NCBI RefSeq assembly: GCF_022763245.1
Contig: NZ_JALEGV010000012.1
Span: 558,001 to 622,000, forward strand
Source of the DNA: Oricola sp.
GTDB taxonomy: Bacteria; Pseudomonadota; Alphaproteobacteria; Rhizobiales; Rhizobiaceae
Length of the DNA stretch: 64,000 nucleotides
Direction of reading: 5' to 3'
The stretch's first letter is position 1, and every line of letters starts with the position of its first letter. The notes under the pieces were generated by a model. The model worked only from the letters and a program-made list of their open reading frames with translations, searched no databases and was not told the origin of the DNA. Position numbers and translations under genes: made by a program. Shown here in pieces: positions 1 through 64,000 of this stretch.

Positions 1-273
1 GGCGTCGAAACGGCCCGGCCGGCGCATCAACCCCTCGACCACACGCACAAGGTCGCCGCGCACCGTGCAGCACACGCAGCCATTGTTCATCTCGTAGATT
101 TCCTCGTCGGATTCCACGATCAGGTCGTTGTCGATGCCGATCTCGCCGAATTCGTTGACGATCACGGCATAGCGCTTGCCGTGGTCTTCGGTGAGGATAC
201 GGTTCAAGAGGGTGGTCTTGCCGGAGCCGAGATAGCCGGTCAGCACGGTGACGGGGATGGATTGTTCGCTCAT
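1..273 (-). CDS. CobW/COG0523-family GTPase, N-terminal part (cut by window edge)
   Basis: This is the first 91 codons of a minus-strand gene that runs off the left edge. The protein opens with a P-loop (GYLGSGKTT, residues 13-21) directly after a beta strand. It then carries the CxCC signature of this family (GCVCC, residues 65-69). Members are GTP-driven metal chaperones or insertases for zinc, cobalt or other metals. The subfamily cannot be decided because the C-terminal domain, where a His-rich tail would lie, is outside the window. The ATG at 271-273 starts exactly where family homology starts. The next gene is divergent and starts at 468. Confidence 0.93.
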
Positions 274-467
274 TGTGGCCTCGAAATGGGCTTGTCTGTC
301 TCCACCGCATATAGGCAATCGCCGCCCGCCCCGCCACAGGCGTTTGACGCAGAAGCGGCGGCCCTGCGCTGAAATACCGGTTGATCGTCCGATGGATCGG
401 TGCGAAATCGGACGCCACAAAAAACCGGCCGCGATCGTCGGCCGGAAAATCTCACGGGAGAAGCACG

Positions 468-839
468 ATGCCGCTTTATCATGTCCGCCTTGAAATGGCC
501 CGCGAACCGGGTTTCCCGGAGGGCAATCCGCGCCGTGGCTACGAACTCGTCCTGCCGCTCGGCGACGACATGAAGATCGACGCGGCGGAGTGGAAGAAGC
601 ATCCCGAGGCTTGCACGGTGGAACGCTTCTGGGACGGCGAGACGGCCGCACTCGGCTATCTGGAGCGCCACAAGAAGGGCATCTGGGTCTTCGACTACGA
701 TTTCGACGACGACGAAGACGAGGAAACCGGCTTCCGTCTCGGCGAGCACGCCTTCAACCGCGGCGAATACGTGTCCGTCTCCGGCCACGACGGCAAGATG
801 CACACCTTCACCGTCGTCAAGGCGACGCCGGCCGGCTGA
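468..839 (+). CDS. conserved uncharacterised protein, 123 aa
   Basis: A small acidic protein with no recognisable enzyme motif. The ATG at 468 is chosen over an upstream in-frame ATG at 381 because a GGGAGAAG ribosome binding site lies 6-12 bases ahead and the extra N-terminal residues are Arg/Lys-rich shadow sequence. The middle holds a run of Asp/Glu (about residues 79-89, FDDDEDEE) after a GIWVFDYD strand. Proteins with this '[11 protein letters not shown]' start are, from memory, common in Rhizobiales and unstudied. No signal peptide or membrane segment is visible. It stands alone between a divergent CobW gene and a convergent EthD gene. Confidence 0.8.
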
Positions 840-873
840 GGCTGCTCGCAAAAATGCCTGACGCGGGTCCGCG

Positions 874-1185
874 TCAGGCGATCACCTCGCCGATCAGGAA
901 CTTCGGCGCAGTCGTCGTGAAATTGGCGAGGTCTTCGCCGAGCGGGCCGCTCTTCGCCAGGGCCGCCTTCATCGCCGCGTCGTCCGCGAAGATGAACGTC
1001 GCCACCGCGAAGAAATCCGGCGGCGCGTCCGGGCCGCCGCCCGCCAGCCCCTTCGTCACCACCATCGACTGGAGATGCGGGCCCATGGTCTCGTCGACCA
1101 GCTTCATGTGCTTGTCGGCATAATAGTCATAGTCGAACGTGGTGCCTTCCACGATCGGATAGATCACCTGTACCGATACTGCCAT
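874..1185 (-). CDS. EthD family protein
   Basis: A 103-residue dimeric alpha+beta barrel protein of the EthD family. It opens with a beta strand (VQVIYPI) followed by the family's YADKHMKLV segment (about residues 22-30), and the second half holds the FFAVATFIFADDAAM strand/helix unit. EthD proteins are small accessory or putative degradative proteins; EthD itself is needed for ETBE degradation by the EthB P450 system, but most relatives have no known role. A GGGAGGA ribosome binding site precedes the ATG. The gene sits downstream of the creatininase/8-oxoguanine deaminase operon, behind a terminator-like hairpin, and has its own candidate promoter. Confidence 0.9.
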   Translation of the reverse strand: MAVSVQVIYPIVEGTTFDYDYYADKHMKLVDETMGPHLQSMVVTKGLAGGGPDAPPDFFAVATFIFADDAAMKAALAKSGPLGEDLANFTTTAPKFLIGEVIA

Positions 1186-1197
1186 TCGTTCCTCCCG

Positions 1198-1223
1198 AAA
1201 AAAATCAGGGCGCGCGGCCCTGA
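1198..1223 (-). terminator. intrinsic terminator (stem TCAGGGC/GCCCTGA plus seven Us)
   Basis: On the minus strand a perfect 7-bp stem (1217-1223 with 1205-1211) with a 5-base loop is followed by seven T residues (1198-1204). It lies after the creatininase stop codon and just upstream of the ribosome binding site of the EthD gene, so it should end the deaminase/creatininase transcript. It also forms the very 5' end of any transcript started from the candidate EthD promoter. Confidence 0.75.
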
Positions 1224-1230
1224 CACCGGC

Positions 1231-1258
1231 AGGATAACCGCGGAACGGCGCCGGTCAA
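1231..1258 (-). promoter_or_regulatory. candidate sigma-70 promoter of the EthD gene
   Basis: Minus strand TTGACC (1253-1258) and TATCCT (1231-1236) are separated by 16 bases. The predicted start falls near 1224, immediately before the hairpin at 1205-1223. Confidence 0.4.
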
Positions 1259-1310
1259 TATTGGCGCGTGATTTTCTCACCATGTGGGAATTGCTGCGCG
1301 CGACTCGGGT

Positions 1311-2126
1311 TCAGCCGCCAAATCCCGGATGTTTCTCCACATCCTTCAAGAGCTGCAGCAAGCCGCTCACGGCGTGATCGAGGATCCGCTCGCCGATCTC
1401 GGCGGACGCGCCAGCGGCATTGCCGACCGCGCCGATCTCGGACAGGTCCTCCATCGTCCAGCCGAAGGCGTGCGGGCCGTAGGCGCGCAGATGCGCGTAA
1501 TCGCGGATGAAGTCGTCCTGGCGCGACGGGAAGTCGCCGGCCTTGTCCATCTCCACCAGGTCCGGGTGGATGGCCAGCATCACCGAGGTCTCGATCAGCC
1601 CGCCATGGATGTCGAGATGCTTTGCCTCCGGGCTCATCACGCCGTCCGGCAAGCCGAAGCGGCTCCAGCTCGTCGCCACCGCCAGCATGTCGAAGCGCGT
1701 GCGCAACTCGGTCGCCACGATCGTCATCAAGGGCGAATTGCCGCCATGGGCGTTCAGCATGACGAATTTCCGTATGCCGGAGCGGCGTGCCTGTTCGCCG
1801 ATCCCGATCCAGTGGCGGACGGCCTCGTTCCAGGTCAGCGTCTCGGTGCCTTCCACATGCATGTGTTCGGGCGAATAGCCGACCTCCTCCACCGGCAGGA
1901 ACACGACCGGCGCGGAATCCGGCAGCCGGGCGATCAGCCTCTCGACCACCGCCTCGGCGATCAGGCTGTCGGTCTCGAACGGCAGATGCGGCCCGTGCTG
2001 TTCGGTCGCGCCCAGCGGCAGCACCGCGATCCACTTTGCCGCGTCGGCGGGCGCGCGCTCCGGCAGCGTCGCCACGCGGCGGCGGATGCGTTTCGGCCTG
2101 GCCTGCCCGTTGTCCTTGCCGTCCAT
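1311..2126 (-). CDS. creatininase family amidohydrolase
   Basis: A 271-residue protein of the creatininase family, metal-dependent hydrolases that open cyclic or linear amides (creatinine, formamide intermediates, mycofactocin precursor peptide). The family signature LGATEQHGPHLP lies at residues 38-49 with the metal-binding Asp at 53. A second metal/active-site element NAHGGN is at 125-130. The start ATG overlaps the stop codon of the upstream 8-oxoguanine deaminase gene as TGATG, so the two are translationally coupled; a longer in-frame extension upstream is just the deaminase gene read in another frame. The exact substrate is unknown. Coupling to a purine deaminase suggests hydrolysis of a cyclic amide arising in purine or nitrogen-heterocycle catabolism (inference). 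Confidence 0.88.
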   Translation of the reverse strand: MDGKDNGQARPKRIRRRVATLPERAPADAAKWIAVLPLGATEQHGPHLPFETDSLIAEAVVERLIARLPDSAPVVFLPVEEVGYSPEHMHVEGTETLTWNEAVRHWIGIGEQARRSGIRKFVMLNAHGGNSPLMTIVATELRTRFDMLAVATSWSRFGLPDGVMSPEAKHLDIHGGLIETSVMLAIHPDLVEMDKAGDFPSRQDDFIRDYAHLRAYGPHAFGWTMEDLSEIGAVGNAAGASAEIGERILDHAVSGLLQLLKDVEKHPGFGG

Positions 2127-3472
2127 CACGCCTCGGCGAACAGTTTCGCCACCGCGCCGTGCTCGTGACGCAGCCTGTCGATGTCGATGTCCACCGGCAT
2201 GCCGTCCTCGACGGTCCACCGGCCCCTGATCATCACCCGGTCGGCGCGGTGGGCGCCGCACAGCACCAGCGCCGCCAGCGGATCATGCGCGCCGGAAAAG
2301 CGCAGTTCGTCGAGCGTGAACAGCGCGAAATCCGCCTGTTTGCCGACCGCGATCTCGCCGATGTCGTCGCGGCCGAGACAGGCCGCCGAGCCCGATGTCG
2401 CCCAGCGGAACACGTCGAAATGCGTCACGGTCGCATCGTAGCGGATGCGGTTCAGCATCAGCGCGTGGCGCGCGCCTTCCATCAGGTTGGAGCTGTCGTT
2501 GGACGCCGACCCGTCCACGCCCAGCCCCACCTTGACGCCCGCCGCCTCCAGGTCGCGTGTCCGGCAGAGGCCCGAGGCGAGAACCTGGTTGGAGGTCGGG
2601 CAATGGCTGACGCCGACGCCGGCCGCACCGAGCCGGGCGATCTCGCCGTCGTCGAAATGGATGCCATGCGCCAGCCAGGTCCTGTCGCCCAGCCAGCCGC
2701 AATCCTCCAGGTAATCGACCGGCCGGCAGCCGAACTTCTCGCGGCAGAAGGCGTCCTCGTCATGCGTCTCGGCCAGATGCGTGTGCAGCGCGCAGCCGCA
2801 TTTCGACGCCAGCGTCGCGGTGTCGCGCATCAATTCGCGCGTCACCGAGAAGGGCGAGCACGGCGCCAGCGCGACCTGCAGCATCGCGCCTTCCGAAGGG
2901 TCGTGATACTTCGCGATCACCCGCTCGCAGTCGGCGAGGATCGTGTCGTGGTCCTGCACGACGGAATCCGGCGGCAGCCCGCCATCCTTCTTCGACAGGT
3001 TCATCGAGCCGCGATTGAGCACCATGCGCATGCCGAGCGCCGTCGCCTCTTCCGCCTGGATGTCGAGCGCGTCCTCCAGCCCGGCGGGAAAGACGTAGTG
3101 ATGGTCCGACGAACAGGTGACGCCAGACATCATCAGTTCGACCAGCGCCAGCCGCGTCGCCAGCCGCAGGCCGTCGGGTCCGAGCCGCGCCCAGATCGGG
3201 TAGAGCGCCGTCAGCCAGTCGAACAGTTCCCGGTTGATCGCCGCCGGATGGGCGCGCGTCAGCGTCTGGTAGAAATGGTGATGCGTGTTGATGAGGCCGG
3301 GCAGGACCACGTGCCGCGACGCGTCGAAAACCGTGCACTGCGCCTGCGGCGTTCCGCCGGCCGGCACGAGTTCCGTGATGCGGCCGTCCGCGATCACCAC
3401 GCCCCCCGACGCACCGTCGGCGAGAATGGCGAGAGGGTTTTTCAGCCAGAGCGGTTTCACGGCCTCGGTCAT
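2126..3472 (-). CDS. 8-oxoguanine deaminase-type amidohydrolase
   Basis: A 448-residue amidohydrolase-superfamily enzyme of the 8-oxoguanine deaminase / hydroxy-s-triazine aminohydrolase group. The zinc-binding HxH is at 64-66 (THHHFYQT), HTHLAE at 230-235 supplies the next ligand, LAHG at 268-271 the following His, and GVDGSASND holds the catalytic Asp 320. YPIWARL (91-97) is typical of 8-oxoguanine deaminases, which convert 8-oxoguanine to urate; the same family includes AtzB/TrzN-like enzymes, so substrate assignment is by resemblance. Full family length, cytoplasmic. It heads an operon with the creatininase gene (TGATG overlap) and is divergent from a MarR regulator that may control it. 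Confidence 0.85.
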   Translation of the reverse strand: MTEAVKPLWLKNPLAILADGASGGVVIADGRITELVPAGGTPQAQCTVFDASRHVVLPGLINTHHHFYQTLTRAHPAAINRELFDWLTALYPIWARLGPDGLRLATRLALVELMMSGVTCSSDHHYVFPAGLEDALDIQAEEATALGMRMVLNRGSMNLSKKDGGLPPDSVVQDHDTILADCERVIAKYHDPSEGAMLQVALAPCSPFSVTRELMRDTATLASKCGCALHTHLAETHDEDAFCREKFGCRPVDYLEDCGWLGDRTWLAHGIHFDDGEIARLGAAGVGVSHCPTSNQVLASGLCRTRDLEAAGVKVGLGVDGSASNDSSNLMEGARHALMLNRIRYDATVTHFDVFRWATSGSAACLGRDDIGEIAVGKQADFALFTLDELRFSGAHDPLAALVLCGAHRADRVMIRGRWTVEDGMPVDIDIDRLRHEHGAVAKLFAEA

Positions 3473-3561
3473 CGGGTCGATCCTGTTAATCGAACCATCC
3501 TTAAAGCCTTTGCATTCCGATGCAAACGACCCTTGCGCGACCGGTCATCGCAGGCCGATTC

Positions 3562-3590
3562 TTGACCTCATTTCTTTCGTCGGCTTATTA
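3562..3590 (+). promoter_or_regulatory. candidate promoter giving a leaderless marR mRNA
   Basis: TTGACC (3562-3567) and TTATTA (3585-3590) are spaced by 17 bases. The predicted transcription start is 7-8 bases further on, which is the ATG at 3598 itself. No Shine-Dalgarno sequence is visible ahead of that ATG. Confidence 0.45.
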
Positions 3591-3597
3591 CTCTCCC

Positions 3598-4116
3598 ATG
3601 AATCGCTATTACATCGAGAAGGAGGCTGAAGAGGTCACCAAGCTTCTGGCCAGCCTCCAGAACGCCGCCCGCATCGGCCGCACACACATGGCGAAGCTCC
3701 TCCAGGCGACAGGGCTCTATGCCGGCCAGGAAAGCGTCATGGAATTGCTGTCCGCGCAGGACGGCCAGACGCTCGGTCAGCTCGCCACCGCGCTCGGCGT
3801 CAAGCCGCCCACCGTCACCAAGACCGTGACCCGCCTGGCCGAGCAGGGCTTCCTGGAGCGCCGCCCGTCGGAAACGGACGCCCGCCAGATCCATGTCTGG
3901 CTCACCGAAGATGGCCGCGCCGTGCTCGAACAAATGCAGAAGGCCGTGCGCGACGCCGAGATGCGCGCCCTCGACGGCGTCAAGAAGAAGGAACGCAAGC
4001 AGCTTGCCAAGATCCTCGCCAAGATCGAGGCCAATCTCGGCGAACCCGAGGTGAAGAAGCCGAAAAAGAAGCCCGCCGCCGGCAAGAAGAAGAAGACGAC
4101 CGAGACCAAGGCGTGA
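3598..4116 (+). CDS. MarR family transcriptional regulator with Lys-rich tail
   Basis: A 172-residue MarR-type regulator. The winged helix-turn-helix spans roughly residues 45-115 (LGQLATALGVKPPTVTKTV is the recognition helix region; RRPSETDARQIHVWLTEDGR is the wing). The C-terminal 30 residues are almost only Lys, Pro, Ala and Thr, an unusual basic tail likely to add nonspecific DNA affinity. ATG 3598 is chosen over an upstream in-frame ATG at 3520 because the extension does not resemble MarR proteins. It is divergent from the 8-oxoguanine deaminase operon and overlaps the following acetyltransferase gene (GTGA). The ligand is unknown. Confidence 0.88.
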   Translation: MNRYYIEKEAEEVTKLLASLQNAARIGRTHMAKLLQATGLYAGQESVMELLSAQDGQTLGQLATALGVKPPTVTKTVTRLAEQGFLERRPSETDARQIHVWLTEDGRAVLEQMQKAVRDAEMRALDGVKKKERKQLAKILAKIEANLGEPEVKKPKKKPAAGKKKKTTETKA

Positions 4117-4508
4117 GCGACGGTTATGCGCTTGCCGAGGGCCCGCCCTCGGCGGAGGACTTCGTCCGCCTTCGCGCGGTCGCGGGCCTCAGCCCCTTCA
4201 GCCTGGAAGCCGCCCGCATCGCCCTGCCGAACACGATCTTCGCCGTGCGCATCCTTCACGACGGAACCTGCATCGGCATGGGCCGCATCGTCGGCGACGG
4301 CGGCTGTTTCTTCCAGATCACCGACATCGCTGTCGATCCCGGCCACCGCAAGCGCGGCCTGGGCAAGCGCATCGTCGCCGCGCTGACCGACCATCTGCGC
4401 CGCAACGCACCGTCCGGCGCCTATGTCAGCCTGATCGCCGACGGCGAGGCGCGCAACCTATACGCGCAATTCGGGTTTCGGCCCACCGCCCCGCCTCCAT
4501 TGGCATGA
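4113..4508 (+). CDS. GNAT family N-acetyltransferase
   Basis: A 131-residue acetyltransferase of the Gcn5 superfamily. The acetyl-CoA pyrophosphate loop is visible as RKRGLGK (79-85), right after the beta strand ITDIAVDP, and the C-terminal half holds YVSLIADGEARNLYAQFGF, the typical alpha4-beta7 element. The GTG start overlaps the stop of the MarR gene by three bases (GTGA), so the two are co-translated. The acceptor substrate is unknown. The C-terminus is slightly short compared with relatives that end in a Met-Tyr motif. Confidence 0.85.
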   Translation: MSDGYALAEGPPSAEDFVRLRAVAGLSPFSLEAARIALPNTIFAVRILHDGTCIGMGRIVGDGGCFFQITDIAVDPGHRKRGLGKRIVAALTDHLRRNAPSGAYVSLIADGEARNLYAQFGFRPTAPPPLA

Positions 4509-4582
4509 GCCTGACCATCGATTAAGCCCTCCCGGCGCATGCGCGTCGTCGCCCGCCGGCCTTTGCCCTTGCGTCGCACGGA

Positions 4583-4608
4583 TTTTAAAGTAGTTTAAAT
4601 TCTTTAAA
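4583..4608. promoter_or_regulatory. candidate LacI operator with three phased TTTAAA units
   Basis: TTTAAA occurs at 4584, 4594 and 4603, about one helical turn apart. The block 4584-4608 is an imperfect palindrome in which 20 of 25 positions match its own reverse complement. It lies 26 bases ahead of the LacI-type gene, in a local A/T-rich patch. Part of it (4583-4599) matches a 17-base element upstream of the KDPG aldolase gene (15578-15594) at 13 of 17 positions. Confidence 0.45.
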
Positions 4609-4633
4609 AAACAAAAAGAAGAGGGGGACATCG

Positions 4634-5659
4634 GTGGCGCAGAAGATCAAGCTATCCACCATCGGCGAGGCGCTGGGCGTTTCGACGGCGACCGTGTCGC
4701 TGGCGTTGCGCGACAGTCCGCTGGTGGCGGAAGCGACGAAGGAGCGGATCAAGGCCCATGCGCGCCAGATCGGCTACATCTACAATCGCCGCGCCGCCAG
4801 TCTTCGCACCTCCAAGTCGGGCATCATCGGCGTCGTCGTCCACGACATCATGAACCCGTTCTACGGCGAGATCCTCAAGGCGATCGAGACCGAGCTCGAC
4901 CGCTCCCGCCACACTTTCCTGCTCTCCAACCACTACGACAATGTCGACAAGCAGCGCGATTTCCTCGACACGCTGATGCAGCTCGGCGCCGACGGCGTCA
5001 TCATGTCGCCCGCGATCGGCACGCCGATGGAGGATGTCGACCTCGTCTCGCGCAACGACCTGCCGGTCGTCCTGATCGCCCGCTCGATCCCGGAGGCGAG
5101 CCTGCCGGTGTTTCGCGGCGACGACGCCTTCGGCATCGGCCTTGCGACCCGCCATCTCATCTCGCTCGGCCACAAGCGCATCGCCATGATCGGCGGCACC
5201 GACGAGACGTCCACCGGCCGTGACCGCTATCGCGGCTATCTGCTCGCCATGCAGAAGGCGGAACTGCCGGCCAAGCCCGAATGGCGCATCCCCGGGCCGC
5301 GCACCAAGCAGGCCGGCTTCGAGGCGTCGGGCGAATTCCTCGCCCTGCCCGACAAGCCCACCGCCGCGGTCTGCTGGAACGACCTCGTCGCCATCGGCCT
5401 GATGAACGGCATCCGCCGCGCCGGCCTGATCCCCGGCATCGACATTTCGGTGACCGGCTATGACGACCTCGAGGAGGCCGCGATCGCGACGCCTGCCCTG
5501 ACCACCGTCTGGAACGGCCAGCCGGAAGTCGGCCGCCGCGCCGCCCGCGCGCTGCTCGACCGCATCGACGGCGTGCGCGACAATTCCGGCACGCTCGAAC
5601 TCATCCGCCCCGAACTGCACATCCGCCAATCGACCTCGCCGGTGAAGGAACGCGCCTGA
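4634..5659 (+). CDS. LacI family transcriptional regulator
   Basis: A 341-residue LacI/GalR repressor. The N-terminal helix-turn-helix (about residues 6-27, STIGEALGVSTATVSLALRD) is followed by the hinge, and a periplasmic-binding-protein-like sugar domain begins at GIIGVVVHDIMNPFY (about 63). GTG 4634 is used, with an AGAGGGGG ribosome binding site about 8 bases upstream. One base separates its stop from the downstream 2-hydroxyacid dehydrogenase, so the two form an operon, pointing to a sugar-acid or 2-oxo acid ligand (inference). The A/T-rich palindrome at 4583-4608 is a good site for autoregulation. Confidence 0.92.
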   Translation: MAQKIKLSTIGEALGVSTATVSLALRDSPLVAEATKERIKAHARQIGYIYNRRAASLRTSKSGIIGVVVHDIMNPFYGEILKAIETELDRSRHTFLLSNHYDNVDKQRDFLDTLMQLGADGVIMSPAIGTPMEDVDLVSRNDLPVVLIARSIPEASLPVFRGDDAFGIGLATRHLISLGHKRIAMIGGTDETSTGRDRYRGYLLAMQKAELPAKPEWRIPGPRTKQAGFEASGEFLALPDKPTAAVCWNDLVAIGLMNGIRRAGLIPGIDISVTGYDDLEEAAIATPALTTVWNGQPEVGRRAARALLDRIDGVRDNSGTLELIRPELHIRQSTSPVKERA

Positions 5660-5660
5660 G

Positions 5661-6647
5661 ATGCCGCAAGATCTGAAATCCGTCAGCGTGCTCATGCCCG
5701 CCAATTTCTACCCGCGCGCCTATGAGCGCATCGTCGACACGTTCGACGCCGTCCTCATGGACACGCCCGACCCGGCGTTGATTCCGGCCGACAAGCGCGA
5801 GCGCATCACCGGCATGGCGGCGCTGCTGGGCCCTCAGCACGTGCCGATCATCGACGCCCTGCCCGCGCTGCAGATCATCTCCAATTTCGGCGTCGGCTAT
5901 CATCCGGTGCCCTCGCTGCACGCCATCGAGAAGGGGATCTGCGTCACCCACACGCCGGACGTGCTCAACGAGGAAGTCGCCGACACGGCGCTCGCCGTTC
6001 TGCTCAACACGCTGCGCCGCTTCGACCGCGCCGGCGCCTGGGTGCGCGACGGCCGCTGGGCGAAGGACGGCAACTTCCCGGTCCCGCTCCTGTCGCTGCG
6101 CGGCCGCACCGTCGGCATCTTCGGCCTCGGTCGCATCGGCAAGGCCGTGGCGCGCCGCATCGAGGGCTTCGGCCTTCCGGTCCACTACCACAACCGCAAG
6201 CCGGCGCAGGATGTCGCCTATCCCTGGCACGCCTCGCTGAAGGAACTGGCAACCGCCGTCGACACGTTGATCTGCGTCGTGCCCGGCACCGAGGAGACCC
6301 GCCACGCCGTCAATGCCGAGGTGCTGGAAGCGCTCGGGCCGAACGGCGTCCTGGTCAATATCGGCCGCGGCACGGTGGTCGACGAACAGGCGCTGATCGC
6401 CGCCCTCCAATCCGGCACGATCGCGGCCGCCGGCCTCGACGTGTTCGAGAACGAGCCGAACGTCCCCGCCGAACTGATCGCCATGGAGAACACCTTCCTC
6501 ACCCCGCATATCGGCTCCGCCAGCGTCCCCACCCGCGCCGCCATGGGAGACCTCGTCGCCGACAATCTGGTCGCGTGGTTCGAAAAGGGCGAAGCCGTCA
6601 CGCCGGTGCCGGAGGCGCGCCACCTGACAAAGCACGGCGCAAACTGA
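5661..6647 (+). CDS. D-2-hydroxyacid dehydrogenase (glyoxylate/hydroxypyruvate reductase type)
   Basis: A 328-residue NAD(P)-dependent D-2-hydroxyacid dehydrogenase. The Rossmann GLGRIG motif is at 155-160; the catalytic Arg is in NIGRG (236), Glu in FENEP (265) and His in TPHIGS (283). NRKP after the second beta strand, with Asn-Arg rather than an acidic residue, favours NADPH. Such enzymes reduce glyoxylate, hydroxypyruvate or 2-ketogluconate. It follows the LacI regulator by one base. A missing member of the same operon is possible since no transporter is adjacent. Confidence 0.9.
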   Translation: MPQDLKSVSVLMPANFYPRAYERIVDTFDAVLMDTPDPALIPADKRERITGMAALLGPQHVPIIDALPALQIISNFGVGYHPVPSLHAIEKGICVTHTPDVLNEEVADTALAVLLNTLRRFDRAGAWVRDGRWAKDGNFPVPLLSLRGRTVGIFGLGRIGKAVARRIEGFGLPVHYHNRKPAQDVAYPWHASLKELATAVDTLICVVPGTEETRHAVNAEVLEALGPNGVLVNIGRGTVVDEQALIAALQSGTIAAAGLDVFENEPNVPAELIAMENTFLTPHIGSASVPTRAAMGDLVADNLVAWFEKGEAVTPVPEARHLTKHGAN

Positions 6648-7121
6648 AGCGGGCGGATGACCCGGACATGCCGGGAGAGATCGCGCACGTTCCGCCGCGA
6701 GTTGCCGCGCGTGTGAAAGGGGAGAGGTGGCGTACCGTTTACGTTCGCAGTGGCTGCCAGCGAACGGCAGTTATTTCGGTCTTTTTTCAATAGCTGACGC
6801 AAAGACGGACGCTGTTTGCATGATGAGTGGTGGCGATCCGATTGACTACGCTTTCCAGCTACAAAAGCAGTCGTCTTCAATAGACAGAAGCGACCACCCA
6901 GTAAGTTGCGACGAATGTATTGAATGGGCTCAAAACGATCATTCGGCGCGGAAGCCACGAACGACCGCCAAGAACCGGTCGCTGAACACTCAGCAGCAAT
7001 CGCCTGCCTCCCCGCTCCCCCACCGCATCTCCTCCGATATCGAAAATCTTCACGCTCCCGTTAGCCGTGCATTAACCATGGCCGCTCATACTCGCCGCAA
7101 CTTGCACGGGAGACACGGGCG
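6648..7121. other. 474-base stretch without a supportable gene
   Basis: Between the hydroxyacid dehydrogenase and the small secreted protein gene I see no coding region with family resemblance. Base composition drops visibly around 6770-6960 compared with the flanks, and open frames on both strands have unconvincing composition. An imperfect stem (CGTTCGC 6742-6748 with GCGAACG 6760-6766) followed by a T-rich stretch could be a weak terminator for the dehydrogenase operon. The rest may be a decayed gene. Confidence 0.5.
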
Positions 7122-7535
7122 ATGATGAAGTCTTACACCCACTGGATAAACGGAGCCGCCATACTGGGCGTCGCGGCGATGTTGACCGTTGGCTACGGCA
7201 TCGCCGAGCCGGGCATCGACAAGACGACCACCGCCTCCATCGACACGCTTCGCCAGGCCGACCGCTTCATGGTCGTCGATCATGCCCATAATCGCACCTG
7301 CATCGTCGCGCTGCACCGCGCCAAGGGCTATGACGTCCACCGCGTCGAGCCGGGCCATTGCAGCGGCATGCCGAAGGAACTGCTGACCGCCCGCGCCTGG
7401 CAGGACACCGAAACCGGCAAGGTTCGCATCACCGACCACACCGGCAAGGTGCTGATGCGGCTGTCGGCCAAGGACCAGTTCGGCTGGGACGTCGTCGAGC
7501 CGAAGGCGCTGTCGCTGTCCTTCGAGGCTTTCTGA
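7122..7535 (+). CDS. small secreted protein, possibly AprI/Inh-like
   Basis: A 137-residue protein with an N-terminal hydrophobic segment (about residues 9-27) consistent with a signal peptide or anchor. The mature part has two Cys residues (in RTCIVAL and PGHCSG) that could form a disulfide, then a strand-rich stretch (ARAWQDTETGKVRITDHTGKVLMRLS) that resembles the last strands of the AprI/Inh/Omp19 beta-barrel fold; this likeness is only by eye. Tandem ATGATG at 7122; either could serve. It is alone in the plus direction ahead of a conserved hypothetical gene. Confidence 0.72.
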   Translation: MMKSYTHWINGAAILGVAAMLTVGYGIAEPGIDKTTTASIDTLRQADRFMVVDHAHNRTCIVALHRAKGYDVHRVEPGHCSGMPKELLTARAWQDTETGKVRITDHTGKVLMRLSAKDQFGWDVVEPKALSLSFEAF

Positions 7536-7614
7536 GCGCCGGCGGGCGCCAGCCGCCCGCGCGCACGGCCCTCGGCGCGGGCACCGGCCAGGCCGACGTC
7601 GAGACGCACTGACG

Positions 7615-8037
7615 ATGTTGACGCGCGAAACCCTCTTCGAACCGCTGCTTGAGGCTCATCCCGGCTTTCGGCCCCGATGGGAGACGTTCCGCGCGGAATG
7701 GGCCGACCACCCGAAGGGTCTGCCCTGCTACCTGCTTATGGGCGATCTCGTCGCGGAATGCTCCGCGCTGATGCGGCAAGGCCGCGAAACCGAGCTCACC
7801 GCCATCTTCGCCGTCGTCGAACGCTGGATCCTGGAAGGCGACCGCTACGTGCATGACGCGGCGATCGTCGGCTTTCTGGAGGATCTGCAGAACACCAACC
7901 TGCACGACGGCACGACGCCCGACCAGTTCGTGCCGTTCCTGAAGCCGGAGTCCTTGCGCTTCTGGCACAAGGTCGAGCGTTTCTGGACCGCGCGCGAACC
8001 GATCGTCGACGATCGGAAATCACCCTCGAAGGATTGA
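7615..8037 (+). CDS. conserved uncharacterised protein (DUF7674-like)
   Basis: A 140-residue cytoplasmic helical protein. The order RPRWETFRAEW, LPCYLLMGDLVAEC, FAVVERWILEGDRYVHDAAIVGFLEDLQN and TPDQFVPFLKPESLRFWHKVERFW matches a widespread uncharacterised family that I recall as DUF7674; relatives are often seen near immunity-type proteins. There is no catalytic motif I can name. The gene ends 26 bases before the convergent GMC oxidoreductase stop codon. Confidence 0.78.
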   Translation: MLTRETLFEPLLEAHPGFRPRWETFRAEWADHPKGLPCYLLMGDLVAECSALMRQGRETELTAIFAVVERWILEGDRYVHDAAIVGFLEDLQNTNLHDGTTPDQFVPFLKPESLRFWHKVERFWTAREPIVDDRKSPSKD

Positions 8038-8063
8038 TCGCGCCACCCGCGCGGCCGCGTCGG

Positions 8064-9725
8064 TCAGGCGGCCGCCAGGATCCAGCGCGCGGCCTTTTCG
8101 GCGATCATCAGCGTCGGCGAATTGGTGTTGCCGCTGGTGATCAGGGGCATCACGCCGGCATCGACCACCCGCAACCCCTCGACGCCGCGCACCCGAAGGC
8201 GGGAATCGACCACCGCGCCGGCATCGTCGTCGGCGCCCATCCGCGTCGTCCCGACGGGATGGAAGATCGTGGTGGCGATGTCGCCCGCGAGCTTTGCCAG
8301 TTCCTCGTCGGTCTGGAATTCCACGCCGGGCTTCCACTCCTCCGGCTCGAACTTCGCCATCGCCGGCCTGGCCATGATCGTGCGCGCCTGGCGCAGGCTA
8401 TCGGCGGCGATGCGCCTGTCCTCGTCGGTCGACAGGTAGTTCGGCACGATCGCCGGCGCGTCGTCGAACCGGCCGGAGCGGATATGCACATGGCCGCGGC
8501 TGGTCGGGTTGAGGTTGCACACGCTCACCGTCATCGCCGGAAAGGGATGCAGGTCCTCGCCGAAGGCCTCCAGGCTGAGCGGCTGAACGTGATATTCCAC
8601 ATTGGCGTGGGGCCTGTCCGGATCCGAGCGCGAGAAGGCGCCCAACTGGCTCGGCGCCATGCTCATCGGGCCGGACCGCGTCAATGCATATTGCAGTCCG
8701 ATCTTCGCCTTGCCCGCCAGGCTGTTGGCCAGCGTGTTGAGCGTCTGGACGCCCTTCACCTTGTAGACCGAGCGGATCTGCAGATGATCCTGCAGATTGT
8801 CGCCGACGCCCGGCGCGTCCAGCACCACGTCGATGCCGTGCTGCTTGAGCAGCGCCGCCGGCCCGACGCCCGACAATTGCAGGATCTGCGGCGAGCCGAT
8901 CGCGCCGGCCGACAGGATCACCTCGCGGTCGGCATGCACCGTCACGGACTGATCGCCCCGCCGCACCACCGCCGCCGCGCAGCGTCTCGCGCCGCTCCCC
9001 GTGGTTTCGAATTCCAGCCGTTCGACCTGCGCCTCGGTCCATACCGTCAGGTTGGCGCGATTGCGCACCGGCCGCAGGAAGCCCTTCGCCGTGCTCCAGC
9101 GCCAGCCGGAGCGCTGGTTGACCTCGAAATAGCCGACGCCGGCATTGTCGCCCGTGTTGAAATCGTCGGTGCGCGCAATCCCCGCCTCTTCGGCGGCATC
9201 CGCGAAGGCTTCGAGCACGTCCCAGCGCAGCCGCTGCTTTTCCACCCGCCATTCGCCGCCACGCCCGTGCATGTCGGAAAACAGGCTGTTGTCGCCGGTC
9301 ACGGGATCGGCGCCGTCGTCCAGACGGTAGTGGTCCTCATGCGCCATGAAATAGGGAAGCGCGTTCTCCCAGTTCCAGCTGTCGTCGCCGGTGATCTCCG
9401 CCCAGCCGTCATAGTCGCGCGCCTGCCCGCGCATGTAGATCATGCCGTTGATGGCCGAGCAGCCGCCCAGCGTCTTGCCGCGCGGATAGAGCAGCGACCG
9501 GCCGTTCAGCCCCGGATCGGGTTCCGTTCTGAACAGCCAGTCTGTGCGCGGATTGCCGATGCAATAGAGGTAGCCGACGGGAATGTGGATCCACGGATAG
9601 CGGTCGTCCTTGCCGGCTTCGAGCAGCAGGACCCGGTTCGACGGGTCCCGGCTCAGCCTGTTGGCCAGCAGGCAACCGGCCGTGCCTGCCCCGACGATTA
9701 TAAAATCGAACCGATGATCCGTCAT
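8064..9725 (-). CDS. GMC family FAD-dependent oxidoreductase (choline dehydrogenase-like)
   Basis: A 553-residue glucose-methanol-choline oxidoreductase. The FAD-binding GAGTAG is at residues 12-17, followed by LLLEAGKDD. The PROSITE-type GMC elements are visible as PRGKTLGGCSAINGMIYMRG and GAIGSPQILQLSGVGP. The C-terminal active-site region holds FHPVGTTRMG and VMPLITSGNTNSPTLMIAEKAA. Substrates in this group are alcohols such as choline, aliphatic alcohols or polyethylene glycol; which one applies here is open. ATG 9725 is chosen because GGAGGGG precedes it and FAD-domain homology starts there, although the frame stays open for 1 kb further. Divergent from a LysR regulator that probably controls it. 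Confidence 0.93.
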   Translation of the reverse strand: MTDHRFDFIIVGAGTAGCLLANRLSRDPSNRVLLLEAGKDDRYPWIHIPVGYLYCIGNPRTDWLFRTEPDPGLNGRSLLYPRGKTLGGCSAINGMIYMRGQARDYDGWAEITGDDSWNWENALPYFMAHEDHYRLDDGADPVTGDNSLFSDMHGRGGEWRVEKQRLRWDVLEAFADAAEEAGIARTDDFNTGDNAGVGYFEVNQRSGWRWSTAKGFLRPVRNRANLTVWTEAQVERLEFETTGSGARRCAAAVVRRGDQSVTVHADREVILSAGAIGSPQILQLSGVGPAALLKQHGIDVVLDAPGVGDNLQDHLQIRSVYKVKGVQTLNTLANSLAGKAKIGLQYALTRSGPMSMAPSQLGAFSRSDPDRPHANVEYHVQPLSLEAFGEDLHPFPAMTVSVCNLNPTSRGHVHIRSGRFDDAPAIVPNYLSTDEDRRIAADSLRQARTIMARPAMAKFEPEEWKPGVEFQTDEELAKLAGDIATTIFHPVGTTRMGADDDAGAVVDSRLRVRGVEGLRVVDAGVMPLITSGNTNSPTLMIAEKAARWILAAA

Positions 9726-9850
9726 CGTTTCCCCTCCTCCCGGCCCACGACATTGGGCGCGCAATGGGCCGTTTTCGGGCCCCATCTGAAGACGGACCCG
9801 AATTACCGCGCGGCGACGGCAAAAATCCAATGACGATTGGCGCGCTCTAT

Positions 9851-9867
9851 TATAAATTCCCTTTATA
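9851..9867. promoter_or_regulatory. inverted repeat overlapping the lysR start codon
   Basis: TATAAATTCCCTTTATA is a perfect 6-bp inverted repeat with a 5-base spacer, in the 141-base gap between the divergent GMC oxidoreductase and LysR genes. Its last base is the A of the lysR ATG, so a protein bound here would block lysR expression. Confidence 0.4.
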
Positions 9868-10829
9868 TGGACACATATCCCGACCTGAGAGTTCTGCGGT
9901 CCTTCCTGACCGTTGCCCATGAAGGCAACGTGTCGCGCGCCGCCGACATCCTGCATCTCACCCAGCCGGCCGTCAGCGTTCACTTGAAGCGGCTCGCCGA
10001 GGATACCGGCCTGACCCTGTTCCGGCGCACCCCGAAGGGGCTTCGCCTGACGCAGGACGGCGAGGCCCTGCTGGTCAAGGCCGAGCAGGTCTTCTCGGCG
10101 CTGTCGGATCTCAGCCAGACGGCGCGGCGCATGACCGGCACGATCCGCGGCAAGCTGCGCATCGGCACCATTCTCGACCCGGACTTCACCCGTCTCGGCC
10201 AGTTTCTCGCCGCCCTCGTCGAAGACTATCCCGAACTGGAGACCGAACTTGTCCACGGCATGAGCGGCGAGGTGTGCGACCGCTTGCTGCGTGACGAGAT
10301 CGATGTCGGCTTCTTTCTCGGAGACCCCGGCCAGCATATTCGCCTCGACAAGCCGGACAGCACTCTGGACGAGCCCCGCTTCCGGCGCATGGACCTGACG
10401 CGCTTCGTCTACCGGGTCATCGCGCCGGCCGGCTGGGAAAGGCGGGTCGTCGGCAAGGACTGGTCGGGGCTTGCCTCCTTGCCCTGGATCGGCACCCCCG
10501 CAGCCTCTGCGCACAACCGGCTGCTTCGCTCGGTCTTCGCCGACCGCGGCATCGAGCAGAACATCGTCGCCCTTGTCGACCAGGAACCCTCCATGCTGGC
10601 GATGGTGCGCTCCGGCGTCGGCATCAGCCTGTGCCGCGATTCCATCGCCCTGCATGAAAAACAGAGCCACGGCCTCGTAGTCGCCGATCAGGCCGCCATC
10701 GAGACGTCGCTCTGCTTCCTTGCGCTCGAAACGCGCGGCAGCGACCCGAGGGTGGAATGCGCGTTCGAGATCCTCGACGGCATCTGGCACGCCCATGCGG
10801 GCGATGCCGCGCGCGCCGACGGTCCGTAA
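9867..10829 (+). CDS. LysR family transcriptional regulator
   Basis: A 320-residue LysR-type regulator. The N-terminal winged helix (about residues 5-60; SRAADILHLTQPAVSVHLKRLAEDTG is split here as the helix-turn-helix followed by TLFRR) precedes a type 2 periplasmic-binding effector domain starting near 80 (GKLRIGTILDP). ATG 9867 gives the standard LysR start; an upstream TTG would add ten residues with no support. No clear ribosome binding site precedes it, only an A/T-rich palindrome. Divergent transcription implicates the GMC oxidoreductase as its target. Confidence 0.93.
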   Translation: MDTYPDLRVLRSFLTVAHEGNVSRAADILHLTQPAVSVHLKRLAEDTGLTLFRRTPKGLRLTQDGEALLVKAEQVFSALSDLSQTARRMTGTIRGKLRIGTILDPDFTRLGQFLAALVEDYPELETELVHGMSGEVCDRLLRDEIDVGFFLGDPGQHIRLDKPDSTLDEPRFRRMDLTRFVYRVIAPAGWERRVVGKDWSGLASLPWIGTPAASAHNRLLRSVFADRGIEQNIVALVDQEPSMLAMVRSGVGISLCRDSIALHEKQSHGLVVADQAAIETSLCFLALETRGSDPRVECAFEILDGIWHAHAGDAARADGP

Positions 10830-10844
10830 GGCGGCGGCCGTCCC

Positions 10845-11621
10845 TCAGTTCTGCGCGTAGACCACATGCGCGAGACCGAGCAGCGCCTCGCGACCGACCG
10901 CACCCGACATCGCATAGGCGAAGCCGTTGTCGGCCCAGAAGAAGGTCGAAACGCCATCGGTCTCGTCGAAGCGGAATTCCGTGCCGTGATGGTCCGGATT
11001 GACGCCGATGAGAATCGTTACGCGATCGCCCTCGGCATTCTCATACATCAGCATGGCGCCCGGCTTTTCGGCGAAGGGCACCAGCCGCCCGCCGACAAGC
11101 GCATAACCGCGCGCCGACAGGTCCGGCGCGGCCAGCGTCTTGCCGATCCGCGCGCCGAGCCAGCCGACCAGATGCGCCTCCTGGCTGGCGTCCACCTCGA
11201 CGGGATGGCGCACCTCGCTGGCATAGACGAGATAATTGGTCTTCGAGGCCTGCGGCAGCAATTGCGCCACCGCGATCGCGTCGCCGCGCTGAAGGCCCGC
11301 CGTGATCAGGCTTCCCGCCCCGCCGCCGGCCAGGAAAAACAGCGCGAACCCCGCGGCGATCGCCAGCCGGCCGAAGCGCTGCGGCCGCTGCCGGCCGAGC
11401 GCCTCGATCAGCGCCTGGTCTTCAGCGTCGGCGGCGGGTGTCGCGCCGAAGGCGTCGCGCAACGCGGCGTTCTGGGCCTGCCAGTTGGCCACCTCGGCGG
11501 CCGCGTCGGGATTGTCTGCGAGATGCGCTTCCACGGCGGCGCGGCGGTCCGGCGCCAGCAGGCCGTCGGCATAGGCGTGCAGGTCCGCTTCCGTAATGGC
11601 GCTGTCCGGCTTGGTGTTCAT
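10845..11621 (-). CDS. anti-sigma factor (membrane-anchored)
   Basis: A 258-residue single-pass membrane protein. Residues 10-60 form a helical anti-sigma domain of the type ADLHAYADGLLAPDRRAAVEAHL, without the HxxxCxxC zinc motif. One transmembrane helix is at about 86-108, and the C-terminal part (about 110-258) is predicted periplasmic sensor. It follows the ECF sigma gene and should bind the sigma factor and hold it at the membrane until a signal arrives. ATG 11621 is chosen by family start; no strong ribosome binding site is present, so expression may rely on coupling to the sigma gene, whose stop is 26 bases upstream. Confidence 0.9.
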   Translation of the reverse strand: MNTKPDSAITEADLHAYADGLLAPDRRAAVEAHLADNPDAAAEVANWQAQNAALRDAFGATPAADAEDQALIEALGRQRPQRFGRLAIAAGFALFFLAGGGAGSLITAGLQRGDAIAVAQLLPQASKTNYLVYASEVRHPVEVDASQEAHLVGWLGARIGKTLAAPDLSARGYALVGGRLVPFAEKPGAMLMYENAEGDRVTILIGVNPDHHGTEFRFDETDGVSTFFWADNGFAYAMSGAVGREALLGLAHVVYAQN

Positions 11622-11646
11622 GGGAGGTCGCTCATTCGGGCGATGG

Positions 11647-12150
11647 TCATGGGGTTCTCCGGAATGCCACGATATTGTGGCCTTCAAGGATGGTTGCAAG
11701 CATGCGCCGCGCCCGCGAAAGGCGCGACATCACCGTGCCGAGGGGGATGTCCAGCATCTCGGCCACCTCGCCATAGGCGTAGCCCTCGACGACGACGAGC
11801 ATCAGCACGGCGCGCTGATCGGGATGCAGCCGGTCCAGCGCCGCGACGATCCGGTCCCGCTCCAGCGGGTCGGCGGATGCCTGCCCGCTCTCCACCGCCT
11901 GTGCGTCGTCGATATCGACCATCGCCGGCGTCGTGCCGGCCTTGCGCAAGCGGTTGCGGTTGAGATTGGTGAGGATCGTCATCAGCCAGCTTTGCAGATT
12001 GTCGCCGCGCCAGCTCGCGCGCCGCGCGAACGCCTTCTCCAGGCAGTCCTGGACGAGGTCGTCGGCATCCGACGCGTCGCGGGCGAGGCTGCGGGCATAG
12101 CGTTTCAGGCGTGGCAGCACCGCGAGCACGTCGGTCTCGAAACGGCTCAT
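11647..12150 (-). CDS. ECF-type RNA polymerase sigma factor
   Basis: A 167-residue ECF sigma factor. Region 2 (about residues 7-73) contains DASDADDLVQDCLEKA, the promoter -10 and core-binding helices; region 4 (about 105-155) contains HPDQRAVLMLVVVEGYAYGEVAEML and the recognition helix GTVMSRLSRARRM. It sits between a secreted protein gene and its anti-sigma gene in one operon. The ribosome binding site GGGAGG is inside a perfect 12-bp hairpin that ends right at the ATG, which suggests translation is restrained by RNA structure. Confidence 0.95.
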   Translation of the reverse strand: MSRFETDVLAVLPRLKRYARSLARDASDADDLVQDCLEKAFARRASWRGDNLQSWLMTILTNLNRNRLRKAGTTPAMVDIDDAQAVESGQASADPLERDRIVAALDRLHPDQRAVLMLVVVEGYAYGEVAEMLDIPLGTVMSRLSRARRMLATILEGHNIVAFRRTP

Positions 12151-12187
12151 CGCGCGCCTCCCATCGGGGGGATGAGGGAGGCGCGCG
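12151..12187 (-). promoter_or_regulatory. RNA hairpin masking the sigma factor ribosome binding site
   Basis: On the minus strand 12176-12187 pairs perfectly with 12151-12162 (12 bp, all G/C except one A-T pair) around a 13-base loop. The downstream arm contains GGGAGG, the only Shine-Dalgarno candidate, and the arm touches the ATG at 12150. The hairpin is also in the gap between the secreted protein gene and the sigma gene, so it could act on readthrough as well. Confidence 0.6.
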
Positions 12188-12225
12188 GACGGGCGTTTCC
12201 GCCCGCCTGCCGGCGTGTCAGAGGG

Positions 12226-12597
12226 TCAGGGACGCGCAAGGTCCCACACGCCGTTGAAGCCGTCGCCGGTGATGTCGCCCTCTTTCTCGTCCTTGACCCA
12301 GAAATAGAGCGGCATGCCGTCCTTGGCCCACTGCATGGTGCCGTCGGCGCGGGTGATCACCGAATAGGCGCCCTCGGCCATGGCGCCGTCTTCCGCAAAC
12401 AGCGGCGGCCAGTTGGCGGCGCAGCCGCCATTGCAGTTGGAAACGCCCTCGGCGTCGTTCTTGAACGTGTAGAGCGTCATGCCGTTTTCGCCGGCGAGCA
12501 CGTCGCCGCTGGCGGTCGAAACCGTCGTTACGGGCGCGGCGGCGGCGATGCCGGCGAGAAGCAGGAAGGTGGCAGCGGTGGCAAATGCGGTCTTCAT
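12226..12597 (-). CDS. secreted repeat protein (lipoprotein_15/COG4315 type)
   Basis: A 123-residue exported protein with a signal peptide (about residues 1-20, ending AAAA|PVT). The mature part holds the two short repeats of the 'secreted repeat of unknown function' family: GMTLYTFKND with NCNGGCAANWPPL, and KDGMPLYFWVKDEKEGDITGDGFNGVWDL. The two Cys are in CNGGC. The role is unknown; in many proteobacteria these genes are co-transcribed with an ECF sigma/anti-sigma pair, as here. It is first in the operon, 75 bases ahead of the sigma gene. Confidence 0.88.
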   Translation of the reverse strand: MKTAFATAATFLLLAGIAAAAPVTTVSTASGDVLAGENGMTLYTFKNDAEGVSNCNGGCAANWPPLFAEDGAMAEGAYSVITRADGTMQWAKDGMPLYFWVKDEKEGDITGDGFNGVWDLARP

Positions 12598-12655
12598 CGG
12601 GAACTCCCTTGATCGTGTCGAACGAAAACGGCGCTCTTGCCGTTCTCGTGGTGTT

Positions 12656-12682
12656 GGACACGCAAGCCCGCGGATTTATTCC
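12656..12682 (-). promoter_or_regulatory. candidate ECF-type promoter
   Basis: Minus strand GGAATAAA (12675-12682) followed by CGTGTCC (12656-12662) with 15 bases between GGAAT and CGTGT. It has the GGAA...CGT look of ECF promoters and lies about 60 bases ahead of the secreted protein gene, which would make the whole three-gene operon self-activated. Confidence 0.4.
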
Positions 12683-12701
12683 CGCCCGCGACGGATTTTT
12701 C

Positions 12702-13460
12702 TCAGGCCGCGCGGGCGCGACCCTGCGCGCGGGTCCGCGCCGCCTCGCCGAAGGCCCTGAACAGCGCCCCCGACGGCCGGTCGGTGCGCGCCCAGTATTC
12801 GGGATGCCACTGCACGCCGACGGCAAACCCGGCCGCGTCGCGTACCGAGACCGCCTCCACCGTGCCGTCATCGGCCGTCGCCTCGATCTGCAGGCGCGGC
12901 GACAGCGTGTCGATCGCCTGGCGGTGCAGCGAGTTCACCTCGATGCGCGTGTCGCCGACGATGCCCGCCAGGCAGCCGTCCGGCTTGACGTCGATCCCGT
13001 GGGTCAGGCGGAAGCGCACGTCCTGGTCGTCGCTCACCGGCGCGCGATGGTCGAAGGTCCCCTCGCGGGTCTGGATCTCATGCGCGATCGAGCCGCCCAG
13101 CGCCACGTTCAGTTCCTGCACGCCGCGGCAGATCGCGAAGAGCGGCACGCCGGCGTCCAGTGTCGCGCGGATCAGCGGCAGCGCCGTCGCGTCGCGCTCC
13201 TCGTCATGCGGCTCGTGCTCCGGCGTCGAGGCGATGCCGAAATGCTGCGGATGCACGTTGGAGCGCGAACCCGACAGGAGCACGCCGTCGACGCGCGTCA
13301 CCAGCGAGGCGAAGTCGATCCGCTCGCCGAAGGCCGGCAGGATCATCGGCACGACGCCGGCCACCGACAGCGCCGCCTCCAGATAGGTCTGCGGCGTGCA
13401 ATGCCAGCGGTAATTGTCGAAATCGCGGACATCCGCGACGACGGCGACGATGGGCTGCAT
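12702..13460 (-). CDS. gamma-glutamyl-gamma-aminobutyrate hydrolase family protein (peptidase C26, PuuD-like)
   Basis: A 252-residue class I glutamine-amidotransferase-fold hydrolase. The nucleophile Cys 111 is in FAICRGVQELN, with His 219 and Glu 221 in GVQWHPEYW completing the triad. PuuD removes glutamate from gamma-Glu-GABA in the putrescine pathway. An AAAGGAG ribosome binding site precedes ATG 13460; the frame is open far upstream but that part is antisense to the TRAP gene. It stands alone here. The window also has a PuuA-like ligase (36066) and PuuC-like dehydrogenase (28286), though far away, so a shared pathway is only a possibility. Confidence 0.9.
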   Translation of the reverse strand: MQPIVAVVADVRDFDNYRWHCTPQTYLEAALSVAGVVPMILPAFGERIDFASLVTRVDGVLLSGSRSNVHPQHFGIASTPEHEPHDEERDATALPLIRATLDAGVPLFAICRGVQELNVALGGSIAHEIQTREGTFDHRAPVSDDQDVRFRLTHGIDVKPDGCLAGIVGDTRIEVNSLHRQAIDTLSPRLQIEATADDGTVEAVSVRDAAGFAVGVQWHPEYWARTDRPSGALFRAFGEAARTRAQGRARAA

Positions 13461-13565
13461 GGATGGTGCTCCTTTGATCGCCCACCTTATGCATCGCCGC
13501 CGAGCCGGGACGCAACGGGCATGTTTTGCCCTGTCTTCCGGCCTTCCTGACGCTACGGCGCCAAC

Positions 13566-13584
13566 TGGACAAAAAAATTGACCA
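13566..13584. promoter_or_regulatory. candidate operator/promoter region of the TRAP binding protein gene
   Basis: TGGACAA (13566-13572) and TTGACCA (13578-13584) form a near-perfect inverted repeat around five A residues. TTGACC may also serve as the -35 element. The whole gap 13461-13721 (261 bases) holds no gene. Confidence 0.3.
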
Positions 13585-13673
13585 ATTGTCGTAGTTCTAC
13601 CATTCCGCAACGCTGGACAGGCAAAGGCAAAACTGTAAGGTGCACCGCGAGCATCGCCGTGGAGGCTTCGTAG

Positions 13674-14828
<1,155 letters not shown>

Positions 14829-14853
14829 GCCGACCTGCATTCGCAACAAAAAG

Positions 14854-14884
14854 AGCCCGGGACGGTCGCCGTCCCGGGCTTTTT
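14854..14884 (+). terminator. strong intrinsic terminator after the TRAP gene
   Basis: A perfect 12-bp stem (AGCCCGGGACGG 14854-14865 with CCGTCCCGGGCT 14869-14880) and a 3-base loop are followed by TTTT on the plus strand. An A-run precedes it, so it can also stop the convergent eda transcript. Confidence 0.92.
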
Positions 14885-14911
14885 CATGTCTTTAGTTTGA
14901 CGTGTAGCGAT

Positions 14912-15547
14912 CTACGCCAGCGCCGCCGCCTCCCTGGCGAGCGCCGTCACCCGGTCCCAGTCGCCGGCCGCCACCGCGTCCTTTGGCGCGACCCAGGAGC
15001 CGCCGACGCACAAGACGTTCGGCAGCGCCAGGTAATCGGCCGCGTTCGACGCCGACACGCCGCCCGTCGGGCAGAACTTCACCCCGCCGAAGGGCGAGGA
15101 GAGCGACTTCAGATAGGCCGCGCCGCCGGCTTGTTCGGCGGGGAAGAACTTCAGCAGCGAATAGCCGTCCTCCAGCGCCGCCATGATCTCGCTCGACGTC
15201 ACCGCGCCGGGCAGCAGCGGCACCGGGCTTCCCTCCGCCGCATCGACCAGTTCCGGCGTCAGGCCCGGGCTGACGATGAATTTCGAGCCGGCCTCGACCG
15301 CCTCGTCGAACTGACCCGCATTGAGGATCGTGCCCGCGCCGACCAGCGCTTCGGGCACCTCGGCGGCGACGCGGCGGATCGCCTCCAGCGCCGCGGCCGT
15401 GCGCAGCGTGATCTCGATCGCCGGCAGGCCGCCTGCGACAAGCGCCCGCGCCATCGGCACAGCGGCCTCTGCATCCTCGAGCACGATCACGGGGATCACG
15501 CTCTGGCCGGTCATGATGGGAAGAAGCGCTTCGGTGTTTTGCGGCAT
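14912..15547 (-). CDS. eda: 2-dehydro-3-deoxy-phosphogluconate (KDPG) aldolase
   Basis: A 211-residue class I aldolase of the KDPG/KHG family that splits KDPG to pyruvate and glyceraldehyde 3-phosphate in the Entner-Doudoroff pathway. The Schiff-base Lys 133 (LLKFFPAE), the catalytic Glu 45 and Arg 49 (EITLR) fall at the same positions as in E. coli Eda. GGVSASN binds phosphate. It is a single-gene unit, convergent with the TRAP gene, with a LacI-type operator candidate 31 bases ahead. Edd is not in the window, so it could equally serve galacturonate or other sugar acid breakdown. Confidence 0.93.
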   Translation of the reverse strand: MPQNTEALLPIMTGQSVIPVIVLEDAEAAVPMARALVAGGLPAIEITLRTAAALEAIRRVAAEVPEALVGAGTILNAGQFDEAVEAGSKFIVSPGLTPELVDAAEGSPVPLLPGAVTSSEIMAALEDGYSLLKFFPAEQAGGAAYLKSLSSPFGGVKFCPTGGVSASNAADYLALPNVLCVGGSWVAPKDAVAAGDWDRVTALAREAAALA

Positions 15548-15577
15548 GGATCGATCCTCGCTGGAGTTCGCCTGGCG

Positions 15578-15594
15578 TTTTAAATCGGTTTAGA
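15578..15594. promoter_or_regulatory. candidate LacI-type operator upstream of eda
   Basis: TTTTAAATCGGTTTAGA, on the minus strand TCTAAACCGATTTAAAA, has the AAACCG/CGGTTT core common in LacI-family operators. It aligns with the element at 4583-4599 in front of the LacI gene (13 of 17 positions identical). Confidence 0.5.
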
Positions 15595-15686
15595 GCAATT
15601 CTGCTCGTGACGGAATCGGGAAAATCGCAAAAACGCGGATCGGACGGGTGAAATCCTCGCCGCGCCTGCCCCAAGCGTGAACCGAT

Positions 15687-16601
15687 CTAGGCCGCCCGTC
15701 CAGCCCGCATCCGGACAACCCGGGCGATGACGCCCAGCATCGGCCGGATCGCCGCGATCAGCCGCAGGAGGCGGCGCGGCACCGGCCGCCCGGCCACCGC
15801 CGTTTCCAGCGCCGCCCGCGTTTGCGGTCCGACGATCCCGTCGACGGCAAGCCCGAGGTCCGACTGGAAGCGCTCCACCGCGCGCGCCGTGGCCGGTCCG
15901 AACCGCCCGTCGGGCGCCAGCGGATAGCCGGTCGCCGTCAGCATGCGCTGCAGGTCGGCCACCGTCTCGCCCCCGTCGCCCCGCCTCAGCACGGCTCCGC
16001 CGGCCGGCGCTTTTGCGCCGCGCGCATGGCGCGCATAGGCGGCGGCGATCCGGCTGTCATAGCGATGCGTCCGGTATCCGGGCCCGTTATAGGCCCGTGC
16101 GAACGTCGCCCAGTCATGCGCGCGGATGACGTCGGTCAGCCCGTTTCGTTGCAGAAACCGCAGCATCAGCCTCGTCTGCCCGCCCGCGCCGGAGCGCGCC
16201 TCCTCCACCAGCGCCTCCGCCGAGGCATAACCCAGCGCCTTCCAGTGCGCGCCCATCACCTGGCCGATCCCCCAGGAGACCGATTGCAGCGCCGCGTCGC
16301 GGTCGATTGCCGTCGCCGCCTCCAGCAGCCGCCAGCGCGCCGCCTGCGACGCCGGGTTCTTCACCGCGCCGGCGGTCGGCGAGGCCAGCCCCTTCGCCCG
16401 CGCGTCGGCGCGCTTGGCGTCATCGACGAGCCTGTCGAAATAGTGCCCTTCGAAGCGGATCAGCGGTTCCGGCCGCCCCTCCACCATGGCAAAGGCGCGC
16501 CCGCCCGATTCCACCTCCGCGATCGCCAGCAGCGCGGCCGGTTCCAGCCCCGCCTCCCGCGCCGTCGCCTCGATGTGCCTGATCGTTTCCTCTGAAAACA
16601 T
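15687..16601 (-). CDS. N-acetylmuramidase with peptidoglycan-binding domain
   Basis: A 304-residue predicted cell-wall lytic enzyme. The N-terminal two thirds match the N-acetylmuramidase (DUF3380) domain: LAIAEVESGGRAF (about 25-37) holds the probable catalytic Glu, then FEGHYFDRL, ALQSVSWGIGQVMG and FARAYNGPGY. A peptidoglycan-binding type 1 domain follows (about 205-262; VADLQRMLTATGYPLAPDG and VDGIVGPQTRAALE). The C-terminal 35 residues are basic and partly hydrophobic, perhaps an anchor. There is no signal peptide. This architecture is typical of phage endolysins, but no other phage gene is nearby. Confidence 0.88.
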   Translation of the reverse strand: MFSEETIRHIEATAREAGLEPAALLAIAEVESGGRAFAMVEGRPEPLIRFEGHYFDRLVDDAKRADARAKGLASPTAGAVKNPASQAARWRLLEAATAIDRDAALQSVSWGIGQVMGAHWKALGYASAEALVEEARSGAGGQTRLMLRFLQRNGLTDVIRAHDWATFARAYNGPGYRTHRYDSRIAAAYARHARGAKAPAGGAVLRRGDGGETVADLQRMLTATGYPLAPDGRFGPATARAVERFQSDLGLAVDGIVGPQTRAALETAVAGRPVPRRLLRLIAAIRPMLGVIARVVRMRAGRAA

Positions 16602-16884
16602 GTCTCACCCGGTCGCTGTCGGTTTCGAAGCGACCAGTCTGCGAGCGACCCGCGCGGGGTGGATGAACCGCACGCGCCGTCACGCCGCCCTGAAGGACGG
16701 ACCAACGAGCGAAGGTGCGATGCAGCCTGAGATTTCGGGCCGGAACCGCGCATGCCGCCGACGCCGCACCCGACAAAGTCTGTCCACCGCTCTCCGGCCT
16801 CGCCTATCCTCGATCGGCATCCGCGCAGGCCTCCGGAGACCTGCCGCATTTGACGAGACGAAGGCAGGAAGGACGGCAAGCGAG

Positions 16885-17622
16885 ATGGACTGGGCCCTGG
16901 CAGTCGAACGCAATCGCGAGGCGCTTCTGCGCATCGTCGCGGCGCTGTTTGCCATGGTCGGGCTGGACGAAGCCCGCGACAACGCCCACCCCACCCTGCC
17001 GCGCTTCCTGCACAAGCGGATCCTGCGCCTGCTGCGTCCCGCCGAGGCCGCCGTCCGGCGCCTCGTCATCATCGCCGCGCATGAACTCGAAACCCCGCCC
17101 GATCGACCGGGGCGCGACCGCCCCGCGTCAAAGCCGGTCGAGCTGAAACGCCCTTATCGTCCGACGTCGCGTCACACGTCCGCGAAAACCGCGCGGGCCG
17201 TCGTTCGGTCAGGCGGCGACGCGCCGCGGGCGGTCTCCCTGCTCGATCCGCTCAGCCCCTACCGCGCAACGCCGCCGCGGCGCTATGCGAAGACCTTTCC
17301 GCGCTTCACCGTGCTCGGCCTGTCCGAGCCCCGCCCGCTGCCTGAACTGCATATCCCCTCGCCGGACGATCCGGTCAGCGCGCGCCACCTCTTCGGTCGC
17401 CTGCAGGCGTTAAAGCGCACGCTCGACACGATCGACGATCAGGCCCGCCGCCTCGTCCGCTGGCGGGCGCGGCGCAACGCCGGACGCACCCGGCGGTTCC
17501 TGCCGATGCGTCCGGGACGGCCGCCGGGTCACCGGCGAAGACCGCGCCATGCGATCGACGAGATCCTGCGCGAATGCCATTCCCTCGCGCTCCACGCGAC
17601 GAAGACCGCCGACACGTCGTGA
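16885..17622 (+). CDS. conserved uncharacterised protein, 245 aa
   Basis: The ATG at 16885 has AGGAAGGA about 10-16 bases upstream; a longer open frame reaches 16486 but that part is antisense to the muramidase. The N-terminal 70 residues look helical (MDWALAVERNREALLRIV, then LRLLRPAEAAVRRLVIIAAHELE) and, from memory, are conserved in Rhizobiales. The middle (about 70-120) is basic and low in structure, and a second helical region with HLFGRLQALKRTLDTIDDQARRL, split here for length, follows near 170. Very Arg-rich C-terminus. No function known. Confidence 0.75.
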   Translation: MDWALAVERNREALLRIVAALFAMVGLDEARDNAHPTLPRFLHKRILRLLRPAEAAVRRLVIIAAHELETPPDRPGRDRPASKPVELKRPYRPTSRHTSAKTARAVVRSGGDAPRAVSLLDPLSPYRATPPRRYAKTFPRFTVLGLSEPRPLPELHIPSPDDPVSARHLFGRLQALKRTLDTIDDQARRLVRWRARRNAGRTRRFLPMRPGRPPGHRRRPRHAIDEILRECHSLALHATKTADTS

Positions 17623-17650
17623 GCGGCGCGACACTGTTTTCTTTGACAAA

Positions 17651-17665
17651 CCGGGCCTTGCCCGG
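17651..17665. terminator. short hairpin between convergent genes
   Basis: CCGGGC-CTT-GCCCGG, a perfect 6-bp stem, sits in the 56-base gap between the convergent 16885 and 17679 genes. On the minus strand TTTGTC follows, a weak terminator for the GGDEF gene. Confidence 0.4.
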
Positions 17666-17678
17666 AGCGCCCGCGAGA

Positions 17679-19109
17679 TCAGCCTTGCGGAATGGACGCC
17701 ACCTGGGCGGCCGCGCGCTCGACCCTGTCCCGGCCATTGTTCTTGGCGCGATAGAGCAGCGCGTCCGCCTCCACGAGCAACGCATCGACGGACGCTGCCG
17801 TCGGCCGCCCGAAGACGAGCAGGCCAATGCTCGCGGTGATCTCCACCGCCCGGCCGTCGTTCAACGTCACGGGAGCGCTGTTGACCGCGACGCGGATCCT
17901 CTCCGCGATCGCGTCCACCTCCAGGCTGTCCGCGACGAAGACCACGAACTCCTCGCCGCCCTGCCGGCCGAAGAGGTCGTCCTTGCGCAGGCAGCGCCTC
18001 ACCCGCTCGGCGAAAGCCATCAGCACCTCGTCGCCCGCCGCATGGCCGAACGTGTCGTTCACCGCCTTGAAGCGGTCGAGATCGATCATCATCAGCGCGC
18101 AGCCGCTTCCGCTCACCGACAGTTGCTCCTGGACGTCCTGCGCAAAGGCCGCGCGGCTGCTCGCTCCGGTGAGCTGGTCATGCGCGGCGAGGTGCCTCAG
18201 CCGGCCGAGAAGCCGCGCACGGCTGGCCGTCACGATGCCGAGCATGATCGGCCCCATCGCCACGAGCGCGATCCCGAGCCGCGCCGAAACCAGCGACATC
18301 TCGTCATAGACGGCCGGGTTGCCGATAAGATCGGCGGAAATCGGGATCAGCGTCCACAGCACATAGAGCAGGACCAGGACGGAGGTTCGGAACACCGAAT
18401 AGACGAGCCCGCACCAAAGAAGCGCCGGAACCGGAAAGGCGATCGCACCCGGCCCGCCGATCAGCAGCGCCAGCGCACACGACGCGACCAGCGCCGCGGC
18501 CGGCATGAGATTGGCCCACCCGCCGAGCGACCAGCTGTAGCCCGACGCCGGATCGTTGTGGGTCGGGGCGGGCGCCAGGAGGATGACGGGCAGAAACGCC
18601 ATGTAATTGACGAGCTCGGTCGCAAACCAGAACGTCCAGCCCGCCACGGCGCCGCCGTCGAACAGGAGCGGATTGGCGAGGGCCCCGAACAGGCCCGCCG
18701 CCGCGCCCGCCGCCGCCGAGGCGATCACCAGCCAGAGCATCGACGTCTGCTTTTCGAGCCGGGTCATCCCGTCGGGCAGTCGGGCATAGACCATATAGGC
18801 GGCGGCGACGCCGGCAAGATTGGCGCCGTTGAGGATCAGGGCCTTCGGCAGGCTGGATCCCGTCAAGAGGTCGGCGGCGAGATAGGCAAGCGCGGCGCCG
18901 GCCCAACCGAGCGCGGTCGCGGTTCCCGGCATGCGGATGAGAAGCCCCAGCATGATCGCGTTTGCCGGCCAGACCGTGGCGAGGAAGCCGATCGGTCGCG
19001 TGGAGATGCCGAACAGGCATGCCGCGAAGATGACGAGGGCCATCGCGACCGGCGGTCCGAACTGCGACCGGAATCCCGTTCCGGTCGCCCCGGACTGCGT
19101 GTATGCCAT
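17679..19109 (-). CDS. diguanylate cyclase with MASE1-like membrane domain
   Basis: A 476-residue membrane protein. The first 300 residues hold about eight transmembrane helices with TVWPANAIMLGLLIRMP, ADLLTG and NGANLAG, resembling the MASE1 sensory domain. The C-terminal GGDEF domain has the active motif GGEEF (384-388), so it should make cyclic di-GMP. RKDD (375-378) lies five residues ahead, a canonical RxxD product-inhibition site. ATG 19109 begins just before the first membrane segment. Stand-alone gene, divergent from trhO. The signal is unknown. Confidence 0.92.
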   Translation of the reverse strand: MAYTQSGATGTGFRSQFGPPVAMALVIFAACLFGISTRPIGFLATVWPANAIMLGLLIRMPGTATALGWAGAALAYLAADLLTGSSLPKALILNGANLAGVAAAYMVYARLPDGMTRLEKQTSMLWLVIASAAAGAAAGLFGALANPLLFDGGAVAGWTFWFATELVNYMAFLPVILLAPAPTHNDPASGYSWSLGGWANLMPAAALVASCALALLIGGPGAIAFPVPALLWCGLVYSVFRTSVLVLLYVLWTLIPISADLIGNPAVYDEMSLVSARLGIALVAMGPIMLGIVTASRARLLGRLRHLAAHDQLTGASSRAAFAQDVQEQLSVSGSGCALMMIDLDRFKAVNDTFGHAAGDEVLMAFAERVRRCLRKDDLFGRQGGEEFVVFVADSLEVDAIAERIRVAVNSAPVTLNDGRAVEITASIGLLVFGRPTAASVDALLVEADALLYRAKNNGRDRVERAAAQVASIPQG

Positions 19110-19291
19110 TGCTGTCAACCGAATTCCCCCGGTAGAAATAACGCTAGGTAAGATCTTGTAGTGCTCCTTAACGGGGGCGGCCGCAAAAGGATAGCGTCCT
19201 TGGCGCATGGCTGGCATTCGCACTGGTTGCAGGCGGCATACCGGCACCCTCGCCTCTTGCCTCGCCTGCCCAACGGCAGTAACCGAACGGG

Positions 19292-20209
19292 ATGCAAAAC
19301 CAGCCGCCCCATATCGTCGCCGCACTCTACCATTTCGCCGATTTCGGCCGCTACGAAGCCTTCAAGCCCGAACTGGAGGCCGTCTGTCTCGACGCCGGGC
19401 TGAAGGGCACGCTGCTGCTCGCCTCCGAAGGCATCAACGGCACGGTCGCCGGCTCTCGCGAGGGCATCGACCGCCTGCTCGCCTTCCTGCATGCCCAGCC
19501 GGAATTCGCCGGTCTCGAGCACAAGGAGAGCTGGGCCGACACGCCGCCCTTCCTGCGCATGAAGGTGCGTCTGAAGAAGGAGATCGTCACGATGGGCGTG
19601 CCGGGCACCGATCCCAACCGGATCGTCGGCACCTATGTCGCTCCGAACGACTGGAACGACCTGATCTCCGATCCCGGCACCATCGTGGTCGACACCCGCA
19701 ACGACTACGAATACGCGATCGGCACCTTCGAGAATGCCGTCGATCCGCAGACCAAGACTTTCCGCGAATTCCCGGACTGGGTGCGCCGCCACGACAATGA
19801 ACTGAAGGGCCGCAAGATCGCGATGTTCTGCACCGGCGGCATCCGCTGCGAGAAGGCGACCGCCTTCGTCAAGTCGCTTGGCTTCGAGGACGTCTACCAT
19901 CTCAAGGGCGGCATCCTGAAATATCTGGAAGACGTGCCGGCCGAGGAAAGCCTCTGGCATGGCGACTGCTTCGTCTTCGACGAGCGCGTCGCCGTCGGTC
20001 ACGGGCTCGAGCCGGGCGACTACACGCTCTGCCGCGCCTGCCGCCATCCGCTGACGCCGGAGGAAACGCAGTCGGAGACCTATGTCGAGGGCGTCTCCTG
20101 CCCGCATTGCCACGACGCCCGCTCCGAGGACGACCGCGCCCGCTACGCCGAACGCCAGCGCCAGATCGCCCTGGCGAAGAAGCGCGGCGAGAAGCATCTC
20201 GGCACTTGA
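19292..20209 (+). CDS. trhO: tRNA uridine(34) hydroxylase, rhodanese-type
   Basis: A 305-residue TrhO (YceA) protein, which hydroxylates U34 of certain tRNAs on the way to cmo5U/mcmo5U. The N-terminal acylphosphatase-like domain (about 1-100, with [16 protein letters not shown]) is followed by a rhodanese domain with the active Cys 180 in CTGGIRCEK; Cys 186 is also conserved. The C-terminal Cys motifs CRACRHPL and SCPHCH are usual in this family. Full length. The ureD gene starts three bases after its stop codon, an odd pairing. Confidence 0.95.
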
Positions 20210-20211
20210 CG

Positions 20212-21060
20212 GTGGCACCGCCCCTTCCCGCCGCCGCGCCGATGCAGCGCTCCCACGGCGAGGGCCTGCTGACCGTCAAGGCGCTCGCCGGCCGCACCCG
20301 CATCGATCGGCTGCGCCAGGCCGGCAATGCCAAGATCCGCGTCCCGAAGACCCATGGCGACGCGCTGGAAGCGGTCCTGATCAACACCGCCGGCGGCATC
20401 ACCGGCGGCGACACGCTCGACTGGACGCTTGCCGCCGGTCCCGGCACCCGCACCGTCGTGACCACCCAGGCCTGCGAACGCGTCTACAAGTCGAGCGAGG
20501 GCGTCGGCGTCCAGACCTCCACGGTCCGTGTCGGCACCGAGGCGAGCCTCTTCTGGCTGCCCCAGGAAACGATCCTCTTCGATCGCGGCCGCTTCCGCCG
20601 CACCATCGACGTGACGCTCGACGAGGGCGCCCGTTTCGTCGGCCTGGAGACGCTGCTGCTTGGGCGCGAGGCGATGGGCGAAACCGTCTCCACCGGCGTC
20701 TTCCACGACCGCTGGCGCATCCGGCGCGGCGACGCGCTCATCCATGCCGACGACCTGCGCCTCGACATTTCCCCCGACCGCGACTTCGCCTGCCCGGCGG
20801 CACTTGGCGGCAACCGCGCGGTGGCGACGCTCGTCGCCGTCTTGCCCGATGACGCCGAAACCCTCGACCTGGCCGTCGCGCGCGCCCGTACGCTGATCGG
20901 CGACGGCGCGGGCGGCGCCAGCCGCATCGGCGAAGCGTCGAAGGGCAAGATCGTGATCCGCCTCGCAGCGCCCTCCGGCTTCGCCCTGCGCCAGCGCCTG
21001 CTGCCGGTCCTCGCCCTGTTTCTTGACGGTCAGACCCTGCCGAAAGTCTGGCACCTGTAG
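20212..21060 (+). CDS. ureD: urease accessory protein UreD (no urease genes adjacent)
   Basis: A 282-residue UreD/UreH protein, part of the UreDFG chaperone complex that delivers nickel to urease. The family signatures INTAGGITGGD, TTQACERVYKS, WLPQETILFDRGRF and FLDGQTLPKVWHL (C-terminus) are all present, so it is full length. GTG 20212 is used; ATG 20242 is an alternative that would still keep the conserved part. Normally ureD begins the ureDABCEFG operon, but the next gene is an unrelated GGDEF protein and no ureABCEFG gene is in the window. It appears to be co-transcribed with trhO. Confidence 0.93.
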   Translation: MAPPLPAAAPMQRSHGEGLLTVKALAGRTRIDRLRQAGNAKIRVPKTHGDALEAVLINTAGGITGGDTLDWTLAAGPGTRTVVTTQACERVYKSSEGVGVQTSTVRVGTEASLFWLPQETILFDRGRFRRTIDVTLDEGARFVGLETLLLGREAMGETVSTGVFHDRWRIRRGDALIHADDLRLDISPDRDFACPAALGGNRAVATLVAVLPDDAETLDLAVARARTLIGDGAGGASRIGEASKGKIVIRLAAPSGFALRQRLLPVLALFLDGQTLPKVWHL

Positions 21061-21210
21061 AGGCCCGCGACCGCGTCGTAGCACCCGGCGGGCTTGACCG
21101 GATATACTGATTGTTATCCAACCGCGCGAAGATTCGCTTAACCTCTTGGCAACGGCTCACGCGTAGAACGGCCATGCAATTACTTTGCGGAAGGGAGATA
21201 CTCCCGACAG

Positions 21211-22395
21211 ATGCACCTTGACCCCCTCACACTGATGGTTCCTGCGGTGACGGCCTCGGCGATCGCCAGCCTGTTCGTCTACGGGGCCTGGTTCCGGTTC
21301 CGCGATCAGCCGGCGCTGATCTGGTGGGGGTCCGCCCATGCGCTGCACACGATCGGCCTCGCGCTGATCTTCGTGTCGATCGCTTCAACCAACAAGACCC
21401 TCACGCCCGTCGGCGGCGGTCTGATGAGCATGGCGCCGCTGATGATCTGGGCCGGCGTGCGCCGGTTCCTGCGCCTGCGCGCGCTCTGGCCGGTGGTTGT
21501 CGGGACGCCGCTCGTCGTGCCCCTGATCACGGCCCTTCCCGTCGACATCGACAGCGAGACCTGGTCGACCGCCATCGGCTTCGGCTTCTGGCCGGTTTTC
21601 CTGACGGCGTCTGCCTGGCTGCTGGTCCGGCACCGCGCCGAGCACCTGCCGGCCCGCTGGGTGTTCGGCGGCTTCCTGATGCTGCACGCGATCGTCTACT
21701 CGCTGGCCGTCTCCGAGGTCCTGCAGGGCACCTTCTCCTTCGACCAGCCGCCCGCGCTGAACAGCCCCTTCGGCGTGATCCATTTCGAATCCATCCTGTT
21801 CTCCATGGCCGTGAGCATCGTGATGATCTTCATCTGCCATGAGCGCAAGGAACAGCGTTACGTCCACGCCGCCAGCATCGATCCGATGACCGGGGCCCAC
21901 AATCGCGGCACCTTCTTCGAGGCGGCCGGCAGGCTGTTCGAACGCGACCGGCGGGCGGGCGCGCCCTGCTCGCTCATCATGTTCGATCTCGACCGCTTCA
22001 AGACCATCAACGACGATTACGGCCATCAGTTCGGCGATCGCATCCTGGCGAGCTTCGCCGAGACCGTCCGCTCTTCGCTGCGCCCGAGGGATCTCTTCGG
22101 CCGCTATGGCGGCGAGGAATTCGTCGTCGTTCTGCCCGGCACCTCCGTCAAGACCGCGGCCCTGATCGCCGACCGCATTCTCAAGGCCTTCGCGGCCGCC
22201 AACACCTTTGTCGAGGGCCAGCCCGTCAAGGCGACGGTCAGCGCCGGCGTCGCGCAGGCCGGCGAAGCGCAGGATCTCCAGCAGGTCATCAAGGCCGCCG
22301 ATCAGGCGATGTATGCCGCCAAGCGCGGTGGCCGCAACCGCGTCGAGATCGCGCCCGACGCCCCGCCCGATCCGGACGTCGTGCGCATCGCGTGA
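21211..22395 (+). CDS. diguanylate cyclase with multi-pass membrane domain
   Basis: A 394-residue protein with about six or seven transmembrane helices in residues 8-210 and a C-terminal GGDEF domain. DPMTGAHNRGTF begins the domain; GGEEF is at 300-304 and the inhibitory RPRD site at 291-294, five residues upstream, so it is a feedback-controlled cyclase. Its membrane part (PALIWWGSAHALHTIG) differs from the MASE1-like one in the other cyclase at 17679. ATG 21211 follows AAGGGAGA at proper distance. Confidence 0.93.
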   Translation: MHLDPLTLMVPAVTASAIASLFVYGAWFRFRDQPALIWWGSAHALHTIGLALIFVSIASTNKTLTPVGGGLMSMAPLMIWAGVRRFLRLRALWPVVVGTPLVVPLITALPVDIDSETWSTAIGFGFWPVFLTASAWLLVRHRAEHLPARWVFGGFLMLHAIVYSLAVSEVLQGTFSFDQPPALNSPFGVIHFESILFSMAVSIVMIFICHERKEQRYVHAASIDPMTGAHNRGTFFEAAGRLFERDRRAGAPCSLIMFDLDRFKTINDDYGHQFGDRILASFAETVRSSLRPRDLFGRYGGEEFVVVLPGTSVKTAALIADRILKAFAAANTFVEGQPVKATVSAGVAQAGEAQDLQQVIKAADQAMYAAKRGGRNRVEIAPDAPPDPDVVRIA

Positions 22396-22452
22396 CGGGC
22401 GGCGGACAGAGAGCCTCGCGACCGTCGCGCGGAGGCGTTTCCGAAAAAATTG

Positions 22453-22465
22453 TTGTTAGTTACAA
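22453..22465. promoter_or_regulatory. candidate MarR-type operator ahead of the FAH cluster
   Basis: TTGTTAGTTACAA is an imperfect palindrome with TTGT/ACAA arms, the pattern bound by many MarR regulators. It lies in the 198-base gap before the gene at 22594, which also holds a 7-bp stem (AGCGGAC 22484-22490 with GTCCGCT 22500-22506). There is no regulator gene beside this operon. Confidence 0.3.
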
Positions 22466-22593
22466 ACGCAACCATTACGTAGAAGCGGACTGCGATGCGG
22501 TCCGCTTGGCGACGGGAGGAAAGCCGCGGCGGCGCACGATCCCCCTCCCGCACGACAACCGCATTCGCACCGCAAGGAAACAAGGACGGATTG

Positions 22594-23616
22594 ATGAAAC
22601 TCGCCACCCTCGACAACGGAACGCGTGACGGCCGGCTGGTCGTCGTCTCCCGCGACCTGACCCGCTGCACCGACGCGACCTCGATCGCGCCGACCCTGCA
22701 GGCCGCCCTCGACGACTGGGCGACGGTCGCGCCGAAACTGGAGCTGCTGGCCGAAAGCCTGTCGCATGACGCCGTCCCGTCGGAGCGTTTCCACGAGCAC
22801 GACGCCCTGTCGCCCCTGCCGCGCGCCTATCAGTGGGCGGACGGTTCGGCCTACGTCAATCACGTCGAACTGGTGCGCAAGGCGCGTGGCGCCGAGATGC
22901 CGGACACTTTCTGGACCGACCCGCTGATGTATCAGGGCGGATCCGACACCTTCCTCGCGCCGCGTGCGCCAATCCGCATGGCCGACGAGGCCTACGGCAT
23001 CGACATGGAGGGCGAGGTCGCCGTGATCGTCGGCGACGTGCCGATGGCCGCATCGGTCGACCAGGCCCGCGACGCCATCCGCCTGGTCATGCTGGTCAAC
23101 GACGTGTCGCTGCGCGGCCTCATCCCCGGCGAACTCGCCAAGGGCTTCGGCTTCTTCCAGTCCAAGCCGTCCTCCGCCTTCTCGCCCGTCGCCGTGACGC
23201 CGGACGAATTGGGCGACGCATGGGACGGCAGCAAGGTCAGCCTGCCGCTGCGCGTTGACCTGAACGGCCAGCCGCTCGGCCGCGCCGAAGCCGGCGTCGA
23301 CATGACCTTCGAGTTTCCCGACATCGTCGCGCATGCCGCGAAGACGCGGCCACTCGGCGCGGGCGCGATCGTCGGCTCGGGCACGGTCTCCAACAAGGAC
23401 GCGGACGGCGGCCCCGGCAAGCCGGTCGCCGAGGGCGGCCTCGGCTATTCCTGCCTTGCAGAACTGCGCACCGTCGAGACGATCCTGTCCGGCGGCCCGA
23501 AGACGCCCTTCATGCGCTTCGGAGACACCGTCCGCATCGAGATGCTGGATGCCGAAGGCCATTCGATCTTCGGCGCAATCGAACAAACCGTGGAAAAATA
23601 TGAGGGAGCCGCCTGA
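22594..23616 (+). CDS. fumarylacetoacetate hydrolase family protein
   Basis: A 340-residue FAH-superfamily protein of the long bacterial fumarylacetoacetase type. LPRAYQWADGSAYVNHVELVR, shown in part as YQWADGSAYVNHVEL, GIDMEGEVAVIVGD (metal-binding acids) and MLVNDVSLRGLIPGELAKGF are typical. Such enzymes cleave fumarylacetoacetate or related ring-fission acylpyruvates with a divalent metal. ATG 22594 has AAGGACGG upstream. It heads a five-gene operon; the stop overlaps the next start (TGATG). Confidence 0.9.
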   Translation: MKLATLDNGTRDGRLVVVSRDLTRCTDATSIAPTLQAALDDWATVAPKLELLAESLSHDAVPSERFHEHDALSPLPRAYQWADGSAYVNHVELVRKARGAEMPDTFWTDPLMYQGGSDTFLAPRAPIRMADEAYGIDMEGEVAVIVGDVPMAASVDQARDAIRLVMLVNDVSLRGLIPGELAKGFGFFQSKPSSAFSPVAVTPDELGDAWDGSKVSLPLRVDLNGQPLGRAEAGVDMTFEFPDIVAHAAKTRPLGAGAIVGSGTVSNKDADGGPGKPVAEGGLGYSCLAELRTVETILSGGPKTPFMRFGDTVRIEMLDAEGHSIFGAIEQTVEKYEGAA

Positions 23617-24575
23617 TGGCCAAGCAATTCGCAAGCGCCGGCGATCTCGCCGAAAAGAAGATCTCGTTCACCGAAGTCGGCAAGGATCTCTGGGCCTTCA
23701 CCGCTGAAGGCGACCCGAACACCGGCGTCATCATCGGCGATGACAGTGTCATGATCGTCGAGGCCCAGGCGACGCCCGAACTCGCCGCCAAGGTCATCGA
23801 GAAGGTCCGCTCCGTCACCGACAAGCCGATCACCCATCTGGCGCTGACCCACTACCACGCCGTGCGCGTCCTCGGCGCGGCGGCCTATCAGGCGCCGACC
23901 GTGATCATGAGCGAGAAGGCCCGCTCCATGGTCGTCGAGCGCGGCGCGGAAGACCGTGAGTCCGAGTTCATGCGCTTTCCCCGGCTGTTTGCCGGCTATG
24001 ACGACATCGCCAAGGTGCCGCCGCTTACCTGGCCGACCACGACGTTCAACGACCGGATGACCGTCTATCTCGGCAAGCGCCGCGTCGATCTCATGTTCCT
24101 CGGCCGCGCCCACACCGCCGGCGACATCGTGATCTACGTGCCCGACGAGAACGTCATGTTCACGGGCGACATCGTCGAATACCACTCCGCCTGCTACTGC
24201 GGCGACGGCCATTTCCACGACTGGCCCGGCACGCTGGAGAAGATCCGCCGCTTCAATCTCGATTCCATCGCGCCCGGACGCGGCGACGCGCTGGTCGGAC
24301 GCGACATGGTCAACGACGCGCTCGACAAGACCGCCGATTTCGTCCGCTCGACCTACAGCCCGATCGCCCGCGTCGCGCTGCGCGGCGGCTCGCTGAAGGA
24401 GGCGTGGGACGCCTGCCGCGCCGAATGCGACCCGAAATTCGCGGATTACGCGATCTACGAGCACTGCCTGCCCTTCAACGTGGCGCGTGCCTATGACGAG
24501 GCCCGCGACATCGACACGCCGCGCATCTGGACCGCCGAACGCGACCGCCAGATGTGGGACGCCCTGCAGGGCTGA
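23616..24575 (+). CDS. metallo-beta-lactamase-fold protein with degenerate metal site
   Basis: A 319-residue MBL-fold protein. The usual HxHxDH is THYHAVR (His 79, His 81, then Val and Arg instead of Asp and His). GRAHTAGD supplies His 166 and FTGDIV supplies Asp 185, but the last His-containing GHG is GRG (Arg 222). Metal site 1 (three His) can still form; site 2 is largely lost. The role is likely hydrolysis of an ester, lactone or thioester in the ring-degradation cluster, or a non-hydrolytic function. The gene is coupled to the FAH gene upstream by TGATG. Confidence 0.9.
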   Translation: MAKQFASAGDLAEKKISFTEVGKDLWAFTAEGDPNTGVIIGDDSVMIVEAQATPELAAKVIEKVRSVTDKPITHLALTHYHAVRVLGAAAYQAPTVIMSEKARSMVVERGAEDRESEFMRFPRLFAGYDDIAKVPPLTWPTTTFNDRMTVYLGKRRVDLMFLGRAHTAGDIVIYVPDENVMFTGDIVEYHSACYCGDGHFHDWPGTLEKIRRFNLDSIAPGRGDALVGRDMVNDALDKTADFVRSTYSPIARVALRGGSLKEAWDACRAECDPKFADYAIYEHCLPFNVARAYDEARDIDTPRIWTAERDRQMWDALQG

Positions 24576-24609
24576 CCGGAAGGAACGGGCGAGGAAGGGA
24601 GGACCGATC

Positions 24610-26247
24610 GTGGACCAGACAGTCGAAACCGGCGGCAGGAAGATCTTCGAGACGCCGCTCTATCCCTACGGGCGCACGCCCGACCAGGAACCCGGCGCCA
24701 ACGCGCATCACCCCGTGGTGATCGTCGGCGCCGGACCGATCGGCCTGGCCGCCGCGATCGATCTCGCCCAGATGGACGTCCCGGTCGTCGTGCTCGACGA
24801 CAATGACAAGGTCTCCTGGGGCTCGCGCGCCATCTGCTTCGCCAAGCGCCCGCTGGAAATCCTCGACCGGCTCGGCTGCGGCGATCCGATGGTCGACAAG
24901 GGCGTCGTCTGGAATGTCGGCAAGGTCTTCTTCGACGAGCGGCAGGTCTACGACTTCAACCTGCTGCCGGAGAAGGGTCACAAGCGCCCCGCCTTCATCA
25001 ACCTGCAGCAATATTATTTCGAGCAATATCTGGTCGAGCGCGCCTTCGAGTTGCAGCGCCAGGGCAAGCCCATCGAACTGCGCGGCGGCAACAAGGTCGT
25101 ATCGGTGACGGAAAAGGGCGACGGCGTCGCGCTTTCGGTCGACACGCCGGACGGCCCCTACACGATGAGCGCCGACTGGCTGATCGCCTGCGACGGCGCC
25201 GGCTCGCCGATCCGCGCCATGATGGGGCTCGATTTCGTCGGCCGCGTCTTCGAGGACAACTTCCTCATCGCCGACGTGGTGATGGACGCCGACTTCCCGA
25301 CCGAGCGCTGGTTCTGGTTCGACCCGCCCTTCAACCGAGGCCAGTCCGCGCTGCTGCACAAGCAGCCCGACGGCGTCTGGCGCATCGATCTCCAGCTTGG
25401 CTGGAACATCGACAAGGACGAGGAAAAGAAGCCGGAAAACGTCATCCCGCGCCTCAAGGCGATGCTCGGCGACGACGTGAAGTTCGAGCTGGAATGGGTC
25501 TCGATCTACACCTTCCAGTGCCGCCGCATGGAGAAATTCCGCCACGGCCATGTGCTCTTTGCCGGCGACGCCGCCCACCAGGTCTCGCCCTTCGGCGCCC
25601 GCGGCGCCAATTCCGGCCTGCAGGACACCGACAATCTGTGCTGGAAACTGAAGCTGGTCATGGACGGCCTCGCGCCCGACAGCCTGCTCGAAACCTACGA
25701 TGTCGAGCGCATTCACGGCGCCGACGAGAACATCCTCAACTCCTCGCGCTCGACGGATTTCATCACGCCGAAATCGGAGATCAGCCGCATCTTCCGCGAC
25801 GCGGCGCTGGACCTTTCCGAGCGCTTCGACTTCGCCCGCCCGCTGGTCAATTCCGGCCGGCTCTCGGTGCCCTGCGTCTATGACGGCTCGCCGCTCAACG
25901 GGCCGGACGGGCTTGCCGGCGGCCCCGCCCGCACGCGCCCCGGAGCGCCCTGTCCGGATGCGCCGCTCGGCGACGCCTATCTGCTCGACCGTCTCGGCGA
26001 CGAATTCCAGCTCCTCGCGATCGATGCGGACGTCCCCGACAGCGTCGAGGATTGCGGCATCGCGGCAAGCGCGCTGCGCATCTCTTCCGCCGACGATCCC
26101 ACCGGCGACCTCGCCGCGCGCTATCTCGGCGACGCGACATCGGCCGTCTATCTGCTGCGGCCCGACCAGCATGTCGCCGCGCGGTGGACGGACTATGACG
26201 AAGCGGCGGTCAAGGCCGCTCTGCGCACCGCAACCGGGAGGGCATGA
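24610..26247 (+). CDS. class A FAD-dependent aromatic monooxygenase (MhpA-like)
   Basis: A 545-residue flavoprotein hydroxylase. GAGPIGL at 40-46 binds FAD; the DG motif is WLIACDGAGSPIR (190-202); GDAAHQVSPFGARGANSGLQD contains the GD motif at 319-320. The C-terminal thioredoxin-like extension is that of phenol hydroxylase/MhpA relatives. It should hydroxylate an aromatic acid with NAD(P)H and oxygen. GTG 24610 follows GGGAGGA. Downstream DUF2783 gene overlaps by ATGA. The substrate could be a hydroxyphenyl acid; the neighbours do not settle it. Confidence 0.9.
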   Translation: MDQTVETGGRKIFETPLYPYGRTPDQEPGANAHHPVVIVGAGPIGLAAAIDLAQMDVPVVVLDDNDKVSWGSRAICFAKRPLEILDRLGCGDPMVDKGVVWNVGKVFFDERQVYDFNLLPEKGHKRPAFINLQQYYFEQYLVERAFELQRQGKPIELRGGNKVVSVTEKGDGVALSVDTPDGPYTMSADWLIACDGAGSPIRAMMGLDFVGRVFEDNFLIADVVMDADFPTERWFWFDPPFNRGQSALLHKQPDGVWRIDLQLGWNIDKDEEKKPENVIPRLKAMLGDDVKFELEWVSIYTFQCRRMEKFRHGHVLFAGDAAHQVSPFGARGANSGLQDTDNLCWKLKLVMDGLAPDSLLETYDVERIHGADENILNSSRSTDFITPKSEISRIFRDAALDLSERFDFARPLVNSGRLSVPCVYDGSPLNGPDGLAGGPARTRPGAPCPDAPLGDAYLLDRLGDEFQLLAIDADVPDSVEDCGIAASALRISSADDPTGDLAARYLGDATSAVYLLRPDQHVAARWTDYDEAAVKAALRTATGRA

Positions 26248-26447
26248 CCATGGCAGACCTCAAGACCGCGCCGAACATCGCTGCGCCGGACGATTTCTAT
26301 GCCGATCTTCTGGCCGCCCATGAGGGCCTGACCAAGGCCGAGAGCGACGCCTTCAACGCCCGGCTGATCCTCATTCTGTCCAACCATGTCGGCGACCGTG
26401 AGATACTGCGCGCAGCCCTTGCGGCCGCCGCGGCGCCGAAGAAATAG
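26244..26447 (+). CDS. DUF2783 small protein
   Basis: A 67-residue acidic helical protein of the DUF2783 family: DDFYADLLAAHEGLTKAESDAFNARLILILSNHVGD, shown in part as DDFYADLLAAHEGL. The ATG overlaps the monooxygenase stop by four bases; ATG 26250 is a second option. These small proteins are, to my knowledge, found next to class A flavin monooxygenases, so an accessory or subunit role with the enzyme upstream is likely, but no function has been shown. Confidence 0.85.
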   Translation: MTMADLKTAPNIAAPDDFYADLLAAHEGLTKAESDAFNARLILILSNHVGDREILRAALAAAAAPKK

Positions 26448-26460
26448 GAGGAGACCGGCC

Positions 26461-27009
26461 ATGACCCTGAAGATCGACAAGATCCACCACGTCGCCTATC
26501 GCTGCAAGGACGCCAAGCAGACCGTCGAGTGGTATCGCGACATGCTGAAGATGGATTTCGTGCTGGCGATCGCGGAAAACCACGTCCCGTCGACGCATGA
26601 GCCCGACCCCTACATGCACGTCTTCCTCGACGCCGGCGACGGCAATGTGCTGGCCTTCTTCGAACTGCCGACCAAGCCCGAAATGGGCCGCGATCCGAAC
26701 ACGCCGAAATGGGTCCAGCACATCGCCTTCAAGGTGAAGGATCGCCCGACCCTGATCGAGTACAAGGAGCATCTGGAGGCAAACGGCGTCGAAGTGCTCG
26801 GCGTCACCGACCACTCCATCTTCCACTCGATCTATTTCTTCGACCCGAACGGTCACCGCGTCGAACTCGCCTGCCCGGACCCGGAAGAAGAAGAGATGCT
26901 GAAACGCCTCGATTCCGTCAAATGGGACATGCTGGAGGAATGGTCGCGCACCAAGCGCGCGCCGCAGCACGCCGACTGGCTGCACGCCAAGGAATTGAGC
27001 AAGGCGTAA
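26461..27009 (+). CDS. VOC family protein (glyoxalase/extradiol dioxygenase fold)
   Basis: A 182-residue vicinal-oxygen-chelate protein with two beta-alpha-beta-beta-beta modules. Candidate metal ligands are His 10 (IHHVAY), Glu 68 (FFELP), His 87 (VQHIAF) and Glu 135 (RVELACP), the standard four-ligand set for the family. It could be the ring-cleaving dioxygenase or an isomerase/glyoxalase of the cluster. GGAGGAGA precedes the ATG. It is last in the operon, converging on the Tm-1-like gene. Confidence 0.9.
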   Translation: MTLKIDKIHHVAYRCKDAKQTVEWYRDMLKMDFVLAIAENHVPSTHEPDPYMHVFLDAGDGNVLAFFELPTKPEMGRDPNTPKWVQHIAFKVKDRPTLIEYKEHLEANGVEVLGVTDHSIFHSIYFFDPNGHRVELACPDPEEEEMLKRLDSVKWDMLEEWSRTKRAPQHADWLHAKELSKA

Positions 27010-27020
27010 GTCGAGACTAA

Positions 27021-27045
27021 CCGGACCGGGTCACGCCTGGTCCGG
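27021..27045. terminator. hairpin between convergent operons
   Basis: CCGGACC (27021-27027) pairs with GGTCCGG (27039-27045); with inner G-C pairs and one G-U the stem reaches 10 bp around a 5-base loop. It overlaps the stop codon of the minus-strand gene and follows the VOC gene by 11 bases. No T-run follows on either strand. Confidence 0.4.
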
Positions 27046-28272
27046 CCTCGCCACGGTCCCGGCCTCGACCCAGGCGTCGAAGATCGCCAGCGCGGTCTCG
27101 CAGAATTCCGCGTCGTTGATGTGGCAGCCGAGCGCCTTGAGATCGACATTGGCCGGGCAGGCCGTCTCCATCTCGTCGCAGAACGCCGCCAGCCCGTCGG
27201 GATCGTTGAGATCGGCGCCGGGGCGGTCCCATTCGTGGCAACCGCCCTTCGGCAGCAGGAAGGTCGTCGGCCCGTTGGCCTGCTCCATCTTCCGGCAGAT
27301 CTCGCGCGCCACTTCGCGCCGCTGGTCGGTGTCCAGCACGATCGAGGTCAAGAGCCGGTTATGCGCATGGGACGGCGTTGCGCGGAACCGCTCCGGCAGG
27401 GGCTGCCAGCCGACAAAATCGATCAGGTCGATGCAGCCCGGCGCAATCAGCTGCGGAATGGCCTTCGTCCCGGCATTGGTCAGCCGGTCGGCGCCCGCCG
27501 AGAGCCCGCCCATCATGTGGTTGCCGACCTCCTGCGTGGCGAAGTCGAACACGGCGGCGAACGCGCCTTCCGCGGCCAGCGCCTCGAAGGCCCTGCCGCC
27601 CATGCCGGTGGCGTGGAAGACCGCCACCTCGTAGCCGCGCTTTTCCAGTTCCGGCTTCAGCGTAACCATGTAGGTCAGCACCGACTTGCCGAACGACGTC
27701 ATGCCTATCAGCGGCCGGTCGCGCTTCGGCGGCTCCACCGCCCGCGCCGCGCCGAGCACCGCGCCCGCCGCCTGGCTGAGCGAAGACTTGCAGACTGAAT
27801 TGAGCCCGTAGAGGCCGCCCGCCCAGAGGATCATCTGGATGTCCGGCGCCAGCCGTTCGGCCGGCAAGAGCGGCGAGAAGGAGACCGTCGAGACGACGAA
27901 TTTCGGAACGCCGAGCGGCAGCGCCGCGCAGACGTCAAGCGCGAGATCCGTCCCCATCGTGCCGCCCAGCACGATCACGCCGTCGATCCGGCCGTCGCGA
28001 TGCAGTCGCGCCGTCAGCGCCGCCGCGCCTCGCGCCATGATCTGCATGGCGTGGTTCTCGTCGCCGCTGTCGATGGCGGCCTGGATTGAGCTTCCGCCCT
28101 CCGCTGCGACATCGTGCTTCGACCAGTCCGTCGGTTCCGCCGGATCGCCCAGCACGCTGACATCCATGGTGACGACCCCGCCGCCCTGCCCGGCGATGCA
28201 TTGGGCCATGTAGGAAAGTTCGTCGTTCTTCGTGTCGTAAGTGCCGACGACGAGAATGGTCCTGTCGCTCAT
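27031..28272 (-). CDS. Tm-1-like ATP-binding domain protein (UPF0261)
   Basis: A 413-residue protein of the Tm-1-like/UPF0261 family. The N-terminus (ILVVGTYDTKNDELSYMA) is diagnostic, followed by the GGTMGTDLALDVC and SMTSFGKS-like (GMTSFGKSV) segments of two nucleotide-binding-like halves. In plants Tm-1 inhibits a viral replicase; bacterial members are uncharacterised but recur beside TTT or TIM-barrel signal-transduction genes in uptake/catabolic operons. Here it is the last gene after tctCBA and the aldehyde dehydrogenase. No substrate can be inferred. Confidence 0.88.
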   Translation of the reverse strand: MSDRTILVVGTYDTKNDELSYMAQCIAGQGGGVVTMDVSVLGDPAEPTDWSKHDVAAEGGSSIQAAIDSGDENHAMQIMARGAAALTARLHRDGRIDGVIVLGGTMGTDLALDVCAALPLGVPKFVVSTVSFSPLLPAERLAPDIQMILWAGGLYGLNSVCKSSLSQAAGAVLGAARAVEPPKRDRPLIGMTSFGKSVLTYMVTLKPELEKRGYEVAVFHATGMGGRAFEALAAEGAFAAVFDFATQEVGNHMMGGLSAGADRLTNAGTKAIPQLIAPGCIDLIDFVGWQPLPERFRATPSHAHNRLLTSIVLDTDQRREVAREICRKMEQANGPTTFLLPKGGCHEWDRPGADLNDPDGLAAFCDEMETACPANVDLKALGCHINDAEFCETALAIFDAWVEAGTVARPDQA

Positions 28273-28285
28273 TCGTCCCCCCCCC

Positions 28286-29770
28286 TCAGAGCTGGATCCA
28301 GGCGGTCTTCAGGTCGACATACTTGTCGAAGGCGTGCAGCGACTTGTCGTGCCCGTTGCCGGATTGCTTGACCCCGCCGAGCGGCACAGTCAGGTCCGAA
28401 CCGCCATAGGTGTTGACATGCACCACGCCGGCGCGAACCGCCCGCACCATGCGATGCGCCCGCGACAGGTCGCTGGTCCACACGCCCGCCGACAGGCCGT
28501 ATTCGGTGCCGTTAGCGATCGCGACGGCCTCCTCCTCCGTGTCGAAGACGGTCACGGCGAGCACCGGCCCGAACACTTCGCGCTGCGCCAGCGTGTCGCC
28601 CGCGCCGACATCGGTGAAGATCGTCGGCTCCATGTAGTAGCCGCCGGTCTCCTCCAGGATGCGCCGTCCGCCCCGATAGAGCGACGCGCCCTCCTGTTGG
28701 GCCGTCTCGACGAAGCCGAGGCTTTGGTGCAGCTGCCGTTCCGAATTGATCGCGCCGACCTGCGACGTCTGGTCCAGCGGGTCGCCGACCTTCATCGCCC
28801 CGGCGACCTTCGCGAGTTCGGCCACGAACGCGTCATGGATGCCGCGCTGCACCAGGAGGCGCGTGCAGGCGACGCAGACCTGGCCGGAATTGCGGAACAT
28901 GCCGTTCGCGGTCACCTTGGCCGCCTGGGCGACATCCTTCACGTCATCGAAGACGAGCGACGGCGATTTGCCGCCGAGCTCCAGATAGACCCGCTTCAGG
29001 TTGGAGCGGGCCGAATATTCCAGGAGCCGCCGCCCCACAGCGCCCGATCCGGTGAAGACCAGCACGTCGACGTCCGGCGACAGCGCCAGCGCCTCGCCCG
29101 CGACCGCGCCCCGGCCCGTGACCACGTTCAGGACGCCCGCCGGCAGCCCGGCCTCCAGCGCCAGTTCGGCGAGGCGCAGAAGCGAAAGCGAGGCCGTCTC
29201 GGCCGGCTTCAGCACGACGGAGTTGCCCGCGGCGATGGCCGGCCCCAGTTTCCACGCGCCGATCATCAGCGGGAAATTCCAGGGCACGATCGCGCCGACG
29301 ACGCCCACGGGCTCGCGATGGATCAGGCCCAGATGCGTGTCCGCCGTCGGCGCGATCTCGCCATAGAGCTTGTCCAGCGCCTCGGCGTAATAGCGGATGG
29401 TCGCCGCAGCGGAGCCCGCCTCCGCCTTGAAGGCCATGGAGAATTCGGTGCCGTTGTCGCGCACGCCGAGCACGGTCAGCGCAAGCGCCTCGCGCTCGAT
29501 CAGCTCGGCCCATTTGAGCATGATCTTCTTGCGCGCCGCAGGCGCCAGCCCCGCCCAGCGCCGGTCCTCGAAGGCCGCGCGCGCCGAGGCGACGGCCCGG
29601 TCGACCTCGGCCGGCGTGGCGTCGGCAATGCTGGTCAGCCGCGACCCGTCGATCGGCGATATGACGTCGAGTGGCGCGCCTTCACCTGCCTGCCACGCGC
29701 CTTCGACAAGGAGCTCTTGCGGCGGAACAGGAGTGCGCCGAAGCGCGTCGATCTGTGCTTGGTCTGCCAT
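28286..29770 (-). CDS. aldehyde dehydrogenase (PuuC/betaine-aldehyde type)
   Basis: A 494-residue NAD(P)-dependent aldehyde dehydrogenase. Catalytic Glu 264 (LELGGKSP) and Cys 299 (NSGQVCVACTR) are present, with VPWNFPLM near 163 and the C-terminal GVKQSGNG. Closest in style to gamma-glutamylaminobutyraldehyde or amino-aldehyde dehydrogenases. AGGAGG lies four bases ahead of the ATG. The 5' 136 bases overlap the 3' end of tctA in another frame. Its place between uptake genes and the Tm-1-like gene suggests oxidation of an aldehyde made from the imported compound. Confidence 0.93.
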   Translation of the reverse strand: MADQAQIDALRRTPVPPQELLVEGAWQAGEGAPLDVISPIDGSRLTSIADATPAEVDRAVASARAAFEDRRWAGLAPAARKKIMLKWAELIEREALALTVLGVRDNGTEFSMAFKAEAGSAAATIRYYAEALDKLYGEIAPTADTHLGLIHREPVGVVGAIVPWNFPLMIGAWKLGPAIAAGNSVVLKPAETASLSLLRLAELALEAGLPAGVLNVVTGRGAVAGEALALSPDVDVLVFTGSGAVGRRLLEYSARSNLKRVYLELGGKSPSLVFDDVKDVAQAAKVTANGMFRNSGQVCVACTRLLVQRGIHDAFVAELAKVAGAMKVGDPLDQTSQVGAINSERQLHQSLGFVETAQQEGASLYRGGRRILEETGGYYMEPTIFTDVGAGDTLAQREVFGPVLAVTVFDTEEEAVAIANGTEYGLSAGVWTSDLSRAHRMVRAVRAGVVHVNTYGGSDLTVPLGGVKQSGNGHDKSLHAFDKYVDLKTAWIQL

Positions 29771-31254
29771 TCGGCCTCCTTCAGGGATTTGCGGTCAAGC
29801 CAGACGCTTCTCGCATGGACGATCAGCACGGCGACGATGACCAGGAAGAGGATCATCGCGACCGGCCGGTCGATGAAGTCGAACGGCTCCTTGACCCGCG
29901 CCATGCCGGCGCGCAGCTTCACCTCCATGATGCCGCCGAGCACCATGCCGAGGATGATCGGAACGACCGGAAGCGACAGCCGCTTCAGCACATAGCCGAT
30001 CATGCCGAACACGGCCGCGAGCACGCAGTCGGTCACCGAATTGCGCAGCGAGTAGACGCCCACGAAGGAGAGCGTCAGAACGCACAGGCCGAGAAACCGG
30101 TTCGGGATTTTCACGACGCTGATCAGCGGCCGCGTCGCGACGAGCAGGAAGAGGACGACCAGCACGTTGAGGATCAGGAGCGCCAGGTAGAGCGCCACGA
30201 TGAAATCCATCTGGTTCTGGAACAGGCCCGGTCCCGGCACGACGTTGTGGACGTAGAAGACGCTCAGCATCATCGCGGTCAGCGCCTCGCCCGGAATGCC
30301 GAGCGCCAGCAGCGGCACCATCGCGGCGGCCGGCACGGCGTTGTTGGAGGTCTCGGACGCGATCAGCCCTTCCGACGAGCCGTGGCCGAAATCCTGCGGC
30401 CGCTTCGAGGTCTTCTGCGCATAGGTATAGGACAGGAACTGCGCGGTGAACTCCCCGACCCCGGGGATCATGCCCATCAGCACGCCGAAGGAGGCCGAGA
30501 CGGCCGCGACGCGCGGATGCCGCGCCAATTCGCGAAAGCCCTGGAACAACCCGCCGCGCAGCCGCGTCGTGCGGATCTTCTCGTCCTCGCTGGTCAGAAG
30601 CACGAAGGCCTGGCTGAGCGCGAACAGGCCGAGCACGACCACGATCAGGTCGATGCCGCTCGACAGGAACGCCTGGTCGAAGGTGAAGCGCTTGGAATAC
30701 TTCACCGGCTCCAGGCCGATCGTCTGGATGAAGATGCCGAAGCCGGCCAGCGCGCCGGCGATCAGGCTCTGGCCGCGATGTGCGACGATCACGAGGATGA
30801 TGCCGAGCAGCGCCGCCAGGAAGATCTCGCGCGAGCCGAACAGCGGCGCGACCTTGGCGAGCACGGGCGCGAACAGGATCAGGCAGACCACCGAGAAGAT
30901 GCCGCCGAAAAACGAGGAGGAATAGGCGAGCGACAGCGCCCGGCGCGGCTCGCCGCGCGCGGTCATCGGATAGCCGTCATAGGTGGTCAGCGCGTTGACC
31001 GCCGTTCCGGGCGTGTTGATCAGCACCGCCGGGATGGAGCCGCCGTACATGGAGGAACCATAGATGCCGAGCAGCACGGTCAGCCCGACGATCGGGTCCA
31101 TGGAGAAGGTGGCGGGCAGGAGGATCGCGATGGCGACCGCCGGGCCGACGCCCGGGATCGCGCCGATCAGCACGCCGCCGATGGAGCCGACCAGCAGCGC
31201 CAGGATCACGTCCCAGCGCGCGAGTATCTCCAGGCTCGAGAGCAACAGGTCCAT
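29635..31254 (-). CDS. tctA: tripartite tricarboxylate transporter, large permease subunit
   Basis: A 539-residue integral membrane protein of the TctA family with about 11-12 helices. GAIPGVGPAVAIAILLP near residue 32 and the matching MGMIPGVGEFTAQFLSY near 260 are the two family repeats. It transports carboxylates with TctB and the binding protein TctC using the proton or sodium gradient. The family usually ends near residue 495; here no stop occurs and the last 45 residues, Ser/Arg-rich, are read out of frame through the start of the aldehyde dehydrogenase gene, a 136-base overlap. Confidence 0.93.
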   Translation of the reverse strand: MDLLLSSLEILARWDVILALLVGSIGGVLIGAIPGVGPAVAIAILLPATFSMDPIVGLTVLLGIYGSSMYGGSIPAVLINTPGTAVNALTTYDGYPMTARGEPRRALSLAYSSSFFGGIFSVVCLILFAPVLAKVAPLFGSREIFLAALLGIILVIVAHRGQSLIAGALAGFGIFIQTIGLEPVKYSKRFTFDQAFLSSGIDLIVVVLGLFALSQAFVLLTSEDEKIRTTRLRGGLFQGFRELARHPRVAAVSASFGVLMGMIPGVGEFTAQFLSYTYAQKTSKRPQDFGHGSSEGLIASETSNNAVPAAAMVPLLALGIPGEALTAMMLSVFYVHNVVPGPGLFQNQMDFIVALYLALLILNVLVVLFLLVATRPLISVVKIPNRFLGLCVLTLSFVGVYSLRNSVTDCVLAAVFGMIGYVLKRLSLPVVPIILGMVLGGIMEVKLRAGMARVKEPFDFIDRPVAMILFLVIVAVLIVHARSVWLDRKSLKEAEWQTKHRSTRFGALLFRRKSSLSKARGRQVKARHSTSYRRSTGRG

Positions 31255-31259
31255 GGGCG

Positions 31260-31790
31260 TCAGAGGTTCAGGATGAAGAAGCTGCGGACCGCGCCCGGCA
31301 GATACTCATAGATCATGCCGCCCGGGATCTTCACAGACAGGAAACTCTTGAAGACGATCACGGTCGCGATCGCGAACAGGATGCTCACCGCGATCATGCG
31401 CGTGGTACGATAGCCCAGACGCCACGACAGCGTGGCCGCGAACAGGATCGAGGCCGGCAGATAGCCGATGACGGGAACCACCAGCACATAGGCCATGAAC
31501 CAGATCGCATATTCCAGCGCCGCGGCCCATTTGCGCACTTCCACCCAGTCGGCGCCCGTGAAGCGGCGCCAGGGCAGCTTGGCGAGGTGAAGGCCGCCCA
31601 GCCCGACCAGGGCCATGAGGCCGACCGCCGGCCAGAAACGCGGCTGCGCGAAGAAACCGGTCTTCGCCACCCAGCGGGTCTGTGTCGGTGTCTGCGCCAG
31701 CAGGATCAGGCCGAAGACCATGAGGACGAGGGCGAAGACCAGCTGGCCTCGCCTCGGTCCCGGAAATCGGCGCTCGCGTTCTGTCTGCAC
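31260..31790 (-). CDS. tctB: tripartite tricarboxylate transporter, small subunit TctB
   Basis: A 176-residue membrane protein with four helices, the TctB partner of TctA. GQLVFALVLMVFGLILL begins helix one; ALEYAIWFMAYVLVVPVIGYLPA and the following segments are typical, cited here in part as IWFMAYVLVVPVIGYLPA. GTG 31790 is chosen because GGGAAGG sits five bases ahead; a TTG at 31817 would add nine residues but lacks such a site. Five bases separate it from tctA. Confidence 0.85.
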   Translation of the reverse strand: MQTERERRFPGPRRGQLVFALVLMVFGLILLAQTPTQTRWVAKTGFFAQPRFWPAVGLMALVGLGGLHLAKLPWRRFTGADWVEVRKWAAALEYAIWFMAYVLVVPVIGYLPASILFAATLSWRLGYRTTRMIAVSILFAIATVIVFKSFLSVKIPGGMIYEYLPGAVRSFFILNL

Positions 31791-31818
31791 TGTGGCCTTC
31801 CCGAAAGCCGGATACAAA

Positions 31819-31842
31819 TCGGGCCCGGAAATCCGGGCCCGA
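31819..31842 (-). promoter_or_regulatory. strong intercistronic stem-loop between tctC and tctB
   Basis: TCGGGCCCGG and CCGGGCCCGA form a perfect 10-bp stem with a 4-base loop, 12 bases after the tctC stop codon, followed on the minus strand by TTTGT. It could act as a partial terminator or 3' stabiliser that leaves more tctC than tctBA mRNA. Confidence 0.65.
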
Positions 31843-31853
31843 CAAACGATCTC

Positions 31854-32795
31854 TTACTGCAGGATCTCGCCGATGCGCTCGACGGTCTCGATGTCGTTGG
31901 CGATGCGCGCCGCGCTCTCGTCGGCGTCCTGCCAGTAGACCAGCGCCCCGGTCTCCTTGGCGACCGCCTGGGCGCGCTCGCTCATCACGGTCTTCTTGGC
32001 CACCGCGATGATCTTGTCGCGCACGTCCTGCGGCGTGTCCTTGGTCACGAACAGGCCGTTCCACAGCGCGATGTTCAGCGTCGGGTCCAGTTCGCCGATC
32101 GCCGGCGCGTCCGGCACGAGCGGAATGCGCTGGTCGGTGATCGCCGTCAGCACCTTCACGTCGTCGAGACAGGGCAGGATGAGCTGCAGCGTGGTGTTGA
32201 TCACGTCGGCGTCGCCGGAGGCGAGCGTGTTGCAATCCAGCGCGTCGAACGCGGCGTCAGAGCCCCATTCGAAACCGGCGTTCTTCGCAAACGCCTTGGT
32301 CACCTGCGTCGGCGTCAGCACGTCGCCGAAATGGCCGAGCGCGACGTCGTTGTCCTTGGCGTAGGCGGCCAGTTCCTCCATCGAGGAATAGGGCGCGTCG
32401 CCGCTGGTGGCGATGACGAAGGGATAGGTCAGGAAGATGCCGAGCGGATCGAACTTCGCCGGCGTCAGGTCCGGAATGTCGATCGTGTGACCCACCACCG
32501 GCACGCCGATGACGAAGGAGCCGATCATGTAGCCGTCGGCCGGCGCGTTCGCCACCTCGATGGCGCCCGGGAACGGGCCGCCGCCGCCGCCCGGCTTGTT
32601 CACCACGGCCGCCGCGACGCCGTATTCTGCCTGGAAGTCCTCGGCGATCATGCGGGTCAGAACGTCCTCGAGGTCACCCGGAGGCCACGGCACGATGAAG
32701 TTGACCGGCTTTTCGGGATACTCCGCATAGGCGGCGCTCCCCATCAGAATCATGGCGCCCGCGAGCGCGCTCTTGAGCAGAGTGGATTTGAACAC
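31854..32795 (-). CDS. tctC: tripartite tricarboxylate transporter binding protein (Bug/TctC family)
   Basis: A 313-residue periplasmic binding protein. A signal peptide spans about residues 1-24 (ending SAAYA|EYP). YPEKPVNFIVPWPPGD and VNKPGGGGGP are the two loops that contact carboxylate ligands in this family. GTG 32795 with GGGGAGG upstream. It is the first gene of the operon tctC-tctB-tctA-aldehyde dehydrogenase-Tm-1-like, divergent from iclR. The ligand is a carboxylate, not necessarily citrate. Confidence 0.93.
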   Translation of the reverse strand: MFKSTLLKSALAGAMILMGSAAYAEYPEKPVNFIVPWPPGDLEDVLTRMIAEDFQAEYGVAAAVVNKPGGGGGPFPGAIEVANAPADGYMIGSFVIGVPVVGHTIDIPDLTPAKFDPLGIFLTYPFVIATSGDAPYSSMEELAAYAKDNDVALGHFGDVLTPTQVTKAFAKNAGFEWGSDAAFDALDCNTLASGDADVINTTLQLILPCLDDVKVLTAITDQRIPLVPDAPAIGELDPTLNIALWNGLFVTKDTPQDVRDKIIAVAKKTVMSERAQAVAKETGALVYWQDADESAARIANDIETVERIGEILQ

Positions 32796-32808
32796 GGAGA
32801 CCTCCCCT

Positions 32809-32839
32809 GGTTCGGTTCAAATAGTGAACCATCGGTTCT
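32809..32839. promoter_or_regulatory. candidate IclR operator (GGTTC repeats)
   Basis: GGTTCA (32814-32819) and TGAACC (32825-32830) form a perfect inverted repeat with a 5-base spacer; further GGTTC units are at 32809 and 32834. The cluster is 14-44 bases ahead of tctC in the gap to the divergent iclR gene. Confidence 0.6.
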
Positions 32840-32947
32840 AAAACAGATTGACATCGCTTCCGATCTCCTGTCAAGACACTTGAAAACACGATCGCGGATT
32901 GCGCCGCGGCCCTTCGAAATTGCGCACGGGAGTTTGAGCGGACGGCC

Positions 32948-33724
32948 ATGGGAACCGTTTCCAAGGCATTGTCTTTATTGACGAATTTCAATCAGTCCCG
33001 CACCGAGATCGGACTGAGCGAAATTGCGCGGCTGGCCGGAATCAACAAGGCGACCGCCTATCGCCTCCTCACCGAACTTCAGGACGGCGGCTTCGTCGAA
33101 CAGGCGGGGCCGGAGAAATCCTACCGGCTCGGACCCGAGGTGCTGCGCCTCGCCAGGCTGCGCGAGGCCGCCGTGCCGCTGACGACCGCCGCGCGCCCGA
33201 TCCTCGACCGCCTCGCCGACATCACCCATGAGACCGCCCATGTCAGCGCGGTGCGCGGCATGACGCTGCACGCGCTCGCCCACGCCTATTCCCCCCGCCA
33301 CGCGACCCGCGTGATGATGGAGGACGCCGAAATCCTCTCCTTCCACGGAACCGGCTCGGGCCTGGCCGTGCTCGCCTTCTCGCCGAAGGCCTTCGTCGAT
33401 GCCGTCCTGGCGCAGCCGCTCACCCGTCATACGCCCGAAACGGTGACCGATCCCGATGCGCTGAACGCCATGTTCGCGCCGATCCGCGAGACCGGCGTCG
33501 CCGTGTCGATCGGCGGCTTCGAGGCCGACGTCCATTCCCACGCCACGCCCGTCTTCAACGCGGAAGGCCGGCCGATCGGCGCGCTCGCCGTCGCCGCCCC
33601 CGTCGCACGCGTCACCGCCGACCGCATCCCGCTGATCGTCCGGGCGGTGCTTGACGGCGCGGCCGAACTCACCCGCGCCATCGGCGGCTTTGCACCCGAC
33701 GGCTTCCCGGAGACCGCCATATGA
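32948..33724 (+). CDS. IclR family transcriptional regulator
   Basis: A 258-residue IclR-type regulator. The N-terminal winged helix (about residues 5-65, LSEIARLAGINKATAYRLL is the recognition element) is followed by the effector domain (about 85-245) with SFHGTGSGLAVLAFS and the usual GIAVS-like GVAVSIGGFEADVHS. It should sense a small carboxylate and control the divergent tctCBA operon through the GGTTC sites. Its stop overlaps the HAD hydrolase start (ATGA), so both are in the operon with the aminotransferase. Confidence 0.93.
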   Translation: MGTVSKALSLLTNFNQSRTEIGLSEIARLAGINKATAYRLLTELQDGGFVEQAGPEKSYRLGPEVLRLARLREAAVPLTTAARPILDRLADITHETAHVSAVRGMTLHALAHAYSPRHATRVMMEDAEILSFHGTGSGLAVLAFSPKAFVDAVLAQPLTRHTPETVTDPDALNAMFAPIRETGVAVSIGGFEADVHSHATPVFNAEGRPIGALAVAAPVARVTADRIPLIVRAVLDGAAELTRAIGGFAPDGFPETAI

Positions 33725-34368
33725 CGAGCGCGCTCATCCTCGATTTCGGCGGCGTCGTGACCCGCACCCTGTTCGAGACGCACGACCTCACCGAGGCGGC
33801 GCTGGGCCTCGCGCCCGGCACGCTTACCTGGCGCGGCCCGTTCGGCCCGGCGACCGACCCGCTCTGGCGCGACATGCAGGCCGACCGGATCAGCGAACGC
33901 GACTACTGGATGCAGCGCACCCGCGAAGTGGGCGCGCTGGTCGGCAAGGACTGGACGCAGATGGCCGATTTCGTGCGCGCGGCGCGCGGCGGCGATCCCG
34001 ACGCGGTGATCCGGCCGGAATTCCGCGAGGCGATCGCCGCAGCCAAAGCAGCGGGCGTGACGCTCGCCATCCTGTCGAACGAGCTCGATCTCTTCTACGG
34101 CGCGGACTTCCGCGACCGGCTGCCCTTCCTTTCCGATTTCGACGTCGTGGTCGACGCGACCTACACCAATATCCTGAAGCCCGACCCGCGCGCCTACCAA
34201 GCCTGCCTCGACGAGCTCAGCCTGCCGGCCGAGGCCTGCGTCTTCGTGGACGACCAGAAGCGCAACATCGCCGGCGCCGACGCCGTCGGGCTCAGGACCG
34301 TTCATTTCGATGTCTGCAAACCGCGCGAGAGCTACGCGGCCGCCCTGCGGCTGCTCGGTCTCGCATAA
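33721..34368 (+). CDS. HAD superfamily hydrolase
   Basis: A 215-residue HAD-family phosphatase-like enzyme. Motif I is ILDFGGVVTR (Asp 8, with Gly rather than Asp two residues on, common in this subgroup of HAD-IA proteins), motif II AILSNE (Ser about 118), motif III around ILKPDPRAY, and motif IV FVDDQKRN. Because the second motif I Asp is replaced by Gly, classical phosphatase activity is doubtful. It overlaps iclR by four bases and is 11 bases ahead of the aminotransferase. Confidence 0.88.
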   Translation: MTSALILDFGGVVTRTLFETHDLTEAALGLAPGTLTWRGPFGPATDPLWRDMQADRISERDYWMQRTREVGALVGKDWTQMADFVRAARGGDPDAVIRPEFREAIAAAKAAGVTLAILSNELDLFYGADFRDRLPFLSDFDVVVDATYTNILKPDPRAYQACLDELSLPAEACVFVDDQKRNIAGADAVGLRTVHFDVCKPRESYAAALRLLGLA

Positions 34369-34379
34369 GGGAGGATGCC

Positions 34380-35732
34380 ATGAAGGATTCCAATTTTCTC
34401 AAGGAAAACAACGCCCGCCACATGTGGCACCCGATGGCGCATCCGGCCGACAGCCTTGCCAATCCGCCGAAGATCATCACCGGCGGCGCGGGCGCCCGCA
34501 TCCGTGACGTCGACGGGCGCGAGACCCTCGACGCCGTCGGCGGCCTCTGGAACGTCAATCTGGGCTTTTCCTGCGATCCGGTGAAGCGGGCCATCGCCGA
34601 CCAGCTCAACGCGCTGCCCTATTATTCCACCTTCCGCGGCACCACCAACGACGCGATCATCGAGCTCAGCTTCATGCTGCGCAATTTCTTCGCGCCGGAA
34701 GGCATGGCCCGCGCCTTCTTCACCTCCGGCGGCTCCGACAGCGTCGAGACGGCCCTTCGCCTCGCGCGCCAGTACCACAAGGTGCGCGGCGAACCGGGCC
34801 GGGTGAAATATCTGAGCCTGAAGAAGGGCTATCACGGCACCCATTTCGGCGGAGCGAGCGTCAACGGCAACGCCAATTTCCGCACCCAGTACGAGCCGCT
34901 CCTGCCCGGCTGCTACCACGTCCCCGCGCCCTACACCTATCGCAACCCGTTCAACGAGACCGACCCCGCCAAGCTGGCGCAGCTCTGCGCGCAGGCGCTG
35001 CAGGACGAGATCGCGTTCCAGGGCGCCGGCACCATCGCGGCCCTGATCATGGAGCCGGTGCTCGGCGCCGGCGGCGTGATCCCGCCGCATGAAAGCTTTA
35101 TGCCGATGGTGCGCGACATCTGCGACAGGAACGGCATCCTGCTGATCGCCGACGAGGTGATCACCGCCTTCGGCCGCACCGGCAGCTGGTCCGGCTCCCG
35201 CCACTGGGGCGTCAAACCCGACATGATGTCGACCGCAAAGGCCATCACCAACGGCTACTTCCCCTTCGGCGCCGTCATGCTGAACGAGACCATCGCCGAA
35301 GCCTTCGAAAGCGACACGTCGGGGCGCGCCGCCATTGGCCACGGCTACACCTATTCCGGCCATCCGGTCGGCGCGGCGGCGGCCATCGCCTGCCTGAGGG
35401 AGACCGAGCGCCTGAACGTCGCCGCCAATGCCGGCGAGCGCGGCGCTGAACTGTTCGCCGGTCTGAACGGGCTGGCCGGGAAGCACGACATCATCGGCGA
35501 CGTGCGCGGCGGCCACGGCCTCATGTGCGCGCTCGAGCTGGTGTCGGATCGCGACGCCAAGACGCCGATCGACAAGCAGACGATCGGCCGAATTTTCGAG
35601 GCGACCTACGAGGCCGGCGTCATGATCCGCGTCTCCGGCCCGAACATCATCCTGTCGCCGCCGCTGATCATCACCGCGGACGACGTTCAGCAGATCGTCG
35701 ACGCGCTGGATGCCGGCCTGTCCGATGCGTAA
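34380..35732 (+). CDS. class III (omega-amino acid:pyruvate type) aminotransferase
   Basis: A 450-residue PLP-dependent fold-type I aminotransferase. HMWHPM at the start, FTSGGSDSVETALRLARQY, LKKGYHGTHFGGASVNG, LIADEVITAFGRTGSW and STAKAITNGYFPFGAVM (Schiff-base Lys) are the class III hallmarks. Such enzymes move amino groups from terminal amines, taurine, beta-alanine or aromatic amines to pyruvate or 2-oxoglutarate. GGGAGGA precedes ATG 34380. In this setting it may deaminate an amine or omega-amino acid to the aldehyde handled by the dehydrogenase at 28286 (inference). Confidence 0.92.
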   Translation: MKDSNFLKENNARHMWHPMAHPADSLANPPKIITGGAGARIRDVDGRETLDAVGGLWNVNLGFSCDPVKRAIADQLNALPYYSTFRGTTNDAIIELSFMLRNFFAPEGMARAFFTSGGSDSVETALRLARQYHKVRGEPGRVKYLSLKKGYHGTHFGGASVNGNANFRTQYEPLLPGCYHVPAPYTYRNPFNETDPAKLAQLCAQALQDEIAFQGAGTIAALIMEPVLGAGGVIPPHESFMPMVRDICDRNGILLIADEVITAFGRTGSWSGSRHWGVKPDMMSTAKAITNGYFPFGAVMLNETIAEAFESDTSGRAAIGHGYTYSGHPVGAAAAIACLRETERLNVAANAGERGAELFAGLNGLAGKHDIIGDVRGGHGLMCALELVSDRDAKTPIDKQTIGRIFEATYEAGVMIRVSGPNIILSPPLIITADDVQQIVDALDAGLSDA

Positions 35733-35740
35733 CCTAAGAC

Positions 35741-36055
35741 TTACGGTTCGGGGACGATCAGCACCAGCCCGTCGAGCTCCGGCGAAGCGGTGATCTGGCA
35801 GGACAGCCGGCTTTCCGGCCGGCGCTCGGCCTCTGCGACATCGAGCATCGCGTCCTCGTAGTCGCCGGCCTCGCCGGTCTTCTCGCGCCAGGCCTCGTCG
35901 ACATAGACATGGCATGTGGCGCAGGAAAGATTGCCGCCGCACTCGCCGACCACATGCGGCACGTCGTTGGCGACGGCGGCTTCCATCATGTTCAGGCCGT
36001 TCGCGACCTCGCCGGAGATTTCGCGGCCGTCGGCGAGCTTCCAGATTACCTTCAT
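35741..36055 (-). CDS. [2Fe-2S] ferredoxin (adrenodoxin/putidaredoxin type)
   Basis: A 104-residue ferredoxin. The four cluster Cys are 39, 45, 48 and 86 (CX5CX2C...C; GECGGNLSCATCHVYVD). The spacing and CATCHVYVD match ferredoxins that feed bacterial P450s. It is the last gene of the P450-ligase-ferredoxin operon, 10 bases after the ligase stop. No ferredoxin reductase is nearby, so a shared reductase must be used. Confidence 0.95.
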   Translation of the reverse strand: MKVIWKLADGREISGEVANGLNMMEAAVANDVPHVVGECGGNLSCATCHVYVDEAWREKTGEAGDYEDAMLDVAEAERRPESRLSCQITASPELDGLVLIVPEP

Positions 36056-36065
36056 CGGTCCTGCC

Positions 36066-37358
36066 TCATACGAAATAGACGTAGAAGTCGCGCAGCGCGT
36101 CGCCTTCGAGATCGCGCGTTTTCTTGACTTCCTTTTCCTTCATGAAAACGTGATTGGCGACGAGGCCAGCCCCGACCGCCTCGCCCAGTACCGTGTCGGC
36201 CTTGAGGTCCGACACCGCGCCCTTCAGGTCGATCGCGGTGCCTTCCTTGGCATCGGTATTGTCGAAACCGTCGCCCGTCTCCATCGGCGGCAGCGCATAG
36301 CCGTTTTCGAGCCCGAGCCGCGCCGCCTGCAGTACCGCGGCGACCGCCGTGTAGGGATTGGCGGACGCATCGGCCGTCCGGTGCTCCAGCCGTGCCTTCG
36401 CCCCGCCCTCGGCGGAAACGCGCATCGTCACGTTGCGATGGTCCCCGCCCCAATTGCGCCAGTAGCCCGAGAGCGATCCCGGCTGCAGCCGCTGATAGGA
36501 ATTCGCAGTCGGCGCGATCAGTCCGGCCAGCCCCTTGTGGTGCTGCATCAGCCCCGCGACGCAGCCGCGCGCCAGATCGTTCATGTGATCCGGCCCGCCC
36601 TTCTCGCCGGTCGACAGCGCGTTGCCGCCGATCTCGTCGACGAAGGAGAAATTGATATGCATGCCCGACCCGCCGCATTCAGCGATCGGCTTGGGCATGA
36701 AGGAGAGGATGATGCCGTATTCCAGTGCGATCTCTCGCGCCATCAGCCGGAACAGCACGATGTCGTCCACCGCCTTGACCGCATCGTCAAAGGTCAGCGT
36801 GTATTCGAACTGCGGCGAGTCGTACTCTGCCGTGATCATCTCGATGGAGAAGCCGAGTTCGTCCGCGACCTCCCAGATGCGATCGTTGAAGCGCAGCGGA
36901 TCGGCATAGGGACCGGTACCGTAGACGACCCCGCCGGGACTGTCATAGGGCATCAGCCGGCCGTTCTCGTCGGCGACGAGGGCATAGGCTTCGAGCTCGA
37001 TGCCGACCTTCGGGCGCAGGCCGTGCTTCTGCCAGTCCGCGACCGCGCGCTTCAGCGCCCCGCGCGGGCACAGCTCCAGCGGCTCGCCGGCATCGTCGTA
37101 GAGATCGCCGATGACGATCTTTGTGTCGGCGTCCCAGCTGTCTCGAATGTCGTCATGGCGCCATTTCAGCTCCATGTCCGGCATCCCTTGGAGCACCATC
37201 GCTCCCGGCGCCTGCAAGAGCAGGTCGCGATCGTAATGCACGCCGAACGTCGAACGGCAGAACCGCGTGCCGGCATCGCCGATCTTCGATCCGGGCAGAT
37301 ACTTCCCGCGGACAATGCTCAGATGATCGCAAAAGACGGCGCGCAGTCTGGTTCTCAT
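36066..37358 (-). CDS. glutamine synthetase-like gamma-glutamylamide ligase
   Basis: A 430-residue member of the glutamine synthetase superfamily, type seen in PuuA, IpuC and the anilide synthetases. VGIELEAYAL holds metal/glutamate-binding acids, ECGGSGMHINFSF is the family's nucleotide/metal-binding motif (normally NGSGMH), TANSYQRLQPGSLSGYWRNWG and LEHRTADASANPYTAVA the glutamate-binding site. It should join glutamate to an amine with ATP, giving a gamma-glutamylamide. The adenylylation Tyr of GlnA is absent. The gene lies between a P450 and a ferredoxin gene (gaps of 11 and 10 bases), which points to an amine that is masked before oxidation. Confidence 0.88.
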   Translation of the reverse strand: MRTRLRAVFCDHLSIVRGKYLPGSKIGDAGTRFCRSTFGVHYDRDLLLQAPGAMVLQGMPDMELKWRHDDIRDSWDADTKIVIGDLYDDAGEPLELCPRGALKRAVADWQKHGLRPKVGIELEAYALVADENGRLMPYDSPGGVVYGTGPYADPLRFNDRIWEVADELGFSIEMITAEYDSPQFEYTLTFDDAVKAVDDIVLFRLMAREIALEYGIILSFMPKPIAECGGSGMHINFSFVDEIGGNALSTGEKGGPDHMNDLARGCVAGLMQHHKGLAGLIAPTANSYQRLQPGSLSGYWRNWGGDHRNVTMRVSAEGGAKARLEHRTADASANPYTAVAAVLQAARLGLENGYALPPMETGDGFDNTDAKEGTAIDLKGAVSDLKADTVLGEAVGAGLVANHVFMKEKEVKKTRDLEGDALRDFYVYFV

Positions 37359-37369
37359 GGGATGTGTCC

Positions 37370-38629
37370 TCAGGCCATTTCCACGGTGACGGGCAGGCTC
37401 TTGATACCACCGACGAAATTGGAACGGAGGAATTTATGCGGCCCCGCCGGTTCGATCGACTTGATCCGCCGGGCGAGCTCCTGGAACAGCACCCTCACCT
37501 CAAGCCGCGCCAGCCACATGCCGAGACACACATGCGGTCCGCCTTGCCCGAACGACATGTGCCGGTTGGGCGTACGATGCAGGTTCACCCGGAACGGATC
37601 GTCGAAGGCGGCATCGTCGCGATTGCCAGACGCGAACCACAACAGCACCTTGTCGCCCTCGCGGATCGTCTTGCCGTGCATCTCGAAATCCTCGGTCGCG
37701 GTGCGGCGAAAATAGAGCGCCGGCGTCGCCCAGCGGATGATCTCGTCCGGAGCGGTCTCCCAGACCGCCTCGTCGGACCGCATCTGGCCGAGCAGTTCCG
37801 GCTGGTGGCACATCGCCTGGATGCCGGCGGCGATGGAATAGCGCGTCGTGTCGTTGCCGGCCGCGACCAGCAGACAGAAGAAGTTGCGGAACTCGGTCTC
37901 CGATATCGTCTCGCCGTCGCGGCCGGGCTGCAGGATCAAATGCAGCACGCCCTCCGTGTCCCCGGCCGCCGCCTTCTTCGCCATCAGGTCGTTGGCATAT
38001 TCATAGAGTTCCGCCCCGGCGGGCGAATTGAACGGCATCATCCGGAACTCGTCCGTGTCCATCTTGTCGAGAACGTGGTCGGTGAAATCCGGATCGGTGT
38101 TGGCGATCAGGGCATCGCCCTTCTCCACCAGCCACGGCAGGTCCTCGTCCGGCGTGCCGATGATGCGGCCAAGCATGCGCATCGGCAGTTGTCGCGCGAT
38201 TTCCTTCGTCGCGTCGAACGTTCCCAGAGGCAGAGCCTGATCGAGGATCTCGTCGCACAGTGCGCGGATGTCCTCCTCGAAGCCCGCGATCACCGTCTTG
38301 GAAAACGCCTTTGCGACCTTGATGCGCGTTTTCATGTGTTCCGGGGCGTCGGTTTCCTGGAAGGTCCGGCGCGCCAGATATTCCTCGTAGGACTGATCCT
38401 CCATGCGGATGCCACGCGCCGAGGAGAACACCTTGGCATTGCCGTTCATGGCGAGAATGTCGGCATGGCGGGTCACCGACCAGAAGCCCTCGCCGCCATC
38501 CCATTCCGTCCAGCTCAGCGGATCGTCGCGGCGCATGCGCGCGAATGTGTTGTGCGGCGGGCCGGCGGTAAAGGCGTCGTGGCTGGAAAGATCCGCGCGG
38601 CCGTCATCGGTTGAGGTCCAGACTGTCAC
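37370..38629 (-). CDS. cytochrome P450
   Basis: A 419-residue soluble bacterial P450. The heme-ligand loop FGQGGPHVCLG carries Cys 368; the I-helix oxygen-activation motif is AAGNDTTR; the K-helix ExxR is EIIRW. FGxGGPHxCLG with AGNDTTR resembles actinobacterial/proteobacterial CYP125/142-like families more than CYP101. GTG 38629 follows AAAGGAT. It is the first gene of the operon with the gamma-glutamyl ligase and ferredoxin, and is divergent from an amidotransferase-like hydrolase. The probable reaction is hydroxylation or dealkylation of the amine or its gamma-glutamyl derivative. Confidence 0.95.
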   Translation of the reverse strand: MTVWTSTDDGRADLSSHDAFTAGPPHNTFARMRRDDPLSWTEWDGGEGFWSVTRHADILAMNGNAKVFSSARGIRMEDQSYEEYLARRTFQETDAPEHMKTRIKVAKAFSKTVIAGFEEDIRALCDEILDQALPLGTFDATKEIARQLPMRMLGRIIGTPDEDLPWLVEKGDALIANTDPDFTDHVLDKMDTDEFRMMPFNSPAGAELYEYANDLMAKKAAAGDTEGVLHLILQPGRDGETISETEFRNFFCLLVAAGNDTTRYSIAAGIQAMCHQPELLGQMRSDEAVWETAPDEIIRWATPALYFRRTATEDFEMHGKTIREGDKVLLWFASGNRDDAAFDDPFRVNLHRTPNRHMSFGQGGPHVCLGMWLARLEVRVLFQELARRIKSIEPAGPHKFLRSNFVGGIKSLPVTVEMA

Positions 38630-38650
38630 GATGCATCCTTTCCAATCGCC

Positions 38651-38695
38651 GTTTTATGTATATTATGCGCCATCATAAATATGTAAACATGTTTC
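38651..38695. promoter_or_regulatory. A/T-rich divergent promoter/operator of the P450 and amidotransferase genes
   Basis: The 78-base gap is strongly A/T-rich. It holds TTATG(38663-38667)/CATAA(38674-38678), ATGTAAACAT (38681-38690, palindromic arms) and GTATAT (38658). GTATATAC, a full 8-base palindrome, also occurs upstream of the nearby GntR gene (40094-40101), hinting at a common regulator. Confidence 0.4.
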
Positions 38696-38707
38696 TGCGG
38701 GCGGGTC

Positions 38708-39439
38708 ATGCATCTGGCGATCCTGATGACGAACACGGATGAAAGCGCCTTCGCGCAGCGTCATCCGAAAGACGGCGAGAAATTCACCGCCCTGATCCGG
38801 AGCGCGCGCCCGGACTGGGCCTGCACCGCCTTGTCCGTGAAGGACGACGTCTTCCCCGACGATCTCTCCGCCTTTGACGGCTACATCGTCACCGGCAGCC
38901 CCGCCTCGGTCCATGACGGGGCCCAGTGGATCGATCGGCTGATGGAGACGATCCGCGAGATCGTGAACCGCAAGATCCCGCTCTTCGGCGCCTGTTTCGG
39001 CCATCAGGCCATCGCGCTGGCACTCGGCGGCGAAGTGGGAAACAATCCGGATGGCTGGGTGTTCGGCCTGACGAAGGCGGATGTCGTCGATCGCGCGTCC
39101 TGGATGGCGCCGCTTGGCGACAGCCTCGCCCAATATGGCGCGCATATCGAGCAGGTCACCACGCCGCCGGACGGCGCCCGCGTCCTGATCGGCTCCGCGC
39201 CCTGCCCGGTCGGCGGCTTTGCCATCGGCGACCATGTGTTCACGACCCAGAACCATCCGGAAATGACGCCGGATTTCATCGCGGCGCTGGTCGAGGAATA
39301 TGCCGGAAAACTGGACCCGCACGTTGTCGCGACCGCACGCGCTTCCCTGGCTGCCAAGGCCGATTACGCGGACTTCGCCGAAACGATCGCGCGGTTCTTC
39401 GAAAACGCTGTCAGTTCACCGCAGCAAGCAAATCCATGA
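38708..39439 (+). CDS. class I glutamine amidotransferase-like protein
   Basis: A 243-residue GATase1-fold protein. The nucleophile Cys 96 is in GACFGHQ, with His 183 and Glu 185 in QNHPEM. It resembles stand-alone GMP-synthase-like amidotransferase domains, the same type that accompanies GS-like ligases in aniline degradation (TdnT/AtdA2-type). It would hydrolyse the gamma-glutamyl bond, returning glutamate. Divergent from the P450 operon with a 78-base shared promoter region; its 3' end overlaps the convergent GntR gene by 29 bases. Confidence 0.9.
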   Translation: MHLAILMTNTDESAFAQRHPKDGEKFTALIRSARPDWACTALSVKDDVFPDDLSAFDGYIVTGSPASVHDGAQWIDRLMETIREIVNRKIPLFGACFGHQAIALALGGEVGNNPDGWVFGLTKADVVDRASWMAPLGDSLAQYGAHIEQVTTPPDGARVLIGSAPCPVGGFAIGDHVFTTQNHPEMTPDFIAALVEEYAGKLDPHVVATARASLAAKADYADFAETIARFFENAVSSPQQANP

Positions 39440-40061
39440 CCGTGCCGCGGTCATAGTTGAAATGCGCCTCCATCGCCTCCTCGGCCTCCTCGCGCCGGTG
39501 CTCGGCGATCAGCGTCGCGATGGCGCGGTGCTCCTTCGCCGAACCCTCGACCGAACCGGGATAGCGGTATCGCGCCCGGTAATAGGCCATCAGCTTGCGG
39601 GCGTTGGTCTTGATGAGCTCGATCAGGACCGGATTGCCCGACGCAAGCGCGATCACCTCGTGAAAGCGCAGATTGAGCTGGTAATACTCCGCCGGCCGGC
39701 TGCTGCCGAATTCGACCGCATGCGCCTCGCAGGCCTCGACGATCTCCTCCAGTTCTCGCGCAAGGTCCGGCGTCAGGCGCCGGGCCGCCAGCCCCGCGGC
39801 CTGCGCCTCAAGCCGCGCATGCACCTCGATGATGCCGAGGAACTCCTCCAGCGTCGGCTTGAACAGAAGCGCCCCCTTGCGGGCGTGCCGCTGCACGAGA
39901 CCCGTCGCCTCCAGCCGGATCAGCGCCTCGCGAACCGGGGTCCGTGACACGCCGTGTTTCGCGATCAGCGCCTGCTCGTCGACGGCCTCGCCCGGCCCGA
40001 TCTCGCCCCGGTCGATGGCGGACAGGATCGCCTCGATCACCATGTCGGTCTGGCCCGCCAT
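39411..40061 (-). CDS. GntR family regulator, FCD (FadR) subfamily
   Basis: A 216-residue GntR-type regulator. The N-terminal winged helix (about residues 5-70) contains LIAKHGVSRTPVREALIRLE and RHARKGALLF; the C-terminal helical FCD domain includes LNLRFHEVIALASGN and EHRAIATLIAEHRR with the metal-binding His residues. It probably controls the P450 and amidotransferase genes beside it. An 8-base palindrome GTATATAC lies about 35 bases ahead of its start. Confidence 0.93.
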   Translation of the reverse strand: MAGQTDMVIEAILSAIDRGEIGPGEAVDEQALIAKHGVSRTPVREALIRLEATGLVQRHARKGALLFKPTLEEFLGIIEVHARLEAQAAGLAARRLTPDLARELEEIVEACEAHAVEFGSSRPAEYYQLNLRFHEVIALASGNPVLIELIKTNARKLMAYYRARYRYPGSVEGSAKEHRAIATLIAEHRREEAEEAMEAHFNYDRGTVMDLLAAVN

Positions 40062-40132
40062 TCACGAACTCCGAATATTTTGCATGCCGCTGCGTATATA
40101 CAGCCTCCCGCCTGAAAGCGGAATGCGCCCGG

Positions 40133-40591
40133 CTACAGCCGCAGGCCGTCGAGTTCGTTGAGCAGATCGAGAAGCGTTTCGAGCTTCTCCTTGCCGAGGT
40201 GATCCTGCAGCCGCGCCATGATCCTCTCGCTCTCATCCATGTTAGCGGCAATGAAGCGGCGCCCCTCCGGCGTGATCGATATCTGCAGGCGCCGGCCGTC
40301 GGTCGGATGCGGCATCCGGTTGAGATAGCCCTTCTCGACGAGCGTGTGCATCATGCGCGTCAGGCTCGGCAGCAGCAGGCAGGAGCGCTCTGCGATCTCG
40401 GTCGGGTCCATCGCGCCGTTCTCGTCGAGCACGCGCAGCACCCGCCATTGCTGTTCGGTGACGCCGGCATCGACCAGCATGGCGCGAATGGGTCCCATCA
40501 CCGTCTCGCGAGCCCTCAAGAGAGCAATCGGCAATGAGCGGGCCGTGGTAAGGCCGGCGGCGGGCAAGGTAGCGGCTCGTGGCTTGTCCAT
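40133..40591 (-). CDS. hpaR: MarR-type repressor of homoprotocatechuate degradation
   Basis: A 152-residue MarR-family protein whose sequence follows HpaR: SLPIALLRARETVMGPIR, then VTEQQWRVLRVLDENG, LLLPSLTRMMHTLVEKGYLNR and the wing with DGRRLQISITPEG. ATG 40591 is chosen; the frame is open upstream but that part is antisense to hpaF. It is divergent from the hpa operon and should repress it until 4-hydroxy- or 3,4-dihydroxyphenylacetate appears. A symmetrical A/T-rich site overlaps the opposing promoter. Confidence 0.92.
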   Translation of the reverse strand: MDKPRAATLPAAGLTTARSLPIALLRARETVMGPIRAMLVDAGVTEQQWRVLRVLDENGAMDPTEIAERSCLLLPSLTRMMHTLVEKGYLNRMPHPTDGRRLQISITPEGRRFIAANMDESERIMARLQDHLGKEKLETLLDLLNELDGLRL

Positions 40592-40649
40592 GACGCTTCT
40601 CTGCCTTTCGCGAACGGATTGTGCAAGCATGCGAAGCCGCAGATCCATG

Positions 40650-40689
40650 TTGACACGCCGTTGGAAACAAGTTAACACGTTAACAAGTT
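40650..40689 (+). promoter_or_regulatory. hpa operon promoter with HpaR operator candidate
   Basis: TTGACA (40650-40655) and TTAACA (40672-40677) are spaced 16 bases. GTTAACACGTTAAC (40671-40684) covers the -10 region, and AACAAGTT occurs as a direct repeat at 40666 and 40682. This is a good place for HpaR to block the hpaF start. Confidence 0.6.
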
Positions 40690-40708
40690 TCAGGCGAGGG
40701 AGGCGCCG

Positions 40709-41095
40709 TTGCCGCATATCGCAATCGACTATTCCGCCAATCTCGAAGACCTGGTGGACATGCCGGGCCTCTGCGAGGTTCTGCGCACAACCGGCATCGC
40801 GACAGGCGTGTTTCCCGTGGCCGGGATTCGCGTTCGCGCGTTCAGGGCCGACCATGTCGCAATTGCCGACGGCGATCCGCGCCATGGCTACCTCGATATC
40901 TCGGTCAGGCTGCGCGGCGGCCGAAGCTTCGAGGCGAAGAAGGCGGCGACGGAAAGGCTCTTCGCCGCGGCGCGCGACTTCCTCGCACCCGTCATCGCAA
41001 CACATCCGGTGGCGCTGTCGATGGAGATGCGCGACATCGATCCGGCCCTGAGCCCCAAACTGAATACGATCAGAGACCACTTGAAGGACGGCTGA
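40709..41095 (+). CDS. hpaF: 5-carboxymethyl-2-hydroxymuconate delta-isomerase
   Basis: A 128-residue tautomerase-superfamily enzyme (CHMI) that isomerises 5-carboxymethyl-2-hydroxymuconate in homoprotocatechuate degradation. After Met removal the catalytic N-terminal Pro is exposed (MPHIAIDYS). Later ISVRLRGGRSFEAKKA and MEMRDIDPALSPKLNTI match the family. The TTG at 40709 is accepted because only it places Pro next to the initiator; GAGGGAGG precedes it. First gene of the hpa operon; hpaE follows after two bases. Confidence 0.92.
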   Translation: MPHIAIDYSANLEDLVDMPGLCEVLRTTGIATGVFPVAGIRVRAFRADHVAIADGDPRHGYLDISVRLRGGRSFEAKKAATERLFAAARDFLAPVIATHPVALSMEMRDIDPALSPKLNTIRDHLKDG

Positions 41096-41097
41096 CC

Positions 41098-42609
41098 TTG
41101 TCCACACTCCAGCAAAACCTCGAAAAGCTCGAGACCTACATCGCCCGCTTCAAACAGGACGGCGTCCTCAATCAGATCGCCGGCGAAGCGCGGCCCGCAA
41201 TCTCGGGCGAATCCTTCGACAACCACTCGCCGGTCGACGAAAGCTTCATCTGCTCCGTCGCGCGCGGCGACGCCGCAGACATTGACGCGGCGGCGAAGGC
41301 GGCAAAGGACGCCTTCCCGGCCTGGCGGGACCTCGACGCCGGCAACCGCAAGAAGATCTTGCACCGCATCGCCGACCGCATCGTGGCGCGCGCCGACGAG
41401 ATCGCGCTCGCGGAGTGCTGGGACACCGGCCAGGCGCACCGCTTCATGTCCAAGGCAGCCTTGCGCGGCGCGGAGAACTTCCGCTTCTTCGCCGATCGCG
41501 CGCCTTCGGCCCGTGACGGACACGTCCTGCCCTCCCCGACCTTGATGAACGTCACCACCCGCGTGCCGATCGGCCCGGTCGGCGTCATCACGCCGTGGAA
41601 CACGCCCTTCATGCTGTCGACATGGAAGATCGCGCCCGCGCTCGCCGCGGGATGCACGGTCGTCCACAAGCCGGCCGAATTCTCGCCGGTCACCGCGCGC
41701 ATCCTCATGGAGATCGCGGAAGAAGCCGGGCTGCCCGCCGGCGTGTGGAACCTCGTCAACGGCTTCGGCGAACAGGCCGGCAAGGCGCTGACCGAGCATC
41801 CCGACATCAAGGCGATCGCCTTCGTGGGAGAAAGCCGCACCGGCTCGATGATCATGAAACAGGGCGCGGATACGCTGAAGCGCGTCCATTTCGAACTCGG
41901 CGGCAAGAACCCCGTCATCGTCTTCGAGGATGCCGATCTCGACCGCGCGCTGGATGCCGCGATCTTCATGATCTACTCGCTGAACGGCGAGCGCTGCACC
42001 TCGTCCTCGCGGCTTCTCGTCCAGGAGTCGATCGCAGACGAATTCCAGGCCCGCCTCGTCGAGCGCGTCAACCAGATCAAGGTCGGACATCCGCTCGATC
42101 CGTCGACCGAAATGGGTCCGCTGATCCACAAGACCCATTTCGACAAGGTGACCTCCTATTTCGACGTGGCGAAGTCCGACGGCGCGACGATTGCCGCCGG
42201 TGGCGAACGGGCGGGCGACACGGGCTGGTTCGTCAAGCCGACCCTCTTCACCGGCGCCAGGCCCGGCATGCGGATCGCTCAGGAGGAGATCTTCGGCCCG
42301 GTGCTCACCGCGATCACCTTCAAGGACGAAGAAGAAGCCCTTGAGATCGCCAACGGCGTCGAATACGGCCTGACGGGCTATGTCTGGACCAACGACCTCA
42401 CCCGCGCGCTGCGCTTCACCAACAAGCTGGAAGCCGGCATGATCTGGGTGAATTCGGAGAACGTCCGCCACCTGCCGACCCCGTTCGGCGGCGTGAAGGC
42501 GAGCGGCATCGGTCGCGATGGCGGCGACTGGTCGTTCGAGTTCTACATGGAACAGAAGCACATCGGCTTCGCCACCGGCCAGCATCACATCCCGCAACTG
42601 GGCACGTGA
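41098..42609 (+). CDS. hpaE: 5-carboxymethyl-2-hydroxymuconate semialdehyde dehydrogenase
   Basis: A 503-residue aldehyde dehydrogenase of the HpaE group that oxidises the ring-fission semialdehyde to the dicarboxylate. Glu 266 (FELGGKNP) and Cys 300 (NGERCTSSSR) are the catalytic pair; WNTPFMLSTWKIAPALA and FGGVKASGIGRDGGDWSFEFY, shown in part as GVKASGIGRDGGDW, are HpaE-like. A TTG start at 41098 follows the hpaF stop by two bases and fits the family N-terminus. Cytoplasmic. Confidence 0.94.
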   Translation: MSTLQQNLEKLETYIARFKQDGVLNQIAGEARPAISGESFDNHSPVDESFICSVARGDAADIDAAAKAAKDAFPAWRDLDAGNRKKILHRIADRIVARADEIALAECWDTGQAHRFMSKAALRGAENFRFFADRAPSARDGHVLPSPTLMNVTTRVPIGPVGVITPWNTPFMLSTWKIAPALAAGCTVVHKPAEFSPVTARILMEIAEEAGLPAGVWNLVNGFGEQAGKALTEHPDIKAIAFVGESRTGSMIMKQGADTLKRVHFELGGKNPVIVFEDADLDRALDAAIFMIYSLNGERCTSSSRLLVQESIADEFQARLVERVNQIKVGHPLDPSTEMGPLIHKTHFDKVTSYFDVAKSDGATIAAGGERAGDTGWFVKPTLFTGARPGMRIAQEEIFGPVLTAITFKDEEEALEIANGVEYGLTGYVWTNDLTRALRFTNKLEAGMIWVNSENVRHLPTPFGGVKASGIGRDGGDWSFEFYMEQKHIGFATGQHHIPQLGT

Positions 42610-42651
42610 CCTGCAAGCCGCGACGTGCCGTCATGACGGGGAGGAGTGAAC

Positions 42652-43506
42652 ATGGGTGAGATCGTACTGGCCGCCAAGGTCACGCATGTGCCGACGCTTC
42701 AGATGTCGGAGCAGGAAGGGCCCCTCAAGGGCACGCGCCAGCCGGCCATCGACGGCCATCTGGAGATCGCGCGCCGCGCCAAGGCGCTCGGCGTCGATAC
42801 CGTGGTGATCTGCGACACCCACTGGCTGATCAATGCGGGCTTCCACGTCAACGCCAACGACCGTTACGAGGGGCTGCTGACCTCCAGCGAGTTTCCGCAG
42901 TTCATCCGCGACATGCCCTATGACCACCGCGGCAACCCCGAACTCGGCGACGCCATTGCCGAGAAGGCGACCGAGCTCGGCGTCTACACGCTCGCCCATC
43001 ACCTCGATTCGCTTGATCTCGAATACGGCACGCTCGTGCCGATGCATTTCATGAGCCGCGAACACGACATGAAGGTCGTCTCGGTCGCGGCCTTCTGCAC
43101 CGTGCACGACCACGACGAGAGCCGCGTCGTCGGCGAAGCCATTCGTGCCGCGGTCGAAGCGTCGGATTCCAGGGTGTTGCTGCTCGCCTCGGGCTCGCTC
43201 TCCCACGAGATTTGGTCGAACAAGGACTACGCGCCCAACAACGGCACCTTCACCATCTCCTCTGAATTCAACCGGCAGGTCGATCTCATGGTGCTGGAGA
43301 TGTGGAAGCGCGGCGACCACGCCACGTTCCTGAAGATCCTGGGCGACTATGCACATCACTGCTCCGGCGAAGGCTCGATGCACGACACCGCCATGCTGTA
43401 TGGCGCCCTCGGCTGGGACGCCTATACCGGCCAGTGCGAGATCGTGACCGAATATTTCCCGAGCTCCGGCACCGGCCAGGTCAACGTCATATTCCCCGTC
43501 TCCTGA
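42652..43506 (+). CDS. hpaD: homoprotocatechuate 2,3-dioxygenase, LigB type
   Basis: A 284-residue type II (LigB-superfamily) extradiol dioxygenase, very like E. coli HpcB/HpaD (283 aa): AAKVTHVPTLQMSE, VICDTHWLINAGFHVN, EYGTLVPMHFM, VLLLASGSLSHEIW, GEGSMHDTAMLYGALGWD and FPSSGTGQVN. It opens 3,4-dihydroxyphenylacetate next to the hydroxyls. ATG 42652 has GGGGAGGA at proper distance; a GTG six bases upstream is less likely. The following gene encodes an unrelated enzyme for the same reaction. Confidence 0.94.
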   Translation: MGEIVLAAKVTHVPTLQMSEQEGPLKGTRQPAIDGHLEIARRAKALGVDTVVICDTHWLINAGFHVNANDRYEGLLTSSEFPQFIRDMPYDHRGNPELGDAIAEKATELGVYTLAHHLDSLDLEYGTLVPMHFMSREHDMKVVSVAAFCTVHDHDESRVVGEAIRAAVEASDSRVLLLASGSLSHEIWSNKDYAPNNGTFTISSEFNRQVDLMVLEMWKRGDHATFLKILGDYAHHCSGEGSMHDTAMLYGALGWDAYTGQCEIVTEYFPSSGTGQVNVIFPVS

Positions 43507-43539
43507 CGGCACACCCAAAGCAATCGAAGAGAAACTCCC

Positions 43540-44520
43540 ATGCCGATCCCAGCACCGGTCCTCTATCCTCCCTTCAACATCGTGCGCCTGTCACACGTCG
43601 AGCTGGCGGTGACGGATCTCGCCAAGAGCCGCGCCTTCTATGTCGATACGCTCGGCCTGCAGGTGACCGACGAAACGGCGGACACCATCTATCTGCGTGC
43701 CATGGAGGAACGCGGCCACCATTGCATCGTGCTCCGCAAGGAGGAGCAGGCGGTCGCCCGCGATCTCGGTTTCAAGGTCTTCGACGAGGAGGACCTCGAG
43801 AAAGCCGTGCATTTCTTCAAGAGCAAGGACCTGCCGGTCGAGTGGGTCGAACGGCCCTACCAGTCGCGCACCTTCCGCACCCGTGATCCGCACGGCATTC
43901 CGCTGGAATTCTATTCCCGCATGGACCGCCTTCCGCCGATCCACCAGCAATACAAGCTCTACAAGGGCGTGAAGCCGCTGCGCATCGATCACTTCAACTG
44001 CTTCACGCCGAATGTCGATGAATCAGTCGCCTTCTATAACGAGATCGGCTTCAGGGTCACCGAATATACCGAGGACGAGGTGACCGGCCGGCTGTGGGCG
44101 GCCTGGACGCACCGCAAGGGCGGCGTCCACGACATGGCCTTCACAAATGGCCGTGGCCCGCGCCTGCATCACACCGCCTTCTGGGTGCCGACCCCGCTCA
44201 ACATCATCGACCTGCTCGACCTGATGGCGACGACCGGCTGGGTTTCCAATATCGAGCGCGGCCCCGGCCGCCACGGCATCTCGAACGCCTTCTTCCTCTA
44301 TATCCGCGATCCCGACGGCCACCGCATCGAGATCTATTGTTCAGACTACCAGACCGTCGATCCGGACCTGGAGCCCATCAAGTGGGACCTCAAGGACCCG
44401 CAGCGCCAGACGCTGTGGGGGGCGCCCGCGCCGCGCTCATGGTTCGAGGAAGGAAGCCTGTTCGAGGGCTCCGACGTCATCGAGCCGAGCCTCGCCGCAC
44501 AACCCATCGTCGCACCGTAG
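43540..44520 (+). CDS. 3,4-dihydroxyphenylacetate 2,3-dioxygenase, VOC type (HPCD/MndD-like)
   Basis: A 326-residue type I extradiol dioxygenase. Metal ligands correspond to those of Brevibacterium HPCD: His 151 (IDHFN), His 211 (LHHTAFW) and Glu 264 (RIEIY), and second-sphere His 197 (HDMAF) and Tyr 254 are kept, so the enzyme looks active with Fe(II) or Mn(II). It follows the LigB-type hpaD by 33 bases. Two non-homologous enzymes for one step suggest either different substrates (for instance a methoxylated or homologous catechol) or different conditions. Confidence 0.9.
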   Translation: MPIPAPVLYPPFNIVRLSHVELAVTDLAKSRAFYVDTLGLQVTDETADTIYLRAMEERGHHCIVLRKEEQAVARDLGFKVFDEEDLEKAVHFFKSKDLPVEWVERPYQSRTFRTRDPHGIPLEFYSRMDRLPPIHQQYKLYKGVKPLRIDHFNCFTPNVDESVAFYNEIGFRVTEYTEDEVTGRLWAAWTHRKGGVHDMAFTNGRGPRLHHTAFWVPTPLNIIDLLDLMATTGWVSNIERGPGRHGISNAFFLYIRDPDGHRIEIYCSDYQTVDPDLEPIKWDLKDPQRQTLWGAPAPRSWFEEGSLFEGSDVIEPSLAAQPIVAP

Positions 44521-44528
44521 GAACCGCC

Positions 44529-45950
44529 ATGCGCTGGAGCGAATTCGCCGAATGGGGCCGCAAGGTCTCCGACTGGGCCGTGCGCTATCACGAAGGCCTG
44601 CGCGACCGGCCGGTGCGCGCGCAGACGAAACCCGGCGAGGTCGCGGCCGCCCTGCCGGTATCGCCGCCCGATGCCGCCGAACCGATGGAAGTGATCTTCG
44701 CGGATTTCGAGCGCGTCGTGATGCCGGGTGTGACCCACTGGCAGCATCCGCGCTTCTTCGCCTACTTCCCTGCCAATGCAGCCCCGGCCTCGGTCCTGGC
44801 GGAATACCTCGTCTCTACGGTCGCGCCGCAATGCATGCTCTGGCAGACCTCGCCGGCGGCCACCGAAATGGAAACAGTTATGCTCGACTGGCTGCGCCAG
44901 TCGATCGGCCTGCCGGAAGGGTTTGCCGGCGTCATCCAGGATTCTGCCTCCTCCGCGACGCTCGCCGCGGTCCTGACGATGCGCGAGAAGGCGCTCGACT
45001 GGGACGGCAACAAGTCTGGCCTCGCCGGTCAGAAGCCTCTGCGCGTCTATTGTTCCCGGGAGGTCCACACCTCGATCGACCGCGCCATCTGGGTGGCCGG
45101 CATCGGCGAAGACAATCTGCGTCGCATCCCCATCAAAGGGCCCGGGCGCGGCATGGATGCGGACGCGCTCGACGCCGCCATCCGCGAGGACCTCAAAGCC
45201 GGCTACCAACCGGCCGGTCTCGTCGCCTGCATCGGCGGGACGGGTGTCGGCGCGATGGACGATCTGGCTGCCGTCATCCCGGTCGCGCACAGGCACGGCC
45301 TCTATGTCCATGTCGATGCGGCATGGGCCGGCGCCGCGATGATCTGCCCCGAGTTCCGACATTACTGGAAAGGCATCGAGGATGCCGATTCCGTCGTCTT
45401 TAACCCGCACAAATGGCTCGGCGCGCAATTCGACTGCTCCGCCCATTTCATCCGCTCCCCCGACGATCTGGTGCGCACGCTGGCGATCCAGCCGGAGTAT
45501 CTGAAGACGCATGGCGCCGAGGGCATCATCAACTATTCGGAATGGTCCGTCCCGCTCGGCCGCCGCTTCCGTGCGTTGAAGATCTGGTTCCTGATCCGGG
45601 CCTACGGTCTGGACGGGCTGCGCCAGATGATCCGCAACCACGTCGCGTGGTCGAAGGCGCTTGCCGACAAGCTGCGTGCCGAGCCCGATTTCGAGATCGT
45701 CACCGACCCGGTCCTGTCGCTGTTCTCGTTCCGATACAAACGCGAGGGCGTCGATCCTGACGCACTCAACCTCGCCCTCATCACGGCCATCAACAATGAC
45801 GGACGGATCTACCTCACACAGACCCGCGTCGATGGCGAAATGGTCATCCGCTTCACCGCGGGCGCCTTCAGCGCCACCGACGACGACGTGAAGATGGCCG
45901 GCGACGTGATCATCGAAATGGCCCGACAGCTGGAGACGCCGCATGCCTGA
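44529..45950 (+). CDS. aromatic-L-amino-acid decarboxylase family protein
   Basis: A 473-residue PLP group II decarboxylase. Lys 295 (NPHKWLG) forms the Schiff base, Asp 263 (HVDAAW) holds the pyridine nitrogen, His 180 (REVHTSIDRA) stacks on PLP, and Tyr 324 (QPEYLKTH) sits where animal AADC has its catalytic Tyr; keeping it favours simple decarboxylation over aldehyde synthase activity. Probable substrates are DOPA, tyrosine or a related aromatic amino acid. ATG 44529 starts the family sequence; the stop overlaps the next start. Its place in the hpa operon ties amine or amino acid entry to ring cleavage. Confidence 0.92.
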   Translation: MRWSEFAEWGRKVSDWAVRYHEGLRDRPVRAQTKPGEVAAALPVSPPDAAEPMEVIFADFERVVMPGVTHWQHPRFFAYFPANAAPASVLAEYLVSTVAPQCMLWQTSPAATEMETVMLDWLRQSIGLPEGFAGVIQDSASSATLAAVLTMREKALDWDGNKSGLAGQKPLRVYCSREVHTSIDRAIWVAGIGEDNLRRIPIKGPGRGMDADALDAAIREDLKAGYQPAGLVACIGGTGVGAMDDLAAVIPVAHRHGLYVHVDAAWAGAAMICPEFRHYWKGIEDADSVVFNPHKWLGAQFDCSAHFIRSPDDLVRTLAIQPEYLKTHGAEGIINYSEWSVPLGRRFRALKIWFLIRAYGLDGLRQMIRNHVAWSKALADKLRAEPDFEIVTDPVLSLFSFRYKREGVDPDALNLALITAINNDGRIYLTQTRVDGEMVIRFTAGAFSATDDDVKMAGDVIIEMARQLETPHA

Positions 45951-46806
45951 CCGGATCGCAAGTTTTTCTGCAGGTGACGAGAGCTTCTACGGCGTCGTCG
46001 CCGATGGCGGCATGATCGCCGTCTCGCCCGACTTCCCGCAGTGGCCGACATTGCGGGAGGTGGTCGAGGCGAGCGAACTCGAAACCCTGATCCAGGCGGC
46101 CAGGGGCCGGTCGGTCACGCATCCGGACGGCAGCTTTCGCTACGACATCCCGATACCCGCACCGGAGAAGATCATCTGCGTCGGTGTCAATTTCCCCGAC
46201 CGGAACGCCGAATACAAGGACGGGCAGGAAGCGCCCGCCAACATGTCGCTCTTCGTTCGTTTCCCGCGCTCGTTCACCGGGCACGGCCAGCCGCTGATCC
46301 GGCCGAAAGCCTCCGACAAGCTCGACTATGAGGGCGAGATCGCAGTGGTGATCGGCAAGGGCGGCCGTCACATCCCGGACGCCGAGGCGCTCGATCACAT
46401 CGCCGCGCTGACGCTCTGCAACGAGGGCACGCTGCGCGACTGGGTGCGCCACGCCAAGTTCAACGTCACCCAGGGCAAGAATTTCGACCAGTCGGGAGCG
46501 ATGGGGCCGTGGCTTGTTCCCTTCCGCGACCATGCGCAGATCACCGATGTGCACCTGACGACCCGCGTCAACGGCGAGATCCGGCAGGACGACCGCACCG
46601 GCCGCATGATGTTCCCGGTCGCCCGCCAGATCGCCTACATCTCGACTTTCACGACGCTGGTTCCCGGCGACATCATCGTCACGGGAACACCCACGGGCGC
46701 CGGCGCCCGCTTCGACCCGCCGAAATTTCTCAAACCGGGTGACGAGATCGAGGTCGAGGCCGAGGGGATCGGCACGTTGAAGAACGGGGTGGCAGACGAG
46801 ACATGA
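45943..46806 (+). CDS. hpaG: FAH-family hpa enzyme (OPET decarboxylase/HHDD isomerase type)
   Basis: A 287-residue FAH-superfamily protein. IPAPEKIICVGVNFPDRNAE is the domain start; LDYEGEIAVVIGKGG holds metal-binding acids, and TGTPTGAGARFDPPKFLKPGD the C-terminal loop. By context it performs the decarboxylation/isomerisation step between HpaF and HpaH (E. coli HpaG is a fused double domain; this is a single domain, as in many other bacteria). It overlaps the decarboxylase gene by 8 bases and hpaH by four. Confidence 0.85.
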   Translation: MPDRIASFSAGDESFYGVVADGGMIAVSPDFPQWPTLREVVEASELETLIQAARGRSVTHPDGSFRYDIPIPAPEKIICVGVNFPDRNAEYKDGQEAPANMSLFVRFPRSFTGHGQPLIRPKASDKLDYEGEIAVVIGKGGRHIPDAEALDHIAALTLCNEGTLRDWVRHAKFNVTQGKNFDQSGAMGPWLVPFRDHAQITDVHLTTRVNGEIRQDDRTGRMMFPVARQIAYISTFTTLVPGDIIVTGTPTGAGARFDPPKFLKPGDEIEVEAEGIGTLKNGVADET

Positions 46807-47609
46807 CACTGAGCCAGGACGAAATCGAAAAGGCCGCCGGCGACCTGTTCACCGCCGAGGAAACGGGCCGCCAGATCGGCCTGCTCACGCTCCGCCATCC
46901 GCAGATGACCATGGACGACGCCTATGCCGTGCAGGCGGCGCTCGTCCGCCGCAAGCTCGCCGCCGGCCGCAAGGTGATCGGATGGAAGATCGGACTGACG
47001 TCGAAGGCCATGCAATATGCGCTGAACATCGACATCCCCGATAGCGGCGTGCTGCTGGACGACATGATGTTTGCAAACGGCGCGACCGTGCCGGCCGGCC
47101 GGTTCATCCAGCCACGTATCGAGGCCGAAATCGCCTTCGTCATGAAAGCACCGCTCGCAGGCAAGGACGTGACCCGCGAAGACGTCATCGCCGCGACGGA
47201 TTATGTCGCGCCATCGCTTGAAATCCTCGACACCCGCATCCTGCGCGCCGACCCCGCGACGGGTCAGACGCGCAAGATCTTCGACACCATCTCCGACAAC
47301 GCCGCCAACGCCGGCATCGTCCTCGGCGTCGAACGACACGCCGTCGATACGGGCGACTTGCGCTGGACCGGCGCCATCGTCTCGCGCAACGGCGAGGTCG
47401 AGGAAACCGGCCTCGGCGCCGGTGTTCTGAACGATCCCGTCACGGGTATTGTCTGGCTGGCACACCGCATGGGCAAATACGGCCAACGCATCGAGGCCGG
47501 TCAGGTCATCCTGTCGGGCTCCTTCATCCGTCCGATCGAATGCCCGCCGGGTTCGAAGATCGAGGCCGATTTCGGCGGCTTCGGCAGCGTATCCTGCGAA
47601 TTCGCCTGA
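46803..47609 (+). CDS. hpaH: 2-oxo-hept-4-ene-1,7-dioate hydratase
   Basis: A 268-residue hydratase of the HpaH/MhpD group, which adds water to 2-oxohept-enedioate before aldol cleavage. VIGWKIGLTSKAMQYALNI, FIQPRIEAEIAFVM and LVNDPVT-like GVLNDPVTGIVWLAHRM are characteristic. The start overlaps hpaG by ATGA. It is the last gene of the operon; the hpaI aldolase expected next is not present, as the following gene converges from the other strand. Confidence 0.93.
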   Translation: MTLSQDEIEKAAGDLFTAEETGRQIGLLTLRHPQMTMDDAYAVQAALVRRKLAAGRKVIGWKIGLTSKAMQYALNIDIPDSGVLLDDMMFANGATVPAGRFIQPRIEAEIAFVMKAPLAGKDVTREDVIAATDYVAPSLEILDTRILRADPATGQTRKIFDTISDNAANAGIVLGVERHAVDTGDLRWTGAIVSRNGEVEETGLGAGVLNDPVTGIVWLAHRMGKYGQRIEAGQVILSGSFIRPIECPPGSKIEADFGGFGSVSCEFA

Positions 47610-47624
47610 TCGCTCTGCGTCCGG

Positions 47625-48869
47625 CTATTTCGAATAGTCACGCCGATCGTCGATAACCTTGCCGTCATTGGGCAAATCGGCTGCGATCTCAACCGTGCCG
47701 TTCAGCTTGGTCTGCGCATGCAGGGCGGCGTTGAGCGCCTGCAGGTCGGGCGCCGCACCCGGCATAGGCGCGATCATCAGCGTCATGGCATCGCTGTCGC
47801 CAACCCGATCGACCACCAACCGGGCGCGCCCGACGCCCGGCACGGATTTGACCACCGCATCGACCTGTTTCGGGTCCACGAACATGCCCTTGACCTTGGT
47901 GCGCTGGTCGGCACGCCCCATCCAGCCCTTGATGCGCATGTTGGTGCGTCCGCACGGCGACGGCTCGTCGAGCACGGCCGACAAATCTCCCGTTCCGAAG
48001 CGGATCAGCGGATAGGCCGGATTGAAAGAGGTGACGACGAGTTCTCCGACCTCGCCCGCGGGAACAGGGTCGCCCGTTCCAGGGCGCACGATCTCCACGA
48101 TCATCGTCTCGTTGACGATCATCCCTGGTAGCGGTTCGCCAGCCAGCGCACTTTCATAGGCGATCACGCCAAGGTCGGCGGTCGCATAGGCCTGCATGAC
48201 CGCGACGCCGCGCTCGGCATAGTCTGCACGCATCGACGGGAACAACGCTCCACCGGAGACCAGCGCCTTGCGGATGGAGGAGAGGTCACGGCCCATCTCG
48301 GCGGCCTTGTCGAGCATCACCTTCAGATAGTCCGGCGTTCCCGCATAGGCGTCTGGTTTCAGGAATGCCGCAGCCTCGACCTGCTGTTCCGTATTGCCGA
48401 CGCCGCCCGGAAACACCCGGGCCCCAAGCGCGCGTGCGCCTTCGTCCAGGATGAAGCCGCCAGGCGTCATGTGATAGGACAGCGCGTTGTGGACGAGATC
48501 GCCCTTGCGTATGCCGGCGGCGAAGAAGGCGCGCGCGCCCTGCCAGGCATCGGAGCCCGAGGGTTGCGGCTCCCAGACGGGACCCGGCGACATGAAGATG
48601 CGGTTGCCGTCGAGACTGGCCGGATCAGCGAGGCCGCCGAATGGAGGCTCTGCTGCCTGCGCCTCCATCAGTTCGGGCTTGCGAAGCACGGGCAGTTCCG
48701 CGAGCGCCGCACGCGAGGTGACCTCTCTTGGATCCACGTCCGACAAGCGCCTGCGCCAGCCCGGCGCCGCCGCGATCGCGCCCGCGAGGAAGTCCGGCAG
48801 GCGTTCGAACAGCGCCGCTTCCCGCCTTTGCGGATCGCGCGTTTCCAACTCGTCGAAATAGTCGCTCAT
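47625..48869 (-). CDS. phenylacetate-CoA ligase-like protein with atypical P-loop
   Basis: A 414-residue adenylate-forming-enzyme homologue of the PaaK group. The usual SSGTTGKP loop is replaced by MSPGPVWEPQPSG, while the hinge region GRADQRTKVKGMFVDP and a C-terminal Lys near the end (DDRRDYSK) remain. The same substitution is seen, as I recall, in a group of PaaK-like proteins in proteobacteria. Ligase activity with ATP is therefore uncertain. ATG 48869 is chosen by family start; no clear ribosome binding site. It closes the LIV-type operon after livF (31 bases) and converges on hpaH. Confidence 0.85.
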   Translation of the reverse strand: MSDYFDELETRDPQRREAALFERLPDFLAGAIAAAPGWRRRLSDVDPREVTSRAALAELPVLRKPELMEAQAAEPPFGGLADPASLDGNRIFMSPGPVWEPQPSGSDAWQGARAFFAAGIRKGDLVHNALSYHMTPGGFILDEGARALGARVFPGGVGNTEQQVEAAAFLKPDAYAGTPDYLKVMLDKAAEMGRDLSSIRKALVSGGALFPSMRADYAERGVAVMQAYATADLGVIAYESALAGEPLPGMIVNETMIVEIVRPGTGDPVPAGEVGELVVTSFNPAYPLIRFGTGDLSAVLDEPSPCGRTNMRIKGWMGRADQRTKVKGMFVDPKQVDAVVKSVPGVGRARLVVDRVGDSDAMTLMIAPMPGAAPDLQALNAALHAQTKLNGTVEIAADLPNDGKVIDDRRDYSK

Positions 48870-48900
48870 CGTGCAGCCCGTCGGTCCGTACTCTTGGAGG

Positions 48901-49725
48901 TCAGGCAAGCCAGCGCTTGCGCCGCTTGTAATGCTTGACATCGCGGAAGGACTTGCGCCCCTCGCCACCGATACCGAGATAGAATTCCTTCACGTCCTCG
49001 TTCTCGCGCAGCTCTTTCGCTTCGCCGTCCATCACCACACGACCCGATTCAAGGATGTATCCATAGGTGGCGTAGCGAAGCGCGATGTTCGTGTTCTGCT
49101 CGGCGAGCAGGAAGGTCACGCCTTCCTTGTCGTTCAGATCGCGCACGATCTCGAAGATCTCTTCCACCAATTGCGGCGCGAGGCCCATGGAAGGCTCGTC
49201 GAGAAGGATTGTCGTCGGCCGGGACATCAGCGCACGACCGATCGCACACATCTGCTGCTCGCCGCCCGAGGTGTAGCCCGCCTGGCTCCTGCGGCGCTCT
49301 TTCAGGCGCGGGAAATACTCGTAGACCATGTCGAGGTCGCGATTGACTGCGGCGCGCCCGTCGGTGCGGGTGAAGGCGCCGGTCATCAGGTTTTCCTCGA
49401 TCGTCAGATGGCCGAAACAGTGGCGGCCTTCCATCACCTGGATGCAACCGCGCCGCACGAGTTCGGCGGGTGACAAGTTCTGGATCTCGGCACCGTCGAA
49501 ACTGATCGATCCCTTGGTCACCTCGCCGCGTTCAGCCCGAAGCAGGTTCGAAATCGCTTTCAGCGTGGTGGTCTTGCCGGCGCCGTTGGCGCCGAGAATG
49601 GCGACAATCCCGCCTTTCGGCACGCTGAGCGACACGCCTTTGAGGACGAGGATCACGTGGTTGTAGATCACCTCGATGTTGTTGACCGCGAGAAGCGGTG
49701 CACTGTCATCGACCTTTTGCAGCAT
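48901..49725 (-). CDS. livF: LIV-type ABC transporter ATP-binding protein LivF
   Basis: A 274-residue ABC ATPase. Walker A is GANGAGKTT, the signature is YTSGGEQQM (variant of LSGGQ), Walker B ILLDEPSMGLAP. RRGCIQVMEGRHCFGHLT is the LivF-like Q-loop region. It forms the ATPase pair with LivG for uptake of branched-chain amino acids or, in this setting, more likely an aromatic or other carboxylate. ATG 49725; the open frame upstream is not coding. A perfect 10-bp stem-loop separates it from the binding-protein gene. Confidence 0.95.
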   Translation of the reverse strand: MLQKVDDSAPLLAVNNIEVIYNHVILVLKGVSLSVPKGGIVAILGANGAGKTTTLKAISNLLRAERGEVTKGSISFDGAEIQNLSPAELVRRGCIQVMEGRHCFGHLTIEENLMTGAFTRTDGRAAVNRDLDMVYEYFPRLKERRRSQAGYTSGGEQQMCAIGRALMSRPTTILLDEPSMGLAPQLVEEIFEIVRDLNDKEGVTFLLAEQNTNIALRYATYGYILESGRVVMDGEAKELRENEDVKEFYLGIGGEGRKSFRDVKHYKRRKRWLA

Positions 49726-49765
49726 GTCGGCTTGTCCGGAACGGCAGTGTTGATCGGTCAGTTGC

Positions 49766-49791
49766 GGGTCCGGCGGTTGATCGCCGGACCC
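49766..49791 (-). promoter_or_regulatory. strong stem-loop after the binding-protein gene
   Basis: GGGTCCGGCG (49766-49775) pairs perfectly with CGCCGGACCC (49782-49791) around a 6-base loop, 16 bases beyond the binding-protein stop codon and ahead of livF. No T-run follows, so mRNA stabilisation is more likely than termination. Confidence 0.6.
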
Positions 49792-49807
49792 GACATTCAA
49801 GCGAAGA

Positions 49808-51106
49808 TCACTCGCAGCTGCGCGGTGTGATGTTGTTCTCGGCCGCGAAAGCCTCCGAGTCCTCCATCGCGAGCTTCGTGACGAGTTCGCGGTTCGACGG
49901 GATGAAATCCGTAACCGCGTTCCACTTCTTCGCGCCGGCATCCCACTGCTGAACCAGCGCTGCGCCCGAACCGCCATGGTTCGCGCAAGTCACGCTCACC
50001 GTCGGCCCGAAACCCGGCATGCCGAGCGCTTCGAGCGTCTCGTCGCTGACATCGAGCGCTTCCATGCCGGCGCGCATCTCGGCGGCGGTGATGTCGGCGT
50101 TGCCGGAGATCTCCTGCGCCTTCTTGGCCGCCTCGACCGCCAGCATCGCCGCATACATGCCGCGGTTGTACTGGACAGTACCGAGATTGGTGCCGTCACC
50201 CGCCGCCTTGCCGGCATCCACGACATATTTCTGGATGTCCTCGAACACCGGATAATCGGTGCCGACACCGGTGAAGTTCAGCGACTTGTAGCCGTTTGCG
50301 CCGTCGCCAGCCGGAAGCACGTCCTGCTCGGAACCGGACCACCAGATTCCGATGAAGTGATCCATCGGATAACGGATATTCGCCGCTTCCTGGATGGCGA
50401 CGGAATTCATGACGCCCCAGCCCCACATGAAGACGTAGTCGGGACGCTCGCGGCGGATCTGCAGCCACTGCGATTTCTGCTCCTGGCCGGGATGGTCAAC
50501 CGGGATCAGGGTCAGTTTGAAGCCCATCTCCTTGGACATTTCCTCAAGCGTACGGATCGGCTCCTTGCCATAGGCGGAATTGTGGTAGACGAGCGCGACC
50601 GTCTTGCCGTCGAGGCTTCCGTCCTCCATGTCGGCGGCGTGCTGGACCGCGATGGTCGCACCGTCCCAGTAGTTCGCCGGATAGTTGAACACCCACTCGA
50701 ACACCTTGCCGTTCATTGCCGAGGTGCGGCCATAGGCCATGGAGTGCAGTGGAATGCCGTCGGCGGTTACCTTGGGGATGAGCTGATAGGTGATGCCCGT
50801 CGAAAGCGGCTGATAGATCAGTGCGCCGGTGCCGATGTTCTTCGTCGATTCATAGCACTCGACGCCCTTTTCGGTGTTGTAGCCTGTCTCACACTCGGGG
50901 TTGTCGATCTTCACCCCGCCGACACCGCCGTCGCGCTCGTTGATCAGGGTCAGGTAGTCGGCGTAGCCATCGGCGAACGGAATGCCGTTCGGCGCATAGG
51001 GACCCGTACGATAGCTGAGCGACGGGAACACCAGATCGGCCATGGCCGGTCCCGTGCTCGCGGCGGCTGCAAGGACCGCGGCCAATGCGAATTTTCTCAG
51101 TTTCAT
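49808..51106 (-). CDS. LIV-type ABC transporter substrate-binding protein
   Basis: A 432-residue periplasmic binding protein (Peripla_BP_6). A signal peptide covers about residues 1-23 (MKLRKFALAAVLAAAAST...AMA|DLV). The body has the two-lobe pattern: FADGYADYLTLINERDGGVGG, VFMWGWGVMNSVAIQEAANI, cited in part as FMWGWGVMNSVAIQ. It is longer than amino-acid-binding LivK and belongs to the group found with aromatic-acid operons. ATG 51106 has GGAGGAG upstream; an in-frame ATG at 51133 also has a good site, but the shorter form gives a better signal peptide. Confidence 0.92.
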   Translation of the reverse strand: MKLRKFALAAVLAAAASTGPAMADLVFPSLSYRTGPYAPNGIPFADGYADYLTLINERDGGVGGVKIDNPECETGYNTEKGVECYESTKNIGTGALIYQPLSTGITYQLIPKVTADGIPLHSMAYGRTSAMNGKVFEWVFNYPANYWDGATIAVQHAADMEDGSLDGKTVALVYHNSAYGKEPIRTLEEMSKEMGFKLTLIPVDHPGQEQKSQWLQIRRERPDYVFMWGWGVMNSVAIQEAANIRYPMDHFIGIWWSGSEQDVLPAGDGANGYKSLNFTGVGTDYPVFEDIQKYVVDAGKAAGDGTNLGTVQYNRGMYAAMLAVEAAKKAQEISGNADITAAEMRAGMEALDVSDETLEALGMPGFGPTVSVTCANHGGSGAALVQQWDAGAKKWNAVTDFIPSNRELVTKLAMEDSEAFAAENNITPRSCE

Positions 51107-51176
51107 GTCGTAACTCCTCCAGTTCTTCGACATTCTCCTCCCTTCCGAAAAAGGGTCACGCCTGCCGCCCGCCCCA

Positions 51177-52253
51177 TCAGTACGGAAACGGCCACAAGCG
51201 CAGTTTCTCCTTCGTCAGCCGCCAGAGCTGGGCAAGCCCGTGCGGTTCGACGATCAGGAAAAAGACGATCAGTCCTCCGATCAGCATGATCTGGATGTGG
51301 GCGGCGACATCCGTCGGCCAGCCGAGCGAGCCGACGAAGATGTTCTTCAGCAAGACCGGCATCAGCACGAGAAACGCCGCGCCGAGAAACGAGCCGAGAA
51401 CAGAGCCGAGGCCGCCGATGATGACCATGAAAAGCGCCAGGAACGACTTGTCGATGCCGAACGCTTCCGTCACCTCAGCCGCGCCGAGATAGACCGAGAA
51501 GAACAGCGCCCCGCCGACACCGATGAAGAAGGACGAAACAGCGAATGCCGACAGCTTCGTGCGGAGCGGATCAACCCCGATAATCTCGGCCGCGATGTCC
51601 ATGTCGCGGATCGCCATCCAGGAACGGCCGATCCGGCCGCGCGTGAGGTTCCTCGCCAGCCAGGCAAACAGGAAAAGGATGGTCAGGCAGAAAAGATAAG
51701 TCGCCCAAGGCGCCGCATTCGGCCCCGTCACGATCACGCCGAAGATCTCGCGCTGGGGCGCGGTGATCTGGCCGGAGGCGGAGTAGTTGTAGAACCAGGC
51801 GAATTTGTTGAACACCCAGACGAGAAAGAACTGCGCGGCAAGGGTCGCGACCGCGAGATAGAACCCCTTGATGCGCAGGGACGGCAGTCCGAACAGCATG
51901 CCGACGACAGCGGTCACGCCGCCTGAAAGGATCACGACGAAGAAGATGTTCAATCCGGGAAAGGCGGTCATCAGCTTGTAGCAGGCGAAGGCGCCCACCG
52001 CCATGAAAGCGCCGGTGCCGAGCGACACCTGGCCGCAATATCCGGTCAGGATGTTGAGACCCAGCGCCACGAGCGACCAGACAAGCAACGGCACCAGAAC
52101 CGACTTCTCCCAGTAGGAATTGACGAAGAACGGCACCACGAGAAAGGCGACCGCCATCGCTGCCCAGAAAAGAACGCGCTCCGACTTGATCGGGAAGGTC
52201 TGGTTGTCCTCCCGATAGGTGGTCTTGAAGTCGCCGGCCTCGCGATAGAGCAT
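51177..52253 (-). CDS. livM: LIV-type ABC transporter permease LivM
   Basis: A 358-residue permease with about nine to ten helices. LGLNILTGYCGQVSLGTGAFMAVGA, shown in part as GLNILTGYCGQVSLG, is the LivM hallmark near residue 65; WMAIRDMDIAAEIIGVDPLRTKL, shown in part as AIRDMDIAAEIIGVD, is the cytoplasmic coupling loop. Works with LivH, LivG and LivF. Five bases after livH. Confidence 0.94.
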   Translation of the reverse strand: MLYREAGDFKTTYREDNQTFPIKSERVLFWAAMAVAFLVVPFFVNSYWEKSVLVPLLVWSLVALGLNILTGYCGQVSLGTGAFMAVGAFACYKLMTAFPGLNIFFVVILSGGVTAVVGMLFGLPSLRIKGFYLAVATLAAQFFLVWVFNKFAWFYNYSASGQITAPQREIFGVIVTGPNAAPWATYLFCLTILFLFAWLARNLTRGRIGRSWMAIRDMDIAAEIIGVDPLRTKLSAFAVSSFFIGVGGALFFSVYLGAAEVTEAFGIDKSFLALFMVIIGGLGSVLGSFLGAAFLVLMPVLLKNIFVGSLGWPTDVAAHIQIMLIGGLIVFFLIVEPHGLAQLWRLTKEKLRLWPFPY

Positions 52254-52258
52254 GAACG

Positions 52259-53263
52259 TCAGATCCTCTCGATGATTCTTTCGCCATAGAGGCCCTGGGG
52301 CCTGAACAGCAGGAAGACGAGCGCCAGCATGTAGGCGAACCAGTTCTCGATCGCCCCGCCGACAAGCGGGCCGACATAGGCCTCAGCGAGTTTCTCGCCG
52401 ACCCCGATGATCAGGCCTCCGACAATGGCGCCCGGAATGGAGGTGAACCCGCCGAGGATCAGCACCGGCAGCGCCTTCAGCGCGATCAGCGACAGAGAGA
52501 ACTGCACGCCCGACTTCGCACCCCACAGGATACCGGCGACGAGCGCGACGAAACCGGCCAGCGACCAGACGATGACCCAGATGCGGCGCAATGAGATGCC
52601 GACCGACATCGCTGCTTGGTGGTCGTCCGCCACGGCGCGCAGCGCCCGACCGGTGGCCGTGTATTGCGAGAAAAGCGTCAGTGCCGTCACCAGGATCACC
52701 GCGATGATCGCCGCCGAAACGTCCAGCGTGTCGATATACATGCCGTAATAGTCGGCGTCGGCCGGGGCCCATAGACGCGTCACGTCCTCCCACCAGAAGG
52801 AACCGCCCGAAGGCAGGCCGACATCCATCCGCTTGATGTCGGCGCCCCACATCAGATCGCCGAGCCCTTCGAGGAAATAGGCAAGCCCGATCGTCGCCAT
52901 GAACAGGATGATCGGCTCCTGGTTGACCAGGAATTTCAGCACGAAGCGCTCGAGCAGGAAGGCGAGCAGCACCATCACGCCCATCGCCAGGAAGATCGCC
53001 AGGATGGTCGGCATCCCCGCGCCCCAGTGATGGATTTCGGTTCCGAACACCGCATTGATGAGATGCGAGAACGGCACCTGCCCGGTCTGGAAACCGACAA
53101 GCGTCAGGGCCGCGAACAACGCCATCACGCCCTGTGCGAAATTGAAGATGCCCGACGCCTTGAAAATCAGGACGAAGCCCAGCGCGACCAGCGAATACAT
53201 GACGCCGGCCATCAGGCCGTTGAGGCAGGTCTCGATGAAATTCAGAATATCGGGACTCACCAT
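52259..53263 (-). CDS. livH: LIV-type ABC transporter permease LivH
   Basis: A 334-residue permease with about eight helices. LMAGVMYSLVALGFVLIFKASGIFNFAQG, shown in part as FVLIFKASGIFNFAQG, is typical at the N-terminus; ALRAVADDHQAAMSVGI is the EAA-like coupling loop. ATG 53263 is chosen for its match to family starts over an upstream in-frame ATG at 53302. It lies between livG and livM. Confidence 0.94.
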   Translation of the reverse strand: MVSPDILNFIETCLNGLMAGVMYSLVALGFVLIFKASGIFNFAQGVMALFAALTLVGFQTGQVPFSHLINAVFGTEIHHWGAGMPTILAIFLAMGVMVLLAFLLERFVLKFLVNQEPIILFMATIGLAYFLEGLGDLMWGADIKRMDVGLPSGGSFWWEDVTRLWAPADADYYGMYIDTLDVSAAIIAVILVTALTLFSQYTATGRALRAVADDHQAAMSVGISLRRIWVIVWSLAGFVALVAGILWGAKSGVQFSLSLIALKALPVLILGGFTSIPGAIVGGLIIGVGEKLAEAYVGPLVGGAIENWFAYMLALVFLLFRPQGLYGERIIERI

Positions 53264-53302
53264 GGCGTTCTGCCTTCCCCCACTGTCTTGCCGGCCTGCC
53301 AC

Positions 53303-54139
53303 CTATTCATGCGGCACCCCCAGATAGGCGTCGATGACGTCCTTGTTGTTGCGCACTTCGTCGGGCGTGCCGTCGCCGATCTTGCGACCGTAATCGAGCA
53401 CGACGACACGGTCGGACAGGTCCATCACCACGCCCATGTCATGTTCGATCAGCGCGATCGTCGTGCCATATTGCTGGTTCACGTCGAGGATGAAGCGGCT
53501 CATGTCCTCCTTCTCCTCCAGGTTCATGCCCGCCATGGGCTCGTCGAGGAGGAGCAGCGCAGGCTCCGCAGCCAGCGCACGGCCCAGTTCCACGCGCTTC
53601 TGAAGCCCGTAGGGCAAACGGCCGACCGGGGTCTTGCGGATATGCTCGATCTCGAGAAAGTCGATGATCCGTTCGACGGCTTCGCGGTGTTCGATTTCCT
53701 CGCGTTCGGCCGGCCCGGTCCACAACCCGTGCCAGAACATGTTGCGCTTCTGCAGGGTGATCCGACCGGTCATGATGTTGTCGAGCGTCGACATCCCCTT
53801 GAAGAGCGCGATGTTCTGAAAGGTGCGGGCAATGCCCTCACGCGCCGTCTCGTAGGGGCGCACCCGCCGGCGCCGTTTTCCGCGGAACGTGATGGTGCCT
53901 TCCTGCGGATGGTAGAACCCGTTGATGACGTTCAGCATCGAGGTCTTGCCGGCGCCGTTCGGTCCGATGATGGCGCGGATCTCGCCCTTCTTGATGTCGA
54001 AGGAGATATCGGTGATCGCCTTGACGCCGCCGAAGGACAGCGAAATGTGATCGACCTTGAGCAGGTCCTCGCCCATGACGATCCCGTCATCGGCGCGCAG
54101 GACATGCCGCTCCATGTCTTCACGGACATGCACGTTCAT
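53303..54139 (-). CDS. livG: LIV-type ABC transporter ATP-binding protein LivG
   Basis: A 278-residue ABC ATPase. Walker A GPNGAGKTS, signature region RLPYGLQKRVELGRALA (LSGGQ is degenerate: LPYGLQ), Walker B LLLDEPMAGMNLEEKEDM. The C-terminal YGRKIGDGTPDEVRNNKDVIDAYLG, shown in part as GDGTPDEVRNNKDVI, is LivG-like. Its start overlaps the upstream ligase gene by four bases (ATGA). The unusual signature is common among LivG of this operon type. Confidence 0.94.
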   Translation of the reverse strand: MNVHVREDMERHVLRADDGIVMGEDLLKVDHISLSFGGVKAITDISFDIKKGEIRAIIGPNGAGKTSMLNVINGFYHPQEGTITFRGKRRRRVRPYETAREGIARTFQNIALFKGMSTLDNIMTGRITLQKRNMFWHGLWTGPAEREEIEHREAVERIIDFLEIEHIRKTPVGRLPYGLQKRVELGRALAAEPALLLLDEPMAGMNLEEKEDMSRFILDVNQQYGTTIALIEHDMGVVMDLSDRVVVLDYGRKIGDGTPDEVRNNKDVIDAYLGVPHE

Positions 54140-56115
54140 TCCGCCGCCTCCTTCTGCGCTCCGGCCACAGGCAGCCGCTTCATGTCGCGGATATCGACCG
54201 TCGCGGTGATCTTGCCCTTGCGGCCGTCTTCGAAGGTGACTTCCGTTTCGACGTATTTCTCGGTCGAGCCGTCATAGAGCGCCTCGATCAGAGGCGCGTA
54301 GCGCTCGGCAATGAAGGAGCGGCGCACCTTCTGCGTGCGCGTCAACTCGCCATCGTCGGCGTCCAGTTCCTTGTGCAACACCAGGAAACGCGCAATCTGG
54401 GAGCCGGCCATCATGTCCTCGCCGGCAAGGTCGCGGTTCACCTGCGCGACGTGTTCCTCCATCATCGAATAGACCTGGGGATGCTGGGCGAGCTCCTGAT
54501 AGGAGGCGTAGGACACGTTGTTGCGCTCGGCCCAGTTGCCGACGGCGGTGAGGTCGATGTTGAGAAACACCGCGCAGAAGTCGCGACCATCGCCGAAGGC
54601 CACGGCCTCCTTGATGTTCGGATAGAATTTCAGCTTGTTCTCGATGTATTTCGGCGCGAACAGGCTGCCGTCGTTCAGTTTGCCGACATCCTTGGCCCGG
54701 TCGATAATCTTCAGATGGCCTTCGTGGTCGAAGAACCCTGCATCGCCGGTATGCACCCAGTTGTCGTGGGTCTTGGTGTCGCGCGTCGCCTCGTCATTTC
54801 GGTAATAGCCGAGAAAGACGCCGGGCGAACGGTACATGACCTCGCCACTCTCGGCGATCTGGATCTCGACATCCGGTGAAGGCCGACCGACCGTGTCGGC
54901 GCGGATCTCGCCATCCGGCTGGGCGCTGATATAGACAGAGGCTTCGGTCTGTCCGTAGAGTTGCTTCAGGTTCAGTCCGAGTGAACGATAGAAGCGGAAA
55001 ATCTCGGGGCCGATCGCCTCGCCGGCCGTGTATCCGACCCGCATACGCGTGAAGCCCATGCGGTTCTTCAACGGTCCGTAGACCAGCAATTCGCCCAAGC
55101 CGTATTTCAGGCGATCCCAGAGGCCGACACTTTCGCCATTGAGGATCGGCTCGCCGACGCGCCGGGCATGCGCCATGAAATGATCGAACATTCGCTTCTT
55201 CGTCGGTCCGGCATCCTCCATGCGCACCATGACGGCGGTCAGCAGGTTTTCGAAGACGCGCGGCGGCGCGAAGAAATAGGACGGCGCGATTTCGCGACGA
55301 TCGCTGTCGACCGTTTCCGCACTTTCCGGACAACAGACGCAGTAGCCCGCGACATAGGCTTGCGCATAGGTGAACACATGGTCGCCCACCCAGGCGAGCG
55401 GCAGATAGGCGAGGATCGTGTCTTTCTCGGTCAGCCCGTCAAAGGAATTGCCGTTGCGCGCCGAAACGACGAGGTTGTCGAAGGACAGCATCACGCCTTT
55501 TGGCTTGCCGGTTGTCCCCGAGGTGTAGAGCATGACGGCGAGTGCATCGCCCGTGCCAGCCGCGATCTCTTCCTTCCAGGCAGCGTCACCGTCCGACGCA
55601 AGCATCTCACGGCCGGCGCGCTCGATCGCGTCGATGGAATGCAGGTTGGTGTGGTCATAGTCGCGCATGCCGCGCGCTTCGTCGTAGACGATCTTGTGCA
55701 GGTCGGTCAGCTTGTCGACCATGGAGAGGACCTTGTCGACCTGCTCCTGATCCTGGCAGATCGCGAAATGGACGCCCGCATGGTCGAGCACATAGGCCAT
55801 TTCTTCTGCGACGGAATCCGCATAGACAGGCACCGGTACGGCGCCCAGCGCCTGTGCCGCGGCAAAGGCCCAATACAGGCGCGGCCGGTTGTGCCCGACA
55901 ATCGCGACCTTGTCGCCAGACTTCAATCCGATCGCTTTCAAGCCGAGGGAAAAGGCGCGAACCTCGTCGCTGAGCTCAGCCCAGGTCCAGCTCTTCCAGA
56001 CTCCATGATCCTTGTGCCGCATTGCGGTCCGCGCGCCGAACCGCTGCGCGTTCAGCAGCAAATATTGCGGAAAGGTACACGGGACTGACGCCCCGGCCTG
56101 CACCGGTGTCGGCAT
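54136..56115 (-). CDS. AMP-forming acyl-CoA synthetase (long-chain/aromatic type)
   Basis: A 659-residue adenylate-forming ligase of the FadD/FAA1-like group. The P-loop YTSGTTGKPKGVMLS is canonical (about residue 198), YGQTEASVYIS is the A5 motif, and WVHTGDAGFFDHEGHLKIIDRAKD the A7-A8 region, cited in part as HTGDAGFFDHEGHLKI. A C-terminal lobe with TRTQKVRR carries the catalytic Lys. It is first in the operon ligase-livG-livH-livM-binding protein-livF, so it likely activates the imported acid. GGGAGGATGAG precedes ATG 56115. Confidence 0.92.
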   Translation of the reverse strand: MPTPVQAGASVPCTFPQYLLLNAQRFGARTAMRHKDHGVWKSWTWAELSDEVRAFSLGLKAIGLKSGDKVAIVGHNRPRLYWAFAAAQALGAVPVPVYADSVAEEMAYVLDHAGVHFAICQDQEQVDKVLSMVDKLTDLHKIVYDEARGMRDYDHTNLHSIDAIERAGREMLASDGDAAWKEEIAAGTGDALAVMLYTSGTTGKPKGVMLSFDNLVVSARNGNSFDGLTEKDTILAYLPLAWVGDHVFTYAQAYVAGYCVCCPESAETVDSDRREIAPSYFFAPPRVFENLLTAVMVRMEDAGPTKKRMFDHFMAHARRVGEPILNGESVGLWDRLKYGLGELLVYGPLKNRMGFTRMRVGYTAGEAIGPEIFRFYRSLGLNLKQLYGQTEASVYISAQPDGEIRADTVGRPSPDVEIQIAESGEVMYRSPGVFLGYYRNDEATRDTKTHDNWVHTGDAGFFDHEGHLKIIDRAKDVGKLNDGSLFAPKYIENKLKFYPNIKEAVAFGDGRDFCAVFLNIDLTAVGNWAERNNVSYASYQELAQHPQVYSMMEEHVAQVNRDLAGEDMMAGSQIARFLVLHKELDADDGELTRTQKVRRSFIAERYAPLIEALYDGSTEKYVETEVTFEDGRKGKITATVDIRDMKRLPVAGAQKEAAE

Positions 56116-56227
56116 ATGCTTCTCATCCTCCCTTGTCTCGGACGCGCCCTCCTGCGCGGCCGAGACAAATCCCCGGTGGCAAGCGCTCCTCAACGCATCC
56201 ACAGGGCAGAAACAGTGAAGTCCAAGG

Positions 56228-56308
56228 CAAGGCCTTGTTCAACCTCGACTTTAGCTAGCACCGCATCGTTGCCGGAATTTTTCCTGATTGTTGCGAATTG
56301 TTTCAGGA
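56228..56308. promoter_or_regulatory. promoter/operator region of the ligase-liv operon
   Basis: The 222-base gap (56116-56337) holds CAAGGCCTTG, a 10-base palindrome at 56228-56237, and the inverted repeat TCCTGA (56282-56287)/TCAGGA (56303-56308). Either could be a binding site for the response regulator encoded just upstream. Confidence 0.35.
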
Positions 56309-56337
56309 TTGCTGCGTCGCGAAATCCGGACGCTGCG

Positions 56338-57054
56338 TCAGGTCCATTCGACCTTCGCCACCATCAGGTATCCCGCGCCATAGACCGTCTTGATGAACCG
56401 CGGATTGCGGGGATCCTCCTCCAGCTTGGCGCGAAGCCTGGAAATGCGAACGTCGATCGACCGGTCGAAATTGGTGTCGGCATCGATTCCCAGCCGATCC
56501 ATGAGGTCGGCCCTTGTCAGCAGGCGATTGGCCGATTCCAGAAAGGCCCTCAGCACGCCAGCCTCCCCACCGGACAGGCTGCTGTGTTCGCCGGTCGGCG
56601 AGATCAGTTCGAACACGCCGAAGTCGGCAGTCCAGCCGGCGAAGCGCGCGACCCGCCTCTGCGTATCGTCTCCCGACACGCCAACCAGCCTGCGCAGTAC
56701 CGACCGGACCCGGGCGACGATCTCCTTGTCGTCGAACGGTTTGACAATGTAGTCGTCCGCGCCGAGCTCAAGACCGATGAGTTTGGAATCCAGCTCGTGC
56801 CGGCCGCTCACGATGATCGAGGCGATCTTGGGCCGGTTGCGCAACTCGGCGACGATCGACAACCCGTCGCGATCGGGCAAGGAAAGATCGATGAGGCACA
56901 GATCCGGCTCGCGCCGCGTCAAAGCCCGAATAAAGGACGCGCCGCTGTCGAAGGCTGCGGTCTCGAAGCCCACACGTTGCAGTGCTGCCTCGAGGATGTC
57001 CGCGATATCCCGGTCATCCTCGATGATGGCGATATACTGACCTGTGGCCGTCAT
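56338..57054 (-). CDS. OmpR-family response regulator
   Basis: A 238-residue two-component regulator. The receiver domain has Asp 56 (LCLIDLSLP) as phosphorylation site, DD at 13-14 and Lys in IVKPFDD. The C-terminal winged helix (about 140-235) contains TRADLMDRLGIDADTNFDRSIDVRISRLRAKL, cited in part as DRSIDVRISRLRAKL, and KTVYGAGYLM. Its start overlaps the hybrid kinase stop (ATGA), so it is the partner of that kinase. It probably controls the ligase-liv operon downstream. Confidence 0.94.
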   Translation of the reverse strand: MTATGQYIAIIEDDRDIADILEAALQRVGFETAAFDSGASFIRALTRREPDLCLIDLSLPDRDGLSIVAELRNRPKIASIIVSGRHELDSKLIGLELGADDYIVKPFDDKEIVARVRSVLRRLVGVSGDDTQRRVARFAGWTADFGVFELISPTGEHSSLSGGEAGVLRAFLESANRLLTRADLMDRLGIDADTNFDRSIDVRISRLRAKLEEDPRNPRFIKTVYGAGYLMVAKVEWT

Positions 57055-59123
57055 GCGTCGCTCGGGATCGCTGCCGGCTGATCGGCAAAGAGGTTGTCCA
57101 GCGCTATGACGAAGTCTTCTTCGCCAAACGGCTTCTTGAGCAGTCGAAACTCGGTTTCCGCCTCGCCGAGCGCAGGATGCGTGCTCGACAGCCCGCTGAT
57201 CAGAAGGAATGGTGTTTCCGGCCGAATACGCTTTGCCGCGCGGGCGATGTCGATGCCGGTCTTTGATCCCGCCATCATGATGTCGCTCACCATCAGCGAC
57301 ACCTTCGGCAGGTTTTCGAGCAACTCCAGCGCTTCATCGTCACTCGCCGCCTCAATGACCTGGAACCCGGCCTTCAACAGGTAGCCGCGAACCAGTTCGC
57401 GGATCTCGGCCTCATCGTCGAGCACGATTGCGAGACCGCCCGGCCGGTTCACGCCCGGCTTCGGATGGCGCTCAGCGGCCGTCTCCGGAGCCGCTTCGGC
57501 AGCCATCGGCAGGCACATCCGTATGAACGCCCCTTTTCCTGGTTGGCTCTCGATCTCAAGCTCGCCGCCCGAGCGCCGAAGGAACCGCCGAACCATCGAA
57601 AGGCCAAGTCCGCGGCCACGACCGCCCTGCTTTGTCGAGAAGAACGCCGTGCAAGCCTTCTCGATCGTGCCTTCTGAAAAACCGCATCCGTCGTCGCGCA
57701 CTGCGATCAGCGCATGGCGCTTTCCCTGCACCTGGACACTCGACAATTCCACCGCGATCGACCCGGCATGGCCGATCGCGTCGCGCGCATTCAGGAGCAG
57801 ATTGAGCAGCGCATCCTGAAAGGCCCGCTCGTCCATGCAGACCGACATCGTCGCTCCCGGATCGGTCACCGAGATCGTGATGGCAGGATCGAGCGATGCG
57901 GCAAACAGGCGAACGAGGTCATCCGTTATCCGATTCACATTGCAGAGCGTCGGCACGAGATCCTCGTTGCGCGAGAAGCTCATCAACTGGTCGGTGACCC
58001 GCCCTCCCCTTTCAACCGCGCGCCGCGTCGCCTGGAGAATGCGTTCACGTTCGCTATCGGCGAGACCCGGATCCGAAAGTCGGCTCAGATTGCCGTGAAT
58101 GATCGTCATGATGTTGGAGAAGTCATGCACCACGCCCGAGGTCAGCGCGATGGCCGCCTCCATGCGCTTGGAATGCACGACGAGATCCATCGCGCGCTTT
58201 TCCTCCGTCACGTCCAGCGACAGGATATAGGCACCCGTGACATCGCCATCCAGGTTACGGTCGGGCACCAGAGACGTGCGCAGATGGCGGTGATTGCCGT
58301 TCACGTCGCGCGGATTGAAATCGACCGAACAAGGCCGCCCTGCAAGCGCGCCCTCGATCGCCGGCAGCAGGATTTCGAGATCCTCCGGCTCGAACATCTC
58401 CGATACCCGCTTGCCCTGGAACTGAACGTCATCGAAGCCGAGCATGTCGGCCATCTTGTTGTTGGAGAAGCGGTAGACCAGGTCCCTGTCTATGTGGGCG
58501 ATATGGGCCGGAACCGAATGCGTGACCATGCGTAGCCGGCTTTCCGATTCGGCCAGCCGGCTGCTGACCTCCTCCAGCGCCCGGTTTGCGGCATTGAGTT
58601 CGCGGTTGGTGGTTTCAAGCTGTTCCGAACGTTCCAGAAGGCTGTGCGACAGCCGGTCCGCGCGTTCGCGCAGCAGCACTTCGGCATGCTTCTTCGAGGT
58701 GATGTCGGTATAAACGGCGACCCAGCCGCCATCGGCCAGCGCATGGCCCTCCACCGCGATGACCTTGCCGTTCGGCCGGACCCGCTCCAGATAATGATCT
58801 TCAAAGGCCTCCGCGCGCTCAACCCGTTCGCGGACCAGTTCGTCGACCTCACCGGGACCGAAATCGCCCTTCTCGGCAAGAAACCGGATGATGTCCTCGA
58901 ACGTCGATCCCGGCGCCAGGAACCGGTCCGGAAGATCATAGAGACGCAAAAATGTGCGGTTGGCGTGGGCTAGGTGTAGGCTGGCGTCGAAGATGGTGAT
59001 CCCTTGCTCCAGGAGGTTGAGGCCGGAGACCAGCCACTCCATACGGCGCTCGGAGAGCTGCGCGCCCGATGGCGGGACGAGGCGCGGCGTCTGAAGCGGG
59101 CGGGTGCGATGGATGTTCGTCAT
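57051..59123 (-). CDS. PAS-containing hybrid histidine kinase
   Basis: A 690-residue soluble sensor kinase without membrane segments. A PAS domain near 28-145 (GITIFDASLHLAHANRTFLRLYDLPD, cited in part as HANRTFLRLYDLP) is followed by a coiled-coil (about 147-195) and a second PAS (about 196-305). His 333 is in VVHDFSN; the ATPase domain covers about 435-550 with DDGCGFS and GLGLSMVRRF; a receiver domain at the C-terminus has Asp 614 (VSDIMM) and Lys in KKPF. ATG 59123 is used; ATG 59141, overlapping the preceding stop as TGATG, is an equal alternative. It senses a cytoplasmic signal, perhaps an aromatic compound or redox state. Confidence 0.9.
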   Translation of the reverse strand: MTNIHRTRPLQTPRLVPPSGAQLSERRMEWLVSGLNLLEQGITIFDASLHLAHANRTFLRLYDLPDRFLAPGSTFEDIIRFLAEKGDFGPGEVDELVRERVERAEAFEDHYLERVRPNGKVIAVEGHALADGGWVAVYTDITSKKHAEVLLRERADRLSHSLLERSEQLETTNRELNAANRALEEVSSRLAESESRLRMVTHSVPAHIAHIDRDLVYRFSNNKMADMLGFDDVQFQGKRVSEMFEPEDLEILLPAIEGALAGRPCSVDFNPRDVNGNHRHLRTSLVPDRNLDGDVTGAYILSLDVTEEKRAMDLVVHSKRMEAAIALTSGVVHDFSNIMTIIHGNLSRLSDPGLADSERERILQATRRAVERGGRVTDQLMSFSRNEDLVPTLCNVNRITDDLVRLFAASLDPAITISVTDPGATMSVCMDERAFQDALLNLLLNARDAIGHAGSIAVELSSVQVQGKRHALIAVRDDGCGFSEGTIEKACTAFFSTKQGGRGRGLGLSMVRRFLRRSGGELEIESQPGKGAFIRMCLPMAAEAAPETAAERHPKPGVNRPGGLAIVLDDEAEIRELVRGYLLKAGFQVIEAASDDEALELLENLPKVSLMVSDIMMAGSKTGIDIARAAKRIRPETPFLLISGLSSTHPALGEAETEFRLLKKPFGEEDFVIALDNLFADQPAAIPSDA

Positions 59124-59140
59124 GCCGGTGCGACCGCGCA

Positions 59141-59725
59141 TCAGGCCTGGCGGCCGAGCGAATAGAACTCGTCGTTCGGCCGCATGCTCATGACGTTCGC
59201 CATGCGGTTCGACATGCCGAAGAAGGCCGAGATCCCGGCGATGTCCCAGATGTCGTCCTCGCTGAAGCCATGCGTGCCGAGGGTCGCGAAGTCCGCGTCG
59301 TCGACCTCGTAGGACCGGCTGGTGACCTTCACGGCGAAATCCAGCATGGCCTTCTGGCGCTCCGTCAGGTCCGCCTTGCGGTAATTGACGGCGACCTGGT
59401 CGGCGATGAGCGGGTTCTTCGCCCTGATGCGCAGGATCGCGCCATGCGCGATCACGCAATACTGGCACTGATTGACGCTCGACGTCGCCACGACGATCAT
59501 CTCGCGCTCGGCCTTGGTGAGGTTGCCCGGCTTTTCCATCAGCGCGTCGTGATAGGCGAAGAAGGCCCTGAATTCGTCCGGCCGCGCCGCCAGAGCGAGA
59601 AAGACGTTGGGGACGAAGCCCGACTTCTCCTGCACGGCCTCGATCCGCTCACGGATGTCGTCCGGCAAGTCGGCAAGCGCCGGCACCGCAAAACGGCTGA
59701 CCGGCCTGGTTGATGAAGACGCCAT
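59141..59725 (-). CDS. AhpD-like (carboxymuconolactone decarboxylase fold) protein
   Basis: A 194-residue helical protein of the peroxidase-related/CMD family. The redox CxxC with following His is at 87-94 (NQCQYCVIAHG), as in AhpD. FVPNVFLALAARPD and DLTERQKAMLDFAVKVT are typical of the 'peroxidase-related enzyme' subgroup. It may reduce peroxides or act as a thiol oxidoreductase. It is the first gene ahead of the hybrid kinase and response regulator and may be co-transcribed with them. Confidence 0.9.
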   Translation of the reverse strand: MASSSTRPVSRFAVPALADLPDDIRERIEAVQEKSGFVPNVFLALAARPDEFRAFFAYHDALMEKPGNLTKAEREMIVVATSSVNQCQYCVIAHGAILRIRAKNPLIADQVAVNYRKADLTERQKAMLDFAVKVTSRSYEVDDADFATLGTHGFSEDDIWDIAGISAFFGMSNRMANVMSMRPNDEFYSLGRQA

Positions 59726-59811
59726 GATATCCTCCCAGATGCGCCGGCGGCGGACCGGCTGTCGAAGCGTAAACCGGTCGGAGGCCGGAAAACAGCCCCC
59801 GCCCGGTCAAG

Positions 59812-60780
59812 CTATTCGGGCACGCAGATCTGGCGCGCCTGGATGGCCCGCGCGGTCCGGTAGAGGAGCACGGCGACGATCACGGCCAGCGCGGCGAACA
59901 GGAAGCCGGCGATGAACTCATGCGCCGCCGAGCCGGTCGCGTGGGCATAGACGAAGGAGGCGATGGTCAGCGCCGCGACGGGAAAGGACAGCGCCCACCA
60001 CGACAGCGCGAAGGGCAGCCGCACGAATTTCGAAAACTGCGTCATAACGACCGCCGCGAAGACATAGCCGGAATTGATCAGAATGCGCGCGAAGACGTCG
60101 ATCTCGCCGGTCAGGCGGAAATAGGCGACGAAGGCCACGGCCGGCGGCGCGATCAGGATGACAAGCGTCGGCAGCAACCGGCCCGGCAAGGGATCGTGGA
60201 AGATCAGCCTGTTCATCACCAACGTCAGCAGGATGATCCAGAAGATCAGCCCGGCGGAGAAGAACAGCCAGGAGATCTCGATGAAGCCGAGTTGCGCGCC
60301 GGCGACCGGAACGACGACATTGCCGACGGCCGGAATGAACCAGGCCGGCCCGATATGGATCGGCTGGAACGGGCGATGTCCGATCCAGTTGGCGACGACG
60401 CTCAGCGTCAGCGCGCCCTGCGCCACGGCGCCGACGATCCAGAGCGCGGTCGCGACGCCACGGCTGTAGGGCACGAGCGCGACGGCCAGAAGCAGCACCG
60501 AAATGGAAATCGTCGGAAAGAAGGCGATCTTGACCGGATGCGCCCATTCCTCGGCGACCGCCGGCCGATGCCTGAAATACTTGGTCGCGTAGAGAACCGA
60601 AACGACCAGCAGGATGACGGCCGACGCCGCGAGTGCCACGAGCGACACAAGCGAAGGCAGCCCGATCGCCGTCTCCGCCGCATGGGCGGCCAGCGTCAGG
60701 CCGAGCATGCCCATCACGACGGCGAAGAAGGTGACCGGGAAATTCTCCAGCCGGTCGACTGGCTGATGCTCTTTCTGCAC
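59812..60780 (-). CDS. SLAC1/TDT-family anion transporter
   Basis: A 322-residue membrane protein with ten predicted helices, the TehA/SLAC1 fold. ENFPVTFFAVVMGMLGLTLA begins helix one, IGPAWFIPAVGNVVVPVAG lies near the middle, and each helix pair repeats. In this setting, two genes after a sulfide:quinone oxidoreductase, sulfite or another sulfur anion export is the simplest role; family members also move malate or chloride. GTG 60780. The last gene of the sulfide module. Confidence 0.88.
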   Translation of the reverse strand: MQKEHQPVDRLENFPVTFFAVVMGMLGLTLAAHAAETAIGLPSLVSLVALAASAVILLVVSVLYATKYFRHRPAVAEEWAHPVKIAFFPTISISVLLLAVALVPYSRGVATALWIVGAVAQGALTLSVVANWIGHRPFQPIHIGPAWFIPAVGNVVVPVAGAQLGFIEISWLFFSAGLIFWIILLTLVMNRLIFHDPLPGRLLPTLVILIAPPAVAFVAYFRLTGEIDVFARILINSGYVFAAVVMTQFSKFVRLPFALSWWALSFPVAALTIASFVYAHATGSAAHEFIAGFLFAALAVIVAVLLYRTARAIQARQICVPE

Positions 60781-60807
60781 GTTTGATTACCCCCGGTCTC
60801 GAAACCC

Positions 60808-60829
60808 GCGGCCCGCCTGTCCGGGCCGC
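60808..60829 (-). promoter_or_regulatory. intercistronic stem-loop
   Basis: GCGGCCCG (60808-60815) and CGGGCCGC (60822-60829), a perfect 8-bp stem with a 6-base loop, sits between the small membrane protein and SLAC1-type genes. No T-run follows. Confidence 0.4.
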
Positions 60830-60876
60830 AGATTAGGCTTGCGTTCAGACTTGGCCAAGACGTCCCGGTCCGATCT

Positions 60877-61239
60877 TCAGCGCCCTGCTTCCTTCTGTCG
60901 CCCCGGCAGCAGGCCGAGCAGCACGTAGGTCAGGATGGTCAGGCCGATCGCACCGGCACTGCCGATCAGGATCAGGACGATCACGTCGATCGGTCCGCCA
61001 ATGTCGGAGAAGCCGGAATTGGTGACGAACTGGACGAAGAGAATGGCCGCCACCGCGCCGACCGGAGCCCACAATTCGGCGCGCAGGAAGCGCCGGCTTT
61101 CCAGACGGTGTTCCCGCAGGATCTGCCAGACGAAGGCGAGCAGGATCAGGCCCGCCACCGCGACCATGCCCCAAAACAGGCCCGCGCCGAAGATTTCCTC
61201 GAACACGGCGATGAACATTCCGATCGATACGTCTTTCAT
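60877..61239 (-). CDS. small membrane protein (DUF5368-like)
   Basis: A 120-residue protein with three predicted helices (about 17-39, 50-70, 82-110). FEEIFGAGLFWGMVAVAGLILLAF is followed by a basic cytoplasmic segment LREHRLESRRFLRAELW and a second membrane pair. It resembles a family I recall as DUF5368, found beside sulfide:quinone oxidoreductases; function is unknown. TGAGGAG precedes the ATG, 10 bases after the oxidoreductase stop, so it is in the same operon. Confidence 0.8.
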   Translation of the reverse strand: MKDVSIGMFIAVFEEIFGAGLFWGMVAVAGLILLAFVWQILREHRLESRRFLRAELWAPVGAVAAILFVQFVTNSGFSDIGGPIDVIVLILIGSAGAIGLTILTYVLLGLLPGRQKEAGR

Positions 61240-61249
61240 GACGGTCTCC

Positions 61250-62548
61250 TCAGGCCCGGCCGCGAAGCATCGCGTTGTAGGTCGGTTTCAGGGCGATTTC
61301 CTTCATCAGCCAGGAAATCCAGAGTTCCTCCAGCGGCGCGATGATGCCCGGGAAGGACGGTGTCAGGTTGTTCTTGTAGTCGAACTCGATCAGCATCGCC
61401 TTGCCGACCTGCGTGATCAGCGGGCACGACGTGTAGCCATTGTAGGTCTCCGCCGATTCCCTGCCGTCGATCTGCGCGACGAGCTGTTCGACGGCGACGG
61501 GCACCTGCCATTTCACGCTCGCAGCGGTCTTGCCCTTGGGCACGCCGGCAACGTCGCCGACGGCGAAGACCTCCGGGAAACGGCGGTGGCGCATCGTGTA
61601 CTGGTCGACCTCGACCCAGCCCTGATCCGTCCATTTGTCGGCCCAGGGCAAGGCGCTGTCGCGGATGACGTCCGGCGCGCGCATCGGGGGAATGACGTTG
61701 GTGAAATCGAAACCGATCTCGGTGTCGCCCTCCGGCGTCGCGAATGTCGCGATCTTCCGGCCCGGATCGATCGCCTTCATGACATGGTCGTAGACCGTGT
61801 TGAAGCCGCGATCCTCATAGAGCATGCGGACCTTCTCATTGACGATCGGAACGCCGAACAGCGTCTTGTTGTTGGCGGCGTAGATGATCTCCGACTTGCC
61901 GCGCGTGCCCTTCTTGCGAGCATAGTCGTCGGTCAGGAACGTGTATTTCAGGGGCGCCCCGGCGCATTTCATTTCGGTGGCCGGCCGGGTGAACAGGCCG
62001 ACGCCGCCGGTCTCCGTGAACCGGTCCATCGCCGTCCAGGTCTTCGCCGCGTAATCCGGTCCGGCATAGACCGATCCGATGCCGTCCTTGCCTATGAGGT
62101 CGAGCGACATGCCCTCGATGGCGTCGAAATCGAGCTTCAGGCCCGTGGCGACGACGAGATAGTCGTAATCGACGGCCTTGCCGTCGGTCGTCACGACCTT
62201 GCGGGCGGTCGGGTCGATCTCGGCCGCCGCCTCCGATATCCACTCGATATCCGACGGCAGCCAGTCCGAGGTGGCGGAGACCGAATAGCCGGCCGGCTTC
62301 AGCCCGGCCGCGATCAGCGTGAAGCCGGGCTGGTAGAGATGCTGCTTGCGCGCGTCGATGATGGTGATTTTCGCCCCGTCCAGGCGCTGGGCGAGCCGGT
62401 TGGCCATCGCCGTTCCCGCCGCGCCGGCGCCGAGGATCACGATCCTCGCTTTCGTGGGCAGCTTTTCGGCCCGGGCCGGCGAACCGGGCAACAGGACCGT
62501 CGCACCTGCGGCCGAAAGGCCGAGAAACTGTCTTCGATTGGTGAGCAT
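61250..62548 (-). CDS. sulfide:quinone oxidoreductase, type II-like, Tat-exported
   Basis: A 432-residue flavoprotein. The N-terminus NRRQFLG with a hydrophobic stretch to SPARA is a Tat signal. GAGAAGTAMA (41-50) binds FAD. The two catalytic Cys are 195 (EMKCAGAP) and 375 (TSCPLIT), and SVYAGPDYAAKTWTAM, FGVPIVNEKVRML, VIPPMRAPDVIRDS and FDYKNNLTPSFP follow mitochondrial/type II SQR closely. It oxidises sulfide and passes electrons to quinone. ATG 62548 gives the complete signal; a longer frame upstream is not needed. An FNR-type site lies about 100 bases ahead. Confidence 0.9.
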   Translation of the reverse strand: MLTNRRQFLGLSAAGATVLLPGSPARAEKLPTKARIVILGAGAAGTAMANRLAQRLDGAKITIIDARKQHLYQPGFTLIAAGLKPAGYSVSATSDWLPSDIEWISEAAAEIDPTARKVVTTDGKAVDYDYLVVATGLKLDFDAIEGMSLDLIGKDGIGSVYAGPDYAAKTWTAMDRFTETGGVGLFTRPATEMKCAGAPLKYTFLTDDYARKKGTRGKSEIIYAANNKTLFGVPIVNEKVRMLYEDRGFNTVYDHVMKAIDPGRKIATFATPEGDTEIGFDFTNVIPPMRAPDVIRDSALPWADKWTDQGWVEVDQYTMRHRRFPEVFAVGDVAGVPKGKTAASVKWQVPVAVEQLVAQIDGRESAETYNGYTSCPLITQVGKAMLIEFDYKNNLTPSFPGIIAPLEELWISWLMKEIALKPTYNAMLRGRA

Positions 62549-62644
62549 GCGCACCGCGCCTCCCCGCAACGTCGTTTCGTTTGCCGTCAGTGAGGGTGAC
62601 GACTTGATGACATATGCGGATATTGGCATGTGACAGACGCCGCT

Positions 62645-62658
62645 TTGACATGGATCAA
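62645..62658 (-). promoter_or_regulatory. FNR/FixK-type box upstream of the sulfide:quinone oxidoreductase
   Basis: Plus strand TTGACATGGATCAA, minus strand TTGATCCATGTCAA, matches the TTGAT-N4-ATCAA consensus in nine of ten fixed positions. A -10-like CAATAT follows at the distance expected for a class II FNR promoter (box centred near -41), reading toward the oxidoreductase gene. Confidence 0.6.
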
Positions 62659-62724
62659 AAAGACGTATCTGAAATGCATTTTATCGGGCGCGATCGCGTG
62701 CGGCGTCGGTCGCGCGGCGCGGCC

Positions 62725-63564
62725 TCAGCCTTCGATCAGGAAACCCAGCGTCGCGCGGATCGCGTTCCAGCTCTCTTCGTCGGGCGCCGTGAGAAGCATG
62801 CCCTCGCGCATCGTCGCGCGATAGGCGCGGCCGTCGAGGAGTGCGGCATGGCCGCCGGCCTCGCGATGGATCAGTTCTCCGGCAGCGTGGTCCCAGGCGT
62901 TCAGGGACGCCGTCAGGCAGAAGGATTCATGGCCCTGCGCCAGCATCCGGTATTCGTGGCACGAGCAGCCGAGCGACCCGACACGGCCGAACGCCATGAG
63001 AGCCGAGGCCAGCGCCGGACGCCGGGCGGCGTCGAACATGTGAAGCGGCACATAGCCGGTCATCGCGTCCAGGGGCCCCGGCGCGGCGGCGCGCAGCCGC
63101 GTCGCCGTTTCGCCCGGCCGGCCAAACCAGGCGCCGCCGCCGCGATGCGCCATCACCCAGTCGTCGCCGATCGGGTCGTAGAGAAGGCCGAAGACCGTCT
63201 CGCCGCCGGCGACCACGGCGAGGATCATCCCGAAGGTCGCGAGACCGTGGGCGTAGTTCCAGGTGCCGTCGATCGGATCGAGGATCACGGCCAGGTCCGC
63301 GCCGTCGAGACGGTCGAGGAGGCCGGGATCCGCGGCGACCGCCTCTTCTCCGATGACCAGCGCGTCAGGCAGCGCGGCATTGATCGCCGCGGTCATGCGC
63401 GCCTCGGAACGCTGATCCGCCTCCGTGACCAGATCCGATGGCGAGGATTTCGCACTGATCGCGTCAGGCCGCAGGTTGCGGAAACGCGGAAGAACTTCGA
63501 CGCGCGCGGCGTCGCGCACGATCTCGAGCAGCCTGTCGGCCGCGGTCTCGTCAAATCGGGTCAT
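62725..63564 (-). CDS. inositol monophosphatase family protein
   Basis: A 279-residue lithium-sensitive-phosphatase-fold enzyme. The metal-binding motif DPIDGTWN (96-103) is present, with IGEEA (71-75) and WDHAAGELIHREAGG (C-terminal motif) completing the site. Substrates in bacteria include myo-inositol phosphate, NADP, PAP/PAPS or histidinol phosphate; none can be preferred here. It stands alone, divergent from a sugar transferase. Confidence 0.92.
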   Translation of the reverse strand: MTRFDETAADRLLEIVRDAARVEVLPRFRNLRPDAISAKSSPSDLVTEADQRSEARMTAAINAALPDALVIGEEAVAADPGLLDRLDGADLAVILDPIDGTWNYAHGLATFGMILAVVAGGETVFGLLYDPIGDDWVMAHRGGGAWFGRPGETATRLRAAAPGPLDAMTGYVPLHMFDAARRPALASALMAFGRVGSLGCSCHEYRMLAQGHESFCLTASLNAWDHAAGELIHREAGGHAALLDGRAYRATMREGMLLTAPDEESWNAIRATLGFLIEG

Positions 63565-63708
63565 TTCGGATCACATCGACTGGAAGGGCTGGCGGATGGC
63601 GCTCTCACCGGGCGAATAGCAGGCGGGGTCGCAGCCATCAACCGTCGTCAGCCGTCATGGACGGGTTTGACGAGAAGCCGGCAATCCTGTTTCTCGGTGG
63701 GCACGATG

Positions 63709-64000
63709 ATGAGCGCCACCGACCCGCATGCCAGAACGACAGCCGACCGGCTCGCCAAGCGGGTCATGGACCTGGCTTTCGTTGCCACGGTGGCGGTCGC
63801 GTTCTGGTGGCTGCTGCTGGCCATCTGGCTCGCCGTGCGGCTGACCTCGCCCGGTCCGGCGCTGTTTGCCCAGACCCGTGTCGGGCAAGGCGAGAAGGTG
63901 TTCACCTGCTACAAGTTCCGCACCATGCAGGTGGGAACCCCGCAGGCCGGCACGCACGAGGTCTCGCCTGCGGCGATCACCCCGCTCGGGCGCCGGCTGC
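63709..64000 (+). CDS. bacterial sugar-phosphate transferase (WcaJ/PglC-type), N-terminal part
   Basis: The first 97 codons of a gene running off the right edge. KRVMDLAFVATVAVAFWWLL starts the single membrane helix (about residues 18-42); SPGPALFAQTRVGQGEKVF and the following YKFRTMQ are the diagnostic start of the monotopic phosphoglycosyl transferase domain. It would put the first sugar on undecaprenyl phosphate for exopolysaccharide or lipopolysaccharide synthesis. ATG 63706 directly precedes ATG 63709; either may be used. Short N-terminus, so it is the small (PglC-like) class. Confidence 0.9.
   Translation, partial: MSATDPHARTTADRLAKRVMDLAFVATVAVAFWWLLLAIWLAVRLTSPGPALFAQTRVGQGEKVFTCYKFRTMQVGTPQAGTHEVSPAAITPLGRRL

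Follow-up and report, generated by a model that had tools for sequence, protein, structure and literature searches.

In the putrescine (Puu) pathway (PuuA, PuuB, PuuC, and PuuD), gamma-glutamylation is followed by oxidation by a flavin oxidase and by hydrolysis, and in the aniline pathway the ligase AtdA1 and the amidotransferase-like hydrolase AtdA2 bracket aromatic oxygenation by a Rieske dioxygenase. In the Ipu pathway isopropylamine is masked with glutamate, oxidised, and unmasked, the last step being called postulated (PMC6776027). The isopropylamine cluster of Paenarthrobacter aurescens TC1 has adjoining genes for an amidotransferase, a P450, a ferredoxin, a ferredoxin reductase, and IpuC. 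Mycobacterial morpholine/piperidine clusters (morA, pipA) also pair a P450 with a ferredoxin, plus a reductase, and in Gulosibacter a glutamine synthetase gene adjoins, by locus-tag number, each of two related P450 genes; in that report the P450 is said to hydroxylate the N-heterocycle itself, and glutamine synthetase is tied to nitrogen assimilation (PMC9477822).

In a 64,000-nucleotide stretch of DNA from Oricola sp. (the window), four open reading frames within 35741-39439 form a comparable module (Table 1). Ferredoxin, glutamine synthetase (GS)-like ligase, and P450 genes make up one minus-strand operon, with gaps of 11 bp between P450 and ligase and 10 bp between ligase and ferredoxin, and the gene for an amidotransferase-fold hydrolase is divergent on the plus strand. 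Gene calls and Pfam agree with the preliminary description on this tight arrangement, a residue check confirms the P450 Cys368 and the hydrolase Cys-His-Glu that it reported, and the adjoining homoprotocatechuate (hpa) operon and aromatic decarboxylase that it named are both present.

Table 1. Coordinates of the module and its neighbours in the window
Feature	Position	Strand	Basis or remark
Aldehyde dehydrogenase of AT3 unit, proposed arylacetaldehyde oxidation	28286..29770	-	PuuC/StyD-like
Tripartite tricarboxylate-type transporter genes TctA, TctB, TctC of AT3 unit	29635..32795	-	Gene calls; Pfam TctA, TctB, TctC
IclR regulator of AT3 unit	32948..33724	+	Pfam IclR; kept in AT3 loci
Class III aminotransferase (AT3), proposed to turn the amine into the aldehyde	34380..35732	+	PRK07481 above cut-off
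[2Fe-2S] ferredoxin, probable electron donor of P450	35741..36055	-	Fer2, four Cys
GS-like ligase, proposed gamma-glutamyl arylethylamide synthetase	36066..37358	-	Gln-synt_C, 31% to IpuC
Cytochrome P450, proposed monooxygenase on gamma-glutamyl amide	37370..38629	-	GTG start; p450, Cys368
Two-part motif TGTATATTAT-N8-ATAAATATGTAA, divergent promoter region	38657..38686	.	Probable operator or promoter
Class I amidotransferase-fold hydrolase, proposed gamma-glutamyl hydrolase	38708..39439	+	GATase, Cys-His-Glu
GntR/FCD-family regulator, kept beside module	39411..40061	-	Pfam GntR + FCD
MarR-family regulator beside hpa operon	40133..40600	-	MarR domain; start uncertain
HpaF, 5-carboxymethyl-2-hydroxymuconate isomerase	40709..41095	+	CHMI
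HpaE, semialdehyde dehydrogenase	41098..42609	+	TIGR02299 above cut-off
HpaD, LigB-like 3,4-dihydroxyphenylacetate 2,3-dioxygenase	42646..43506	+	TIGR02298 above cut-off
Second HpaD, VOC 3,4-dihydroxyphenylacetate 2,3-dioxygenase	43540..44520	+	TIGR02295 above cut-off
PLP decarboxylase (DC), DOPA/tyrosine-decarboxylase-like	44532..45950	+	Pyridoxal_deC 329 bits
HpaG-like decarboxylase/isomerase	45943..46806	+	Top NCBIfam HpaG C-terminal, below cut-off
HpaH, 2-oxo-hept-4-ene-1,7-dioate hydratase	46803..47609	+	TIGR02312 above cut-off

All four module proteins score above the curated Pfam cut-off of their family (Fer2, 32.5 bits; Gln-synt_C, 238 bits; p450, 53.7 bits; GATase, 54.1 bits), and none of them matches a Rieske family in Pfam, the oxygenase being the P450. 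The P450, whose closest solved structures bear the names CYP125MRCA, CYP268A2, CYP126, and CYP124, has its heme-ligand Cys368 in FGQGGPHVCLG and an I-helix AGNDTT at residues 257-262. The ferredoxin, whose top NCBIfam match is an ISC-type ferredoxin below cut-off, has all four cysteines in place (Cys39/45/48/86). A class I P450 with a [2Fe-2S] ferredoxin is recognised by these features, i.e. the heme Cys motif, the I-helix acid-Thr pair, and the four ferredoxin cysteines. The hydrolase has an intact triad (Cys96, His183, and Glu185) and gamma-glutamyl peptidase 1 (GGP1, 75 bits) as its top solved relative by sequence, and its proposed role is hydrolysis of a gamma-glutamyl amide. In the ligase, QPGSLSG aligns with VPGFEAP of GlnA, which means that a Glu that we take to be the ammonium-site residue (Glu327 of Salmonella GlnA) is replaced, as it is in IpuC. 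On sequence grounds, this loss places the enzyme among the predicted amine (non-ammonia) GS-like ligases, but it does not name the amine, because three other GS-like proteins of the genome lack the Glu too. Against the PuuA model (GGputSyn, an NCBIfam equivalog), the ligase scores 169.9 bits for a cut-off of 650.

The preliminary description knew of no published pathway that combines exactly these genes, a claim overturned by the Ipu pathway. In Pseudomonas KIE171 and P. aurescens TC1, as in the module, a GS-like ligase, a P450, a ferredoxin, and an amidotransferase are clustered, and the three-step chemistry (glutamylation, oxidation by the P450, and hydrolysis), as set out in PMC6776027, is the same as that proposed here. 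However, identities of only 31% (ligase) and 26% (P450) fall short of orthology. The TC1 amidotransferase adjoining the P450 gives no match to the module hydrolase (a second TC1 amidotransferase is 27% identical), and the 68-aa TC1 ferredoxin gives none to the module ferredoxin. Moreover, the Ipu cluster includes a ferredoxin reductase, whereas gene calls reveal no reductase gene in the module unit. Unlike that of Ipu, the setting of the module is aromatic (hpa, decarboxylase, and aminotransferase), a context that points to arylethylamines. Likened by description, the aniline system has a Rieske dioxygenase and an arylamine where the module has a P450 and, as proposed, an arylethylamine. The Puu pathway is echoed by the PuuC/KauB-like aldehyde dehydrogenase of the aminotransferase unit, but here the oxygenase is a P450 and the ligase is far below the PuuA-type cut-off. 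The 4-hydroxyphenylacetate pathway with HpaBC has the lower pathway HpaD/E/F/G/H in common with the window, whose operon holds an aromatic amino acid decarboxylase and whose genome has no HpaB match. Among CC0, CC BY, and CC BY-SA papers, we found no description of the module or of bacterial gamma-glutamyl tyramine/dopamine catabolism; masking of this kind has been described in the case of a small industrial amine, whereas we found no account of it for brain-type amines.

The interval of the preliminary description omits three neighbours that in our view belong with the module, namely the GntR/FCD regulator, the unit of the aminotransferase at 27-35.7 kb, and the operon of hpa genes and decarboxylase at 40.7-47.6 kb. 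By sequence, the top solved relatives of AT3 include omega-transaminases. The aldehyde dehydrogenase of its unit has PuuC (531 bits) and StyD phenylacetaldehyde dehydrogenase (448 bits) as top NCBIfam matches, both below cut-off, and KauB/PuuC-like proteins among its PDB relatives. DC belongs to the aromatic L-amino acid decarboxylase family, its top solved relative being the DOPA decarboxylase 7xin (388 bits). The two-part motif in the divergent promoter region is the sole match in the window at ≤3 mismatches (0 expected), and therefore no operator shared with hpa or AT3 was found there. Using a pattern drawn up after inspection of the intergenic regions, the two halves recur with a constant spacing in 57 of 83 such regions and in 0 of 16600 single-base shuffles.

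Among 80 related loci drawn from genome_contigs, which are the best of 475 confirmed matches and include at least one near-duplicate pair (loci L083 and L086), the ligase is accompanied by the P450 in 79 loci, the hydrolase in 79, the GntR regulator in 70, and the ferredoxin in 52. Because P450 and hydrolase are each present in 79 of these 80 loci, the gene set is kept as a unit and not by chance. In genome G310 there is a same-strand run of aminotransferase-Tct-hydrolase-P450-ligase-HpaF-HpaE-HpaD-DC-HpaG-HpaH (loci L159 and L167), and in G297 one of aminotransferase-HpaF-E-D-G-H-P450-ligase-ferredoxin-Tct (L170), with no hydrolase homolog found in the 19.9 kb around P450 and ligase. In Novosphingobium and Streptomyces, distant P450/ligase pairs are accompanied by HpaD/E/G-like genes, and the stretches examined contain no homolog of the decarboxylase, the aminotransferase, or the hydrolase. 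The paaA cluster lies near the module in 20 of 86 loci, and in Ruegeria sp. TM1040 paaA-E are beside it. The setting is broadly one of arylacetate genes, with hpa, homogentisate-type (HmgA and fumarylacetoacetase), and paa genes near different copies of the module.

Co-occurrence was assessed in 248 genomes from the family of Shimia thalassica, comprising 42 module carriers and 202 non-carriers (four genomes with 48-50% ligases were excluded from both counts); completeness values were lacking, and absent genes may correspond to assembly gaps. HpaH was found in 38/42 carriers vs 52/202 non-carriers, a DC-type decarboxylase (E <= 1e-120) in 41/42 vs 73/202, the class III aminotransferase (E <= 1e-190) in 41/42 vs 62/202, and PaaA in 32/42 vs 79/202 (significant by raw Fisher). 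With strict cut-offs, the counts were 36/42 vs 51/202 for HpaH (above curated score), 27/42 vs 38/202 for the decarboxylase (at least 62% identity), and 37/42 vs 38/202 for the aminotransferase (at least 71% identity). Phylogenetic control relied on 13 independent pairs from an RpoB tree of 72 genomes, a quick build with no mixture model, for which 38 non-carriers were drawn at even steps from the 202 and from which 8 of 80 genomes without an RpoB match, two of them carriers, were left off. Counted as same way/other way, the loose cut-offs gave 10.2/0.1 for HpaH (median p 0.002), 9.3/0.0 for the aminotransferase (p 0.004), and 7.8/0.0 for the decarboxylase (p 0.008); the strict ones gave 9.8/1.2 (p 0.012), 8.5/0.7 (p 0.02), and 4.8/0.0 (p 0.06), respectively. 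The links to HpaH and the aminotransferase hold under both cut-offs, that to the decarboxylase under the loose one only. Phenylacetate (paa) as the main partner, favoured by the raw Fisher test and TM1040 synteny, was rejected, PaaA not being significant over the 13 pairs (5.7/2.0, p 0.29). The module is co-inherited and co-localised with hpa genes and the aminotransferase and, less firmly, with the decarboxylase.

These findings bear out the expectation that the four genes travel together and with hpa genes; the decarboxylase association that was also put forward survives at the loose cut-off and weakens at the strict one. The guess of a phenethylamine substrate gains strong support, an aromatic ethylamine being the best class. 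Overall, the preliminary description stands as to the unit, the hpa link, and the substrate class, and falls as to the lack of a described pathway; it had also missed the class III aminotransferase.

Whichever oxidation is carried out, the module probably serves arylethylamine breakdown into hpa. More tentatively, with slightly less than an even chance of being right throughout, we propose that it oxidises the masked amine within an arylethylamine pathway ending in the hpa operon, and that it does so by ring hydroxylation. Tyramine would be made from tyrosine by the decarboxylase, or imported, and the ligase would couple it to glutamate at the expense of ATP. The ferredoxin-fed P450 would then hydroxylate the ring of gamma-glutamyltyramine to give gamma-glutamyldopamine, from which the hydrolase would free dopamine and glutamate. 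Finally, the aminotransferase and aldehyde dehydrogenase would yield 3,4-dihydroxyphenylacetate, to be degraded by the Hpa enzymes. Masking may prevent a free amine from binding the heme iron and keep the level of free catecholamine low. We infer all of these substrates and reactions, above all ring hydroxylation by the P450, from gene content and context. Weighing against the scheme are the lack of a hydrolase homolog around the G297 pair and of decarboxylase, aminotransferase, and hydrolase homologs around the distant pairs in the stretches covered, the paa genes near 20 of 86 loci, and a ferredoxin gene that is local at no more than 52 of 80 loci. The weaker strict decarboxylase result, which also counts against it, leaves our judgement unchanged, because tyramine may be imported and the place of the decarboxylase in hpa operons stands.

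In favour of ring hydroxylation by the P450, the canonical hydroxylase HpaB (PF03241), part of the HpaBC entry to the hpa pathway, has no match in the genome that holds the window (98.76% complete) and was not found in 38 of the 42 carriers. A search confined to this one hydroxylase family did not reveal complementarity between HpaB and the module: HpaB, expected in HpaH+ non-carriers, is present in 10/52 of them vs 4/38 HpaH+ carriers (Fisher p 0.38). A lack of HpaB is thus not peculiar to carriers, most HpaH+ non-carriers (42/52) sharing it; those non-carriers have neither hydroxylase and presumably start from a catechol. In three non-carriers (G284, G299, and G360), too few to count, HpaB is ∼12 kb or less from HpaH, and in G360 it is also beside AT3. 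The aminotransferase is tied to hpa without the module, being present in 38/52 HpaH+ vs 24/150 HpaH- non-carriers, and deamination therefore looks already supplied. In 12 of these 38 genomes it lies ≤30 kb from HpaH, measured start to start; the chance figure for linkage assumes a 4-Mb genome, and linkage counts used decarboxylase positions down to ∼62% identity (66 genomes) and PaaA positions from 14 genomes. The neighbouring AT3 suggests that the job of the P450 is other than deamination, and we infer that it hydroxylates the ring and does not oxidise the side chain. A conversion of tyramine to dopamine is reported for mammalian CYP2D (PMC8097730).

Alternatively, the P450 could attack the carbon beside the amide nitrogen of gamma-glutamyldopamine or -tyramine, and the resulting carbinolamide would give arylacetaldehyde and glutamine. 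The P450 would thus deaminate, no separate amine-cleaving enzyme being required, and the amidotransferase-fold protein would recover glutamate from glutamine or stalled amides. This suits the Novosphingobium and Streptomyces loci, with their ligase, P450, ferredoxin, and aldehyde dehydrogenase, as well as G297 with no nearby hydrolase, and also a DOPA-specific decarboxylase, since ring hydroxylation would not be needed if DC takes DOPA only. However, it would duplicate an aminotransferase that nearly all carriers have, the frequency of the hydrolase among the best 80 of 475 matches is above the need of glutamine recycling, and the Ipu P450, according to PMC6776027, hydroxylates and leaves the amide intact. 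We consider side-chain oxidation unlikely, although it deserves to be kept in view. A decorated phenethylamine (e.g. 3-methoxytyramine, N-methyltyramine, or a beta-hydroxylated amine), whose gamma-glutamyl amide the P450 would demethylate or side-chain-oxidise before the hpa stage, would account for a module added to a pathway seemingly complete from dopamine and would fit the broad arylacetate context. This is doubtful, and no gene for dealing with released methyl groups or formaldehyde is conspicuous among the annotated neighbours. An Ipu-like module that acts on a small aliphatic amine or a polyamine, and that is only a neighbour of aromatic genes, would be in keeping with the identity to the isopropylamine enzymes, but same-strand runs with hpa in differing orders (L159, L170, and L171) and co-inheritance under phylogenetic control make it very improbable. 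Least credible is a role in a phenethylamine and phenylacetyl-CoA (paa) pathway with hpa as a bystander, for, despite the paaA-E genes in TM1040, the paaA clusters near other copies, and the raw PaaA counts, it is HpaH and the aminotransferase that retain their links under phylogenetic control, and the neighbourhood in the window itself is hpa.

If gamma-glutamyl masking ahead of P450 oxidation, as described for isopropylamine, is also applied to tyramine and dopamine, masking would be a general strategy letting P450s act on amines, and four gene families annotated so far in general terms would gain a function. The P450/ligase/hydrolase set would become available for catecholamine production, and a direct genetic test would become possible in culturable roseobacters. 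It would also supply a missing part of a widespread marine pathway, the hpa operon with a decarboxylase but without HpaBC. According to PMC4148982, tyramine is respired by P. inhibens DSM 17395, whereas P. gallaeciensis CIP 105210 fails to respire it. It is possible, although we put it forward with some reserve, that many marine roseobacters and their relatives degrade tyrosine-derived tyramine without HpaBC, via a gamma-glutamyl amide that a P450 would convert to the catechol and a transaminase that would deaminate the freed dopamine, in a bacterial catecholamine route through gamma-glutamyl intermediates with a P450 replacing the flavin hydroxylase.

The P450, glutamine synthetase (GS)-like ligase, ferredoxin and hydrolase can be firmly assigned to their families from sequence. 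Diagnostic residues are intact in the P450 (Cys368, AGNDTT), the ferredoxin (Cys39/45/48/86) and the hydrolase (Cys96/His183/Glu185). The ligase falls below the equivalog cut-offs for both PuuA and glutamine synthetase, and its QPGSLSG replaces the Glu in the VPGFEAP loop of GlnA from the same genome, a residue that contributes to ammonium binding. This Glu is also replaced in IpuC, the ligase of the isopropylamine (Ipu) pathway, and in three further GS-like proteins of the window's genome. As assessed by a genome contig scan, the closest ligases are those of an Ahrensia MAG (95%), Oricola indica (92%) and O. nitratireducens (90%). The nearest solved relatives are those named CYP125MRCA, CYP268A2, CYP126 and CYP124 for the P450, gamma-glutamyl peptidase 1 (by sequence) for the hydrolase, an omega-transaminase for the neighboring aminotransferase, and DOPA decarboxylase (388 bits) for the decarboxylase of the homoprotocatechuate (hpa) operon, with tyrosine and aromatic amino acid decarboxylases ranking below.

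Genes of the module and its flanking units (window positions)
Feature	Position	Strand	Remarks
P450	37370-38629	-	first gene of three-gene operon
GS-like ligase	36066-37358	-	same operon as P450, gap 11 bp
[2Fe-2S] ferredoxin	35741-36055	-	same operon as ligase, gap 10 bp
Class I amidotransferase-fold hydrolase	38708-39439		divergent from P450 operon
GntR/FCD regulator	39411-40061		next after hydrolase
Second (aminotransferase) unit, left of module	27.0-35.7 kb		class III aminotransferase, HAD protein, IclR regulator, tripartite transporter, aldehyde dehydrogenase, UPF0261 (Tm-1-like) protein
hpa operon, right of module	40.7-47.6 kb		HpaF-HpaE-HpaD-HpaD-decarboxylase-HpaG-HpaH

Within the hpa operon, adjacent 3,4-dihydroxyphenylacetate 2,3-dioxygenases of two families (TIGR02298 and TIGR02295; 42646-44520) each score above the curated cut-off, and homologs of both lie side by side in several related loci. 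The UPF0261/Tm-1-like protein (27031-28272) is retained in the unit with the aminotransferase, transporter and aldehyde dehydrogenase. Positions 22495-27009 encode fumarylacetoacetase-like, metallo-beta-lactamase-fold, FAD monooxygenase (PRK08132) and glyoxalase-fold proteins; in several roseobacter loci, relatives of the second and third lie directly upstream of the P450 module, beside homogentisate dioxygenase, fumarylacetoacetase, decarboxylase and HpaI genes. Past the hpa operon (47625-56202), a PaaK-like CoA ligase, a periplasmic binding protein, a branched-chain amino acid-type permease and a second AMP-binding ligase perhaps serve aromatic acid uptake and activation.

Genome contigs were scanned with a five-sequence ligase alignment, which gave 475 relatives. 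In the best 80 of these, mostly from marine Rhodobacterales as judged by titles, P450 and hydrolase are each found in 79 loci, and the numbers for GntR and the ferredoxin are 70 and 52, so that the genes are conserved as a unit outside the window's genome, as the preliminary description required for its reading to stand. The single locus lacking the P450 is L053, and the single one lacking the hydrolase, L095, has a sequence that starts just before the P450. A two-part motif in the P450-hydrolase intergenic region, its pattern composed only after the regions had been inspected, occurs at a single spacing in 57/83 regions vs 0/16600 single-base shuffles. The module is patchy among the window's relatives, because a ligase of 59-74% identity was found in 4/100 other genomes of its own family and, among 115 alphaproteobacteria drawn (including the window genome), only one other genome had a ligase past 1e-120. 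Some loci, that of Ruegeria sp. TM1040 among them, have an FkbM-family methyltransferase after the ligase (L105, 21430-22176), and a local ferredoxin was not found there; the FkbM cluster is present in 21/86 loci, some of which have the ferredoxin too.

Among 248 genomes of the Shimia thalassica family, 42 carry a ligase of ≥59% identity (carriers) and 202 do not, four genomes with 48-50% homologs being excluded from these counts; in all four of the latter (L159, L160, L168, L169), P450 and hydrolase lie near the ligase. HpaH (E ≤ 1e-100) is present in 38/42 carriers vs 52/202 non-carriers, the aminotransferase (E ≤ 1e-190) in 41/42 vs 62/202, the decarboxylase (E ≤ 1e-120) in 41/42 vs 73/202, and PaaA of the phenylacetate (paa) pathway in 32/42 vs 79/202. 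Stricter cut-offs gave 36/42 vs 51/202 for HpaH (above curated score), 37/42 vs 38/202 for the aminotransferase (≥71% identity) and 27/42 vs 38/202 for the decarboxylase (≥62% identity). Because kinship could mimic such counts, we used an RpoB tree of 72 out of 80 genomes (the 42 carriers and 38 non-carriers taken at even steps; eight, including two carriers, had no RpoB match), on which the module changed state at least 16 times. Across 13 independent pairs, HpaH differed the same way as the module in a mean of 10.2 vs 0.1 the opposite way (median p 0.002), the aminotransferase in 9.3 vs 0.0 (p 0.004) and the decarboxylase in 7.8 vs 0.0 (p 0.008). With the stricter cut-offs these values were 9.8 vs 1.2 (p 0.012), 8.5 vs 0.7 (p 0.02) and 4.8 vs 0.0 (p 0.06), respectively, differing pairs for the decarboxylase being mostly too few to reach 0.05. 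Therefore, hpa and the aminotransferase are firm partners of the module and the decarboxylase is a likely one; the suggestion that the module travels with hpa genes is thus upheld. The PaaA association was not upheld in the same pairs (5.7 vs 2.0, p 0.29), leaving paa without a demonstrated partnership. In TM1040, paa genes lie next to the module, and a paaA cluster is found in 20/86 loci.

Within carriers, the ligase lies ≤30 kb from the aminotransferase in 22/42, HpaH in 7/42, close decarboxylase homologs in 6/42 and PaaA in 5/42 (∼0.6 expected by chance for each in a 4-Mb genome). Gene order varies between genomes. One-strand runs comprise aminotransferase, Tct genes, hydrolase, P450, ligase, HpaF, HpaE, HpaD, decarboxylase, HpaG and HpaH in G310 (L159, L167), and aminotransferase, HpaF, HpaE, HpaD, HpaG, HpaH, P450, ligase, ferredoxin and Tct genes in G297 (L170). 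In G300 (L171), HpaF to HpaH, GntR, P450 and ligase are all on one strand, and the hydrolase that lies among them is divergent. HpaH and close decarboxylase homologs start ≤3.5 kb apart in 30/49 genomes with both.

The preliminary description knew of no pathway with this exact set, a statement that does not hold: the Ipu cluster, which we found on plasmid pTC1 of Paenarthrobacter aurescens TC1, has the same gene set, although the module does not belong to it by orthology (ligase 31% identical to IpuC). In the Ipu pathway, according to PMC6776027, the ligase makes the gamma-glutamyl amide of the amine, the P450 then oxidizes the amide, and product release by the amidotransferase is postulated. 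By the same logic, the ligase would mask an amine of the kind produced by the hpa-operon decarboxylase, the P450 would oxidize the amide, and the hydrolase would release the product.

Among non-carriers, the aminotransferase is tied to HpaH (38/52 with HpaH vs 24/150 without), lying ≤30 kb from it in 12 of those 38. Hence decarboxylase, aminotransferase and hpa could degrade dopamine without the module, which looks possible, and the module's simplest addition would therefore be a ring hydroxyl. Ring hydroxylation by the P450, which we propose tentatively as a role with a fair claim, would open the pathway to tyrosine and tyramine. A P450 converting tyramine to dopamine is reported in mammals (PMC8097730). 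HpaB, the canonical hydroxylase of the HpaBC entry, had no match in the window's genome nor in 38/42 carriers, in a search confined to this hydroxylase. HpaB was also not found in 42/52 non-carriers with HpaH, which counts against ring hydroxylation, the weak link of the scheme.

It is rather unlikely that the P450 instead oxidizes the side chain directly to the aldehyde. Novosphingobium (P450 58%, ligase 49%) and Streptomyces canus (40 and 33%) have distant P450/ligase pairs with HpaD-, HpaE- and HpaG-like genes alongside, and homologs of the decarboxylase, aminotransferase and hydrolase were not found in the stretches inspected, which suits side-chain oxidation. The plasmid loci of S. canus (L109, 734-9233) and Novosphingobium EMRT-2 (L106, 12676-22126) also encode an MppR-like acetoacetate decarboxylase family protein, and possibly represent a second, distinct arylamine pathway. 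Plasmids of Sagittula stellata (L110, 5926-9233) and Novosphingobium humi (L162, 7213-10260) have consecutive GS-like, amidotransferase and P450 genes (P450 39%, ligase 25%); those of Sagittula have genes for salicylyl-CoA 5-hydroxylase and a ring-hydroxylating dioxygenase nearby.

In the open-licence literature searched, we found no description of such a gene set serving arylethylamine breakdown or being coupled to hpa together with a transaminase and a decarboxylase. According to PMC4148982, Phaeobacter inhibens DSM 17395 respires tyramine, whereas P. gallaeciensis CIP 105210 does not. On that account, these two strains would be a ready phenotype pair for the module locus.
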